Shown here in pieces: positions 1-38,520 of a stretch of 38,520 nucleotides of DNA. Both the position numbers and the translations under genes were made by a program. This stretch comes from Planctomycetota bacterium. Its GTDB lineage: Bacteria > Planctomycetota > Phycisphaerae > Phycisphaerales > SM1A02. The stretch is from positions 1-38,520 of the forward strand of contig JACZXL010000001.1 in assembly GCA_022571635.1 (NCBI GenBank), given 5' to 3'. The notes below the pieces were generated by a model. That model had not been told where the DNA came from. It ran no database searches and was given only the letters and a program-made list of their open reading frames with translations. Numbering within the stretch: position 1 is the first letter of the stretch; every line of letters begins with the position of its first letter.

Positions 1-2
1 CG

Positions 3-1049
3 TTCGTCGATGTCATTATCGACGAAGCGAATGATCCGCAGAACGAACATCCGTTCAAGGGCAACGTCGATCTGGACAAGCTCCAGGCCGTGATCGACGA
101 CTTTGGCGCTCAACGCATCCCCTATATTTGTATTGCAACAGCCGTCAACATGTGCGGCGGGCAGCCACTCTCGTTGCAGAACCTCAAGGCGGTCTCGGCC
201 CTGGCGCGTCAGCACGGCATCCGCATCGTCCATGATGCGACCCGCTGTGTCGAAAACGCCTACATGATCCACAACAATGAGCCGGGGTATGCCGACCGCT
301 CGATCGCCGAGATCGTCCGGGAAATCTGCGACCTTACCGACCTGTGCACGATGAGCTCCAAGAAGGACAATCTCGTCAATATCGGCGGGTTCCTCGCCGC
401 CAACGACGATGAGTTCGCCGAGCAGGCTCGCAATATGGTGGTCGTCTACGAAGGACTGCACACGTATGGCGGGCTGGCGGGGCGCGACATGGAGGCGATG
501 GCCGTCGGTATCCGGGAATGCGTCGATCTTGAACACATCAAGGCCCGCGTCGGGCAGGTGTACTATCTCGGTCGAAAACTCGACCAAGCCGGGATCCCCA
601 TTGTCAAGCCGATCGGAACGCACGGCGTGTTCCTCGACGCCAAGCGATTCGTGGGGCATCTTTCCCCGGAGGTCTTTCCCGCCCAGGCTCTCGCCGCGGA
701 GATTTACCTTGACTCCGGCGTACGAACTATGGAGCGCGGCATTGTCTCGGCCGGTCGTGATCCCAAGTCCGGCCGAAACTACGGGTCCGAGCTTGAACTC
801 GTTCGAATGACCATTCCCCGGCGTGTATACACCCAGGCGCACATGGACGTTGTGGCGGAGTCCGTGATCGAGGTCTACGACCACCGCCGTTGGATCACCG
901 GATTGGAGATGACCTTTGAGCCGAAGTTCCTTCGATTCTTCCAAGCTCGGTTCAAGCCGCTCGTCACAACCCCGGTTGCGCACAAAACAAGCCCCGACGC
1001 GCTCGGAGCCACCGCCCCCTCCGGCGCCCGACACAGACGCCTGGCCTAG
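3..1049 (+). CDS. tpl: Tyrosine phenol-lyase (5' end cut by window edge)
   Basis: PLP-dependent beta-eliminating lyase that reversibly splits tyrosine into phenol, pyruvate and ammonia. The frame stays open from base 3, so the N-terminal part lies outside the window. Visible family marks are VNMCGGQP, HDATRCVENAYMI, the PLP-lysine region TMSSKKDNLVNIGG and the tail FEPKFLRFFQARF. Tyrosine phenol-lyase is preferred over tryptophanase because the substrate loop reads TMERG, matching the Met379/Arg381 pair of Citrobacter TPL, where E. coli tryptophanase has VEIG. About 349 residues are visible against roughly 456 in the family. It ends 25 bases before the radical SAM gene, so the two may be co-transcribed. 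The family call is firm; the exact substrate is inferred. Confidence 0.9.
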   Translation, partial: FVDVIIDEANDPQNEHPFKGNVDLDKLQAVIDDFGAQRIPYICIATAVNMCGGQPLSLQNLKAVSALARQHGIRIVHDATRCVENAYMIHNNEPGYADRSIAEIVREICDLTDLCTMSSKKDNLVNIGGFLAANDDEFAEQARNMVVVYEGLHTYGGLAGRDMEAMAVGIRECVDLEHIKARVGQVYYLGRKLDQAGIPIVKPIGTHGVFLDAKRFVGHLSPEVFPAQALAAEIYLDSGVRTMERGIVSAGRDPKSGRNYGSELELVRMTIPRRVYTQAHMDVVAESVIEVYDHRRWITGLEMTFEPKFLRFFQARFKPLVTTPVAHKTSPDALGATAPSGARHRRLA

Positions 1050-1074
1050 CAGGATAGACAGCGGTCACCACACG

Positions 1075-2763
1075 ATGGCGGCAAGCGCTACAGCGACGCG
1101 GATCACTCTTCCCACCCGCCCCGTGCACCGGCTGGGATCGCGGGCTCTGGTGCTGCTCACCAGCGTGTTCGGCCCCTATGCCCAGGACGATGAATACGGC
1201 AGCCGGGCGATCAATCCCATGGAGCTCTACCACAACCAGGTGACCCGAGTCCAGCGGGCTTTTTCCCTTCGGATGTTCCACCGCTCCTGGGGGCTTATGC
1301 TGATTCAAGCCAATATCGACGCTCCCTGCACCCTGCTGGACTTTCCGACCCTTGATCGCTTTACCCACCAGATCACGACGAACCACTACGACATCGTCGG
1401 CATCGGCGCGATCATCCCCAACGTGGGGAAGGTCCAGAAGATGTGTGAACTGGTCCGCGAGCATCTGCCCCAGGCCACCATCGTCGTCGGCGGGCATGTC
1501 GCGAACCTGCCCGGTCTGGACGAGCGGATCGACGCCGACCACATCGTGCGCGGTGAGGGCGTGCGCTGGATGCGCCGGTTCCTTTCCCAAGACGAAAGCC
1601 AACCGATCCGTCATCCGCAGATTCTGTCGGGCATCGGCATGCGCACCATGGGCCTAACCCTCCGGGCAAAGCCGGGCGATGTTGCCGCGACGCTGATTCC
1701 TTCCGTGGGATGCCCCCTCGGGTGCAACTTCTGTGCGACCTCGGCGATGTTCGGCGGCAAGGGCAAGTTCGTCCATTTCTACGAGACGGGCGACGAGCTC
1801 TTCGAGGTCATGTGTCAACTCGAAAGGACCATGCAGGTCAGGTCGTTCTTTGTCATGGACGAGAATTTTCTGCTGTACCGAAAACGGGCGCTGAGGCTGT
1901 TGGATTTGATGGACGAGCACCACAAGCCCTGGGCACTGTACGTCTTCAGCTCGGCGAATGTGTTGTGCTCGTATACGATTGAGCAGCTTATTGGTCTGGG
2001 TATCTCGTGGGCATGGGTGGGGCTTGAAGGCAAAGACGCTAACTATGTCAAGCTCAGGGGCGCCGATACCCGCACGCTGGTGCGGACGCTCCAGTCCCAT
2101 GGGATTCGCGTGCTCGGCTCGTCTATCATCGGGCTGGAAGAACACACGCCGCAGAACATCGATGCGGCCATCGATTATGCGGTGAGCCACGATACCGACT
2201 TCCACCAGTTTGTCCTGTACACGCCGATTCCCGGCACGCCTCTGCATGCCGAGCATCAGGCCAGAGGTACGCTCTTGGATCCCAGCGAGTGCCCCGAGGC
2301 CGATACCCATGGCGAGTGCAAGTTCAACTTCCGACACCCGCACATCAAGAACGGCCAGGAAACCGAATTCCTCCTCAGGGCGTTTCACCGCGATTTTGAG
2401 GTCAACGGGCCCAGCATCATTCGGGTGGCGCGCACGATTCTGCAAGGCTGGCAGCGGTACAAGAGCCACCCTCAGAAGCGGATTCGCGATCGGTTTGCCT
2501 GGGAAGCCCGCGACCTGCCGGTCAACCATGCCGGGGCGCTGTGGGCGGCCAGGCGATGGTTCCGCCGCGATCCGGTCCTGTCGGCGAAGATTTCGCGGAT
2601 CCTGAGGGACATTTACCGCGAGTTCGGCCTGAAATCGCGCCTGGCAGCGCCGCTCATAGGCCGGTACCTCCGATTCATGATGCAACGCGAAGACCGCCGC
2701 CTCCGTCGTGGCTGGACCTACGAGCCGCCCACCTTTTGCGAAACGAATCGGACGATTGCGTAG
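1075..2763 (+). CDS. B12-binding domain radical SAM protein
   Basis: 562-residue protein. The first ~200 residues form a Rossmann-like cobalamin-binding fold (HYDIVGIGAIIPNVGKV, ATIVVGGHVANLPGL, ADHIVRGEG). The radical SAM core follows, with the cluster motif CPLGCNFC (C-x3-C-x2-C) near residue 213. An unassigned ~200-residue C-terminal helical region follows. Such proteins usually perform radical methylation or ring chemistry using SAM and a 4Fe-4S cluster. I do not recognise the substrate. The frame is open back to 916 inside tpl; ATG 1075 was chosen because it falls just after the tpl stop and just before the conserved core, but there is no good Shine-Dalgarno close to it, so the start is uncertain. 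Pairing with tpl suggests aromatic amino acid chemistry, which is only inference. Confidence 0.85.
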   Translation: MAASATATRITLPTRPVHRLGSRALVLLTSVFGPYAQDDEYGSRAINPMELYHNQVTRVQRAFSLRMFHRSWGLMLIQANIDAPCTLLDFPTLDRFTHQITTNHYDIVGIGAIIPNVGKVQKMCELVREHLPQATIVVGGHVANLPGLDERIDADHIVRGEGVRWMRRFLSQDESQPIRHPQILSGIGMRTMGLTLRAKPGDVAATLIPSVGCPLGCNFCATSAMFGGKGKFVHFYETGDELFEVMCQLERTMQVRSFFVMDENFLLYRKRALRLLDLMDEHHKPWALYVFSSANVLCSYTIEQLIGLGISWAWVGLEGKDANYVKLRGADTRTLVRTLQSHGIRVLGSSIIGLEEHTPQNIDAAIDYAVSHDTDFHQFVLYTPIPGTPLHAEHQARGTLLDPSECPEADTHGECKFNFRHPHIKNGQETEFLLRAFHRDFEVNGPSIIRVARTILQGWQRYKSHPQKRIRDRFAWEARDLPVNHAGALWAARRWFRRDPVLSAKISRILRDIYREFGLKSRLAAPLIGRYLRFMMQREDRRLRRGWTYEPPTFCETNRTIA

Positions 2764-3028
2764 GAGCGTCCACTTGATATCCCCGCACCCGGCGCTGCAC
2801 AGATCGAACACGTGGGTCCAAGACGCGCGATCGCTGCCCCCGTAGTCACCAGCGACACTTGCAGTTGAAGTTTGCGCGAGAAGTAGCGTGGGCCGACTTG
2901 AATTGCCGACTTGTTCGTGTAAGTATCAAATAGCCCTTCCATTGTTCGACAGTAGGGTCGGCCTATCCAAATTCTTTGGCGGACAAGCCCGACTCTGCGA
3001 TTTTTTGTAGCTGATGGAGACCGGTAGA

Positions 3029-4243
3029 CTACCTTGCCAGGATCAGTTCTGACGGGGTTTGTCCAGTATGGGACAGCATCCGTTCCAAAGCGAGCCTGGC
3101 ATGATGTTTCACCTCGGGCGGCACCTGAATGCGGTTTACGACCTTGCGGTGGGCCAGATTGTCCAGCGTCCACAAGAGGTGCTGCGGGTTGATTCGGTAC
3201 ATCATGGCGCAGAGACAAAGGCAATCGCCGAGCAAACGGACGTTCACGCCTCGCCTGGCTGCCCGCTTCGCCAGTCTATTGATGAGGTGCACTTCGGTCC
3301 CCACCGCCCAGTTGGTGCCTGGTTCAGCCTGCTCGACCCGACTGATGATGTATTCCGTGGAGCCGACGTCGTCGGCCCGGTCAACCACTTCCTTGCGGCA
3401 CTCGGGATGGACGATCACGGTGATGCCACCCGTCTCGGCGTATTCGCGTCTGACCTGATCAACATGCTCGGGGCAGAAGCGCATGTGAACTGTGCAATGG
3501 CCGGCCCACAGCAGGATCGTGGCGCTGCGAATTTGCTGCTCGCGGATTCCGCCGCCCTCCAACCTGGGATCCCACACCGCTATGTCCGAGGGACCTCGAC
3601 CGGCAGCTCCGTCCACCTCGGTGATCAGGCCGAACCTCGAAGCGGTGTTCCGACCCAGGTGCTGATCAGGGAGAAAAAGCACCTTGATCTGTTCATTGTT
3701 CCCCGCAGGCCGCTCACCGCCGGCCAAGGCCCACCCGAAGATCTCCGTAGCGTTGCTACTGGTGCAGCACGCGCCGCCGTGCTCGCCGACGAAGGCCTTG
3801 ACCGCGGCGCTGGAGTTCACGTACGCGATGGGGATCACCCGGCCATTCCAGTCGTTGCCCAGGACCGCGTGGATCGATTCCCAGGCCTCGACGACATCGT
3901 CGTACTCAGCCATATCAGCCATCGGACAGCCGGCGGAGAGGTCCGGCAGGATGACCGCAACGGCGTCGTCAGTGAGGAGGTCGGCCGTCTCGGCCATGAA
4001 ATGCACACCGCAAAAGACGATGTACTTCGTGCCGCGTTTGGATGCCTCTTCGGCGGCAAGTCGGCTGAGCTTGAGGCTATCGCCGGTCAGGTCGGCGTGC
4101 TGGATGACCTCATCCTGCTGGTAGTGATGGCCCAGGATCAGCAAAATATCGCCGAGTTGTTCGCGACGGGCGGCGATCGCTTGGGCCAAATCCTCATCGG
4201 ACATTGCGTAGTAGCGATCGGGAAGCGCCGGCTGCCAAAGCAT
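3029..4243 (-). CDS. nadA: Quinolinate synthase NadA
   Basis: 404-residue NadA, which condenses iminoaspartate with dihydroxyacetone phosphate to make quinolinate for NAD synthesis, using a 4Fe-4S cluster. The N-terminal ILGHHYQQDEV motif, the cluster cysteines in LPDLSAGCPMADM, HPECRKEV and GDCLCLCAMMYRIN, and the repeated triad architecture are all visible. Length is slightly above the ~350 residues usual for the family. It is convergent with the radical SAM gene; the 265 bases between them hold nothing I recognise. The ATG at 4243 has only a weak upstream GAGGG. No nadB or nadC is adjacent. A palindrome lies 47 bases upstream. Confidence 0.95.
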   Translation of the reverse strand: MLWQPALPDRYYAMSDEDLAQAIAARREQLGDILLILGHHYQQDEVIQHADLTGDSLKLSRLAAEEASKRGTKYIVFCGVHFMAETADLLTDDAVAVILPDLSAGCPMADMAEYDDVVEAWESIHAVLGNDWNGRVIPIAYVNSSAAVKAFVGEHGGACCTSSNATEIFGWALAGGERPAGNNEQIKVLFLPDQHLGRNTASRFGLITEVDGAAGRGPSDIAVWDPRLEGGGIREQQIRSATILLWAGHCTVHMRFCPEHVDQVRREYAETGGITVIVHPECRKEVVDRADDVGSTEYIISRVEQAEPGTNWAVGTEVHLINRLAKRAARRGVNVRLLGDCLCLCAMMYRINPQHLLWTLDNLAHRKVVNRIQVPPEVKHHARLALERMLSHTGQTPSELILAR

Positions 4244-4289
4244 GATAAGAAACCCTCGGGGAGCGTATTACGCCGTTCCCTCCTAAAAT

Positions 4290-4307
4290 GTAGATATAGA
4301 TATCTAC
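4290..4307. promoter_or_regulatory. Palindrome upstream of nadA, possible operator
   Basis: GTAGATA-TAGA-TATCTAC has perfect 7-base arms around a 4-base centre. On the nadA strand it is preceded by the 8-mer TAGTAGAT twice in tandem. It lies in an AT-rich patch within GC-rich DNA, 47 bases before the nadA ATG. NAD genes are often controlled by repressors such as NadR, NiaR, NrtR or NadQ. I cannot match this sequence to a known box, so the role is inferred from position. Confidence 0.4.
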
Positions 4308-4496
4308 TAATCTACTATATCGGCCCAGGCCGGCGGCGCCAAGCCCTTTTCGGTTCGGTGGCGGGGGACAGAATCTGACCGAACCCCTCTCCGAAACACC
4401 TTTGGTCATGGGGCTGGCCCCCTGGTCGGACCGCGCGGCCCTGCTCAGGGGCACATCCGGTCGCGAAACAGCGCAGATGTCACATAACCGGTGCGC

Positions 4497-4637
4497 ATGG
4501 CGATCAGCGAGTACGTCGAGCACTATCACACGGCGTGGTATCACCAGGGACTCGACAATGCGCTCATCGCTCCCGGATTGGAAGTGGGGACTTGTCCGGA
4601 CCGGTGCTTCGGCGTGAACGGCTCGACGGAATGCTGA
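4497..4637 (+). pseudogene. Integrase-type transposase, C-terminal remnant
   Basis: Frame from ATG 4497 reads ISEYVEHYHTAWYHQGLDN followed by a short tail and TGA at 4635. This is the recognisable end of rve/DDE integrase-type transposases, in which Y-H-x-x-R/W-x-H-Q-G-L-D-N follows the catalytic core. The catalytic domain is missing, so it is a dead scrap. The rest of the 4244-4687 gap shows no gene. Confidence 0.6.
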
Positions 4638-4687
4638 GTTACTACCATCGGCAAGCGGCTTGATGTGTGGCGTTGAGTATTGGACCC

Positions 4688-6508
4688 CTACGGCATCACC
4701 TCCAGCCAGTGCCAGGCGGAGACGAGCTTGACGGCTGCGTGATCTCCTTTGGAACCGTTGTAGAGAGCGAACGAAACTGGAATGCGCCGGGCGGATGTGA
4801 ACTGCGCGTCTTGCTCATCCGCAGATGACAGCGATCGAACGATTACGATCCGCCACATGCCGCCTGACCAGGTTGCCGTCGTGGATGCTTGTTGTGATGA
4901 CGGCGGTTGGATGGCGATTGGACCAAGGCCATGTGCATTAGCGTCGAGCGTGGCGTGGTTCGCTATCGCACGGTCAGGCTGATCGATCGGCTCAACATCG
5001 GGTATCTTTGCGCCTGATCCCGGCACAAACAGATACCAGTCGCCCTGTGACTCACTTGCTGCCACCGGTGCGCTGGGCTGTCCTGTTGTCACCTCATATT
5101 GTCGATCCGCTGACCAGTGCCAGATATTGACCGGGTCTCCCGACCCATCATCTTCCACGCCGAGTCCGATCGGAAGCGGTGGCACCTCGTCGCTCAATCC
5201 GAAGGTCACGGCCGCGGCGTCGGGATACACCTCATTCCCGCGCGCCAGATCGAGCGTCTCATCCTGCCACTCTAAACAAATCGCAATCTGCTCAGCGGTA
5301 CGGACGGCGCGCACTGCAATCGACGTCGTCTCTTCCGGTCGATGTCGCAAGGGCTTTACGGCCACCAGCGTCGGGCAAACACCCAGCCAGGCGATATGCG
5401 TAGGATTCGTCATCATGCTCTCGTCCGGAGCGCGGTGAACTTCAATCAGTGCACCGGAAGCTCGGCCGGGCGGTTGAGGCGCGGATCGAAGGCTTCTGAT
5501 GTAGCTCACCAACGCCCACGCATCCAGGGTATTGACGGTCTCCTCGTCATCGTCATTGTCTTGCGTGACGGCGGCCTCATAGGCGACCATCGGCGTGCCG
5601 GGGACGCCGGAGAGGATCGTTCTGCACAAGTCCTCCGGCGTTTGACCGGTCTTGAAGAGACCGGAGGTGAAATCGGCCGGTCGTACGGGACGACCTTGGA
5701 AATCGACAAGCGCCTCGGCGTTCATGCCATCGCCTCGTCCCGAATCACCATGGCACGTGTTGCAGGCCAGCGTGGTGAACAGTTCTTTGCCGCGTGCGAC
5801 GAGTGCGGGTGTGATAGGAGGCCTCACGCCGACTCCAATGCCCTCCTCGGGTAGCGCCAGTTGCTCACCCTGTTGACGTATTGCGTGTACATACTCAGCG
5901 AGGCCTGCAATTTGACTTTCGGTCAACACCCCGCCGAACCCGGGCATGGCGCTGCGCGGCACGCCTTGGGTGATCGTGCGTTGAAGATCCGCCAGCACAT
6001 GCTCCTGCTCTGCTCCGGGAGATGAATAGCGAAATGGACTGCCTACGAAATCGCGAGGCGGGGGCAGGAGATAGTCCGCCGCAGGACCGTTTCCGCCACC
6101 CTCGGGGCCGTGGCAAGATGCACAATGACGGAGGTAGTGTGCTCGTCTTTCCTCAACACTTGGCAACGCAAAGATATTGACGACACGCAGCGGCTCCATA
6201 TCCCACTCGTCGTCCTCAATGTCGAATGCCGCGGTGTTCCCGACGTCCGATGCGCTATCCGACGCCGGACTCGCAACAGTTGCAGTCACCGCGGTGTTCT
6301 GGGTCACAAGTCCCGTATTGCCGGCTCCCTGTGAAGTTGCCAAGGCATCGACAGCTTCCGGCAAGCTGATTCGCACGGCATAGGCCAGGATCAGGAGGTT
6401 CAGGCCGAAGACCGCGACGATCGGAATCGCCATAACCATTGGCGACAGTTTCCGATCACCATCGGATGAACCGAACCAGCGCACGGAACGGTACAGGAGC
6501 GTCTGCAT
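4688..6508 (-). CDS. Membrane-anchored diheme cytochrome c with ethylbenzene-dehydrogenase-gamma-like domain
   Basis: 606 residues. One N-terminal membrane helix (about 23-45) is followed by a Thr/Ala/Ser-rich linker and then two cytochrome c domains, with CASCH at 129-133 and CNTCH at 249-253. A C-terminal ~240-residue domain (about 360-606) resembles the heme b domain of type II DMSO-reductase gamma subunits (ethylbenzene dehydrogenase, NxrC, ClrC). Visible features there include EVYPDAAAVTF, DPVNIWHW and WRIVIVRSL. Such gamma subunits pass electrons between a molybdenum enzyme and c-type cytochromes outside the cytoplasm. No periplasmic molybdenum catalytic subunit is encoded here; the only one, NarG, looks cytoplasmic. 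This is the last gene of the operon. Its ATG overlaps the preceding stop as ATGA at 6506-6510 (the start ATG is 6508-6506). The domain call is from pattern memory. Confidence 0.8.
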   Translation of the reverse strand: MQTLLYRSVRWFGSSDGDRKLSPMVMAIPIVAVFGLNLLILAYAVRISLPEAVDALATSQGAGNTGLVTQNTAVTATVASPASDSASDVGNTAAFDIEDDEWDMEPLRVVNIFALPSVEERRAHYLRHCASCHGPEGGGNGPAADYLLPPPRDFVGSPFRYSSPGAEQEHVLADLQRTITQGVPRSAMPGFGGVLTESQIAGLAEYVHAIRQQGEQLALPEEGIGVGVRPPITPALVARGKELFTTLACNTCHGDSGRGDGMNAEALVDFQGRPVRPADFTSGLFKTGQTPEDLCRTILSGVPGTPMVAYEAAVTQDNDDDEETVNTLDAWALVSYIRSLRSAPQPPGRASGALIEVHRAPDESMMTNPTHIAWLGVCPTLVAVKPLRHRPEETTSIAVRAVRTAEQIAICLEWQDETLDLARGNEVYPDAAAVTFGLSDEVPPLPIGLGVEDDGSGDPVNIWHWSADRQYEVTTGQPSAPVAASESQGDWYLFVPGSGAKIPDVEPIDQPDRAIANHATLDANAHGLGPIAIQPPSSQQASTTATWSGGMWRIVIVRSLSSADEQDAQFTSARRIPVSFALYNGSKGDHAAVKLVSAWHWLEVMP

Positions 6509-6843
6509 CAGTTTGCTGCCTTTAGGAATTCGAGAATCAACTCATGCTCTTGCGCGGTGAGATTCGCTCTCACGCGCATGTGATGGAGGACAATTTCCCA
6601 CTGCCGATCGCTGAGTGAGGCTGGGTTTCGGATGTTGTGGCATCGAATGCAGTTTTGTGCCCACAACTTCGCGCCGCCTGTGATAGCTAAGGAGGCCTCG
6701 TCACCGATCTGGGTCATTGCGACCGGGTCGGGTTGACGATCGGCGATTTGCTGTTCGGTCTTGCATCCAAAAATGGTCGCCCAACTCAGACCCACTACGA
6801 ACAGGAGCCGAATCGACGTGTGCGAGTTTGTTTTCGTAGTCAT
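6508..6843 (-). CDS. Small monoheme cytochrome c lipoprotein
   Basis: 111 residues. A signal peptide ends in a lipobox ATIFGC (Cys27), so the mature protein is probably lipid-anchored. The single heme site is CIRCH at 65-69, with a likely Met ligand in the HHMRVRANL region. The remainder is a short helical cap ending QEHELILEFLKAAN. It sits 14 bases after the porin gene and overlaps the next gene by the ATGA arrangement, indicating translational coupling. It is probably an electron shuttle. Confidence 0.85.
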   Translation of the reverse strand: MTTKTNSHTSIRLLFVVGLSWATIFGCKTEQQIADRQPDPVAMTQIGDEASLAITGGAKLWAQNCIRCHNIRNPASLSDRQWEIVLHHMRVRANLTAQEHELILEFLKAAN

Positions 6844-6857
6844 CGTCGTTGTCCTTA

Positions 6858-8231
6858 TTAGAACCCGATAGCGAACATGGCCTTGATAGCATCAAAGTCG
6901 TCGCCGCCGTCGATTTCAGTATGTTCATAGGCGATCTTCAAGACGGTGCTGGGGTTCAGCCAGTAGTTCACGCCGATTGTCCACCGTTCCTGATCGAAAG
7001 CGTCCGGCGCCCCGCTTGGCAAATCGAGCCAGCCGTATCGGCCGACGAACTCCAGATTGCGGAGGAACTCCATATCCGATTTCGTCGGACGAAACGCCAA
7101 TTGCAGATACCCACCGCTGCGCTCGTTGTTGAATGTGATGAACGCTTCGTCCCCCTCTTCTTCTTCCTCCGCATGCCCGCCTTCGTCCGCATGTCCTCCC
7201 TCTTCAGCGGCGAAAGCAACATCATCGACATCCGAGAACACCCATTCGAATCGCAAGTCGATGAGTCCGCCCAACAGATCGCTTTCAGTGACGTAGCTAA
7301 CGTCGATCGATTGGAGCAGCGCATCTGCCTGCTGATCGAAGCCACTGGGCGTTACATCTGCGAACTGGAATGAGTATCCGATTTCAATTTCGGGAAAAGG
7401 CAGGAATCCAACCCGTCCGCCGAACGCTTTGTTGTTGTTGATGTCGCCAAAGTTCTCGAAATCGAGCGTTCCCACACCGTGGCCGTCTACATTCAGGCTC
7501 GGTCCGTTGGAAAGATAGAAGGCGTAGTTTCCCTTGGCGTCACCGAGCGGAAATCCGCCTCGAACATACGCGCCGAGACTCGACATGGGCACAAGACCGC
7601 CGTGATGACCGAAGGCCAGCGGTGCGTCCGGCAGTTTGTTGATCCACGCCGGGTGCAGGCGCTCGCCGAAGATGCCGAACGGCGTGAGAAACTTGCCGGC
7701 TCCGAGGGTGACGTAATCATTGAGGATGTAGGAGGCGTGAGCGTAATCAAGCTCGACCTCGGTCTTACCTTCGCCGTCTTCGGTTTCCAGGGCGAACTCA
7801 AGCTCGGTTTCAAAGAGCAGGCGATCGCTCAGCTCCCACAGGATGATTGGCGCTACGACGGCTGTGAACGAAGAATCCGCACCCTCTACGTTGGTGAATC
7901 TCGTAAAGGCAAAGCCCGTGAAGTGGAAATTGGATTCGCCATATTTGGCTTCGAGCAGCGTTTGCTCGATCATGTCCTGGCGAAGCCGCATTCGTTCGAG
8001 TTCGAGCCAGGTCGGCTCTTGAGTGGCGTCTTGATGTGAGGCGCCCTCGGCGGCTTGTCGAGGTTTGCGCATTGCCGCCATCTCAGCCCGTAGTGTTTCC
8101 AGATCGCTCCTCAGGGCCTCATGTTCAGCGCGGGAGACCGAGCCTTCACCTGGAGGTTGTCCCCGGCCCAGCGCTGCGCCGCTGCACAACGCCAGACCAA
8201 CAAGTGCGATGCACGTGTGTGTTGTGTTCAT
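6858..8231 (-). CDS. Outer-membrane porin-like beta-barrel with His/Glu-rich loop
   Basis: 457 residues. A cleavable signal peptide (CIALVGLALCSGAALG) is followed by a coiled-coil stretch (about 30-95, heptad-like ELERMRLRQDMIEQ). A long series of amphipathic beta strands follows, ending in a C-terminal Phe (AMFAIGF), as in outer-membrane barrels. The coiled coil plus barrel resembles phosphate/anion-selective porins. A loop around residues 342-363 is packed with Glu, Asp, His and Gly (EEGGHADEGGHAEEEEEGDE), which could bind metal. It starts one base after the cupredoxin gene stop, so it belongs to the same operon. It implies a Gram-negative envelope and traffic of ions or electrons through the outer membrane. 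Confidence 0.8.
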   Translation of the reverse strand: MNTTHTCIALVGLALCSGAALGRGQPPGEGSVSRAEHEALRSDLETLRAEMAAMRKPRQAAEGASHQDATQEPTWLELERMRLRQDMIEQTLLEAKYGESNFHFTGFAFTRFTNVEGADSSFTAVVAPIILWELSDRLLFETELEFALETEDGEGKTEVELDYAHASYILNDYVTLGAGKFLTPFGIFGERLHPAWINKLPDAPLAFGHHGGLVPMSSLGAYVRGGFPLGDAKGNYAFYLSNGPSLNVDGHGVGTLDFENFGDINNNKAFGGRVGFLPFPEIEIGYSFQFADVTPSGFDQQADALLQSIDVSYVTESDLLGGLIDLRFEWVFSDVDDVAFAAEEGGHADEGGHAEEEEEGDEAFITFNNERSGGYLQLAFRPTKSDMEFLRNLEFVGRYGWLDLPSGAPDAFDQERWTIGVNYWLNPSTVLKIAYEHTEIDGGDDFDAIKAMFAIGF

Positions 8232-8232
8232 A

Positions 8233-9006
8233 TCAATTCGCTCCTGGGCTTTGGCCGCGTTCGCTCAGAACGAACTCGACCGATGCCTCAGCGTTCGCCT
8301 TCACCTCGACTTCCTGCTCGGATTGGCCCAGCGTTTCGTGCCACACTCGAAGTGTGTAGTTGCCCGGCGGAACGTCGGTGAGTTCAAACTCGCCCGCTAC
8401 ATCGCTCACGGCGTAGTAGGGATGCTCCGTGACGACGATCCACGCTTCCATCCAGCGGTGGATATCGCAACTCACGCGAATCCGCTCCGGACGCCGGAAC
8501 TTGACGGTCATCTCTTTGACCGGCCCCGGCATGGCGATGTTCTTTGAGCGGTTCTTCTTCGGCCAGGTGTGGACGTTGTGAAGAACACCGTCACTGTTGA
8601 GCAATTTCAATGGCTTGCCATGCCCAACGAGAACGACGTGGGGATCAAAGACGCAACCGTTCTGATCCAATGTCGGCCGGTCCTTCGGATCTTCGGGCTC
8701 TTGGAACGCTTTGCCGGTCTTGATGTCCGTAAGCGACACGACCGCCCACTGCACTTGCATCTCCTTGGAGACGACGAGCTTTTCGCTATAGACAGGCTCG
8801 CTGTGACAGACATCTTCTTTTGTTGCGATATCAACCTGCTCCAACTGAGGCCGGGCGCCGTCGAAGCGCACGACGCCGCGGATCGTTCCGCCGGAGGCGA
8901 CATCAATTGGCGTGTACTTGTCGGGAGCGTTCGGGCTCACCGGTCCTGCTCCGAAAAGTAGCACGCTGAAGAGGCCGAAGGTTGTAATGCGTTGGAATGT
9001 GTTCAT
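8233..9006 (-). CDS. Exported cupredoxin-like protein with carboxypeptidase-regulatory-like domain
   Basis: 257 residues with an N-terminal signal (about 1-25). The central cupredoxin-like region has a potential type 1 copper set: H143 or H146 in VLHNVH, then C180, H183 and M186 in SCDIHRWM. A carboxypeptidase-regulatory/CnaB-like beta sandwich follows (about 196-250: YYAVSDVAGEFELTDVPPGNYTLRVW, quoted only as landmarks 198-222). Two further Cys (67, 118) may form a disulfide. AAGGAG lies just before ATG 9006, supporting the start. Between cytochrome genes, a periplasmic copper electron carrier is the natural reading, but redox activity is inferred. Confidence 0.75.
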   Translation of the reverse strand: MNTFQRITTFGLFSVLLFGAGPVSPNAPDKYTPIDVASGGTIRGVVRFDGARPQLEQVDIATKEDVCHSEPVYSEKLVVSKEMQVQWAVVSLTDIKTGKAFQEPEDPKDRPTLDQNGCVFDPHVVLVGHGKPLKLLNSDGVLHNVHTWPKKNRSKNIAMPGPVKEMTVKFRRPERIRVSCDIHRWMEAWIVVTEHPYYAVSDVAGEFELTDVPPGNYTLRVWHETLGQSEQEVEVKANAEASVEFVLSERGQSPGAN

Positions 9007-9049
9007 TGGTGATCTCCTTTTGATCGATGGGATTACCGAAAGTGAACGG

Positions 9050-9937
9050 CTACCGTTCGAGCCCCGCCAGTGGTTGCCCCATGAGATTGCGGGTGTAAAA
9101 GATGAGTTGCCAGATTTGTTCGTTGGTCATGGCCGGCTGCGCGGGCATCGGCGTGCCGGGTATGCCGCAGCGAATCCGTTTGTACAGTTCAAAGACGTCC
9201 GATCCGCCTTGGATCGGGTCGGTGGTCAAATCGCGCACCTTGATCGGTCGCCCCAACTCATCGAGCGGCGTGTCCAGTCCATCGCCCTTACCCGCCGGGC
9301 CGTGACATGAGGCGCAGCTCTCCATGAATAACGTCTTGCCGCTTGCAAGGTTGGCGCGGAACCTCGGACCGGGCATCGCTACGACGATCGGCTCTTCGGT
9401 TGTGACTCTCTCAAAGGCGATTTCTTCGATGTCGCGAGACGTCATGTCCTGATCGTCAGCAAACTCTTGTGTAAGTGTGTCAACCCAACCAAGCCGGTTC
9501 AGTTCCAGCACGTAATCCGCCAGTGCATTTACAGCTTCATCTGACAGCCAGGGACCGGCCGGCATTTGGCCGTGCACGCGCCCGTTCTTGATGGATTGAA
9601 CGAGGTCGTCATGCGTGGGGATGCCGTCCATGGTTGAGACGTAGCGGAACGGTTCGTTGCGGAAATCGCGCGGTGCGACGTCCAGCGCCATTCGCGCGAT
9701 CCCATCGCCTCGACCGTTCGTACCATGACAGGCAGCGCAATGTGCTAGGAAAAGCTCATATCCCACCGAGCCGGGAGAGACGGTGGGGCTCATCACCGGT
9801 TCAGAAGGTAAGGATGCCTTCGTCTGACAGCCCGCGATGAATACCGAAACGGCAATGACCCCAACGATGACCGCGACGAGGTACTCCCATCCGATTACGT
9901 TTCGCCTGGTATCTACTGACGGATTTGCTCTTCTCAT
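9050..9937 (-). CDS. Diheme cytochrome c lipoprotein
   Basis: 295 residues from ATG 9937, chosen because GGAG precedes it by 7 bases; the frame is open further upstream into the subunit III gene. A signal segment ends in a lipobox FIAGC (Cys37). Two cytochrome c domains follow: CAACH 67-71 and CASCH 208-212, each followed by GxGDG and a later Met (GQMPAGP, GTPMPAQ). The same two-domain plan recurs in the NarI tail and in the last gene of this operon, suggesting related carriers. It lies 44 bases from the subunit III fusion and 43 from the cupredoxin gene. Confidence 0.88.
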   Translation of the reverse strand: MRRANPSVDTRRNVIGWEYLVAVIVGVIAVSVFIAGCQTKASLPSEPVMSPTVSPGSVGYELFLAHCAACHGTNGRGDGIARMALDVAPRDFRNEPFRYVSTMDGIPTHDDLVQSIKNGRVHGQMPAGPWLSDEAVNALADYVLELNRLGWVDTLTQEFADDQDMTSRDIEEIAFERVTTEEPIVVAMPGPRFRANLASGKTLFMESCASCHGPAGKGDGLDTPLDELGRPIKVRDLTTDPIQGGSDVFELYKRIRCGIPGTPMPAQPAMTNEQIWQLIFYTRNLMGQPLAGLER

Positions 9938-9981
9938 GACGTCACTCCGTTGTATCGCTTGTCGTTGCATCGTTGGGCCGC

Positions 9982-11202
9982 CTATCGAATCAGGTAGAGC
10001 AAGGGAAAAAGGAATATCCAAATGACATCCACGATGTGCCAATAGAGCCCGCCCAGATCGACGGGCGTGAAATAGCCGTTGTCAAAGTGTCCTTTGAGCG
10101 CACGGATCAGCAGCCACGTGATGACGCCGATGCCCGCGAGCACATGTAGGCCGTGAAGCCCCGTCATGCCGAAGTAGATTGCAAAGAACAGGTGTGCGTT
10201 GGCCGGGCGTTCGAGGGAAGCTGTTGGAGCGGCGTCAACGCTCGATTGGAACATGCTGTAATCGCGATCTGATTCGTTCAGCCGCGACGCCAAGCCCGAA
10301 GGTCCATCGGGCGCCAAAGGAATAACTGATTGTGGCAGGAGTAATTGCCCGTTCACGATGGGAAGCTTGCCATCAGCAACACCCCGTTCGTCGGACGTTG
10401 CGGTCAGGGCGTTCGTCTGCAGAATGCGCACGTGCGCGACGATGTCCATGAGATCCTGATCACGCAGAGACGGGTTGCCGCCCCGTGGAAGCATCGCCGC
10501 GCCGGTCGTGTTGAGCGGATCCTTTGGCGACCGGCCAGCGATCAGGAACGCGACAAAGCTGGCATCATCGAGACCGGCGACGAACTCACTCGTTTGTAAA
10601 GGCTTGCCCAGTCCCGGCAGTCCTTCGCCCGTAAGACCATGGCAGGCCATGCAAGTTCGCAAGTACAGCCCGCCGCCCCTGGCCGGATCGCCGGGTTCAA
10701 GGGCTGCGATCGCCGCCAAGCCAGGGTCTACTGCTTGATCGTGTAAGGGGTCGGCGGCATGTTCTCCTTCGTAGAACTGCACGCCCCACACGAGGTTATC
10801 ATGGAACTTGTGTGAATACTCGATCCATTTGATCCCGAGAAAGTCGATCGCGCACAGCAACGTGAGCCCCAGGAACAAGCACAGTCCGCGTCGGTAGTTG
10901 TTTTGAGCGCACCACACCGCCATCGCCATGGTCAGACTGCTCACAATCAATACGCCGGTGTTGATAGCGCCCCAGGTTGTGTCCAGGAATTGACTTCCAT
11001 AGGCGAAGATGTCGGGATGGCCCGCGCGATACACGGCGTACAAACAGAACAACCCGCCGAACAGCAGAACCTCCGTGGCCAGGAAAAGCCACATGCCGAA
11101 TTTGGCGGCCTCGAACTGCTGCGAGGCATCGTCGAAGTGATGCGCCAGGTGTTCCGGACGATCGTCGACAAGCGCGTTGATGTTGGGCGCGACCAGAGTC
11201 AT
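9982..11202 (-). CDS. Heme-copper oxidase subunit III with embedded cytochrome c domain (copy A)
   Basis: 406 residues from ATG 11202. The N-terminal half has the subunit III helices, including GMWLFLATEVLLFGGLF with the conserved Glu. After the helix ending HKFHDNLVWG an extramembrane region carries a cytochrome c site, CMACH 184-188, with PGLGKPLQ and MLPRGGNPSL as a likely Met-ligand loop. The last ~80 residues return to subunit III (TGLHGLHVLAG, LGGLYWHIVDVIWIFLFPL). Ordinary CoxC/NorE proteins lack the heme domain. The ATG overlaps the receiver-like gene's TGA as ATGA. No subunit I or II gene lies in this operon. A homologue with the same architecture is at 17491-18837. Confidence 0.9.
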   Translation of the reverse strand: MTLVAPNINALVDDRPEHLAHHFDDASQQFEAAKFGMWLFLATEVLLFGGLFCLYAVYRAGHPDIFAYGSQFLDTTWGAINTGVLIVSSLTMAMAVWCAQNNYRRGLCLFLGLTLLCAIDFLGIKWIEYSHKFHDNLVWGVQFYEGEHAADPLHDQAVDPGLAAIAALEPGDPARGGGLYLRTCMACHGLTGEGLPGLGKPLQTSEFVAGLDDASFVAFLIAGRSPKDPLNTTGAAMLPRGGNPSLRDQDLMDIVAHVRILQTNALTATSDERGVADGKLPIVNGQLLLPQSVIPLAPDGPSGLASRLNESDRDYSMFQSSVDAAPTASLERPANAHLFFAIYFGMTGLHGLHVLAGIGVITWLLIRALKGHFDNGYFTPVDLGGLYWHIVDVIWIFLFPLLYLIR

Positions 11203-11603
11203 AGCTCGTCCCCTGCGCGCCAAAGCGATTCGTTAGTTTGCTGCGTGAGCCCGGCGGCTCCCGCCTCGATCACTCGAATCAGCTCGTCACCGACGGGGAG
11301 GGCGAGGTAGTAGAAAACGCCCTGCTCTATAACCGGCGCATCGGCCGACGACGGCTCTTCACTGATTGCGATGATGCGCACTCCGGGGCATATCTCCTGC
11401 AGCGCTGCGATCTGTTGCCGGGCGATTTCCTGTCGTTCATGGATGCGATCGATGATGGCAATCTGCGGTTGCTCTCGATGCGCGAATTCCGAAAAGCGCT
11501 GGCTCTCGTTTGCGGTGACGATCTTGAAGCGAGCGTCGCTCAGTCGTTTTCTGAGAAACACAACGGTGTTCGGATCCGGGCTGTCAACGAGGATTCGGAT
11601 CAT
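11199..11603 (-). CDS. Degenerate response-regulator receiver protein, first gene of operon
   Basis: 134 residues from ATG 11603, which has AAGGAC 5 bases upstream; the open frame runs back to 11702 without support. The fold matches a stand-alone CheY-like receiver: IRILVDSPDP at the start, a candidate phospho-Asp in QIAIIDRIHE, and RIIAISEE for strand 4. The acidic pair usually near residue 10 is only partly kept. The conserved Lys of the K-P turn is replaced: YYLALPVGDELIRVIE. There is no output domain. It may be a phosphorylation-independent adaptor. It is coupled by ATGA to the subunit III fusion. Confidence 0.7.
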   Translation of the reverse strand: MIRILVDSPDPNTVVFLRKRLSDARFKIVTANESQRFSEFAHREQPQIAIIDRIHERQEIARQQIAALQEICPGVRIIAISEEPSSADAPVIEQGVFYYLALPVGDELIRVIEAGAAGLTQQTNESLWRAGDEL

Positions 11604-11674
11604 GGTGTCCTTGCTTGGCAGTGACCTTTCACGACCGCAATCGGGCGAGAGACACGGCCTTCCATCAGGGGTAG

Positions 11675-11690
11675 AACAACTGTTGTGCCA
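11675..11690 (-). promoter_or_regulatory. Sigma54-like -24/-12 promoter for the cytochrome operon
   Basis: On the minus strand the sequence is TGGCAC-AACAG-TTGT-T. The consensus is TGGCAC-N5-TTGC; the GG and ten-base spacing are exact, and the only key deviation is T for C at the -12 element. It lies about 70 bases before ATG 11603. An NtrC-type sigma54 activator is encoded immediately upstream, which fits. The -12 mismatch could weaken the promoter or mean the match is chance. Confidence 0.5.
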
Positions 11691-11898
11691 GAATCCGCGC
11701 ATCGGCGGCAGGACGGCCTAAACGCTATAAGTGCCTGTGCTGCAAGCAGATATGAGCGATGATCGAAGGGCCTGTAATCGTGCTCGAATCCGCGAGTGTC
11801 GCATCGGCGCGACACCGAAATCGTCACGAACGAGATGCAAGGCGGCGGCCGACGAATAGGCCCTTATATTCGATAGGCAGAGCCGGTTTCACGCGCGC

Positions 11899-11942
11899 CA
11901 CAGAATTGTGACACTCACCGGCGCCATTCACAGGATTGTGAC
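11899..11942. repeat. Two palindromic boxes 30 bases apart, candidate activator-binding sites
   Basis: CACAGAATTGTGAC at 11899-11912 and CACAGGATTGTGAC at 11929-11942 differ at one base. Each has CACA/TGTG dyad arms around four bases. They are spaced 30 bases, about three helical turns, and lie some 210-250 bases upstream of the sigma54-like promoter. That is the usual enhancer distance for NtrC-family activators. The remaining 11604-11977 interval shows no gene. Confidence 0.5.
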
Positions 11943-11977
11943 AGATTTGCTGTGTTCCGGAGCGAGGTTCCCCGCCC

Positions 11978-13366
11978 CTAGTCCCGAAATCCCTCCGGTT
12001 TCAGATCGTGCTTCTTGAGGAACCGGTAAAACGTCCCCCTCGGCAGTTGCGCCTCGCGCGCAGCTTGTGAAACATCTCCACCGCATTGTTGCAGCAAGTT
12101 GGCCAAATAATCTCGCTCGAACTTCGCGGCATGTTCCTTGCGAAGATCAAAGAAGCCGTCGCCTTTGCGGTCTGAAACCTCGCCAGCACTCGTCACCAAT
12201 GCATCGGGCAGATCACCACTTGTGAGCTTCGCGCCCGTCGCCATCGTCAGGCTCCGCTTGATCACGTTCTGTAGCTCACGAATATTACCCGGCCATTGAT
12301 ACGCTGAAAATATCTCTATGACTTCCGGGTCGACGTCGGAGATACTCTTGCCCATCTCGCGCGCGTATCGGCCCAGGAAATGCGCTACGAGTAACGGAAT
12401 ATCACCTGTCCGATCACGCAACGGCGGAAGATCGATCCGTGACACGTTGATTCGATAGAACAGATCTGAGCGGAACTGCTCCTTTGCCACCAACTCATCA
12501 AGATTGCGTGAGGTAGCCGACACCACGCGCACATCCACATCCAACTCATCCGTAGCTCCCACTCTGCGTATCCGGCGTTCTTGCAAGGCGCGTAATAGTT
12601 TCACCTGGAGTCGAAGCGGTAGTTCCGCTATCTCGTCGAGGAAGAACGTCCCTTTGTCTGCAAACTCCAGCAGCCCCATGCTTCGTGTATGCGCGCCGGT
12701 GAATGCGCCTCGCTCGTGGCCGAAGAGCTCACTTTCCAACAAATCCTCGGGGATAGCCCCACAATCGACCGGCACAAACCGTTTCTTGCCGCGCCGGCTG
12801 CGCTGATGCAATGCACGGGCAACCAACTCCTTGCCCGTGCCGGTCTCTCCCACGATCAGCACATCGACGTCGGTATCGGCGATACGTTCGATCATGTCGA
12901 GAACTGTCTGCATCACTTGACTGGCGCCGATGATCTCGCCGAAGACGCCGGTGCGATCAACTTGTCGTTGCAGAAGTCGGTTCTCCTCACGAAGTTCCTT
13001 CGCTTCGAGCAACCGCTGCACAGTCGCGAGCAAATCCTCCGGCAAGAACGGTTTGGTGATGTAATCAGTGGCGCCGAGCTTCATGCACTGCACCGCTGTT
13101 TCCACGGTCGGAAAAGCGGTGATCATCAAAACGGCGAGGTTCGGGTCGTGCTGTCGCGCCAACTCGAGCAAATCGACGCCGCTGACGCCCGGCATACGAA
13201 TATCCGTGATAAGTAAGTCGAAGGTCTCTGTTGCGACCCGCTCCGCTGCCTTTTGGCTGTCGTTCTCCGAAATGATCACTGCGTGCGATAGTTTCTTGAG
13301 CGTTGCAGCGCACACCTCCAACATCCCCACCTCATCATCCACGACCAAAATACGCTGCTTAGCCAT
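11978..13366 (-). CDS. NtrC-family sigma54-dependent response regulator
   Basis: 462 residues from ATG 13366 (AGGCGAG upstream; it overlaps the kinase stop by 8 bases). The receiver domain spans 4-118 with phospho-Asp D55 in LLITDIRMPG. The AAA+ domain has Walker A GETGTGKE and the sigma54-contact loop GAFTGA. A C-terminal Fis-type helix-turn-helix (DVSQAAREAQLPRGTFYRFL) closes the protein. All features for an active enhancer-binding protein are present. The partner kinase is the next gene upstream. The nearest plausible target is the cytochrome operon just downstream on the same strand. Confidence 0.95.
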   Translation of the reverse strand: MAKQRILVVDDEVGMLEVCAATLKKLSHAVIISENDSQKAAERVATETFDLLITDIRMPGVSGVDLLELARQHDPNLAVLMITAFPTVETAVQCMKLGATDYITKPFLPEDLLATVQRLLEAKELREENRLLQRQVDRTGVFGEIIGASQVMQTVLDMIERIADTDVDVLIVGETGTGKELVARALHQRSRRGKKRFVPVDCGAIPEDLLESELFGHERGAFTGAHTRSMGLLEFADKGTFFLDEIAELPLRLQVKLLRALQERRIRRVGATDELDVDVRVVSATSRNLDELVAKEQFRSDLFYRINVSRIDLPPLRDRTGDIPLLVAHFLGRYAREMGKSISDVDPEVIEIFSAYQWPGNIRELQNVIKRSLTMATGAKLTSGDLPDALVTSAGEVSDRKGDGFFDLRKEHAAKFERDYLANLLQQCGGDVSQAAREAQLPRGTFYRFLKKHDLKPEGFRD

Positions 13367-15398
13367 GACTCGCCTTTGGTTGTTCACCCGGGTTGTGCAC
13401 CGGTAGTCGTATCGTGAATCGCGTACCTTCCCCGGGATGACTTTCCACGTCAATTGTCCCGCCATGACTTTGGATAAGCCCGTGACAGATCGAAAGACCA
13501 AGACCTGTTCCGCGACCTTGCTCTTTCGTTGTAAAGAACGGCTGGAATATCAGCTCGCGCTGCGATTCGGGAATCCCGGAGCCGGTGTCCTCCACGGTTA
13601 CCGTGATCCACGAATCGGCATCATCCGCGGCTTTGTGTTCCTGGCGGGCCGAAAGCGTGAGTCGTCCGCCCTGAGGCATAGCGTCCAATGCATTGAGCAG
13701 GAGGTTGAGAAACACTTGCTCCATCTCCTGGGGGTTGGCGTGAATGTTTGGCACGCTACCCTCAAGATCTTCGTGGATTGCAATGCCGGTCTGGCTCGCA
13801 CGTTGTTCGATGAGTGCTAACGCTTGGCGTATCGGGTGCCTGATATCCATCGCCATTCGCGCCGCGCCGGAAGGCCGACAATACGAGAGTAGCCCCTGGG
13901 CAATACGCGCCACGCGATCGGAAAGATCGGTGATCTTTTCGATCTCCGTGGCGGTATCGTCCGACATCTCCGAACGATGATCCGAGAGCAGCAGCCGGGT
14001 CTTGGCGCTGATGATCGCGATCGGGTTATTCACTTCGTGCGCGACCTGCCCGGCCAGCTCGCCGATGGCGGCGAGTTGCTCAGCCCGGATCATCTGCGCC
14101 TGGGTTCGCTTCTGCTCGGTGATATCTTGAGCCAATTCAACGACCTGAGCGACCTTGCCTTGGGAATCATGAAGCGGAGCGGTTGTCATTTGAAACCATC
14201 GCCGCATTGCAGCGCTGTTCTTTAGGCCGTGGGAGTTCTCTTCTCGCAACTCAAGAACAAGCTCCGTTATCCTCACCTGCGCATCCCGGAACGTTTGCTG
14301 GGCGGCTGACCCTTCTCCGTCCAACTGTTCGACAATCGCGGCTCCGGGTGATTCGGGACCGAACCACTCGTTCCATCGCGAGTTAGACCAGCATGATCGC
14401 GGATCCCGGTCAACGACGCGAAGCGCCGCCCCGGTTGTCTCCAATGATCGCTCCAATAACCGCCGTTCAGCGAGTGCTCGATCAGCCATCACCTGAAGTT
14501 GGCGTTCGTGCTGGCGCAGCCGATCGGCCAGCGTCGTAACAAAGTATGCGGTCAAGAGGAGGATCGCCGAATGCAGGCCCATTCGTGTGGCGACGTAAAG
14601 GGGCTTGTGGGCCGCATGCTCCAACTCACCTTGATCCTCTATATGTGGGAAGATCTCCAGTGTGTAGTGCTCCAGCACGTGCGTTGACTCCGCGAGCGCC
14701 AGCGCCCCGAAGAGCACGCTCGCTGCGATCGCCACCGCGAAGCACCGAAGCCGGCTCAGGACGATACCGGCGATGATGACATGAAACAGCATCACAAGCG
14801 ACAGCGGGTTTTCAATGCCGCCGGAGAAATGCAGCAGCACCGTAAGCAGCACAAGGTCGCCGTAGATCTGGACCTGTAACAGAGCAACACCCGCTCGGCC
14901 GGAGCGCAGCGACATTGTGCATGCAACATTGAAGCCGGCGAGCACCACGACGGTCGAGAGTAACGGCCACCACAGACTCTCTGGCAGAAGGTGCGCGATT
15001 CGCACGGTGATGGAGATCAGCATCACAGCGACGACGACCGCGATCCAGCGCATCACGATCAGCCAGCGCGCGTGGTTGGCTAACCGTTCCTGCTCGGTGA
15101 GGCGAGTTCCGCGCACCAGTTCTTCCTCTGATGGCGTTTCGGCCAGCAGCGGCGGTGACGCCCGGACAATACGCCACCCCACCAGCCCCGCCGCCACCAC
15201 CGATGCCACGATGCCCCTGGCGATGTGCAGGCCGTGAAGCAGTTGCATATCAGCATCGCCCAGCCAGGTTCGCTCAACGACTTCGTAAACCGCGAAGATG
15301 AGCACCACGGCACTGAACGCCAGCACCAACGCGCGCACCAAAGGCTGGCGAGATTCACCTCGCCTCGCAGCACTTCTTGTTCGTTCAGCGTCGTTCAT
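13359..15398 (-). CDS. Membrane sensor histidine kinase with RegB-like quinone motif and PAS domain
   Basis: 679 residues from ATG 15398; an in-frame GTG at 15410 is an alternative and neither has a clear ribosome site. About six to eight membrane helices fill residues 20-295. Among them is [14 protein letters not shown] (about 189-202), matching the GGxxNPF quinone-binding motif of RegB/PrrB with Leu for Phe. A PAS-like region (about 320-430) follows, then the HisKA box [13 protein letters not shown] (His about 454). The HATPase has [17 protein letters not shown] and [12 protein letters not shown]. It overlaps the response regulator gene. The inferred signal is the redox state of the quinone pool. 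Confidence 0.88.
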
Positions 15399-15438
15399 AG
15401 AACTGAGCACTTGACGAGTCGCGTTCGGCGGGCTCCTT

Positions 15439-15451
15439 CTCTAGACTAGAG
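15439..15451. promoter_or_regulatory. Perfect 13-base palindrome upstream of kinase gene
   Basis: CTCTAG-A-CTAGAG is a perfect dyad, about 40 bases before the kinase start in an intergenic stretch. It could be an operator for the kinase/regulator pair or a remnant from IS activity nearby. Position is the only support. Confidence 0.3.
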
Positions 15452-15590
15452 GTGGACCGTCATTAATTCCACCGCGACCTTCCAGCCCGCCCCGGACGCT
15501 CGCCAAGACCTGTGGGTGGCGAAAACCTCATCCGGTCGTTTATTGGGTGTTGGATGATCGTGTGCGACACTTGTTCGTGGCGGCTACCTA

Positions 15591-15619
15591 GTGCCGTTTC
15601 CAGCAAGAGAGTTTCGCGC
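15591..15619. repeat. IS630 left terminal inverted repeat
   Basis: Begins GTGCCGTTTCCAGC and ends GTTTCGCGC. It pairs with 16792-16820 with four mismatches and abuts TA at 15589-15590. Confidence 0.85.
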
Positions 15620-15705
15620 GGCGCCGGCTCCGTCGCAAGTGGTGCGATCGTGTAAGTTTAGGTAGAAAAGGCTCCACTCACAGAAACGCGAAGTGGAGCC
15701 CACAA

Positions 15706-16779
15706 ATGGACAAGGTCGTGGCACGGAGGCTGCGACCGCACGAAGGCAGGAAGCTGCAGCAACTGAAACGGCAACTGTCCAACGCGGTCAACAGCCGGCG
15801 AGCGAGGGTCATTCTGCTCTCCCGAGGTGGACTTTGCAACCAGAAGGTCGCCCAAGGGGTTGGTCTCAGCCCCCAGTGGGTCAGGCGGATCATCCATCGC
15901 TTCAACGACACTGGGATCGACGGCATCACGTGGTATCCGTACTTCTGCTCCTGCGGCGAGCCGCGCCGGTTCACGCCAGACGTCGTCGAACGGATCGGCG
16001 AAGTCGCTCTCTCGCCGCCGCGGCAGCTCATCGGCATGAGCGTCTGGTCACTGGCGAAGCTGCGTGACTATCTCGTTGAGCAGGGCATCGTCGCGTCGAT
16101 CTCGTTGGAGTGGCTCCGCCAGATCCTGCGGGGGTGCGGCATCCGGTGGCGGCACACGAAGACCTGGATGGACTCGAACGATCCCGAGTTCTGGCCAAAG
16201 TACCAGCGAATCCGCCAACTCTACGACCGCCCGCCGCCGAGGGGCATCCGGCTTTGTCTGGATGAGTTCGGGCCGCTCAATCTGCTTCCGCGGCACGGGA
16301 AGCATTATGCCCGGACCCGACACGTTGATCGGTTGCGCGCAACATACCGACGCACGGGGGGCGTTCGTCACTTCATGGGCCTCTACGACCTCGACCGGGA
16401 CACGTTGACCGGCTACTTCGTCGAGAAGAAGAACCGCCGCACCTTCCTATCGTTCCTTCGGTGGGTGCGGCGGCGGTATCGGAATCGTGGCACGCTTCAC
16501 CTCGTCCTCGACAACGCCACCTTCCACGCCTGTCCCGAGATCCTCGCCTACGCTCGCCCCAACGGCATCCGCTTCTACTGGACGCCAACGAACGCATCAT
16601 GGATCAACCGAATCGAGTGCCACTTCACCGCCTTGCGGAAGTTCACACTCGAGAACACCGACTACGGGAGCCACGATGAGATGCAGACCTCGATCTTCGA
16701 CTACCTGGCATGGCGGAACCGACGCCGCCAAATCAGCGTGCGGGGCTGGACCACCTACCGTCGGAGGCGGGCAGCATGA
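15706..16779 (+). CDS. IS630-family transposase
   Basis: 357-residue DDE transposase. An N-terminal helix-turn-helix (LCNQKVAQGVGLSPQWVRRI, about 43-62) precedes the catalytic core. The catalytic acids are visible in RLCLDEFGPLN (first Asp), LHLVLDNATFH (second Asp) and NASWINRIECHF (Glu). GGAG sits shortly before the ATG. There is no frameshift or internal stop, so it could still be active. It moves the element 15591-16820 by cut and paste at TA. Confidence 0.93.
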   Translation: MDKVVARRLRPHEGRKLQQLKRQLSNAVNSRRARVILLSRGGLCNQKVAQGVGLSPQWVRRIIHRFNDTGIDGITWYPYFCSCGEPRRFTPDVVERIGEVALSPPRQLIGMSVWSLAKLRDYLVEQGIVASISLEWLRQILRGCGIRWRHTKTWMDSNDPEFWPKYQRIRQLYDRPPPRGIRLCLDEFGPLNLLPRHGKHYARTRHVDRLRATYRRTGGVRHFMGLYDLDRDTLTGYFVEKKNRRTFLSFLRWVRRRYRNRGTLHLVLDNATFHACPEILAYARPNGIRFYWTPTNASWINRIECHFTALRKFTLENTDYGSHDEMQTSIFDYLAWRNRRRQISVRGWTTYRRRRAA

Positions 16780-16791
16780 GTCGCATCATGG

Positions 16792-16820
16792 GCGCGAAAC
16801 CCTCTGACTGGAAATGGCAC
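16792..16820. repeat. IS630 right terminal inverted repeat
   Basis: Begins GCGCGAAACCCTCTG and ends AATGGCAC. It is the mirror of 15591-15619 with four mismatches and abuts TA at 16821-16822. Confidence 0.85.
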
Positions 16821-16822
16821 TA

Positions 16823-17204
16823 GTAGAGCGAGCTCATCTCGAATCCGTGGGACGTCCCACGTCGGGTTGTCACGAGAAATTTGTCGGATGAGCTCTCTGA
16901 TCTCCCGTGAGATACTCGGTCTTCCGGCCTTGCTTGGTCTCGACTTCCATCGCCAGTAGAGCTTGAAGCCCTGCTAATGCCATTTGACAACCATGTCGGG
17001 CTGAACAATCAGCAGGCTGGATCGCCAGTTCTTCCAGAGTCGGGACAACCACACCCGGAAGATACGATCACGTGTTGTGAAGCGAGGTCGTTTGATTGAT
17101 CGCTGGAGAACGATCAGCTGGTGGCGAAGCGCGAGGTTCTCGGCCACAATCTCAGTATGAGAACGGAAGAACAGTCTGACGAGGCCGATAAGCCGCTTGG
17201 TCAT
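16823..17204 (-). pseudogene. Integrase-type transposase, N-terminal remnant with internal stop
   Basis: From ATG 17204 the frame reads EIVAENLALRHQLIVLQRS, RLWKNWRSSL and PDMVVKWH. A TAG stands where the family has Arg, after which the same frame continues GFKLYWRWKSR, GRPSISREIRELI and WDVPRIRDELALL, up to the TA target of the IS630 element. This is the N-terminal half of a widespread rve transposase. It is dead twice: by the stop codon and by loss of everything beyond the insertion point. Confidence 0.8.
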
Positions 17205-17260
17205 CTGGGCAGACTAGGAGCACTGATCGCGCCGTCGACTAAACGGAAGTCTTTGTACAA

Positions 17261-17440
17261 TCAGCAGTACGGAGTTTTCGCCAGGGACAGGTACGGCTGT
17301 CCGACGATTCGCTCGGCAATTTGAAAGTCACGGCTCGTCGAGTCGAGCAAGGGAGGCTCGGCGAATGTCGTCCCAACCACGCCGGGAGACCCGATCAGGA
17401 CGGATAGACCGAAGTGCCTGCGACGTGATGTGTGTAACAT
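17261..17440 (-). CDS. Small Tat-signal protein gene, apparently cut by the IS
   Basis: 59-codon frame starting at ATG 17440 with an excellent AGGAGG upstream. The product begins MLHTSRRRHFGLSVLIG and continues SPGVVGTTFAEPP, i.e. a twin-arginine stretch, a short hydrophobic core and a cleavable-looking site, followed by ~30 residues I do not recognise. The last residues run into the terminal inverted repeat of the decayed IS (17274-17291), so the original protein was probably longer. It starts 50 bases after the subunit III-cytochrome c gene on the same strand and probably belonged to that operon. Tat export would fit a folded redox protein, but this is inference. Confidence 0.5.
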   Translation of the reverse strand: MLHTSRRRHFGLSVLIGSPGVVGTTFAEPPLLDSTSRDFQIAERIVGQPYLSLAKTPYC

Positions 17441-17490
17441 GGTGATCGTTCCTCCTACCTAACCGACGGGGGCCGGTGCCTGCCGTGTCA

Positions 17491-18837
17491 TTAGCGAATC
17501 AGATAGAACAACGGAAAGAGGAAGATCCAGATCAGGTCCACGACGTGCCAATAGAGGCCGCCGAGATCGACGGGTGCGAAATAGGTGCGGCCAAAGTGGC
17601 CCCAGATTGATCGAACCATGAGCCATGCGATCACGCCCAATCCCACCAGCACGTGCAGGCCGTGCAGACCGGTCATGACGAAGTAAAACGTGAAGAAGAG
17701 ATGGGCGTTTGCCGGCCGGTCGGGATCGACGCTTTGATGCACAGGGCCTTCGGCACTAAACCGAGGCGATTGTGGCGCGCCCTCGTGCGCGGCCAGCACC
17801 GCTAAGTTCATCCCGGCGGGGGCGCTGCGCGCCAGCGGAATGCTCGAGGCAGGGATCCAGAACTCCTCTTGGACCGGCTCGCTCGCTGTCTCGATTGCGG
17901 CCGGAGTGCTTGGACGCACGACATCATCGGCAGCAACGTCGATCGGGGCGACTCGTTCTTGGGCCGCCGTATCGTCTTTTACCGCATTGTCAGTCGTAAA
18001 CTGTGGGAGCGGCGCCTGGAAGTTCCGAACGTATGCGATGACGTGGACAAGATCCTGTTCCGTGAGCAACGGGTTACCACCCTTGGGCGGCATCGCCATG
18101 CCAGTGGTGTTCAGCGGATCCCCTACGGTCCGACCCACCTTGATGTACGCGACAGGCTCAAGATCATCGCGACTCTGAATGAACTCACTGGAGCGGATGT
18201 CTCTGCCTTGGCCGGCGACTCCTTCACCAGCAACACCGTGACACGAGCGGCAGGTGGTGTTCCAGATTCTCGTGCCTTTGGCGAGATCGCCCGGAGCGAG
18301 CGTTCCCGCGGCGCCGGAACCGGTCGCCAAGTCGAACCCAGGAGGAAGCTCGTAGAACTTTGTTCCCCAAACGAGGTTCTCGTGGAACTTGTGCTCATAC
18401 TCGACGGACTTGACGGCCATGAAAATGACGCCGCAGAGGAAGGTTGCTGCCAGCGCGATGATGACCGGCCATCGGCGGTTGCGTTGCACGAAGGTGACGG
18501 CGGTCGCCATGAACACACTGCTGACGATCAGAACCACGGTGTTGGCCGCGCCCCACTTCACGTCAAGGAATCCCCGTTCCCCCACCCAGGCGAAGACCTC
18601 GGGATGATTGCCGCGGAAGACAGCATACGCGCAGAAGAGCCCGCCGAAGAGGAGTACTTCCGTGGCCAGGAAAAGCCACATGCCCAACTTCGCGGCTTCA
18701 TATTGCTGGGGCATGGTGTCGAAGTGGGGAGCCAGTTGTGGCCACCGATCATGAGCGTCGCGTTGGTCTACCGTAGCCGCGGCGACTTGCTTCGCGTCGA
18801 CTGCCCGTGGTTGGAGTGCGAGGTTGGTAGCGGTCAT
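17491..18837 (-). CDS. Heme-copper oxidase subunit III with embedded cytochrome c domain (copy B)
   Basis: 448 residues with the same plan as the copy at 9982-11202. Subunit III helices include GMWLFLATEVLLFGGLF, then an extramembrane cytochrome c domain with CRSCH at 196-200 and AMPPKGGNPLL as probable Met loop. A ~90-residue Pro/Ala-rich linker follows, then the final subunit III helices (TGLHGLHVLVG, YWHVVDLIWIFLFPL). The two copies are close in the membrane parts and in the heme domain but differ in the linkers, so they are paralogues rather than a recent duplication. It lies 50 bases downstream of the Rrf2 regulator gene. No subunit I or II gene accompanies it. Confidence 0.9.
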   Translation of the reverse strand: MTATNLALQPRAVDAKQVAAATVDQRDAHDRWPQLAPHFDTMPQQYEAAKLGMWLFLATEVLLFGGLFCAYAVFRGNHPEVFAWVGERGFLDVKWGAANTVVLIVSSVFMATAVTFVQRNRRWPVIIALAATFLCGVIFMAVKSVEYEHKFHENLVWGTKFYELPPGFDLATGSGAAGTLAPGDLAKGTRIWNTTCRSCHGVAGEGVAGQGRDIRSSEFIQSRDDLEPVAYIKVGRTVGDPLNTTGMAMPPKGGNPLLTEQDLVHVIAYVRNFQAPLPQFTTDNAVKDDTAAQERVAPIDVAADDVVRPSTPAAIETASEPVQEEFWIPASSIPLARSAPAGMNLAVLAAHEGAPQSPRFSAEGPVHQSVDPDRPANAHLFFTFYFVMTGLHGLHVLVGLGVIAWLMVRSIWGHFGRTYFAPVDLGGLYWHVVDLIWIFLFPLFYLIR

Positions 18838-18887
18838 TGCAGATCCATTCGATCAATCTGAGGTCGCCGGCGGGTGAGAAAAGGAGA

Positions 18888-19391
18888 CTACCGTCGAGGC
18901 GTGGTTGTTCGCGGTGCGCGATAGGACTGCCTCTTGCGTCTTGTCTTTCGCGTACGTGGTGGTCCGGGTCGCCGTCGGCCCTTGCTGGGGGCGATACGGA
19001 ATACTTCAAACGTGGTTTTGTGAAGAAGGTGATCCATGGCCTTCTTTACCGCGACCAGATTGTCGTGCAGCGGGCAGGGCTGCCCGACGCCGCATCGTCC
19101 CCCTCCGAATGGGCAACTGTCATCGCTATCGACGCGCTCGAAGAGTTTGAACACGTCGTAGAGCTTGATTGTCTTGGGATCTCGGGCCAGCGCAGACCCG
19201 CCGCCCGGTCCACGTGATCCGATCACAAGTCCGGCTTGTGAGAGCTGCGAGAGGATCTTCGCCACGAAAGGTTGCTGCAGCCCGCGCGAGTCGGCAACGT
19301 CCGCGGCGGAAAGCCGGGTCTCGCCCCCGTCGTAGACCTCGGCGAGTCGACTCATCACGGCGATGGCGTATTCGGTTTGTCGTCCGTACAT
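18888..19391 (-). CDS. Rrf2-family regulator with Fe-S ligand pattern
   Basis: 167 residues from ATG 19391 (frame open to 19415). A winged helix-turn-helix (EYAIAVMSRLAEV, FVAKILSQLSQAGLV, RGPGGGSALARDP) is typical of Rrf2 proteins. The cluster region has C93, C100, C106 and H109 (C-x6-C-x5-C-x2-H), closest to IscR's three Cys plus His, with one extra residue in the first gap; NsrR has x5/x7 spacing. A basic, Pro/Arg-rich tail of ~30 residues is unusual. It is divergent from the nar operon and upstream of subunit III copy B, so it may sense NO or redox state and control both. The sensing role is inferred. Confidence 0.85.
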   Translation of the reverse strand: MYGRQTEYAIAVMSRLAEVYDGGETRLSAADVADSRGLQQPFVAKILSQLSQAGLVIGSRGPGGGSALARDPKTIKLYDVFKLFERVDSDDSCPFGGGRCGVGQPCPLHDNLVAVKKAMDHLLHKTTFEVFRIAPSKGRRRPGPPRTRKTRRKRQSYRAPRTTTPRR

Positions 19392-19509
19392 CGACGGTTC
19401 CCGACAGGGGAGCATTCAGCGTCCGGTCGCTCGGCGTAGGTCCTCTATCGGAGGACGGCCCCGGCATCGTAGCCGAAATATCCACTATTAACGATAAAAC
19501 GATCGAGAT

Positions 19510-19529
19510 TTCTGAATAATAATTCGGAA
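19510..19529. promoter_or_regulatory. Palindromic operator between Rrf2 gene and nar operon
   Basis: TTCTGAAT-AATA-ATTCGGAA has 8-base arms with a single unpaired position (TTCnGAAT/ATTCnGAA) around a 4-base centre. The surrounding ~80 bases are strongly AT-rich, unlike the flanking genes, and include another half-like TCTGAATA near 19537. It lies about 119 bases from the Rrf2 ATG and 133 from the first plus-strand gene. Rrf2 regulators bind AT-rich dyads of this size, so it is the best candidate site for control of both directions. Confidence 0.55.
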
Positions 19530-19661
19530 TAGTTGGTCTGAATATCTTGATTTATCGTCCGGGGGCCGATAGATTCTCAACGGCTCGTGATCGGACGGGG
19601 TGATTGCCAGCGGAAGCACGCGCCAGCCGCCGAAAGCGAGCCCTGGTTCGGAGCATTTGTG

Positions 19662-20450
19662 ATGGGCAGTCTCGAACAGAGCGCCTGGGATCGCCTACGG
19701 TCCATGAAGGATCCTGGCTCGCGCCGCGACATCGTTTCGCTCGGCTTAGCCAAAGACATCGAGTTGACGGGGCGCATCCTGACGGTCCACCTGGCACCGC
19801 CCAGTGGCGACGCGTACGGACATGAGGCGCTGGCGACTGCGATCCGCCGTGAGCTGGGCCCTCTGGAAGGTATCGACAGAGTCATTGTGACGTGGGCCAA
19901 ACCCAGACCAAACGATGGCGAAAATGGTTCGCCGGCGAGCTCCCCCCTGCATCTGCCGATTCTCAACGATGTCGCCAACCCGGAGTTTGACGCGATGAAC
20001 GCGTCGCTCGGACGGGCCGGCATAGCGCCCGGTGCAGGCTATGGCGATGGCGGACCGGAGCAGTTGCCGTCCCCCGAGTCTGAGATTCCCAACGATCGCT
20101 ATGAAGGTTGGCCTCCCGTCTATCAGTGGGAGATCGACCCGGCCGATCCATCTCTGGTCAGCGGCGAATCCCACGTCAGGATCGGTGACTGGGAGTACGA
20201 CATCTGGTGGCAGGCGCATCCCGCCGACCTCATCTACGCCTCGATTCAGGCGCTGGCAGACGACACGATCACCAGTGGACCGGAGCGTCAGCATCCGATG
20301 GGGCGCAATGTCGTGGTGAATGTGGTCTACGACCGCCGGCGCGAAGCGGTGGTCGCTGTGTACGGAACCGCCCGCGACTTCCGGCCGTTCATCGAAGCAT
20401 TCAGCATGGGCTGCAAGCTAGAGCAACACGCGAAGGAGTCCAACGAATGA
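19662..20450 (+). CDS. MIP18/SufT-like (DUF59) protein heading the nar operon
   Basis: 262 residues from ATG 19662. Residues ~5-85 match the small DUF59 fold used in Fe-S cluster maturation (RLRSMKDPGSRRDIVSLGLAKDI, beta strand ILTVHLAPP, GIDRVIVTW). The usual Cys of the fold is not seen. The remaining ~175 residues (WPPVYQWEIDP, IGDWEYDIWWQ, GRNVVVNVVYD) form a second domain I do not recognise. Its TGA overlaps the narG ATG (ATGA), so it is translationally coupled to NarG. A role in inserting or checking Fe-S clusters of NarGH is a reasonable inference. Confidence 0.65.
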   Translation: MGSLEQSAWDRLRSMKDPGSRRDIVSLGLAKDIELTGRILTVHLAPPSGDAYGHEALATAIRRELGPLEGIDRVIVTWAKPRPNDGENGSPASSPLHLPILNDVANPEFDAMNASLGRAGIAPGAGYGDGGPEQLPSPESEIPNDRYEGWPPVYQWEIDPADPSLVSGESHVRIGDWEYDIWWQAHPADLIYASIQALADDTITSGPERQHPMGRNVVVNVVYDRRREAVVAVYGTARDFRPFIEAFSMGCKLEQHAKESNE

Positions 20451-23400
20451 CGACCGGCCACTCCAATGGCAAAAAATCTCGCTGGTTTCGCGTGGCGGAT
20501 GAGCCGCGGGACTGGGAGGATTTCTACCGCGAACGATGGTCTTACGACCGGTCCGTCCGCACCAGCCACGGCGTGAACTGTTCGGGGTCCTGTTCGTGGG
20601 AGGTGTTCGTCAAGAACGGCCTGATCTGCTGGGAACTCCAGAAGACCGACTGGCCCCAGATCAATTCGGATACTCCCAACTACGAGCCGCGCGGCTGTCA
20701 ACGGGGGATCTCGGCATCGTGGTATCCCTACAGTCCGGTTCGCCCCAAGTATCCGTATATCCGCGGCGTGCTGCTCGATTTTTATGAAAAGGAACGAGCT
20801 GGGGGCAAGGATCCGGTCGAGGCTTGGGCCGCGATCGTCGAAGATCCCGAGCGCAAGAAGACATACCGACAAGCGCGGGGTAAAGCGGGATGGAGACGCA
20901 GTAGCTGGGATCTGGCTACCGAAATCTGGGCGGCGGCCATTATCTATACAACCAAGAAGTACGGTCCGGATCACCTTGCTTCGTTTTCACCCATACCGGC
21001 CATGAGCATGGTGAGCTTCATTTCGGGCCACCGCTTCTGCAACTTGCTCGGCGGAACGATGCTCAGCTTCTACGAGTGGTACCACGATCTGCCGCACGTC
21101 ATGCCCATGATGTGGGGCGATCAAACGGACGTTGCGGAAGCAGCGGACTGGTACCAGAGTACGTACTGGATGGTCATTGGCTCCAACTTGCCCATGACGC
21201 GAACCCCCGATGCGCACTTTGCGTCCGAGTTCAAATACAACGGCGGCAAAATCGTCAACCTGTCGTCAAACTACTCGGACATGACAAAGTTCGCCGACCT
21301 GTGGGTGCCGGTTCGCCCGGGAACGGACGCTGCCTTCCTGCTCGCCTGCATTCACGTGATTCTGCAGGAATGCCACGTCAATCGCGAGGTCAGCTACTTC
21401 CGCGAGTACATCAAGAAATACACGAACCTGCCGTTCATCGTCCAACTGGATCCGTACAAAGACAATCGGTATCTCCAGGGCCGCTTCCTCCGCGCAAGCG
21501 ACTTCTCCCAATATGAGAACGAGGAGAACGCAGACTGGAAACTGCTCATGATGGATCAGGCGAGCGGCGAGTTGAAGCTTCCCGTCGGCACGCTCGGCTT
21601 CCGTTGGGAAGAACAAAAGACCGGAAGGTGGAATCTCAAGTCTGAGGACGCGAGTACGGGTGAGTCGTTTGATCCCATGATCAGTTGCATGGGCGACAAA
21701 GGAACGTTCGAGGAAGTTCAGGTCCTTTTCTCCGATTTCACCGACACCTTTGACACGACGCTCGGCAGCACAGAAGGCAAAGGACGGCCCGCTGTGTCCC
21801 TAACCCGAGGCGTGCCGGTCAGAAAGCTCAAGACCAAAGACGGCAAAGAAATCATCGTTACCACCGCCTTCGATCTGCTTCTGGCACAACTCGGCGTGAA
21901 CCGTGGACTCTCCGGCGATTATCCCAAGGACTATGACGACGCGTCCGTGCCTTACACCCCGGCATGGCAGGAACAGGAGACGGGTGTTGATCGGGAACTC
22001 GTGATCCGAGTCGCTCGGGAGTGGGCGGAGAACTCCGAGAAGACCAAGGGCAAGAGCTTGTTCATCACCGGATCAGGGGTTCTTCACTGGTACCACGGTG
22101 GCACACTTACCTATCGAGCGATGGCCGTGATGGGAATCATCACCGGCTGCATGGGACGAAACGGCGGGGGGTTCAACCACTACGTAGGTACAGAGAAAAT
22201 CCGCCCATTCGCTGCTATTGGAACGCTCGGCGGCGCCTCTGACTGGACAGGTCCGCCGCGACACCAGAACAGCACCTCATACTTTTACTTTCACACCGAC
22301 CAGTGGCGCTACGACGGCATGGTGCTCGATCCCATCTGGGCGCCGTGGGCGGAGAAGTTCCCGGCCAAGGGGAATCATGCCGCAGACTTGAACATGTTGG
22401 CCGTTCGACTCGGTTGGTTACCGTTCTATCCGCAAGTCGACAAGAAGAATCCAATCGAGTTCCTGAAGGAAGCGCGCGCATCCGGCGCCCAATCAGAAAA
22501 AGAGGTTGGTGATTTCGTTGCCAAGAAGTTCAAGGATGGGAGTGAGCGTTTCGCCCTCGAGGATGTGGATGCTGAGGTCAACCACCCCAAAGTGCTGTGG
22601 ATCTGGCGGGGCAACCTCATTGGCACGAGCATGCGCGGCCACGAGTACGGCTTGAAGCACTTCCTTGGCACCCACAACAACGTGCTCGGCCAGGATCGCG
22701 CCGAGGGGCTTGTCAAGGAGGTTGAATGGCACGAACAAGCGCCGCTGGGGAAGCTTGATCTCGTCGTCAACGTCAATCTTCGAATGGACTCGTCGGCCAA
22801 CTACGCCGACATCGTGCTCCCCACAGCTCACTGGTACGAGAAATACGATCTCACCTGCTCGGACCTGCACTCCTTCTTCCATCCGTTCACGCCGGCGCAT
22901 GATCCACCGTGGGAAGCGAAACATGACTGGGAGGTTTTCAAGGCGATTGCGGCCAAGGTGAGCGAGCTGGCTAAGACGCATCTTCCCGATCCGTTCGACG
23001 ACATGGTCATGACGCCGATGATCACGGATTGCCCGGACGAGATGGCTCAGCCAATGGGCGAGCTGCGGGACTGGAAGACCGGTGATGTGGACGTCATCCC
23101 CGGCAAGACGTTCCCCAACGTCAAGATTGTCCAGCGCGACTACACCAAAATCCTCGACAAATACACGACCTTTGGACCGAACGTTTGCCGGCCGGAGGGG
23201 TACGGGTGTAAAGGCATCAAGGGTGATCTCACCGAGGTCTACGAGCAACTCAAGGAGAGTTACCTCGTGGGCGAGAAGGACGGGCGTCCTTCTCTGGAAA
23301 GTGCCGAGCAGGTATGCGAGGTGATTCTGCGGATTTCGCCCGAGAGTGACGGCGAAGTCTCGTACATGATCTTCAAGAACTTGGAGAAGCGCTGTGGGGT

Positions 23401-24211
23401 GCCCTTAGCGCACCTGGTGGAAGGGGAACGTGAAATCCACCACCATTATCCGGAATTGCAATCTCAGCCTCGGCGTAGCCTGACCTCACCGCATTGGTCC
23501 GCCATCGAAAGCCCGGGCCGGACGTACTGCCCCTGGACATTGAACGTTGAAGCCCTCAAGCCGTGGCACACACTGACCGGCCGACAGGAGATCTACTTCG
23601 ACCATCGTGGTTATCGCGAACTCGGTGAGTCGTTGCCTACCTACAAGCCGCCGGTGGACATGGTGAAGATCGGCGACTGTGCGCCGCATCTGGCCGAGGA
23701 GAATTCGAAGGTGTTCCGCTTCTTGACGCCGCACGGTAAGTGGCAGATTCACAGCATGTTCTGGGACACTTGGCACATGCTCAACATGTTTCGAGGCGGC
23801 CAGGTGGTCTGGATCAACGACGACGATGCAAAGGAGATCGGCGTCAAAGACAACGATTGGGTTGAGATCTACAACGAGAACGGGATCGCCAATGTGCGAG
23901 CCGTAGTGACAGGAACGGTGCCGCGCGACACGGCCATCATGTACCACTCGTCGGAGCGCCATATCGCCGTGCCCTTCTCACCCTTGGCGCGGAAGCGCAA
24001 AGTCAGTGATCTACGAGGGGGAAACAACAACGCCACGACGCGGATCATGATGAACCCCGCCACCATGATCGGGGGCTACGCCAACTGGACGTACTTCCTC
24101 AACTATTGGGGAACCAGTCCGTCGGAGCGGGATTGCGCCGTATTGATACGCAAGATGCCGTTGGAGTCTGGTCCCAAGAAGGTCATCTACCAAGAGAAAG
24201 ATCTTCGGTGA
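20447..24211 (+). CDS. narG: Respiratory nitrate reductase alpha subunit (Nar/Nxr type)
   Basis: 1254 residues, close to E. coli NarG (1247). The start is set by the ATGA overlap with the preceding gene. There is no Tat signal, so it is cytoplasm-facing. The FS0 cluster ligands H41, C45, C49 and C84 keep exactly the spacing of E. coli H49/C53/C57/C92. The molybdenum-ligand region GDQTDVAEAADWYQSTYW retains the Asp. GSNLPMTRTPDAHF and the C-terminal molybdopterin-binding domain are also present. It reduces nitrate to nitrite with bis-MGD; Nitrobacter-type nitrite oxidoreductases are close relatives, so direction cannot be decided from this alone. The neighbours narH, narJ, narI and narK favour a membrane NarGHI complex. 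Confidence 0.96.
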   Translation: MTTGHSNGKKSRWFRVADEPRDWEDFYRERWSYDRSVRTSHGVNCSGSCSWEVFVKNGLICWELQKTDWPQINSDTPNYEPRGCQRGISASWYPYSPVRPKYPYIRGVLLDFYEKERAGGKDPVEAWAAIVEDPERKKTYRQARGKAGWRRSSWDLATEIWAAAIIYTTKKYGPDHLASFSPIPAMSMVSFISGHRFCNLLGGTMLSFYEWYHDLPHVMPMMWGDQTDVAEAADWYQSTYWMVIGSNLPMTRTPDAHFASEFKYNGGKIVNLSSNYSDMTKFADLWVPVRPGTDAAFLLACIHVILQECHVNREVSYFREYIKKYTNLPFIVQLDPYKDNRYLQGRFLRASDFSQYENEENADWKLLMMDQASGELKLPVGTLGFRWEEQKTGRWNLKSEDASTGESFDPMISCMGDKGTFEEVQVLFSDFTDTFDTTLGSTEGKGRPAVSLTRGVPVRKLKTKDGKEIIVTTAFDLLLAQLGVNRGLSGDYPKDYDDASVPYTPAWQEQETGVDRELVIRVAREWAENSEKTKGKSLFITGSGVLHWYHGGTLTYRAMAVMGIITGCMGRNGGGFNHYVGTEKIRPFAAIGTLGGASDWTGPPRHQNSTSYFYFHTDQWRYDGMVLDPIWAPWAEKFPAKGNHAADLNMLAVRLGWLPFYPQVDKKNPIEFLKEARASGAQSEKEVGDFVAKKFKDGSERFALEDVDAEVNHPKVLWIWRGNLIGTSMRGHEYGLKHFLGTHNNVLGQDRAEGLVKEVEWHEQAPLGKLDLVVNVNLRMDSSANYADIVLPTAHWYEKYDLTCSDLHSFFHPFTPAHDPPWEAKHDWEVFKAIAAKVSELAKTHLPDPFDDMVMTPMITDCPDEMAQPMGELRDWKTGDVDVIPGKTFPNVKIVQRDYTKILDKYTTFGPNVCRPEGYGCKGIKGDLTEVYEQLKESYLVGEKDGRPSLESAEQVCEVILRISPESDGEVSYMIFKNLEKRCGVPLAHLVEGEREIHHHYPELQSQPRRSLTSPHWSAIESPGRTYCPWTLNVEALKPWHTLTGRQEIYFDHRGYRELGESLPTYKPPVDMVKIGDCAPHLAEENSKVFRFLTPHGKWQIHSMFWDTWHMLNMFRGGQVVWINDDDAKEIGVKDNDWVEIYNENGIANVRAVVTGTVPRDTAIMYHSSERHIAVPFSPLARKRKVSDLRGGNNNATTRIMMNPATMIGGYANWTYFLNYWGTSPSERDCAVLIRKMPLESGPKKVIYQEKDLR

Positions 24212-24260
24212 CACTCGGCGCGACGTTGGGCATGATCCGACGATCTAGGAGACCGGTCTG

Positions 24261-25805
24261 ATGCAGGTCAAACAACAGATGGCGATGGTGTTCAACCTCG
24301 ACAAATGTCTGGGCTGCAACACGTGCACGCTCGCATGCAAGAACATCTGGACCAACCGCGAAGGCGCGGAGTACATGTTCTGGAACAACGTCGAGACCAA
24401 GCCAGGGATCGGCTATCCCAAACAGTGGGAGAATCAGGAGAAATATCGGGGTGGTTGGAAGCGGAAACCCTCTGCCGACGGACCAGCGCTGAATATCGGG
24501 TCGCGGTTCTGGATGATGATCAATCTTTTCTATAACCCCGTCATGCCGCAGATGGATGAATATTACGGCAAAGGGCCGTTCACGTTCACCTACGAGGATC
24601 TTCATTCCGACAAGCCGACAAAGTTTTCGCAGCCGGTGGCGCGGCCTAAATCGCAAATCACCGGAGAGGAAGACATAGCCATCGAGTATGCGGTCAACTG
24701 GGAGGACAACGGCGCTGGGGCGACCGAGGACGGCCTCGGCGGGATGGACGTGAACTTCAGCAATATGACGGACGTGGAACGAAAGGCGCTGCTGAGCTTC
24801 CGCGATTCGTTCATCATGTACCTGCCCCGCATTTGCAATCATTGCATGAACGCGCCTTGTGTCGCGGCATGTCCGAGCGGCGCTGCCTACAAACGCGAAG
24901 AGGACGGCGTCGTTCTCATCGATCAGAACCGCTGCCGCGCGTGGCGGTACTGTATTTCAGGATGCCCCTATAAAAAGCCGTACTTCAACTGGCGCACCGG
25001 GAAGATGGAAAAGTGCATCCTGTGCTATCCGAGGCTTGAAGCCGGACAACCGCCCGCATGCTTCCACGCTTGCCCAGGTCGCATCCGTTATATGGGTCCG
25101 CTTCTTTACGACATGGATCGCGTACCCGAAGCCGCCAACGCGCCTGAAGAAGACCTCGTTCAAGCGCAACGCGACATCATCCTCGATCCGAACGATCCGG
25201 AGGTGCTCGCCGCAGCACACGAAGCGAACATAAGCGAAGCGTGGCTCGATGCATGCCGACGATCTTCCGTGTACCGGATGGTCAAGGATTGGGAGATTGC
25301 TCTGCCTTTGCACCCGGAGTTCCGTACGCTTCCATGCCTGTTTTATATCCCGCCTGAAAGCCCGGTGCGAACGCGTGCCGATGGAAGCGACTGTATCAGC
25401 ATGGTGAACGGGCACAGCGTCCTACCGAACCTCGACGACTTCAGAATCCCCGTGAAGTTCCTGGCCAGCTTGTTTTCTGCGGGCCACGACCAGCCGGTCA
25501 AGACGGCGCTTCTGCGACAGTTGGCGGTCCGCGCCTTTCGGCGCTCGGAGCGCGTGGAAGGCGAACTCGATCTGAAGGTACTTCAGAGCGTTGGTCTTAC
25601 CGAGAAAGATGCGAGGGACATGCACCGCTTGCTGGCGCTGGCGCACTTCCACGAACGTTTTGTCATTCCAACGACCCGCCGCGAGCGCACGGCAAATTCA
25701 CCGTACATTGAGCGCGGATTCTCGGGCTTCAGCGAGATGACGCCGTCCGATGCGCCCCGTCGCCGGAGCTTCTTCCACGGTCGACGCGAAGAGGTGGGGA
25801 GCTAA
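24261..25805 (+). CDS. narH: Nitrate reductase beta subunit, Fe-S protein
   Basis: 514 residues. It carries four Fe-S clusters that conduct electrons between NarI and NarG. The first Cys group C16, C19, C22, C26 (CLGCNTCTLAC) is at the same residues as in E. coli NarH. CNHCMNAPCVAACP is the second. CRAWRYCISGCPYKKP has Trp instead of the second Cys, the hallmark of the 3Fe-4S cluster. CILCYPRLEAGQPPAC completes the set. GGAG precedes the ATG by 9 bases. It starts 49 bases after narG. Confidence 0.96.
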   Translation: MQVKQQMAMVFNLDKCLGCNTCTLACKNIWTNREGAEYMFWNNVETKPGIGYPKQWENQEKYRGGWKRKPSADGPALNIGSRFWMMINLFYNPVMPQMDEYYGKGPFTFTYEDLHSDKPTKFSQPVARPKSQITGEEDIAIEYAVNWEDNGAGATEDGLGGMDVNFSNMTDVERKALLSFRDSFIMYLPRICNHCMNAPCVAACPSGAAYKREEDGVVLIDQNRCRAWRYCISGCPYKKPYFNWRTGKMEKCILCYPRLEAGQPPACFHACPGRIRYMGPLLYDMDRVPEAANAPEEDLVQAQRDIILDPNDPEVLAAAHEANISEAWLDACRRSSVYRMVKDWEIALPLHPEFRTLPCLFYIPPESPVRTRADGSDCISMVNGHSVLPNLDDFRIPVKFLASLFSAGHDQPVKTALLRQLAVRAFRRSERVEGELDLKVLQSVGLTEKDARDMHRLLALAHFHERFVIPTTRRERTANSPYIERGFSGFSEMTPSDAPRRRSFFHGRREEVGS

Positions 25806-25809
25806 AGTC

Positions 25810-26505
25810 ATGTGTACCGCGGACCTCACGGCAAGCTACCAGCTCATCAGTGAGTTGCTGCTCAATCCACAGGAGCGTGATCCGGCGTTGGTCAAGAGAC
25901 TGCATCGCTTTCTGGAAGAGGCGAACGAGGACGTTGAGCGCTGGATCGCCAAGTTCCTCGCCACTCCCGGTTCCACGTCGCGCGACGAGTACGTGCAGAC
26001 GCTCGAACTCTCACCGCCCTGCCCGCTGTACCTCGGATCGTATCTCTTCGACGAGCCGACCACGTGCAACGGCGTCGGCACGTCGGGGCGGAACGCGTAT
26101 ATGCTTGAATTGGCGGGCATTTACGGTCATTTCGGATTCGATATCACGGCGCGCGAACTTCCCGACTATTTGCCGGCCATCGTTGACTTTCTGTGGATCA
26201 GCCTGGAGAACCAGGATCGCGACGGCATTGGGTTGCGTCGACGATTCGTCGAGCAATATGTCTTTCCCGGTCTCAAACCGCTGAAAGCGGCGCTGCAAAA
26301 ATACAAGAGTCCGTATGCCTTGCTCGTCTCGGCCCTGCAAAGCGCGGTGGAGCAAGACCTGAGCCGAATGGCTGATGATGCACCCGCCTGGAAGCCGGCT
26401 GAAGAAGCATCGGGGACTCGCGTGTCTCTGCCGGTTCTGTCCGGGACGGGCGGCGATGTGCCGATCCGAGAAACGCTGGCGAGCCACGGGGAGGTTCGGC
26501 CATGA
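25810..26505 (+). CDS. narJ: Nitrate reductase assembly chaperone NarJ
   Basis: 231 residues from ATG 25810, four bases after the narH stop and preceded by GGAG. This is the all-helical TorD/NarJ fold: LISELLLNPQERD near the start, then PPCPLYLGSYLFDEPTT, ELAGIYGHFGF and ELPDYLPAIVDFL, which are family landmarks. NarJ holds apo-NarGH until the molybdenum cofactor and clusters are inserted and it docks to NarI. It is not part of the final enzyme. Confidence 0.92.
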   Translation: MCTADLTASYQLISELLLNPQERDPALVKRLHRFLEEANEDVERWIAKFLATPGSTSRDEYVQTLELSPPCPLYLGSYLFDEPTTCNGVGTSGRNAYMLELAGIYGHFGFDITARELPDYLPAIVDFLWISLENQDRDGIGLRRRFVEQYVFPGLKPLKAALQKYKSPYALLVSALQSAVEQDLSRMADDAPAWKPAEEASGTRVSLPVLSGTGGDVPIRETLASHGEVRP

Positions 26506-26585
26506 GTGCGTTCGCTCCCAAGCAGTGCGGCGCGGCAGGCAGCGTCCATTGGTAAGGGATTCCGTAACCACGATACACCACTATC

Positions 26586-28364
26586 ATGTCGCGCGCAACT
26601 GAAACACTCGTGGTCTTCACGTGCCTTGCGGTGCTCTCCGTGCTGTCGTGGTTCGTGGTGCGGCAGATCGCTGAGTATTCCTCGTCACTGGAATCGCAAG
26701 TCGCTCAAGCTCCGCCGCTCGTTATTGACACTGCGCCTCCGCCGCTGGTTGTCTCGGAGCAACCAGCGCAGGTGTCGATACCCCAAACTCCGCCAGCTAG
26801 CCCCGCGGGGCAACCGCAGTCCATCGTCGAAGGACTTCGTGCGCACAACGGCGCAAGAAGTTACGCCGAACCAAGTGAGAAGTCAGCTATGAACAACTTT
26901 CTTTGGGGCGTTTACCCGTATCTATGTATCGTGCTGTTCTTCGCGGTGCCGCTGATCCGGATGGTCTTCCGACCATTCTCATGGAGCACTCGCGCCAGCG
27001 GCTTGTTCGGTCGCAAACTGCTTGGCGCGGCCTCGCTGTTGCTTCATTGGGGGCTTGCGCTGGTGTTGTTGGGACACCTCACGGGACTGATCGGAGGCGT
27101 GCTCGGGTCGCAAGGCGCGGTCACGTTCTTTTATTGGTCCGGACTGCTCGGGGGCTCCATGGTGCTGGTGGGATCGGTGATCGCGCTGTATCGCCGGTTG
27201 ACGACGCCGGAAGTGCGCGCGATGAGCCAAGTTGACGACTTCGTCGTTCACCTGTTCATCATCCCGATCGTGGGGCTCGCCCTCTACCAGGTGCTCGTTC
27301 ATCGGATCTTTGGCGTCGCATTCGGGGCGTCCACTTGGGCTGCGAGTTTGTGGACCCTCTCACCACAGCCGGAGCTGATGGCCTCGGCAAGTCTTATTAC
27401 CAAGCTGCACATCTTGCTCGCGCTGACCTTCTTCGCGTACTTCCCCTTCACAAAACTGGTTCACTTCTGGACGTTCCCCATCAACTACTTTGTCCGCCCG
27501 TACCTCTCGATGCGTACGCAGCGCTATCGCTTCCAACGCCGTTGGGAATTCGCATGGCGGAGCGACAAATCCTGGCTTACCTATGGACTGGGCTCCGTGG
27601 CGGTGATCTTCCTCGTCGCCGCGATGTTGTTGGGGCGAACGCAGCCATCCGAAGCGTCGGGGATTGCTTTGACGTCGACAGCGTTGGAGACGAACAACGG
27701 GTCTCTACTGACAGGGTACGCCCTATATGTGAGTCAATGTGCCCGCTGCCACGGCGTTCATGGGCGCGGCGACGGTTCCGGCGCAAACTCCCCGACATTC
27801 TCGGCGCCGCCGCGCGACCTCATCGCCGCCCGCTACCACTTCGTGTCTACGGAAAACGGCATCGCCTCCGATGATGATCTGTACCGCACAATCTACCGGG
27901 GGCTCAGCAATACCGGGATGCCGGCATTCGCTGATCTGACCAATGGGCAGATCGTTTCATTGATCGATGTGCTCAACGATTTTCGTGCCGATGGGTCGAA
28001 GCCCGGCCGACCGATCGCGGTGGGGCCGCCCCCGCCTGCGACCGAGCAAAGCATCGCGCGCGGTCAAGCGTTGTATGTCGAAGCATGCGCTAACTGTCAT
28101 GGCGCTGAAGGTAGGGGTGACGGCGAGAGTTTGTCCTTTGACTACCTTCAACAACGGGTCGTTCCCGCGGATCTCAGGGCGGGTGACATCAAATCCGGCG
28201 ACGATCCCGAGCAGATATACCTCCGCATCACGACTGGAATCCCCGGAGGGTACGAGGGAGCGTACATCATGCTGAACTTCGGCCAACTCTCAGAGGCCGA
28301 TCGGTGGGCCCTGGTCCATTACCTCAAGACTCAGATCATGCCCGCGTCCGACGAGTCTGAATGA
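26586..28364 (+). CDS. narI: NarI (cytochrome b) fused to a diheme cytochrome c
   Basis: 592 residues, against about 225 for ordinary NarI. Residues 1-101 are an extension with one membrane helix (about 8-27) and a Pro-rich linker. NarI begins at Met102 and keeps the four b-heme His: H154/H164 (spacing 10) and H275/H293 (spacing 18), as in E. coli H56/H66 and H187/H205. An extra helix (about 332-350) then crosses the membrane, followed by two cytochrome c domains, CARCH 385-389 and CANCH 501-505. The extra helix puts these hemes in the periplasm, as required. Start choice is uncertain: neither ATG 26586 nor Met102 (26889) has a good ribosome site. Thermus NarC, a separate cytochrome c working with NarI, is a functional precedent. 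Confidence 0.9.
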   Translation: MSRATETLVVFTCLAVLSVLSWFVVRQIAEYSSSLESQVAQAPPLVIDTAPPPLVVSEQPAQVSIPQTPPASPAGQPQSIVEGLRAHNGARSYAEPSEKSAMNNFLWGVYPYLCIVLFFAVPLIRMVFRPFSWSTRASGLFGRKLLGAASLLLHWGLALVLLGHLTGLIGGVLGSQGAVTFFYWSGLLGGSMVLVGSVIALYRRLTTPEVRAMSQVDDFVVHLFIIPIVGLALYQVLVHRIFGVAFGASTWAASLWTLSPQPELMASASLITKLHILLALTFFAYFPFTKLVHFWTFPINYFVRPYLSMRTQRYRFQRRWEFAWRSDKSWLTYGLGSVAVIFLVAAMLLGRTQPSEASGIALTSTALETNNGSLLTGYALYVSQCARCHGVHGRGDGSGANSPTFSAPPRDLIAARYHFVSTENGIASDDDLYRTIYRGLSNTGMPAFADLTNGQIVSLIDVLNDFRADGSKPGRPIAVGPPPPATEQSIARGQALYVEACANCHGAEGRGDGESLSFDYLQQRVVPADLRAGDIKSGDDPEQIYLRITTGIPGGYEGAYIMLNFGQLSEADRWALVHYLKTQIMPASDESE

Positions 28365-28453
28365 CCCATCATGGGCCGAACACTTACCCGGCATGAGTCT
28401 GCGGCACGCGGGTAGAGGGGCCTGCGTACTCACTCGTGCGAGGCGACGGTCAA

Positions 28454-30001
28454 ATGAACGAACAGTTCGGACCTGGAGATCGCGGTCGAGCGTGGTGGAT
28501 TCTCGCCATGAACACGTTCGCATTCACGGTCTGCTTCGCAGCGTGGATGATGAACGGTGTGCTCATCACGTTCCTGGTGGACAACGGCATACATGACTGG
28601 GATCCGGCCGAGATGGGATGGCTCATCGGCATCCCGGTGCTCACCGGCGCGATCTTTCGCTTGCCACTGGGCTTGGCGACGGATAAGTGGGGCGGCCGGA
28701 TCGTATACGGCCTGCTTCTGCTCCTGGCCGCAATCCCCATGTTCTTGGTCAGCTATTGCAACACCTATTGGCATTTCTTCGTGGCCGGCCTGGGGTTCGG
28801 TTTTGCCGGCACAAGTTTTGCGATCGGTATCGCCTACACATCCGTCTGGTTTCCCTCGAGACTGCAGGGGACGGCCCTGGGGATCTTCGGCGCAGGGAAC
28901 GCAGGCGCGGCGCTCACGGCGGTCGGTGCACCGCGCGTGCTGAATTGGCTGACGAACAATGGCGAGCAGCTCGACCAATGGAGACAGCTCCCGAAGATCT
29001 ATGCGGTGATGCTTGCGGTGACGGGAGTGATCTTCCTTCTCACCACCAAAACCCGCATACCTGCAGGAAGCGCTCAAAAAACCCTCAGTCAGCGGCTGAT
29101 CCCCTTGAAGTCCATCCGCGTGTGGCGCTTCGGCTTGTACTATTTCTTCGTGTTCGGCGGCTTCGTGGCGCTTGCGCAATGGCTCGTGCCGTATTACGTC
29201 AACGTCTATTCCACGACCGTGGTGCTGGCGGGCACGTTGACCGCCGTCTTCAGCTTTCCCTCCGGGGTGATTCGCGCCGCGGGCGGCTGGATGTCCGACA
29301 AGTTCGGGGCCCGGGCGGTGATGTACTGGGTGTTTGGCCTTTCCGTCATATGTTGTGCTTTACTGATCGTTCCGCAGATGGATATTCACGCTCCCGGCAG
29401 CGGCCTCATGGCCAGGTTCTCGGGAACGGTCGTCTCTGTCTCCGATGCGCAGATCGTTGTTGAATCGGACAAAACAGGGGTCAAGACCTATACGCTCACG
29501 CCGCGCCAGGGGGACCTTGTCACCGACGATGATCGCCACTCAGGGCTGCTAATCTGGCCTCGTTCGATGTCGTGGCAGGAACCGGTCGTCGAGGTGGGGG
29601 ACGCGGTTGGCAAGAAGGAGTTGTTGGCGCGCGGCGTCACACAAATCTTCTTTCAGGCCAACATCTGGATCTTCACCGGCCTGTGTTTCATCATCGGCTC
29701 ACTGATGGGAATCGGCAAAGCCGCGGTGTACAAGCACATTCCAGATTATTTCCCCAACGATGTAGGCGTGGTCGGCGGCATCGTGGGCGTCCTTGGGGGT
29801 CTTGGCGGTTTCGTTTGCCCCGTGATCTTTGGCTACTTGCTCCGTGAGACCGGCCTGTGGACGACCTGTTGGATGTTCTTCTTCGTCTTGGTTGCTGCGT
29901 TGCTCTTTTGGATGCACGTCGTTGTTCGTCGAATCATGAAGCAACAAGCTCCGGAGTTCCTGCGGGAAATCGAGTCGGGCCCCGTGATTCTAAAGGATTA
30001 G
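28454..30001 (+). CDS. narK: NarK-type nitrate/nitrite transporter with an extramembrane insertion
   Basis: 515 residues from ATG 28454 (GAGG 9 bases upstream). Twelve-helix MFS protein of the NarK group: IFRLPLGLATDKWGGR and IRAAGGWMSDKFGAR hold the two substrate-binding Arg, and GAGNAGAAL is the nitrate signature. Residues about 312-395 form a hydrophilic insertion (starting RFSGTVVSVSDAQIVVES, with VGDAVGKKELLARG near its end) that ordinary NarK lacks. It could fold as a small beta barrel. It sits 90 bases after narI and 3 before the next transporter. Confidence 0.88.
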   Translation: MNEQFGPGDRGRAWWILAMNTFAFTVCFAAWMMNGVLITFLVDNGIHDWDPAEMGWLIGIPVLTGAIFRLPLGLATDKWGGRIVYGLLLLLAAIPMFLVSYCNTYWHFFVAGLGFGFAGTSFAIGIAYTSVWFPSRLQGTALGIFGAGNAGAALTAVGAPRVLNWLTNNGEQLDQWRQLPKIYAVMLAVTGVIFLLTTKTRIPAGSAQKTLSQRLIPLKSIRVWRFGLYYFFVFGGFVALAQWLVPYYVNVYSTTVVLAGTLTAVFSFPSGVIRAAGGWMSDKFGARAVMYWVFGLSVICCALLIVPQMDIHAPGSGLMARFSGTVVSVSDAQIVVESDKTGVKTYTLTPRQGDLVTDDDRHSGLLIWPRSMSWQEPVVEVGDAVGKKELLARGVTQIFFQANIWIFTGLCFIIGSLMGIGKAAVYKHIPDYFPNDVGVVGGIVGVLGGLGGFVCPVIFGYLLRETGLWTTCWMFFFVLVAALLFWMHVVVRRIMKQQAPEFLREIESGPVILKD

Positions 30002-30004
30002 CGC

Positions 30005-31606
30005 ATGGCGAACCTGGAACATTGGGACGTAGAGAACGACGAATTCTGGGAAAACACCGGAAAGAAGATCGCCCGGCGCAACCTGTGGATCTCAATCCCG
30101 AGCCTGCTCTGCGGGTTTGCGGTTTGGCTGTACTGGGGCATCATCACCGTACAGATGCTCAACCTTGGATTCCCCTTTGAACAGGCAGATCTCTTTACGC
30201 TCACGGCGATTGCAGGGTTGGCTGGCGCCACGCTGCGAATCCCCAGTACGTTCTTCATCAGAATTGCCGGCGGTCGGAACACCATCTTCTTCACCACCGC
30301 CCTGTTGATGATACCAGCGGCAGGAACCGGCTTTGCGCTGCGGAACATTGATACGCCTCTGTGGGTGTTTCAGCTTCTGGCGCTGCTCACTGGGTTTGGC
30401 GGCGGGAACTTCGCTTCGTCCATGTCCAACATCAGCTTCTTCTTCCCCAAACGAGTGCAGGGCACGTCGCTTGGCCTCAACGCCGGGCTCGGCAACTTCG
30501 GCGTCACCACCATGCAGATCCTGGTCCCGTTAGTGATGACTTTTGGGATATTCGGTGGCGACTCGATGACACTCGTCAACTCCAGCGGAACGCTGATCGG
30601 AAAAATCGAGGCCGGCACGGAGACCTACATTCACAACGCGGGCTTTATTTGGCTGGTGTTCTTGATTCCGCTTGCCTTTGCAGGCTGGTTCGGGATGAAC
30701 AACATCAAGACCGAGGCGGTGACGCCTGAGTTGGACGGACCTATTCCCGCATTTGTCAGAATCACCTTCCTACTGGCGATCGCTCTAGTGACGGCCACCG
30801 CCGGGCTTTATCTCATTCTGCCCAAGCCGACTGGTCTGGAGCTTCTTAGTAAGTGGGTCGTCCTACCGCTCGTGATTGCCGGAACGGTCATTCTCATGCG
30901 GTTTCTGAGCTGGGGAAGCCTCAAGGCCAATCTGAAGCGGCAGTACCAGATATTCTCCAACAAGCACACTTGGGCTATGACCGTCATCTACACGATGACC
31001 TTTGGATCGTTCATTGGCTATTCTGCAGCGTTTCCGCTTGCGATCAAGGTCATCTTCGGCTTTCAGCATCTGACCGTTGACGGTGTGCTGACTCACAACA
31101 CGGTGAATCCTAATGGACCGAGTGCGCTCATGTTCGCATGGATGGGGCCGTTCATCGGCGCGCTGATTCGACCGGTCGGTGGATGGATCGCCGACAAGGT
31201 GGGCGGGGCGAAGGTGACTCAGATCGTCTCGATCGTGATGATCCTCTCGGCGCTCGGTGTCGCGTATTTCATGAAGATGGCTTATCAGTCAGCAACGCCG
31301 GAGCAGTACTTCTGGCAGTTCTTCGTGCTCTTTATTATTCTCTTCACGGCCACAGGTATGGGCAATGGGTCGACGTTCCGTACGATCGCCGTTGTGTTCA
31401 ATGCGGAGCAGGCGGGTCCGGTGCTCGGGTGGACCTCAGCCGTGGCGGCATACGGGGCGTTCATCATCCCAAAGGTTTTCGGAGAGCAGATCAAGGCGGT
31501 GACGCCTGAGTATGCCCTGTATGGTTTCGCGGTCTTCTACTTCATATGCCTGGTGCTCAACTGGTGGTTCTATTTGCGGCCCAACGCCTATGTGAAGAAT
31601 CCTTAG
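30005..31606 (+). CDS. narK: NarK/NarU-type nitrate/nitrite transporter
   Basis: 533 residues. It starts RRNLWISIPSLLCGFAVWLYW like E. coli NarK. Arg78 in ATLRIPSTFF and Arg389 in LIRPVGGWIADKVGG match the two nitrate-binding Arg of NarK (R89, R305). GLNAGLGNFGVTTMQ is the nitrate signature. Three bases separate it from the first transporter, so they are co-transcribed. Paired NarK1/NarK2 proteins commonly split nitrate/proton import and nitrate/nitrite exchange; which is which cannot be told here. It is the last gene of the operon, and no clear terminator hairpin follows. Confidence 0.93.
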   Translation: MANLEHWDVENDEFWENTGKKIARRNLWISIPSLLCGFAVWLYWGIITVQMLNLGFPFEQADLFTLTAIAGLAGATLRIPSTFFIRIAGGRNTIFFTTALLMIPAAGTGFALRNIDTPLWVFQLLALLTGFGGGNFASSMSNISFFFPKRVQGTSLGLNAGLGNFGVTTMQILVPLVMTFGIFGGDSMTLVNSSGTLIGKIEAGTETYIHNAGFIWLVFLIPLAFAGWFGMNNIKTEAVTPELDGPIPAFVRITFLLAIALVTATAGLYLILPKPTGLELLSKWVVLPLVIAGTVILMRFLSWGSLKANLKRQYQIFSNKHTWAMTVIYTMTFGSFIGYSAAFPLAIKVIFGFQHLTVDGVLTHNTVNPNGPSALMFAWMGPFIGALIRPVGGWIADKVGGAKVTQIVSIVMILSALGVAYFMKMAYQSATPEQYFWQFFVLFIILFTATGMGNGSTFRTIAVVFNAEQAGPVLGWTSAVAAYGAFIIPKVFGEQIKAVTPEYALYGFAVFYFICLVLNWWFYLRPNAYVKNP

Positions 31607-31639
31607 TATGTTCGTACTGAATACCGCAAACGCAAGTGG

Positions 31640-31717
31640 CTTGTCGGTGGCGAAAACCTCATCCGGGCGTTTGTTGGGTGTTGGGCGATCGTGTGCGACA
31701 CTTATTCGTGGCGGCTA
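31640..31717. repeat. Copy of the decayed IS left end
   Basis: This stretch, including GGTGGCGAAAACCTCATCC and TGTGCGACACTT, repeats 15509-15587 with only a handful of differences and in the same orientation. In both places it lies downstream of a minus-strand integrase remnant, so it marks the element's 3' end. The remainder of 31607-32398 holds only the dead transposase and nothing else I recognise. Confidence 0.75.
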
Positions 31718-31828
31718 TCGGTCAGCTGACCACGCGATTCTGCATGGGTTTGACACCACTTTTGCGATCAGCACACACCGATAGCGCTCAAAGGCAAATC
31801 AGAACCAATTGGAACCAAGGTCTGGTTG

Positions 31829-32153
31829 TCAGGCAGCGCGTCGGTATCGATGATGCAGGCCGCCGATAACAGGCTCGGCAACAACCCGGCCTTGGTCTGG
31901 CCACTCAACCTCTCGACGCGTCGGTGAGTTGCCGTCGGGCGATTGATGTGGCCGGTCCGTGTCGTAGTACTCGAAGTACTCACTGAGAACTCGAATCAGA
32001 TGTGCCTCGTTCAGGACGATGATGTGATCAAGGCACTCGCGACGAGTCGAGCAGGCGCTCGGCGTATCCGTTCTGCCACGGGGAGCGCGGGGCCGTCGAC
32101 ACTTCCTTGATTCCCAGATTGGCAATCCGAGAGCGAACGACATCTCCGTAGAT
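31829..32153 (-). pseudogene. Integrase-type transposase, C-terminal remnant with frameshift
   Basis: From 32153 the minus strand reads IYGDVVRSRIANLGIKEV and TAPRSPWQNGYAERLLDSSR. After a frameshift near 32045 it continues RECLDHIIVLNEAHLIRVL, YFEYYDTDRPHQSPDG, GRVVAEPVIGGLHHRY. This is the last half of an rve transposase, including the catalytic Glu region. The N-terminal half is gone. With the N-terminal half at 16823-17204 it represents the same family of elements, each copy having kept a different part. Confidence 0.8.
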
Positions 32154-32398
32154 AATCGCTCACTGCGGAACGCTATCGACCAGTATCTGGAGCACGATCA
32201 CCTTGAACGACCACATCAAGGACTCGGGAATCGCTACCTCCAAAACAGTGGGGAACCTACCGAGGCCACGGCTCCGGTCGAGTGTCGCAAGCGACTCGGC
32301 GGTCTGTTGCGTTCATCTCACCGGCAAGCGGCGTATTTCCTCTTTTCAGTCCAGTATTTGTAGGGTACGCTGTCCTGGGTTTTCCCTTGCTTCACGAG

Positions 32399-33844
32399 TC
32401 AGACGGGCGAAGTCAGGCGTCCATTCCTCCCGAACGCAATCCGCAGCCACGTCGCCACCAGCGCAAACAGGAAGAGCGCCGTGCCACATCCTGCGCTGGC
32501 GAAAACATAATAGTTGCAACTCTGGAGCCATTCGGGCGGCGGCAGGAGTTGGTATCGCGTATAGCCCACGATGATGCCGGAGATGTGCAGCCACACGATG
32601 AGCGCGCCCGCCATGACGTTCAGCCCCACGATGAGGAATCGCATGCGCGGCGAATGAAGAACCGCATCTGCGCCCGTGCGCCGGGTCAGGACCTCGCTCA
32701 GAATCCACGAGACGGCGGCGAAGAGCACCATGCTGTCGATCCCGATTTCCGTGCCCATAGCATGTGCGGTCACCACATGCGTGCCGTGCACGAGCGCATT
32801 GAGCGGAGGCACCGAAAGCAGCAACGAGGTGAACAGCATTGCGCACGTCCACCATTTTGCGGCGACGATGAAACAACGCGTCGAGTTGAACGGATCACCC
32901 TTTCGGCGCGAAGACATCCGTGCAATATCCGAGATGATCCGAATCAGGATGAGCGCCTCGGTCATGCTCACGATGAAACTGATCCACTTGACCACCTCGC
33001 TCTGCGGGACGTGGTAGGTGTGGTGGGCGAAGTTCGTAAAGGAGTTGAGCAATCCCACCCCAAAGAGCGCGTAGGCCATCTTGGAGTAGGCGTAGTCTTT
33101 ATCGCCGGAGAGTTTCTCGCCGACGTAGTACAGGGTTCCGTACACGAGGAGATTGAAACTGCCAACCAGGGTTCCCGTCGCCTTCCACTGGAGTCGAAGA
33201 TCGACGATTGGGGAGTTGAAGACACCCTTGAACAGCCATACATGCTGCTCCAGAAACGTGTAGATAAAGAGCAATGCGCCGACACCCCACATGGTCACGT
33301 ACACAGGCCGGCCCCAGAACCGGCGCCCGACTGCGCGAAAAAAGTTCCACGCAAAGAGGAGCCAGCCGAGCAAGATCGCGGCCGAAAAGGCGGGATGGAA
33401 TCCCATGTATTCGCGGCCGGATGAGATCCCCATCGCCAGCGTTACCAGGATTCCCATCCCCGTCAATCCCCAGAGTGAAACCTGCACGAGCAGGCGCCGG
33501 CGTTCGGCGCTTGTGGTGGCGCCGCCGTGATCCTGGAGGTAGTGGTGCACGACCGCGATGCCGCCGAGGAATATCCATGCGGACGCAAAGGTCGTGTGAA
33601 TCGGTCGCAATGCCGCGAAACTCAACCCGGGGCGCACGAGAAACGAGGCAGCGCCGGGAATGTAAAACAACACGGCCAGGACTCCGGCTCCGACCGTGAT
33701 CGCCAGCGACACCAGGCTGCCGCGAAGAAACGTCAGCGTGGCGTAGCGGCGAACCGGATCGACGGATACATACCATGGCGAATCTTCGCCCGAATCAACG
33801 GCCGCCTCATCCTGTGTCTCGCGCGGGGCGTTCGGCGGAATCAT
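32399..33844 (-). CDS. Divergent NorB-like heme-copper oxidase subunit I
   Basis: 481 residues from ATG 33844 (ATGA overlap with the upstream cytochrome gene). About twelve membrane helices. NO-reductase/cbb3 hallmarks include LRPIHTTFASAWIF with the heme b His (H83), NFAHHTYH with the metal-site pair H274/H275, and VHGTHVVTAHAMG with the high-spin heme His (H361). Three positions depart from NorB. Counting 51 residues back from H274, as in NorB His207-His258, gives T223 in QWKATGT instead of His. The catalytic Glu211 position falls on Val227. His349, the second heme b ligand, is Met363 (AHAM). The fold is clear; the chemistry is not. It could be an unusual NO reductase or dismutase, or a non-catalytic electron-transfer subunit. 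Confidence 0.8.
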   Translation of the reverse strand: MIPPNAPRETQDEAAVDSGEDSPWYVSVDPVRRYATLTFLRGSLVSLAITVGAGVLAVLFYIPGAASFLVRPGLSFAALRPIHTTFASAWIFLGGIAVVHHYLQDHGGATTSAERRRLLVQVSLWGLTGMGILVTLAMGISSGREYMGFHPAFSAAILLGWLLFAWNFFRAVGRRFWGRPVYVTMWGVGALLFIYTFLEQHVWLFKGVFNSPIVDLRLQWKATGTLVGSFNLLVYGTLYYVGEKLSGDKDYAYSKMAYALFGVGLLNSFTNFAHHTYHVPQSEVVKWISFIVSMTEALILIRIISDIARMSSRRKGDPFNSTRCFIVAAKWWTCAMLFTSLLLSVPPLNALVHGTHVVTAHAMGTEIGIDSMVLFAAVSWILSEVLTRRTGADAVLHSPRMRFLIVGLNVMAGALIVWLHISGIIVGYTRYQLLPPPEWLQSCNYYVFASAGCGTALFLFALVATWLRIAFGRNGRLTSPV

Positions 33845-34623
33845 CGAAACTCCCACCACGGCACATGGGGCCAGGCAACGCCGTCGCTCTGGGTCGGTTC
33901 GGTCGCCGCCGCGCGCAACACGGCGCGGTGTTCGCCCAGCCACATGAGAAACTCGTATGTCAATTCCCGCCCCTGGGCAGAGAGTGACGGGGCAGGCATG
34001 CCGGGAAGACGGCCGTTCTCCAGCACCTCCATGATCTGCGAATAAATCAGGCGATCGCCCACGTCGATCAGATCAGGCGCGATTGTACTTGCTTGCCCCA
34101 ACTGGATGTGACATCCCTGACACCCTCGGCTCATGAAGAGGTTGAATCCCTCGATTGCGTTAGCATCATCAGACACGGCAAGTTCCTGCTCGATGGCCTG
34201 CAACAGCCGCGAGGCGGGATCTTCACCGGCAAATCTCGCCTGCCCGCGACCGGTGTCGTTCATCGCTGCCAGAAACGCGCTGAAGGCCTCGATCTCATCC
34301 GAAGAAAGATTGAATGACGGCATCTGCTCGGATCCCACGGTCAACAAATGCTCCAGACGCTCGGGCGTCAGTCGTTGGGTCGCATTGGTCAGGTCGGGGC
34401 CGAGGAATCCCCCGAACCCGTAGAACTGATGACAACTCTGGCAATTGTGGCGGTGCCAGATTCGACGTCCTTCGCGTGCTGCGTCGGACAGCGGCGGACT
34501 GTCAGAGGCATCGAAATAGACGAGGCTACTCTGTATGAAAAAGCACGAGACGAGGACGAGCATCAAGCCCTGCTTGGTAGGTATGCTGCAGGGCATACAC
34601 CAGAATCCGCGTTCGTTCGCCAT
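33841..34623 (-). CDS. NorC-like membrane-anchored diheme cytochrome c
   Basis: 260 residues from ATG 34623; earlier (34698) and later (34596) Met codons are possible and none has a strong ribosome site. One membrane helix (about 20-37), then EGRRIWHRHNCQSCHQFYGF (heme 1, C61-H65), like NorC's GKxxW...CxxCH, and a second heme CQGCH at 168-172. Candidate Met ligands are in EQMPSF and LPGMPAPS. Ordinary NorC has one heme. It is coupled to the NorB-like gene by ATGA and is most likely its electron-entry subunit. The 315 bases upstream hold a short tandem repeat and the divergent P450 promoter. Confidence 0.85.
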   Translation of the reverse strand: MANERGFWCMPCSIPTKQGLMLVLVSCFFIQSSLVYFDASDSPPLSDAAREGRRIWHRHNCQSCHQFYGFGGFLGPDLTNATQRLTPERLEHLLTVGSEQMPSFNLSSDEIEAFSAFLAAMNDTGRGQARFAGEDPASRLLQAIEQELAVSDDANAIEGFNLFMSRGCQGCHIQLGQASTIAPDLIDVGDRLIYSQIMEVLENGRLPGMPAPSLSAQGRELTYEFLMWLGEHRAVLRAAATEPTQSDGVAWPHVPWWEFR

Positions 34624-34754
34624 ATAGAATCCGGCTGAGGCATGTCCATCGCGGCTTCCCTGCAACCGGCCGGGGGCGAGGACCGCATCAGTGTTCATTG
34701 TAACGCGTCGTATGGGATGCGGGAGCAGGCCGGGGCCGCTCCAACCCGCGGGGG

Positions 34755-34787
34755 CAGAAAGGGTGTCAGGCAGAAAAGGGTGTCAGG
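34755..34787. repeat. Short tandem repeat CAGAAAgGGTGTCAGG x2
   Basis: Two adjacent copies, CAGAAAGGGTGTCAGG and CAGAAAAGGGTGTCAGG, differing by one A, followed by ATTGATTTG. Similar GTGTCAGGATT stretches are often seen near REP-associated transposase genes, but none is visible here. Confidence 0.5.
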
Positions 34788-34870
34788 ATTGATTTGTTTG
34801 AGTCCTTACGCGGGCGTCCCCGCCCGTTGGAGGGTGGTCCTCAATGCCGGCGCCGGCCCGGACCTTATAA

Positions 34871-34899
34871 TTGACAAGAAGATAGGTTTATCGTATATT
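34871..34899 (+). promoter_or_regulatory. Sigma70-type promoter for the P450 gene
   Basis: TTGACA (34871-34876), a 17-base spacer, then TATATT (34894-34899). A dyad GATAGG (34881) ... CCTATC (34909) straddles the -10 and transcription start and could be a repressor site. ATG of the P450 is about 40 bases downstream with AAGGAGG before it. Confidence 0.7.
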
Positions 34900-34938
34900 A
34901 TCTGAACGCCTATCACTAGCCCGGATAAGGAGGCTCCG

Positions 34939-36147
34939 ATGCCGCTGGTAACTGACGATCTGATGGCCCCGGACGTCATGACCGACCCGCACTCGTACTA
35001 TCGCCAAATGCGGGAGTTAGACCCTGTGTTTTTCAACGAACGATGGGGCGGGTGGATGCTCACCGGTTACGACGATGTGGTCCAGGTGTTGCGAGATCCG
35101 GACGGTTTCTCCTCGGACCGGATGCGTTTTCTCGCCCGGGAGCTGTCTGAGGCCGACCGCCAGCGGTTTGCACCGATCTTCGATGTGCTCTCGCAATGGA
35201 TTGTCTTTCGCGACCCCCCTGACCACACCCGACTGCGAATCGTACTGAACAAAGCGTTCACCCCCAAGGCCGTAGAGAGATACCGTCCGCGGGTGCGAGC
35301 GATCGTCGGCGATCTGCTGGGGGAAATAGAGGGTAAAGGGCGGATGGATGTGGTCCGCGACTTCGCCTATCTCGTTCCCCTTACGGTGATTCTGGGGTTG
35401 ATGGGTGCGCCTGACCTTGATCGCGACTTGATCAAACAATGGTCGGAGCAGCTCGGCGTCTTTTTCTTCCTCCGGGCGGACGAGCCGCGGCGCAGGGAAA
35501 TAGCCTGCGAGGGGGTGACGTCACTTGTTGAGTACTTGACCCCGATTGTCGAGGAAAAACGAGCCCATCCGGCGGATGATTTACTGACCGCGCTAGTGGC
35601 CGCCCAGGAGCGCGGGGAGCTCTCCGAGCAGGAGGTCATTGCGACTTGTGTCTTGCTGGTGTTCGGCGGGCATGAGACCACGATGAATCTCATCGCCAAC
35701 GGCACCTTGGCACTTGCACGCCACCCGGAGGAGTGGGAACGGCTCAAGCAGCAGCCGGCACTCATCGAATCGGCGGTGGAAGAGCTGCTTCGGTATGACG
35801 GGCCGGTCAAGGCCACGGTGCGTTGGGCGAAACACGAGGTGACGGTGGGCGGCAAGACGCTGCGCGCCGGTGATCGAGCGCTCGTTGTGCTCTCCGCGGC
35901 CAACCGGGATCCACAGCAGTTTACGGATCCTGATCGGCTCGAACTCACGCGCAGCCCCAATCCGCATGTGGCCTTCGCGCACGGGATCCATGTGTGTCTC
36001 GGGGCGTCGCTGGCGCGGATGGAGGCGCAGGAGGCATTCCTCGGGCTCACGCAGAGGCTCCCCGTGCCGGTCGTGGCCACCGACGAATTGGAGTACCACC
36101 CGGCGGTGGTCAGCCGCGCGCTCAAGGCCTTGCCCGTCGAATTCTAG
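34939..36147 (+). CDS. Cytochrome P450
   Basis: 402-residue soluble bacterial P450. The I-helix oxygen-activation motif is VFGGHETTMN (241-250), the K-helix ExxR is E282-R285 in VEELLRYDGPV, and the heme loop is FAHGIHVCLGASLAR with Cys353 as heme ligand. RDPPDHTRLR is the C-helix landmark. AAGGAGG six bases before the ATG makes the start secure. The neighbouring ferredoxin is the likely electron donor. No substrate can be assigned; terpenoid, fatty acid or aromatic hydroxylation are all possible. Confidence 0.95.
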   Translation: MPLVTDDLMAPDVMTDPHSYYRQMRELDPVFFNERWGGWMLTGYDDVVQVLRDPDGFSSDRMRFLARELSEADRQRFAPIFDVLSQWIVFRDPPDHTRLRIVLNKAFTPKAVERYRPRVRAIVGDLLGEIEGKGRMDVVRDFAYLVPLTVILGLMGAPDLDRDLIKQWSEQLGVFFFLRADEPRRREIACEGVTSLVEYLTPIVEEKRAHPADDLLTALVAAQERGELSEQEVIATCVLLVFGGHETTMNLIANGTLALARHPEEWERLKQQPALIESAVEELLRYDGPVKATVRWAKHEVTVGGKTLRAGDRALVVLSAANRDPQQFTDPDRLELTRSPNPHVAFAHGIHVCLGASLARMEAQEAFLGLTQRLPVPVVATDELEYHPAVVSRALKALPVEF

Positions 36148-36167
36148 CGTGTGGTAAGGAACAACGT

Positions 36168-36416
36168 GTGCCTACCTCCCAACGCCTCCGCATCACGGTG
36201 GATCTCAACAAGTGTGTGGGCTCAACGATTTGCGTTCAACTGAGTCCAAGAGTATTCGCGCTCAACGATCAACGGCAGTCGAGCGTGGTTGATCCAACGA
36301 ACGATACGGCCGCGAATATTCTCGAAGCGGCTGAAGGATGTCCGCTCGGGGCGATTGTCGTTCAGGACGCCGAGACCGGCCGGGTGCTGTTTGGCGCGAA
36401 GGATGCTGCTGTCTGA
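36168..36416 (+). CDS. P450-associated 3Fe-4S-type ferredoxin
   Basis: 82 residues from GTG 36168, with AAGGA 7 bases upstream; the frame is open much further back inside the P450 gene but lacks homology there. Cluster ligands are in LNKCVGSTIC (C-x5-C with Ser where a 4Fe-4S protein has its middle Cys) and GCPLGAIVV. This short single-cluster type is typical partner of actinobacterial-like P450s. It starts 20 bases after the P450 stop. No ferredoxin reductase is nearby. Confidence 0.88.
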   Translation: MPTSQRLRITVDLNKCVGSTICVQLSPRVFALNDQRQSSVVDPTNDTAANILEAAEGCPLGAIVVQDAETGRVLFGAKDAAV

Positions 36417-36465
36417 TCCGCCCTGGCGCCGCTGCTCAGACCCCGTATGGTTTCATTATAGGACT

Positions 36466-36645
36466 CTAACAAAACTCGAAGACGCGGTTCCAGCAGATCA
36501 GCAGGCAACCGATCTTAAGGAATGCTTCGTGAATGTCGTCTCGCTTCTCGTATCGCACGCGCACCTGCTTCGCGATCCCAACGCCGATACGCCCGTTGCC
36601 GCCGCCCAGTCATTCGATTCTCCGGCGAATCTGGCGTGTTCTTGC
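36466..36645 (-). pseudogene. IS5-family transposase, C-terminal remnant
   Basis: The minus strand ends VRVRYEKRDDIHEAFLKIGC-LLICW-N, then a short tail and TAG at 36466-36468. VRYExRxDIHxAFLxLGCxLICW is the characteristic end of IS5/IS427-type transposases. An in-frame stop interrupts the preceding residues, so it is a fragment. No element ends are recognisable. Confidence 0.65.
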
Positions 36646-36861
36646 TCCCGTCGTGAGCCAGAGCAGTTACAATGAAGACGTAGCGGTTGCGTGCGTTGGT
36701 TGTCGAACGCTCCGATAGATTCGCCGGTCTCGACGGGCGATCGACGCGAGCTGATCTTCCATAACGAGTCGTGACCTATAGAAAAGTCGGACTTCGTCCC
36801 ATTTATGTCACGCCGTAGCGCTACAGGATCATTGAAACTGCTCGGGTATTCGATCGAGCGA

Positions 36862-36930
36862 TTACGCCGCTTCTCGAAGGTAATGATTGATAAGTCCGCC
36901 GAGCCGTTCCCGTATGGTTTCAGGATTCAG
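36862..36930 (-). pseudogene. Possible transposase tail fragment
   Basis: A 22-codon minus-strand segment ending LGGLINHYLREAA then TAA, preceded directly by an in-frame TAG. It looks like the tail of a mobile-element protein, but I cannot name the family. A 14-base direct repeat CCCGTATGGTTTCA at 36909-36922 and 36442-36455 links this segment to the start of the IS5 remnant. The rest of 36646-37012 shows nothing I recognise. Confidence 0.3.
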
Positions 36931-37012
36931 CTAACGGCCGATTCGTGGGGTGTCACCAATCTGAAGTCGCAGCGAGCGGGTCGGTTGCCGGCGCGGGCTG
37001 ATTTTCGTCCGC

Positions 37013-37429
37013 CTATGCGCTGACGAGGCCGACGGGCTTGAACTCGTGCTGGGGCAAAACGACACGCAGGTTCGGGTTGCCCAAGTGCACGTGCACCAGC
37101 TCCGCCAGCACGTCCCGGAAGTCCGTCGTATGCAGCAGGTCGCGGCCTTCGTGAAGTTGATCTGGCCCGAGTCCGGGCCAGTCGGCGACGACCTTGCGCT
37201 CGCCACCGGCGGCGCGATTGGCCCGCGCGACCGCCCCGCCGAGCAGGAGCATGCAGTTCGCCCAGCCGTGATCGGTCCCCGCCGTGCCGTTTTCCGCGGC
37301 GGTGCGCCCGAAGTCGGTGAGGGTGACGACAACGACGTCGTCCAGACGTTCCTCGAGGTCGTGGGCGAAAGCGCTCATCGATGTGGGCGAGCCAGAGGCG
37401 GATGAAGAAGAGCCAGCTTGGTCGAAGCC
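37013..37429 (-). pseudogene. DUF1501 protein, C-terminal fragment
   Basis: The minus strand reads DDVVVVTLTDFGRTAAENGT, GTDHGWANCMLLLGGAV, WPGLGPDQLHEGRDLLHTTD, FRDVLAELVHVHLGNP. This is the conserved C-terminal third of the DUF1501 family (about 400-470 residues, abundant in Planctomycetes, distant from sulfatases). The N-terminal two thirds are absent; the frame upstream of 37429 stays open but loses the family pattern and runs antisense to another fragment. Confidence 0.75.
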
Positions 37430-37469
37430 AATAGGCCACACGATCGAGATCGTCCCCGAGGCTTCCATC

Positions 37470-37595
37470 ATGTTCACGAACCCGCTTGCGTACCTGATCG
37501 CCCTCACTGCTCTCGTCAGCCTGGCCGCGACTACGGCCTTCGCGCAGCCCTCGCAGGCTCCATTCCCCGGTGCGTTTACTTCGTCCAATTGGTAA
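37470..37595 (+). CDS. Short signal-peptide-like ORF, probably a gene fragment
   Basis: 41 residues: a strong signal sequence (LAYLIALTALVSLAATTAFA) with a likely cleavage site after AFA, followed by only ~18 residues of no known family and a stop. It reads like the start of an exported protein whose remainder has been lost. There is no clear ribosome site. It may not be expressed. Confidence 0.3.
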   Translation: MFTNPLAYLIALTALVSLAATTAFAQPSQAPFPGAFTSSNW

Positions 37596-37636
37596 TCATT
37601 CACCAGTAGGGAATCCCGCCGTGATAAGCTCCGTCC

Positions 37637-37960
37637 ATGGACTATGAAAAAGTGATGAGTGTGATACAGAGCCAGGCCGATGCTGCCTTCGAGGTTGAAC
37701 GAAGCCGCAGGGTTGTCGTCGAAGTACTTGTTCTCCCTCAGGAGTATACGCTCGGGCCACGAAACGCGACCGTGAGTGTTGAGCTAAGTAACACAGACGT
37801 GAAATTCTATGACGTGTCGATGAGTTACGTTGATGACCTATTTGCTGCAGAGGAAACCCATTTATTGAAGGAAGCTCTTGAGGAATGGCGCGATAATAAT
37901 TACGCAGACCGTCCACTTTTTTCAGGGGAATGTTCAAGACGCGGCCGACGTCGCGGATGA
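37637..37960 (+). CDS. Small hypothetical protein running into dnaE
   Basis: 107 residues. The first ~90 (from MDYEKVMSVIQSQADAAF through VVEVLVLPQEYTLGP, VSVELSNTDVKFYDVS to LLKEALEEWRD) look like a small alpha/beta protein with a regular composition; I do not recognise the family. The last ~18 residues (from RPLFSG) are antisense to dnaE sequence, so the native C-terminus was probably replaced at a recombination junction near 37910. The base composition is AT-richer than its neighbours. Confidence 0.45.
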   Translation: MDYEKVMSVIQSQADAAFEVERSRRVVVEVLVLPQEYTLGPRNATVSVELSNTDVKFYDVSMSYVDDLFAAEETHLLKEALEEWRDNNYADRPLFSGECSRRGRRRG

Positions 37961-38520
37961 CCGCTTTCGCTTTCAACTTGCCGAACGTGCCGATCTGGGC
38001 CACGCAATCTGTACCGTATTTCTCCTTCGTGTAGTCGATGACCAGTTGCCGCCGGTCGCGGCAGAAGTCGATGTCGATATCGGGCGGCTCGTTGCGGCTG
38101 GGGTCGAGAAACCGCTCGAACAGCAGGTCGTACTTGAGCGGGCAGACGTCGCTCATGCCGAGCACGTAGGCGACCAGCGCCCCGCAGGCCGAACCGCGTG
38201 CCGTGCTGGGAATCCCGTTTTCCTCTGCGAACCGCACGAAATCCCACACGATGAGGAAGTAACTCGCGTAGCCCTTTTGCTCGATGATGCTCAACTCGTA
38301 GGAGAGCCGCTTCCGATGCTTGTCGCCCACCTCGTCGCCGTACCGTTCGATGAGTTTCTGTTCGCACAGTTCTCGCAGGTACTCGACGTCGGTCTTGCCC
38401 GCGGGCGTGTGAAACACGGGAAAGTGACGCGTAGCCAAATCGAGACCGATGTCGCAGCGATCAGCAATTTCCTGGCTGTGGGCGACGGCGTCGGGATGAT
38501 CGGGAAATGCCGCGTACATC
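37911..38520 (-). pseudogene. dnaE: DNA polymerase III alpha subunit (DnaE) fragment, cut at both ends
   Basis: 203 residues running off the right window edge. Landmarks: RLSYELSIIEQKGYASYFLI, RGSACGALVAYVLG, PLKYDLLFERFLDP, then EPPDIDIDFCRDRR with the first two catalytic Asp, GTDCVAQIGTFGKLKAKAVI and RVLNIPLKKVD. Homology stops abruptly at ~37911, before the third catalytic Asp, and the frame continues into unrelated sequence to 37596. As a replicative polymerase it could not work in this form. Either this is a truncated second copy or the contig is chimeric here. Confidence 0.8.

Follow-up and report, generated by a model that had tools for sequence, protein, structure and literature searches.

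The window, by which we mean the whole stretch of 38,520 nucleotides analyzed here, is one entire contig (C278) of its source genome, which its named relatives mark as a Phycisphaerae-type planctomycete, and carries a nar operon in the order DUF59-type protein, narG, narH, narJ, narI-c, narK1, narK2. The features that matter here are these:

19587..20450, + strand: FeS_assembly_P (DUF59) protein, directly upstream of narG and conserved in fused operons
20447..24211, + strand: narG, catalytic subunit (TIGR01580, 1428 bits)
24261..25805, + strand: narH, iron-sulfur subunit (TIGR01660, 649 bits)
25810..26505, + strand: narJ chaperone, start set by orthologues (the listed open reading frame begins at 25750)
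26586..28364, + strand: narI-cytochrome c fusion gene, 592 amino acids (open reading frame translation, Pfam, alignment)
26604..26660, + strand: added N-terminal transmembrane helix, residues 7-25 (hydropathy, alignment)
26661..26888, + strand: Pro-rich linker, residues 26-101, predicted periplasmic, poorly conserved
26889..27518, + strand: NarI domain, residues 102-311, five helices (Pfam, profile, alignment, fold Z about 20 to E. coli NarI)
27117..27119, + strand: Ala178, aligned with quinol-site Lys86 of E. coli NarI (alignment)
27576..27632, + strand: extra transmembrane helix, residues 331-349, predicted to bring the chain to the periplasm (hydropathy)
27738..27752, + strand: first heme c motif CARCH, residues 385-389, distal Met445
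28086..28100, + strand: second heme c motif CANCH, residues 501-505, distal Met562
28436..30001, + strand: narK1-type nitrate/nitrite transporter (profile matches)
30005..31606, + strand: narK2-type nitrate/nitrite transporter (profile matches)

The N-terminal sequence of NarG has no twin-arginine leader, and nitrate reduction is therefore expected on the cytoplasmic side. The DUF59-type protein (about 265-310 amino acids) precedes narG in fused operons of both Planctomycetota and Verrucomicrobia; near the nar genes of Thermus (L103) there is likewise a metal-sulfur cluster assembly factor. NO-reductase-like genes and NorE/COX3-like proteins flank the operon on both sides. On the reverse strand, a COX1-family protein and a two-CxxCH cytochrome (32399-33943 and 33841-34698) resemble NorB and NorC of a cytochrome c-dependent NO reductase, with weak matches to the family models. 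Two COX3/NorE-like proteins (17491-18837 and 9982-11223, reverse strand) have a cytochrome c domain inserted between their COX3 parts, and relatives of these come after narK2 in L027, L028, L030, and L031. Further upstream, a gene at 4688-6508 (reverse strand) encodes a diheme cytochrome c joined to a heme domain of the ethylbenzene-dehydrogenase type (PF09459) and is clustered with a sigma-54 regulator, a histidine kinase, a porin, and another diheme cytochrome c; relatives of the regulator, the kinase, and the 8233-9006 gene adjoin narI-c in L041. A DDE_3-domain transposase (15706-16779, forward strand) separates this upstream cytochrome cluster from the nar region. A search for a nitrite reductase partner returned no NirK above the cut-off (the C343 match being a multicopper oxidase) and no convincing match to NirS. 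NosZ was found in one fusion genome only.

The fusion gene is an unbroken reading frame in translation, from an ATG at 26586 to a stop at 28364, and is the sole narI found in the window's genome. Pfam NarI (PF02665) matches residues 103-311 with an E value of 1.4e-49 (169.1 bits, cut-off 22.9), NCBIfam narI (TIGR00351) scores 109.3 bits (cut-off 105.55), and the tail holds two Pfam cytochrome c domains (E about 2e-19). By alignment, H154, H164, H275, and H293 correspond to the E. coli heme b ligands H56, H66, H187, and H205, with identical spacing inside each pair; all four ligands are thus intact, as a sequence-only reading of this DNA had stated. Hydropathy yields seven helices: residues 7-25, five within NarI, and residues 331-349. 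Because the loop preceding the last helix (residues 283-330) is rich in K/R (9, versus 2 D/E), the positive-inside rule places the tail in the periplasm. The same reading had assigned the c hemes to that side by way of an extra transmembrane segment, and helix 331-349 together with this loop leads to the same prediction: two Met-ligated class I c hemes in the periplasm. Both CxxCH motifs, Met445, and Met562 are invariant in 12/12 fused proteins. The N-terminal anchor and Pro-rich linker, also pointed out earlier, are present here but restricted to part of the Phycisphaerae; since they are absent in L032, L041, L111, and L118, the core design, as judged by alignment, is NarI, a helix, and a diheme cytochrome c, with the anchor lying outside it.

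When about 85,000 species genomes were scanned, the fusion turned up in further Phycisphaerae and Planctomycetota MAGs (L024-L031 and L041) and in groundwater Verrucomicrobia MAGs (L032 and L033), such that Phycisphaerae, another Planctomycetota lineage, and Verrucomicrobiota are all represented. About a dozen loci from independent MAGs carry it, at 53-96% identity, and in every case NarI and the c-heme tail occupy one frame, not separate polypeptides. Such recurrence rules out an assembly artefact, chance, or a frameshift. One genome of the same genus (G001) encodes the fusion at 96% identity, while no full-length match was found in another (G002, 96% complete). Sampled genomes carried the fusion in 4/397 cases for the class Phycisphaerae, 2/387 for the phylum of L032, and 0/398 for Pseudomonadota. 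Among other NarIs of the planctomycete phylum, the 30 with the highest scores all lacked a c tail. The fused proteins group as one clade with 100/100 support in a 64-sequence NarI tree. The fusion is thus real, conserved, and rare. One Planctomycetota MAG (G1081, loci L119 and L120) encodes two NarI-cytochrome c fusions; it is apparently the same genome as that of L027 and L029. Two pattern matches without NarI (L035 and L036) were discarded as fusions. Pairwise identities gave no clear sign that fused NarI has diverged faster than NarG and NarH, and that idea was set aside despite a long NarI stem branch. Neither kind of NarI fusion, to cytochrome c or to a Rieske domain, was found described in the openly accessible papers searched.

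The tail has a close relative of known structure. A profile built from three fusions matched chain B of the Kuenenia complex 6H5L, a cytochrome, with an E value of 9e-33, and E. coli NarI with an E value of about 1e-23. A first AlphaFold model, from 12 sequences, was poor (pLDDT 49.6); a second, from 22 sequences and covering residues 93-592, could be used for the individual domains (pLDDT 73, pTM 0.60). This second model gave Z scores of 25.1 against 6H5L chain B, across 206 residues, and of about 20 against NarI structures. The tail is therefore a homologue of the Kuenenia diheme cytochrome, its closest solved relative. Derivation of the tail from a fused Thermus NarC was not supported: the similarity is weak and the topology different.

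Nar is, in textbook form, a quinol-oxidizing redox loop, and it is at the quinol site that the fused NarIs stand apart. The position of E. coli K86 is A (8), W (4), or S (2) in 14/14 fused NarIs, a basic residue being absent throughout, whereas 47 unfused NarIs have R (31), K (11), Y (3), or H (2), for a K/R count of 42/47. From H66 to K86, every fused protein has 13 residues and every other NarI 18-20, which makes the fused loop 5-7 residues shorter. Bertero et al. reportedly found in 2005 that K86 variants impair quinol oxidation. Structures of E. coli NarI are available for K86A (PDB 1Y5I) and for a complex with a quinol-site inhibitor (1Y4Z). From these alignments, the fused NarIs appear to have lost part of the quinol site, although it could have been rebuilt with other residues. 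The unfused NarIs with Y belong to Niallia, Streptomyces, and Rhodococcus, and Thermus NarI, which has a separate NarC, keeps both the basic residue and the full loop. A basic residue at this position is thus usual in NarI but not universal, and hence not defining. As the fused proteins form one clade, their residue change is to be counted as a single event.

A second such change accompanies a different fusion. Other Planctomycetota MAGs encode NarI fused to a Rieske domain (L108:8915-10444, L109:8730-10046, and L110:8069-9382), in operons where narG (itself preceded by a two-CxxCH cytochrome) and narH come before the fusion gene, with cytochrome b of the bc type and a c-type cytochrome after it. 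In the 64-sequence tree and alignment, these proteins form a separate NarI clade, with F at the K86 position and a loop of normal length (18 residues). The fused and Rieske clades together make only two events. As two independent additions of a periplasmic carrier to NarI both lack the basic residue, they suggest that the quinol site becomes less necessary once electrons enter through such a carrier.

A candidate source of electrons for the c tail is complex III. At L028 (OFTM399 contig), about 40 bp separate the nar operon from a complete, divergently oriented ActABCDEF operon, an arrangement seen in this one locus only. In the window's genome, an alternative complex III cluster precedes an aa3-type oxidase, and NrfD-type genes occurred in 11/11 fusion genomes searched. 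A search for cytochrome b of the PF00033 family found none in the window's genome and none in the majority of the Phycisphaerae fusion genomes covered, several of which are incomplete MAGs. The available text of the Oslofjord tunnel MAG study, which the OFTM names match, describes 13 instances of an ACIII-like cluster downstream of Nar genes and contains no mention of the fusion (PMC10732223).

On balance, we favor a reading in which the fusion is the membrane subunit of a cytoplasm-facing NarGHI that is hard-wired to the periplasmic cytochrome c pool and draws on quinol by way of complex III. Quinol would be oxidized by alternative complex III, with reduction of cytochrome c in the periplasm; the diheme tail, tethered by about 25 residues, would then pass electrons to the distal heme b of NarI, and from there they would move through the proximal heme b and NarH to NarG, where nitrate would be reduced in the cytoplasm. 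Such an enzyme would be a nitrate-using analogue of cytochrome c oxidase, electrogenic by virtue of inward electron flow and proton uptake on the inside, and energy would be conserved at complex III as well. The broader claim that this is a quinol-independent cytochrome c:nitrate oxidoreductase placed behind alternative complex III, with a second, independent Rieske/cytochrome b solution elsewhere in the Planctomycetota, has in our estimate an even chance of being right. The fusion, the heme ligands, the changed quinol-site residue, and the genomic setting are observed and the topology is predicted, whereas we infer the loss of quinol oxidation by the fused NarGHI, the direction of electrons, and the identity of the partner. 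Passage of electrons between the c hemes and the Nar core, as put forward in the sequence-only reading, is well supported by the fusion, the predicted topology, and the conserved ligands. That reading had allowed the c hemes either to bypass or to supplement quinol: the loss of the K86-type residue, the shorter loop, NarI-Rieske, and the complex III genes beside nar in one genome make bypass the likelier version, and a supplementary role is less favored. It had likewise allowed either nitrate reduction or, in reverse, nitrite oxidation; here narK1, narK2, and the NO-reductase-like genes favor nitrate reduction, and reversal is the less likely direction.

Electrons might instead leave through the tail. 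If NarI oxidized quinol as in the branch proposed for Thermus NarC (PMC7694296), the c hemes would carry electrons outward to periplasmic or membrane acceptors, such as the neighboring NO reductase, and would replace complex III when nitrate is scarce. The NO-reductase-like genes on the same contig (32399-34698) and the failure to find a bc1 cytochrome b in the window's genome are consistent with this role. We nevertheless regard it as unlikely: Thermus NarI has the basic residue and the full loop, both of which the fused NarIs lack, ACIII is present to reduce cytochrome c, and NarC differs in topology and is encoded by a separate gene. A complex running in reverse as a nitrite oxidoreductase, in which the tail would supply cytochrome c and an oxygen reductase with electrons, has a precedent in the cytoplasm-facing Nxr of Nitrobacter, described as passing electrons via a NarI homologue to a NarC homologue (PMC7694296), and an aa3-type oxidase is present in the window's genome. 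The OFTM MAG authors could not assign direction from NarG/NxrA sequence alone; yet they favored nitrate reduction for NarG-type sequences (PMC10732223), and the company of two NarK-type transporters and NO-reductase-like genes also speaks against nitrite oxidation, which we hold to be quite improbable. Least of all do we expect the tail to serve chiefly in assembly or membrane attachment with little part in catalytic electron flow. In Thermus, maturation of NarG and attachment to the membrane both require NarC (PMC7694296), but the invariance of both c-heme motifs and both distal Met residues in 12 divergent proteins goes beyond what a scaffold needs.

If entry of electrons from the cytochrome c pool is indeed the route, nitrate respiration gains the complex III coupling site and a higher proton yield, both of which have been proposed, unproven, for Streptomyces Nar1 (PMC7931247). 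The fusion fixes the partner within one polypeptide, and the question is therefore directly testable. The same route points to a possible means of energy conservation in nitrate-respiring Phycisphaerae sampled from groundwater, tunnel biofilm, and marine settings, while the K86 position and the loop length provide residues by which c-linked Nar might be recognized in metagenomes.

Comparison with known systems places the fused complex among several partial relatives. It shares with E. coli nitrate reductase A (NarGHI, 1Q16) homologues of NarG, NarH, and NarJ, the NarI fold, and the four heme b His, but E. coli NarI is without the c-heme tail or extra helices and keeps Lys86 and the longer loop. 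The nitrate reductase of Thermus thermophilus (narCGHJIKT) likewise has a diheme c-type cytochrome, NarC, as an extra periplasmic Nar part, and the window's NarG is about 51% identical to Thermus NarG. However, NarC is encoded by a separate gene upstream of narG and has a signal-like N terminus and a C-terminal helix, and Thermus NarI has Arg at the K86 position; the window's operon has no separate narC gene upstream of narG, its diheme being fused and anchored at its N side. In Streptomyces, Nar1 depends on the bcc-aa3 supercomplex, with transfer from the c hemes of QcrC to NarI judged feasible, so that here too electrons are proposed to come from a diheme cytochrome c and not directly from quinol, although the complexes associate and there is no fusion (PMC7931247). 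The diheme cytochrome in the Kustc0457/Kustc0458 complex of Kuenenia (6H5L chain B) matches both heme domains of the tail in sequence and fold but pairs with an HAO-like enzyme, reported to reduce nitrite (PMC12485887), and is not fused to a membrane cytochrome b; that it may feed electrons into its partner is no proof of direction in the fused Nar. Finally, the NarI-Rieske fusions resemble the fused NarI-c in carrying a periplasmic carrier after an added C-terminal helix and in having no basic residue at the K86 position, yet they differ in using a Rieske 2Fe-2S center instead of c hemes, in an operon that includes cytochromes b and c, in their separate clade, and in their normal loop.

Follow-up and report, generated by a model that had tools for sequence, protein, structure and literature searches.

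A two-gene locus of a planctomycete encodes a NorB-like membrane subunit that has lost two of the six histidines of the heme-copper superfamily, together with a NorC-like cytochrome. Because the replacements are alike in all relatives found, they mark a conserved, phylum-wide enzyme family of Planctomycetota rather than a lone broken gene. The six-histidine signature is regarded as a hallmark of heme-copper enzymes, and here a family lacking one third of it retains its cytochrome partner and lies near genes for nitrate and N2O reduction. Such a family would represent either NO reductases whose active site is built differently or an offshoot without catalytic activity. In both cases, surveys of genomes that score such genes as norB may wrongly estimate how much NO and N2O is turned over by planctomycetes, a group often found in sediments, groundwater and wastewater.

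Gene pair and subunit identity

Both genes lie on the reverse strand of the window, the whole stretch of 38,520 nucleotides analysed. P0001 (481 aa; 33844-32399, ATG start at 33844) is a NorB/CcoN-like heme-copper-superfamily subunit and a polytopic membrane protein, and P0002 (260 aa; 34623-33841) is a NorC-like diheme c-type cytochrome with an N-terminal membrane anchor and a C-terminal PWWEFR; an alternative P0002 start is possible at an ATG further upstream (34698). Stop and start codons overlap as ATGA at 33841-33844, read directly in the sequence, and the two genes are presumably translationally coupled.

P0001 matches Pfam COX1 (PF00115) across residues 38-450 with 78.9 bits (cut-off 34.8; E 4.8e-22). 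No NCBIfam equivalog was reached (ccoN TIGR00780, 29.8 bits against a cut-off of 583), and as a single sequence P0001 had no match in the PDB. A six-sequence profile of the family matched NorB 4xyd_A (2.3e-12) before cbb3 3mk7_A (1e-7), which, with the COX1 match, supports the NorB-like fold proposed in the initial annotation. P0002 contains two CxxCH motifs: CQSCH (residues 61-65; 34429-34443), followed by a NorC-like FGGFLGPDLTN and a predicted Met101, and CQGCH (residues 168-172; 34108-34122), with a predicted Met209. The best PDB matches of its first domain are NorC structures (4xyd_B, 1.3e-7; 3o0r_C, 3.8e-6), in line with the diheme NorC-like partner described at the outset; a domain search for a cupredoxin match in P0002 returned none. 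A structure prediction from three near-identical sequences was discarded (pLDDT 36.7, pTM 0.22).

A c-type cytochrome gene sits directly upstream of the core gene in every locus with enough upstream sequence, locus L097 being too near a contig end to judge. Among 37 partner genes examined, 26 encode a diheme cytochrome and 11 a monoheme one.

Ligand replacements

Profile-profile alignment with cNOR and multiple alignments agree on H83, H274/H275, E296, H353, H361 and M363. The low-spin heme ligand H83 (33596-33598; NorB His60) is present in 48 of 49 sequences, the sole exception being a fragment; the FeB-type ligands H274-H275 (33020-33025; His258/259) are present in 48/48 full-length copies and the proximal heme b3 ligand H361 (32762-32764; His347) in 49/49. 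Retention of these histidines, first read from P0001, thus extends across the planctomycete family. The replacement of the low-spin ligand His349 by M363 (32756-32758) extends equally far: methionine occupies this column in 49/49 family sequences and histidine in 12/12 cNOR/cbb3 comparison sequences, and the bis-His low-spin heme b pattern (His60/His349) is accordingly absent. P0001 therefore has four of the six histidines; Met stands in for a low-spin His, and the His of helix VI has given way to Gly, or in subfamily II to Asp. E199 (33248-33250), a family hallmark missing from cNOR and cbb3, is found in 47/48 sequences. All of these positions, and those of the helix-VI segment and E296 below, are on the reverse strand.

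In helix VI, K221-A-T-G224 (33173-33184) lies where FeB ligand His207 is expected and provides no ligand. The alignment register to cNOR is uncertain by one residue in this helix. With W220 as anchor, His207 faces G224, while the counterpart of Glu211 is either G228 or a deletion of one residue; with N231 (Glu215; conserved in 48/48 of the family alignment) as anchor, His207 and Glu211 face T223 and V227. The initial annotation had placed T223 and V227 at His207 and Glu211, an assignment that depends on the N231 anchor. The ligand loss stands, as helix VI contains no metal ligand in either register, but the positions do not hold with W220. Only the His258/259 equivalents thus remain of the FeB set His207/His258/His259/Glu211. 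The accompanying claim that the catalytic glutamate was lost is correct for Glu211 but not for the active-site Glu280, which is kept as E296 (32957-32959) in 40/40 sequences of subfamilies I and III and in 0/8 of subfamily II. H201, considered as a substitute at the FeB site, was rejected: it sits at the end of helix V, 23 residues before the site, and is missing in subfamily II.

NorQ and NorD insert FeB into cNOR, which without them is hemylated yet inactive (PMC9976466); qNOR requires neither (PMC9976466). The NorQ domain CbbQ_C (PF08406) was found in 0/49 pair-bearing genomes, with an Azospirillum control record positive. Together with the lack of helix-VI ligands, the missing NorQ points away from a cNOR-type FeB, although another metal, or unaided FeB insertion, may be compatible with its absence.

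A conserved planctomycete family

Homologue searches in overlapping sets of 101, 301 and 392 genomes around the host yielded the 49 sequences analysed, which come from planctomycete genomes of many families. A contig scan with one sequence returned only relatives 99% and 96% identical, in Planctomycetota MAGs; the viral contigs searched held no family relatives, and plasmid tblastn gave nothing but canonical cNOR-, qNOR- and cbb3-type matches. In two trees, midpoint-rooted and with long branches, the family forms a single clade outside cNOR, qNOR, NO-dismutase-like proteins, cbb3 and another local HCO group. No match to a characterised activity emerged, which fits the novelty that the initial annotation had suspected. 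The family is under purifying selection, with dN/dS of 0.14-0.30 among close relatives.

Three subfamilies differ at positions 221, 224, 276, 278 and 296. Subfamily I (n = 36, including the window) has Lys221 (35 K, 1 R), Gly224 (35/36), T276, H278 and E296, and subfamily III (n = 4) has the same residue set, giving K/R221 in 40/40 and G224 in 39/40 sequences of the two. Subfamily II (n = 8) has H221, D224 and H276 and is without H278 and E296. Loss of E296 in subfamily II coincides with Asp at the His207 position, and D224 with H274/H275 could form a possible 2-His-1-Asp set. Both the exchange of E296 for D224 and the invariance of the HH pair speak for a retained working distal pocket.

Association with nitrogen-oxide respiration

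The family is tied to nitrogen-oxide respiration by genomic association. In the window the pair comes after narG, narH, a narJ-like gene, narI and two MFS nitrate-type transporters (20207-31606, forward strand), with transposase debris between; narI, encoding nitrate reductase gamma (26586-28364), is fused to two cytochrome c domains. Downstream of the pair in two genomes of the same genus (G151, G186), beyond an opposite-strand frame, come a diheme cytochrome gene, nosZ, nosD and the gene of an ABC ATPase. In other genomes, with distances taken from fragmented MAGs, nosZ lies 8.7 kb from the pair (G317) and RIC (TIGR03652) 3.1 kb (G095) or about 3-4 kb (G356). The latter genome has narG at about 15 kb and a NarK-type transporter directly upstream of the pair (TIGR00886, 303 bits, just below the 311.7 cut-off).

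The share of genomes with NarG or NosZ is higher where the pair is present (32/49) than elsewhere (6/31; Fisher p 5.6e-5, uncorrected for shared ancestry), an association that, like the nar/nos/RIC linkage, was noticed in the data and not predicted beforehand. No long-ORF canonical NorB match was found in 26 of the 32 genomes with narG or nosZ and the pair, including all 16 with nosZ. Neither narG nor nosZ was detected in 17/49 pair-bearing genomes. NirK matched 0/80 genomes, so that the NO source is not evident and a co-occurrence test is uninformative.

Several further features of these loci were recorded. Five loci (L078, L083, L096, L104 and L112; binomial p about 1e-7) have, no more than about 2.2 kb from the pair, a gene for a beta-eliminating lyase of the tryptophanase/tyrosine-phenol-lyase type, and a similar-looking PLP lyase frame is present in the window at 3-1049, 31 kb from the pair and followed by a radical SAM-like gene. 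In one genome (G022; L076:2923-5616) the second gene upstream of the pair encodes an arsenite-oxidase-like molybdopterin subunit (Molybdopterin + Rieske_3). The window also contains two NorE-like (cytochrome-oxidase-subunit-III-like) proteins identified by eye (9982-11223 and 17491-18837), both with an inserted CxxCH segment and with no subunit I nearby. A transposase-like gene lies at 15706-16779, and an integrase-core remnant at 31829-32143, between narK and the pair, suggests rearrangement. At the contig end, what seem to be pieces of DNA polymerase III alpha and of a DUF1501-like protein (36927-38519), again recognised by eye, look like rearrangement or misassembly.

Proposed working and alternatives

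Our leading interpretation, for which the arguments seem to us evenly balanced, is that the pair forms a terminal reductase resembling NorBC, in which heme b is His/Met-ligated and the non-heme site is remodelled and perhaps devoid of FeB, and that it acts in N-oxide respiration or NO removal. P0002 and P0001 would form a NorBC-type membrane complex. Judged from the ligands, electrons would enter through the diheme NorC-like subunit and pass via low-spin heme b to high-spin heme b3. The low-spin heme would be held by His83 and Met363 and is expected to be more oxidising than a bis-His heme; heme b558 of cytochrome bd is a precedent for a His/Met-ligated membrane heme b. Heme b3 would be held by His361, with the FeB cage beside it replaced by His274/His275, the conserved Lys221 and Glu296, and the non-heme site would be empty or hold a metal in a non-cNOR way. 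NO would be bound and reduced, for respiration or detoxification, in planctomycetes respiring nitrate or nitrous oxide. We give about even odds that this occurs at heme b3, in a distal pocket whose shape is set by E296 and K221.

The broader proposition is doubtful: throughout the phylum, the family would use heme b3 for the reduction of NO or some other N-oxide, dispense with a classical FeB/CuB centre and draw its electrons from a His/Met heme b. If true, a conserved complex that functions would violate the histidine-sextet rule twice. An FeB-free NO reductase would represent unusual chemistry, because cNOR without FeB is inactive (PMC9976466). Also counting against an NO reductase are subfamily II, which lacks E296, the NirK result and the 17 pair-bearing genomes devoid of narG and nosZ.

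The same inactivity of FeB-less cNOR (PMC9976466), the absence of NorQ from all 49 genomes and a helix VI devoid of metal ligands in both registers would suit a non-catalytic role as electron carrier, gate or NO/O2 sensor. Electrons would run from the c hemes through a high-potential His/Met heme b to an FeB-less heme b3, which as a five-coordinate heme would bind gas reversibly. We consider such a role unlikely: the strict HH274-275, and E296 in subfamilies I and III, make little sense unless the distal pocket works, and subfamily II, which has no E296, has acquired D224 and H221, apparently as an active site that compensates for the loss.

These subfamily swaps (221, 224, 276, 278 and 296), the invariant HH pair and a deep clade of its own outside cNOR/qNOR would also be expected of a catalytic reductase with another substrate (O2, nitrite, hydroxylamine or another N-oxide) and another metal, bound by His274/His275 with Lys/Glu/His or, in subfamily II, by a D224-H274-H275 triad. 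Against this quite improbable alternative, the oxygen-reductase-type active-site Tyr is missing at the cbb3 position, cNOR is the best structural relative and the genomic context is that of N-oxide respiration.

A sequencing or assembly artefact, or a frameshifted or decaying P0001 gene, as might be suspected in a MAG of 363 contigs with 6.3% contamination and from the adjoining transposase remnant (31829-32143), is refuted by a pattern identical in 49 genomes of many families, by the dN/dS values and by the retained operon structure, and its probability is close to nil.

Comparison with known systems

The main paper on NOR families, nNOR included, is that of Murali et al. 2024, and the present family may already have been described. 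Among divergent NOR-type HCOs, which are often mis-annotated, eNOR, sNOR and gNOR have a cupredoxin subunit II, and it is an altered residue elsewhere in the active site that defines these three and CuA-NOR (PMC8756737). By that description, identity with eNOR, sNOR or gNOR was rejected, since the partner here is a c-type cytochrome and not a cupredoxin. The initial annotation's suggestion of membership in one of the recently split families is not supported for any of these four, CuA-NOR included. Metagenome surveys report, in the passages considered, Planctomycetota norB near nar clusters (PMC10732223) and Phycisphaerae that have norBC but no nitrite reductase (PMC11266412); their 'norB' probably includes the P0001 family, and missing ligands go unmentioned in those passages.

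NO dismutase, a qNOR-like protein of Ca. Methylomirabilis, is likewise a NOR relative with substituted FeB surroundings. One FeB His is replaced by Asn and a Glu by Gln (PMC3413370), in a superfamily for which the same paper states the six-His signature. The present family instead keeps HH (48/48) and E296, is changed at helix VI and lacks the fused N-terminal domain. NO dismutase identity was rejected, the HN and Gln signature being missing from the family and present in planctomycete NOD-like genes in the same alignment. Three planctomycete qNOR-like genes carry this signature (HN for HH, Gln for Glu280): L114 (G328:C56:50172-51593), L119 (G423:C235:8232-9593) and L122 (G420:C56:881-2254). 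Another HCO group (L127-L134) of about 500 aa with all six His, recognisable by the motifs IHDLVGLFVTP, GVHHF and HFTDWV..HxHL, is present in several pair-bearing genomes.

With cbb3 CcoN the family shares the fold, the H83/HH/H361 positions, the RPxHT motif and a c-type cytochrome partner; it differs in lacking the helix-VI His, a Tyr at the cross-link position and a C-terminal extension, and in its low-spin His-to-Met change. Compared with cNOR (NorBC of Pseudomonas, Paracoccus and Roseobacter), His207, Glu211 and Glu138 are gone, His349 is Met, the partner is usually diheme, the genomes are without NorQ and the clade is separate. What the two share is the two-subunit layout with a NorC-like cytochrome upstream, His60, His258, His259 and His347, the Ca-site Glu135 (E145) and, in subfamilies I and III, Glu280 (E296).
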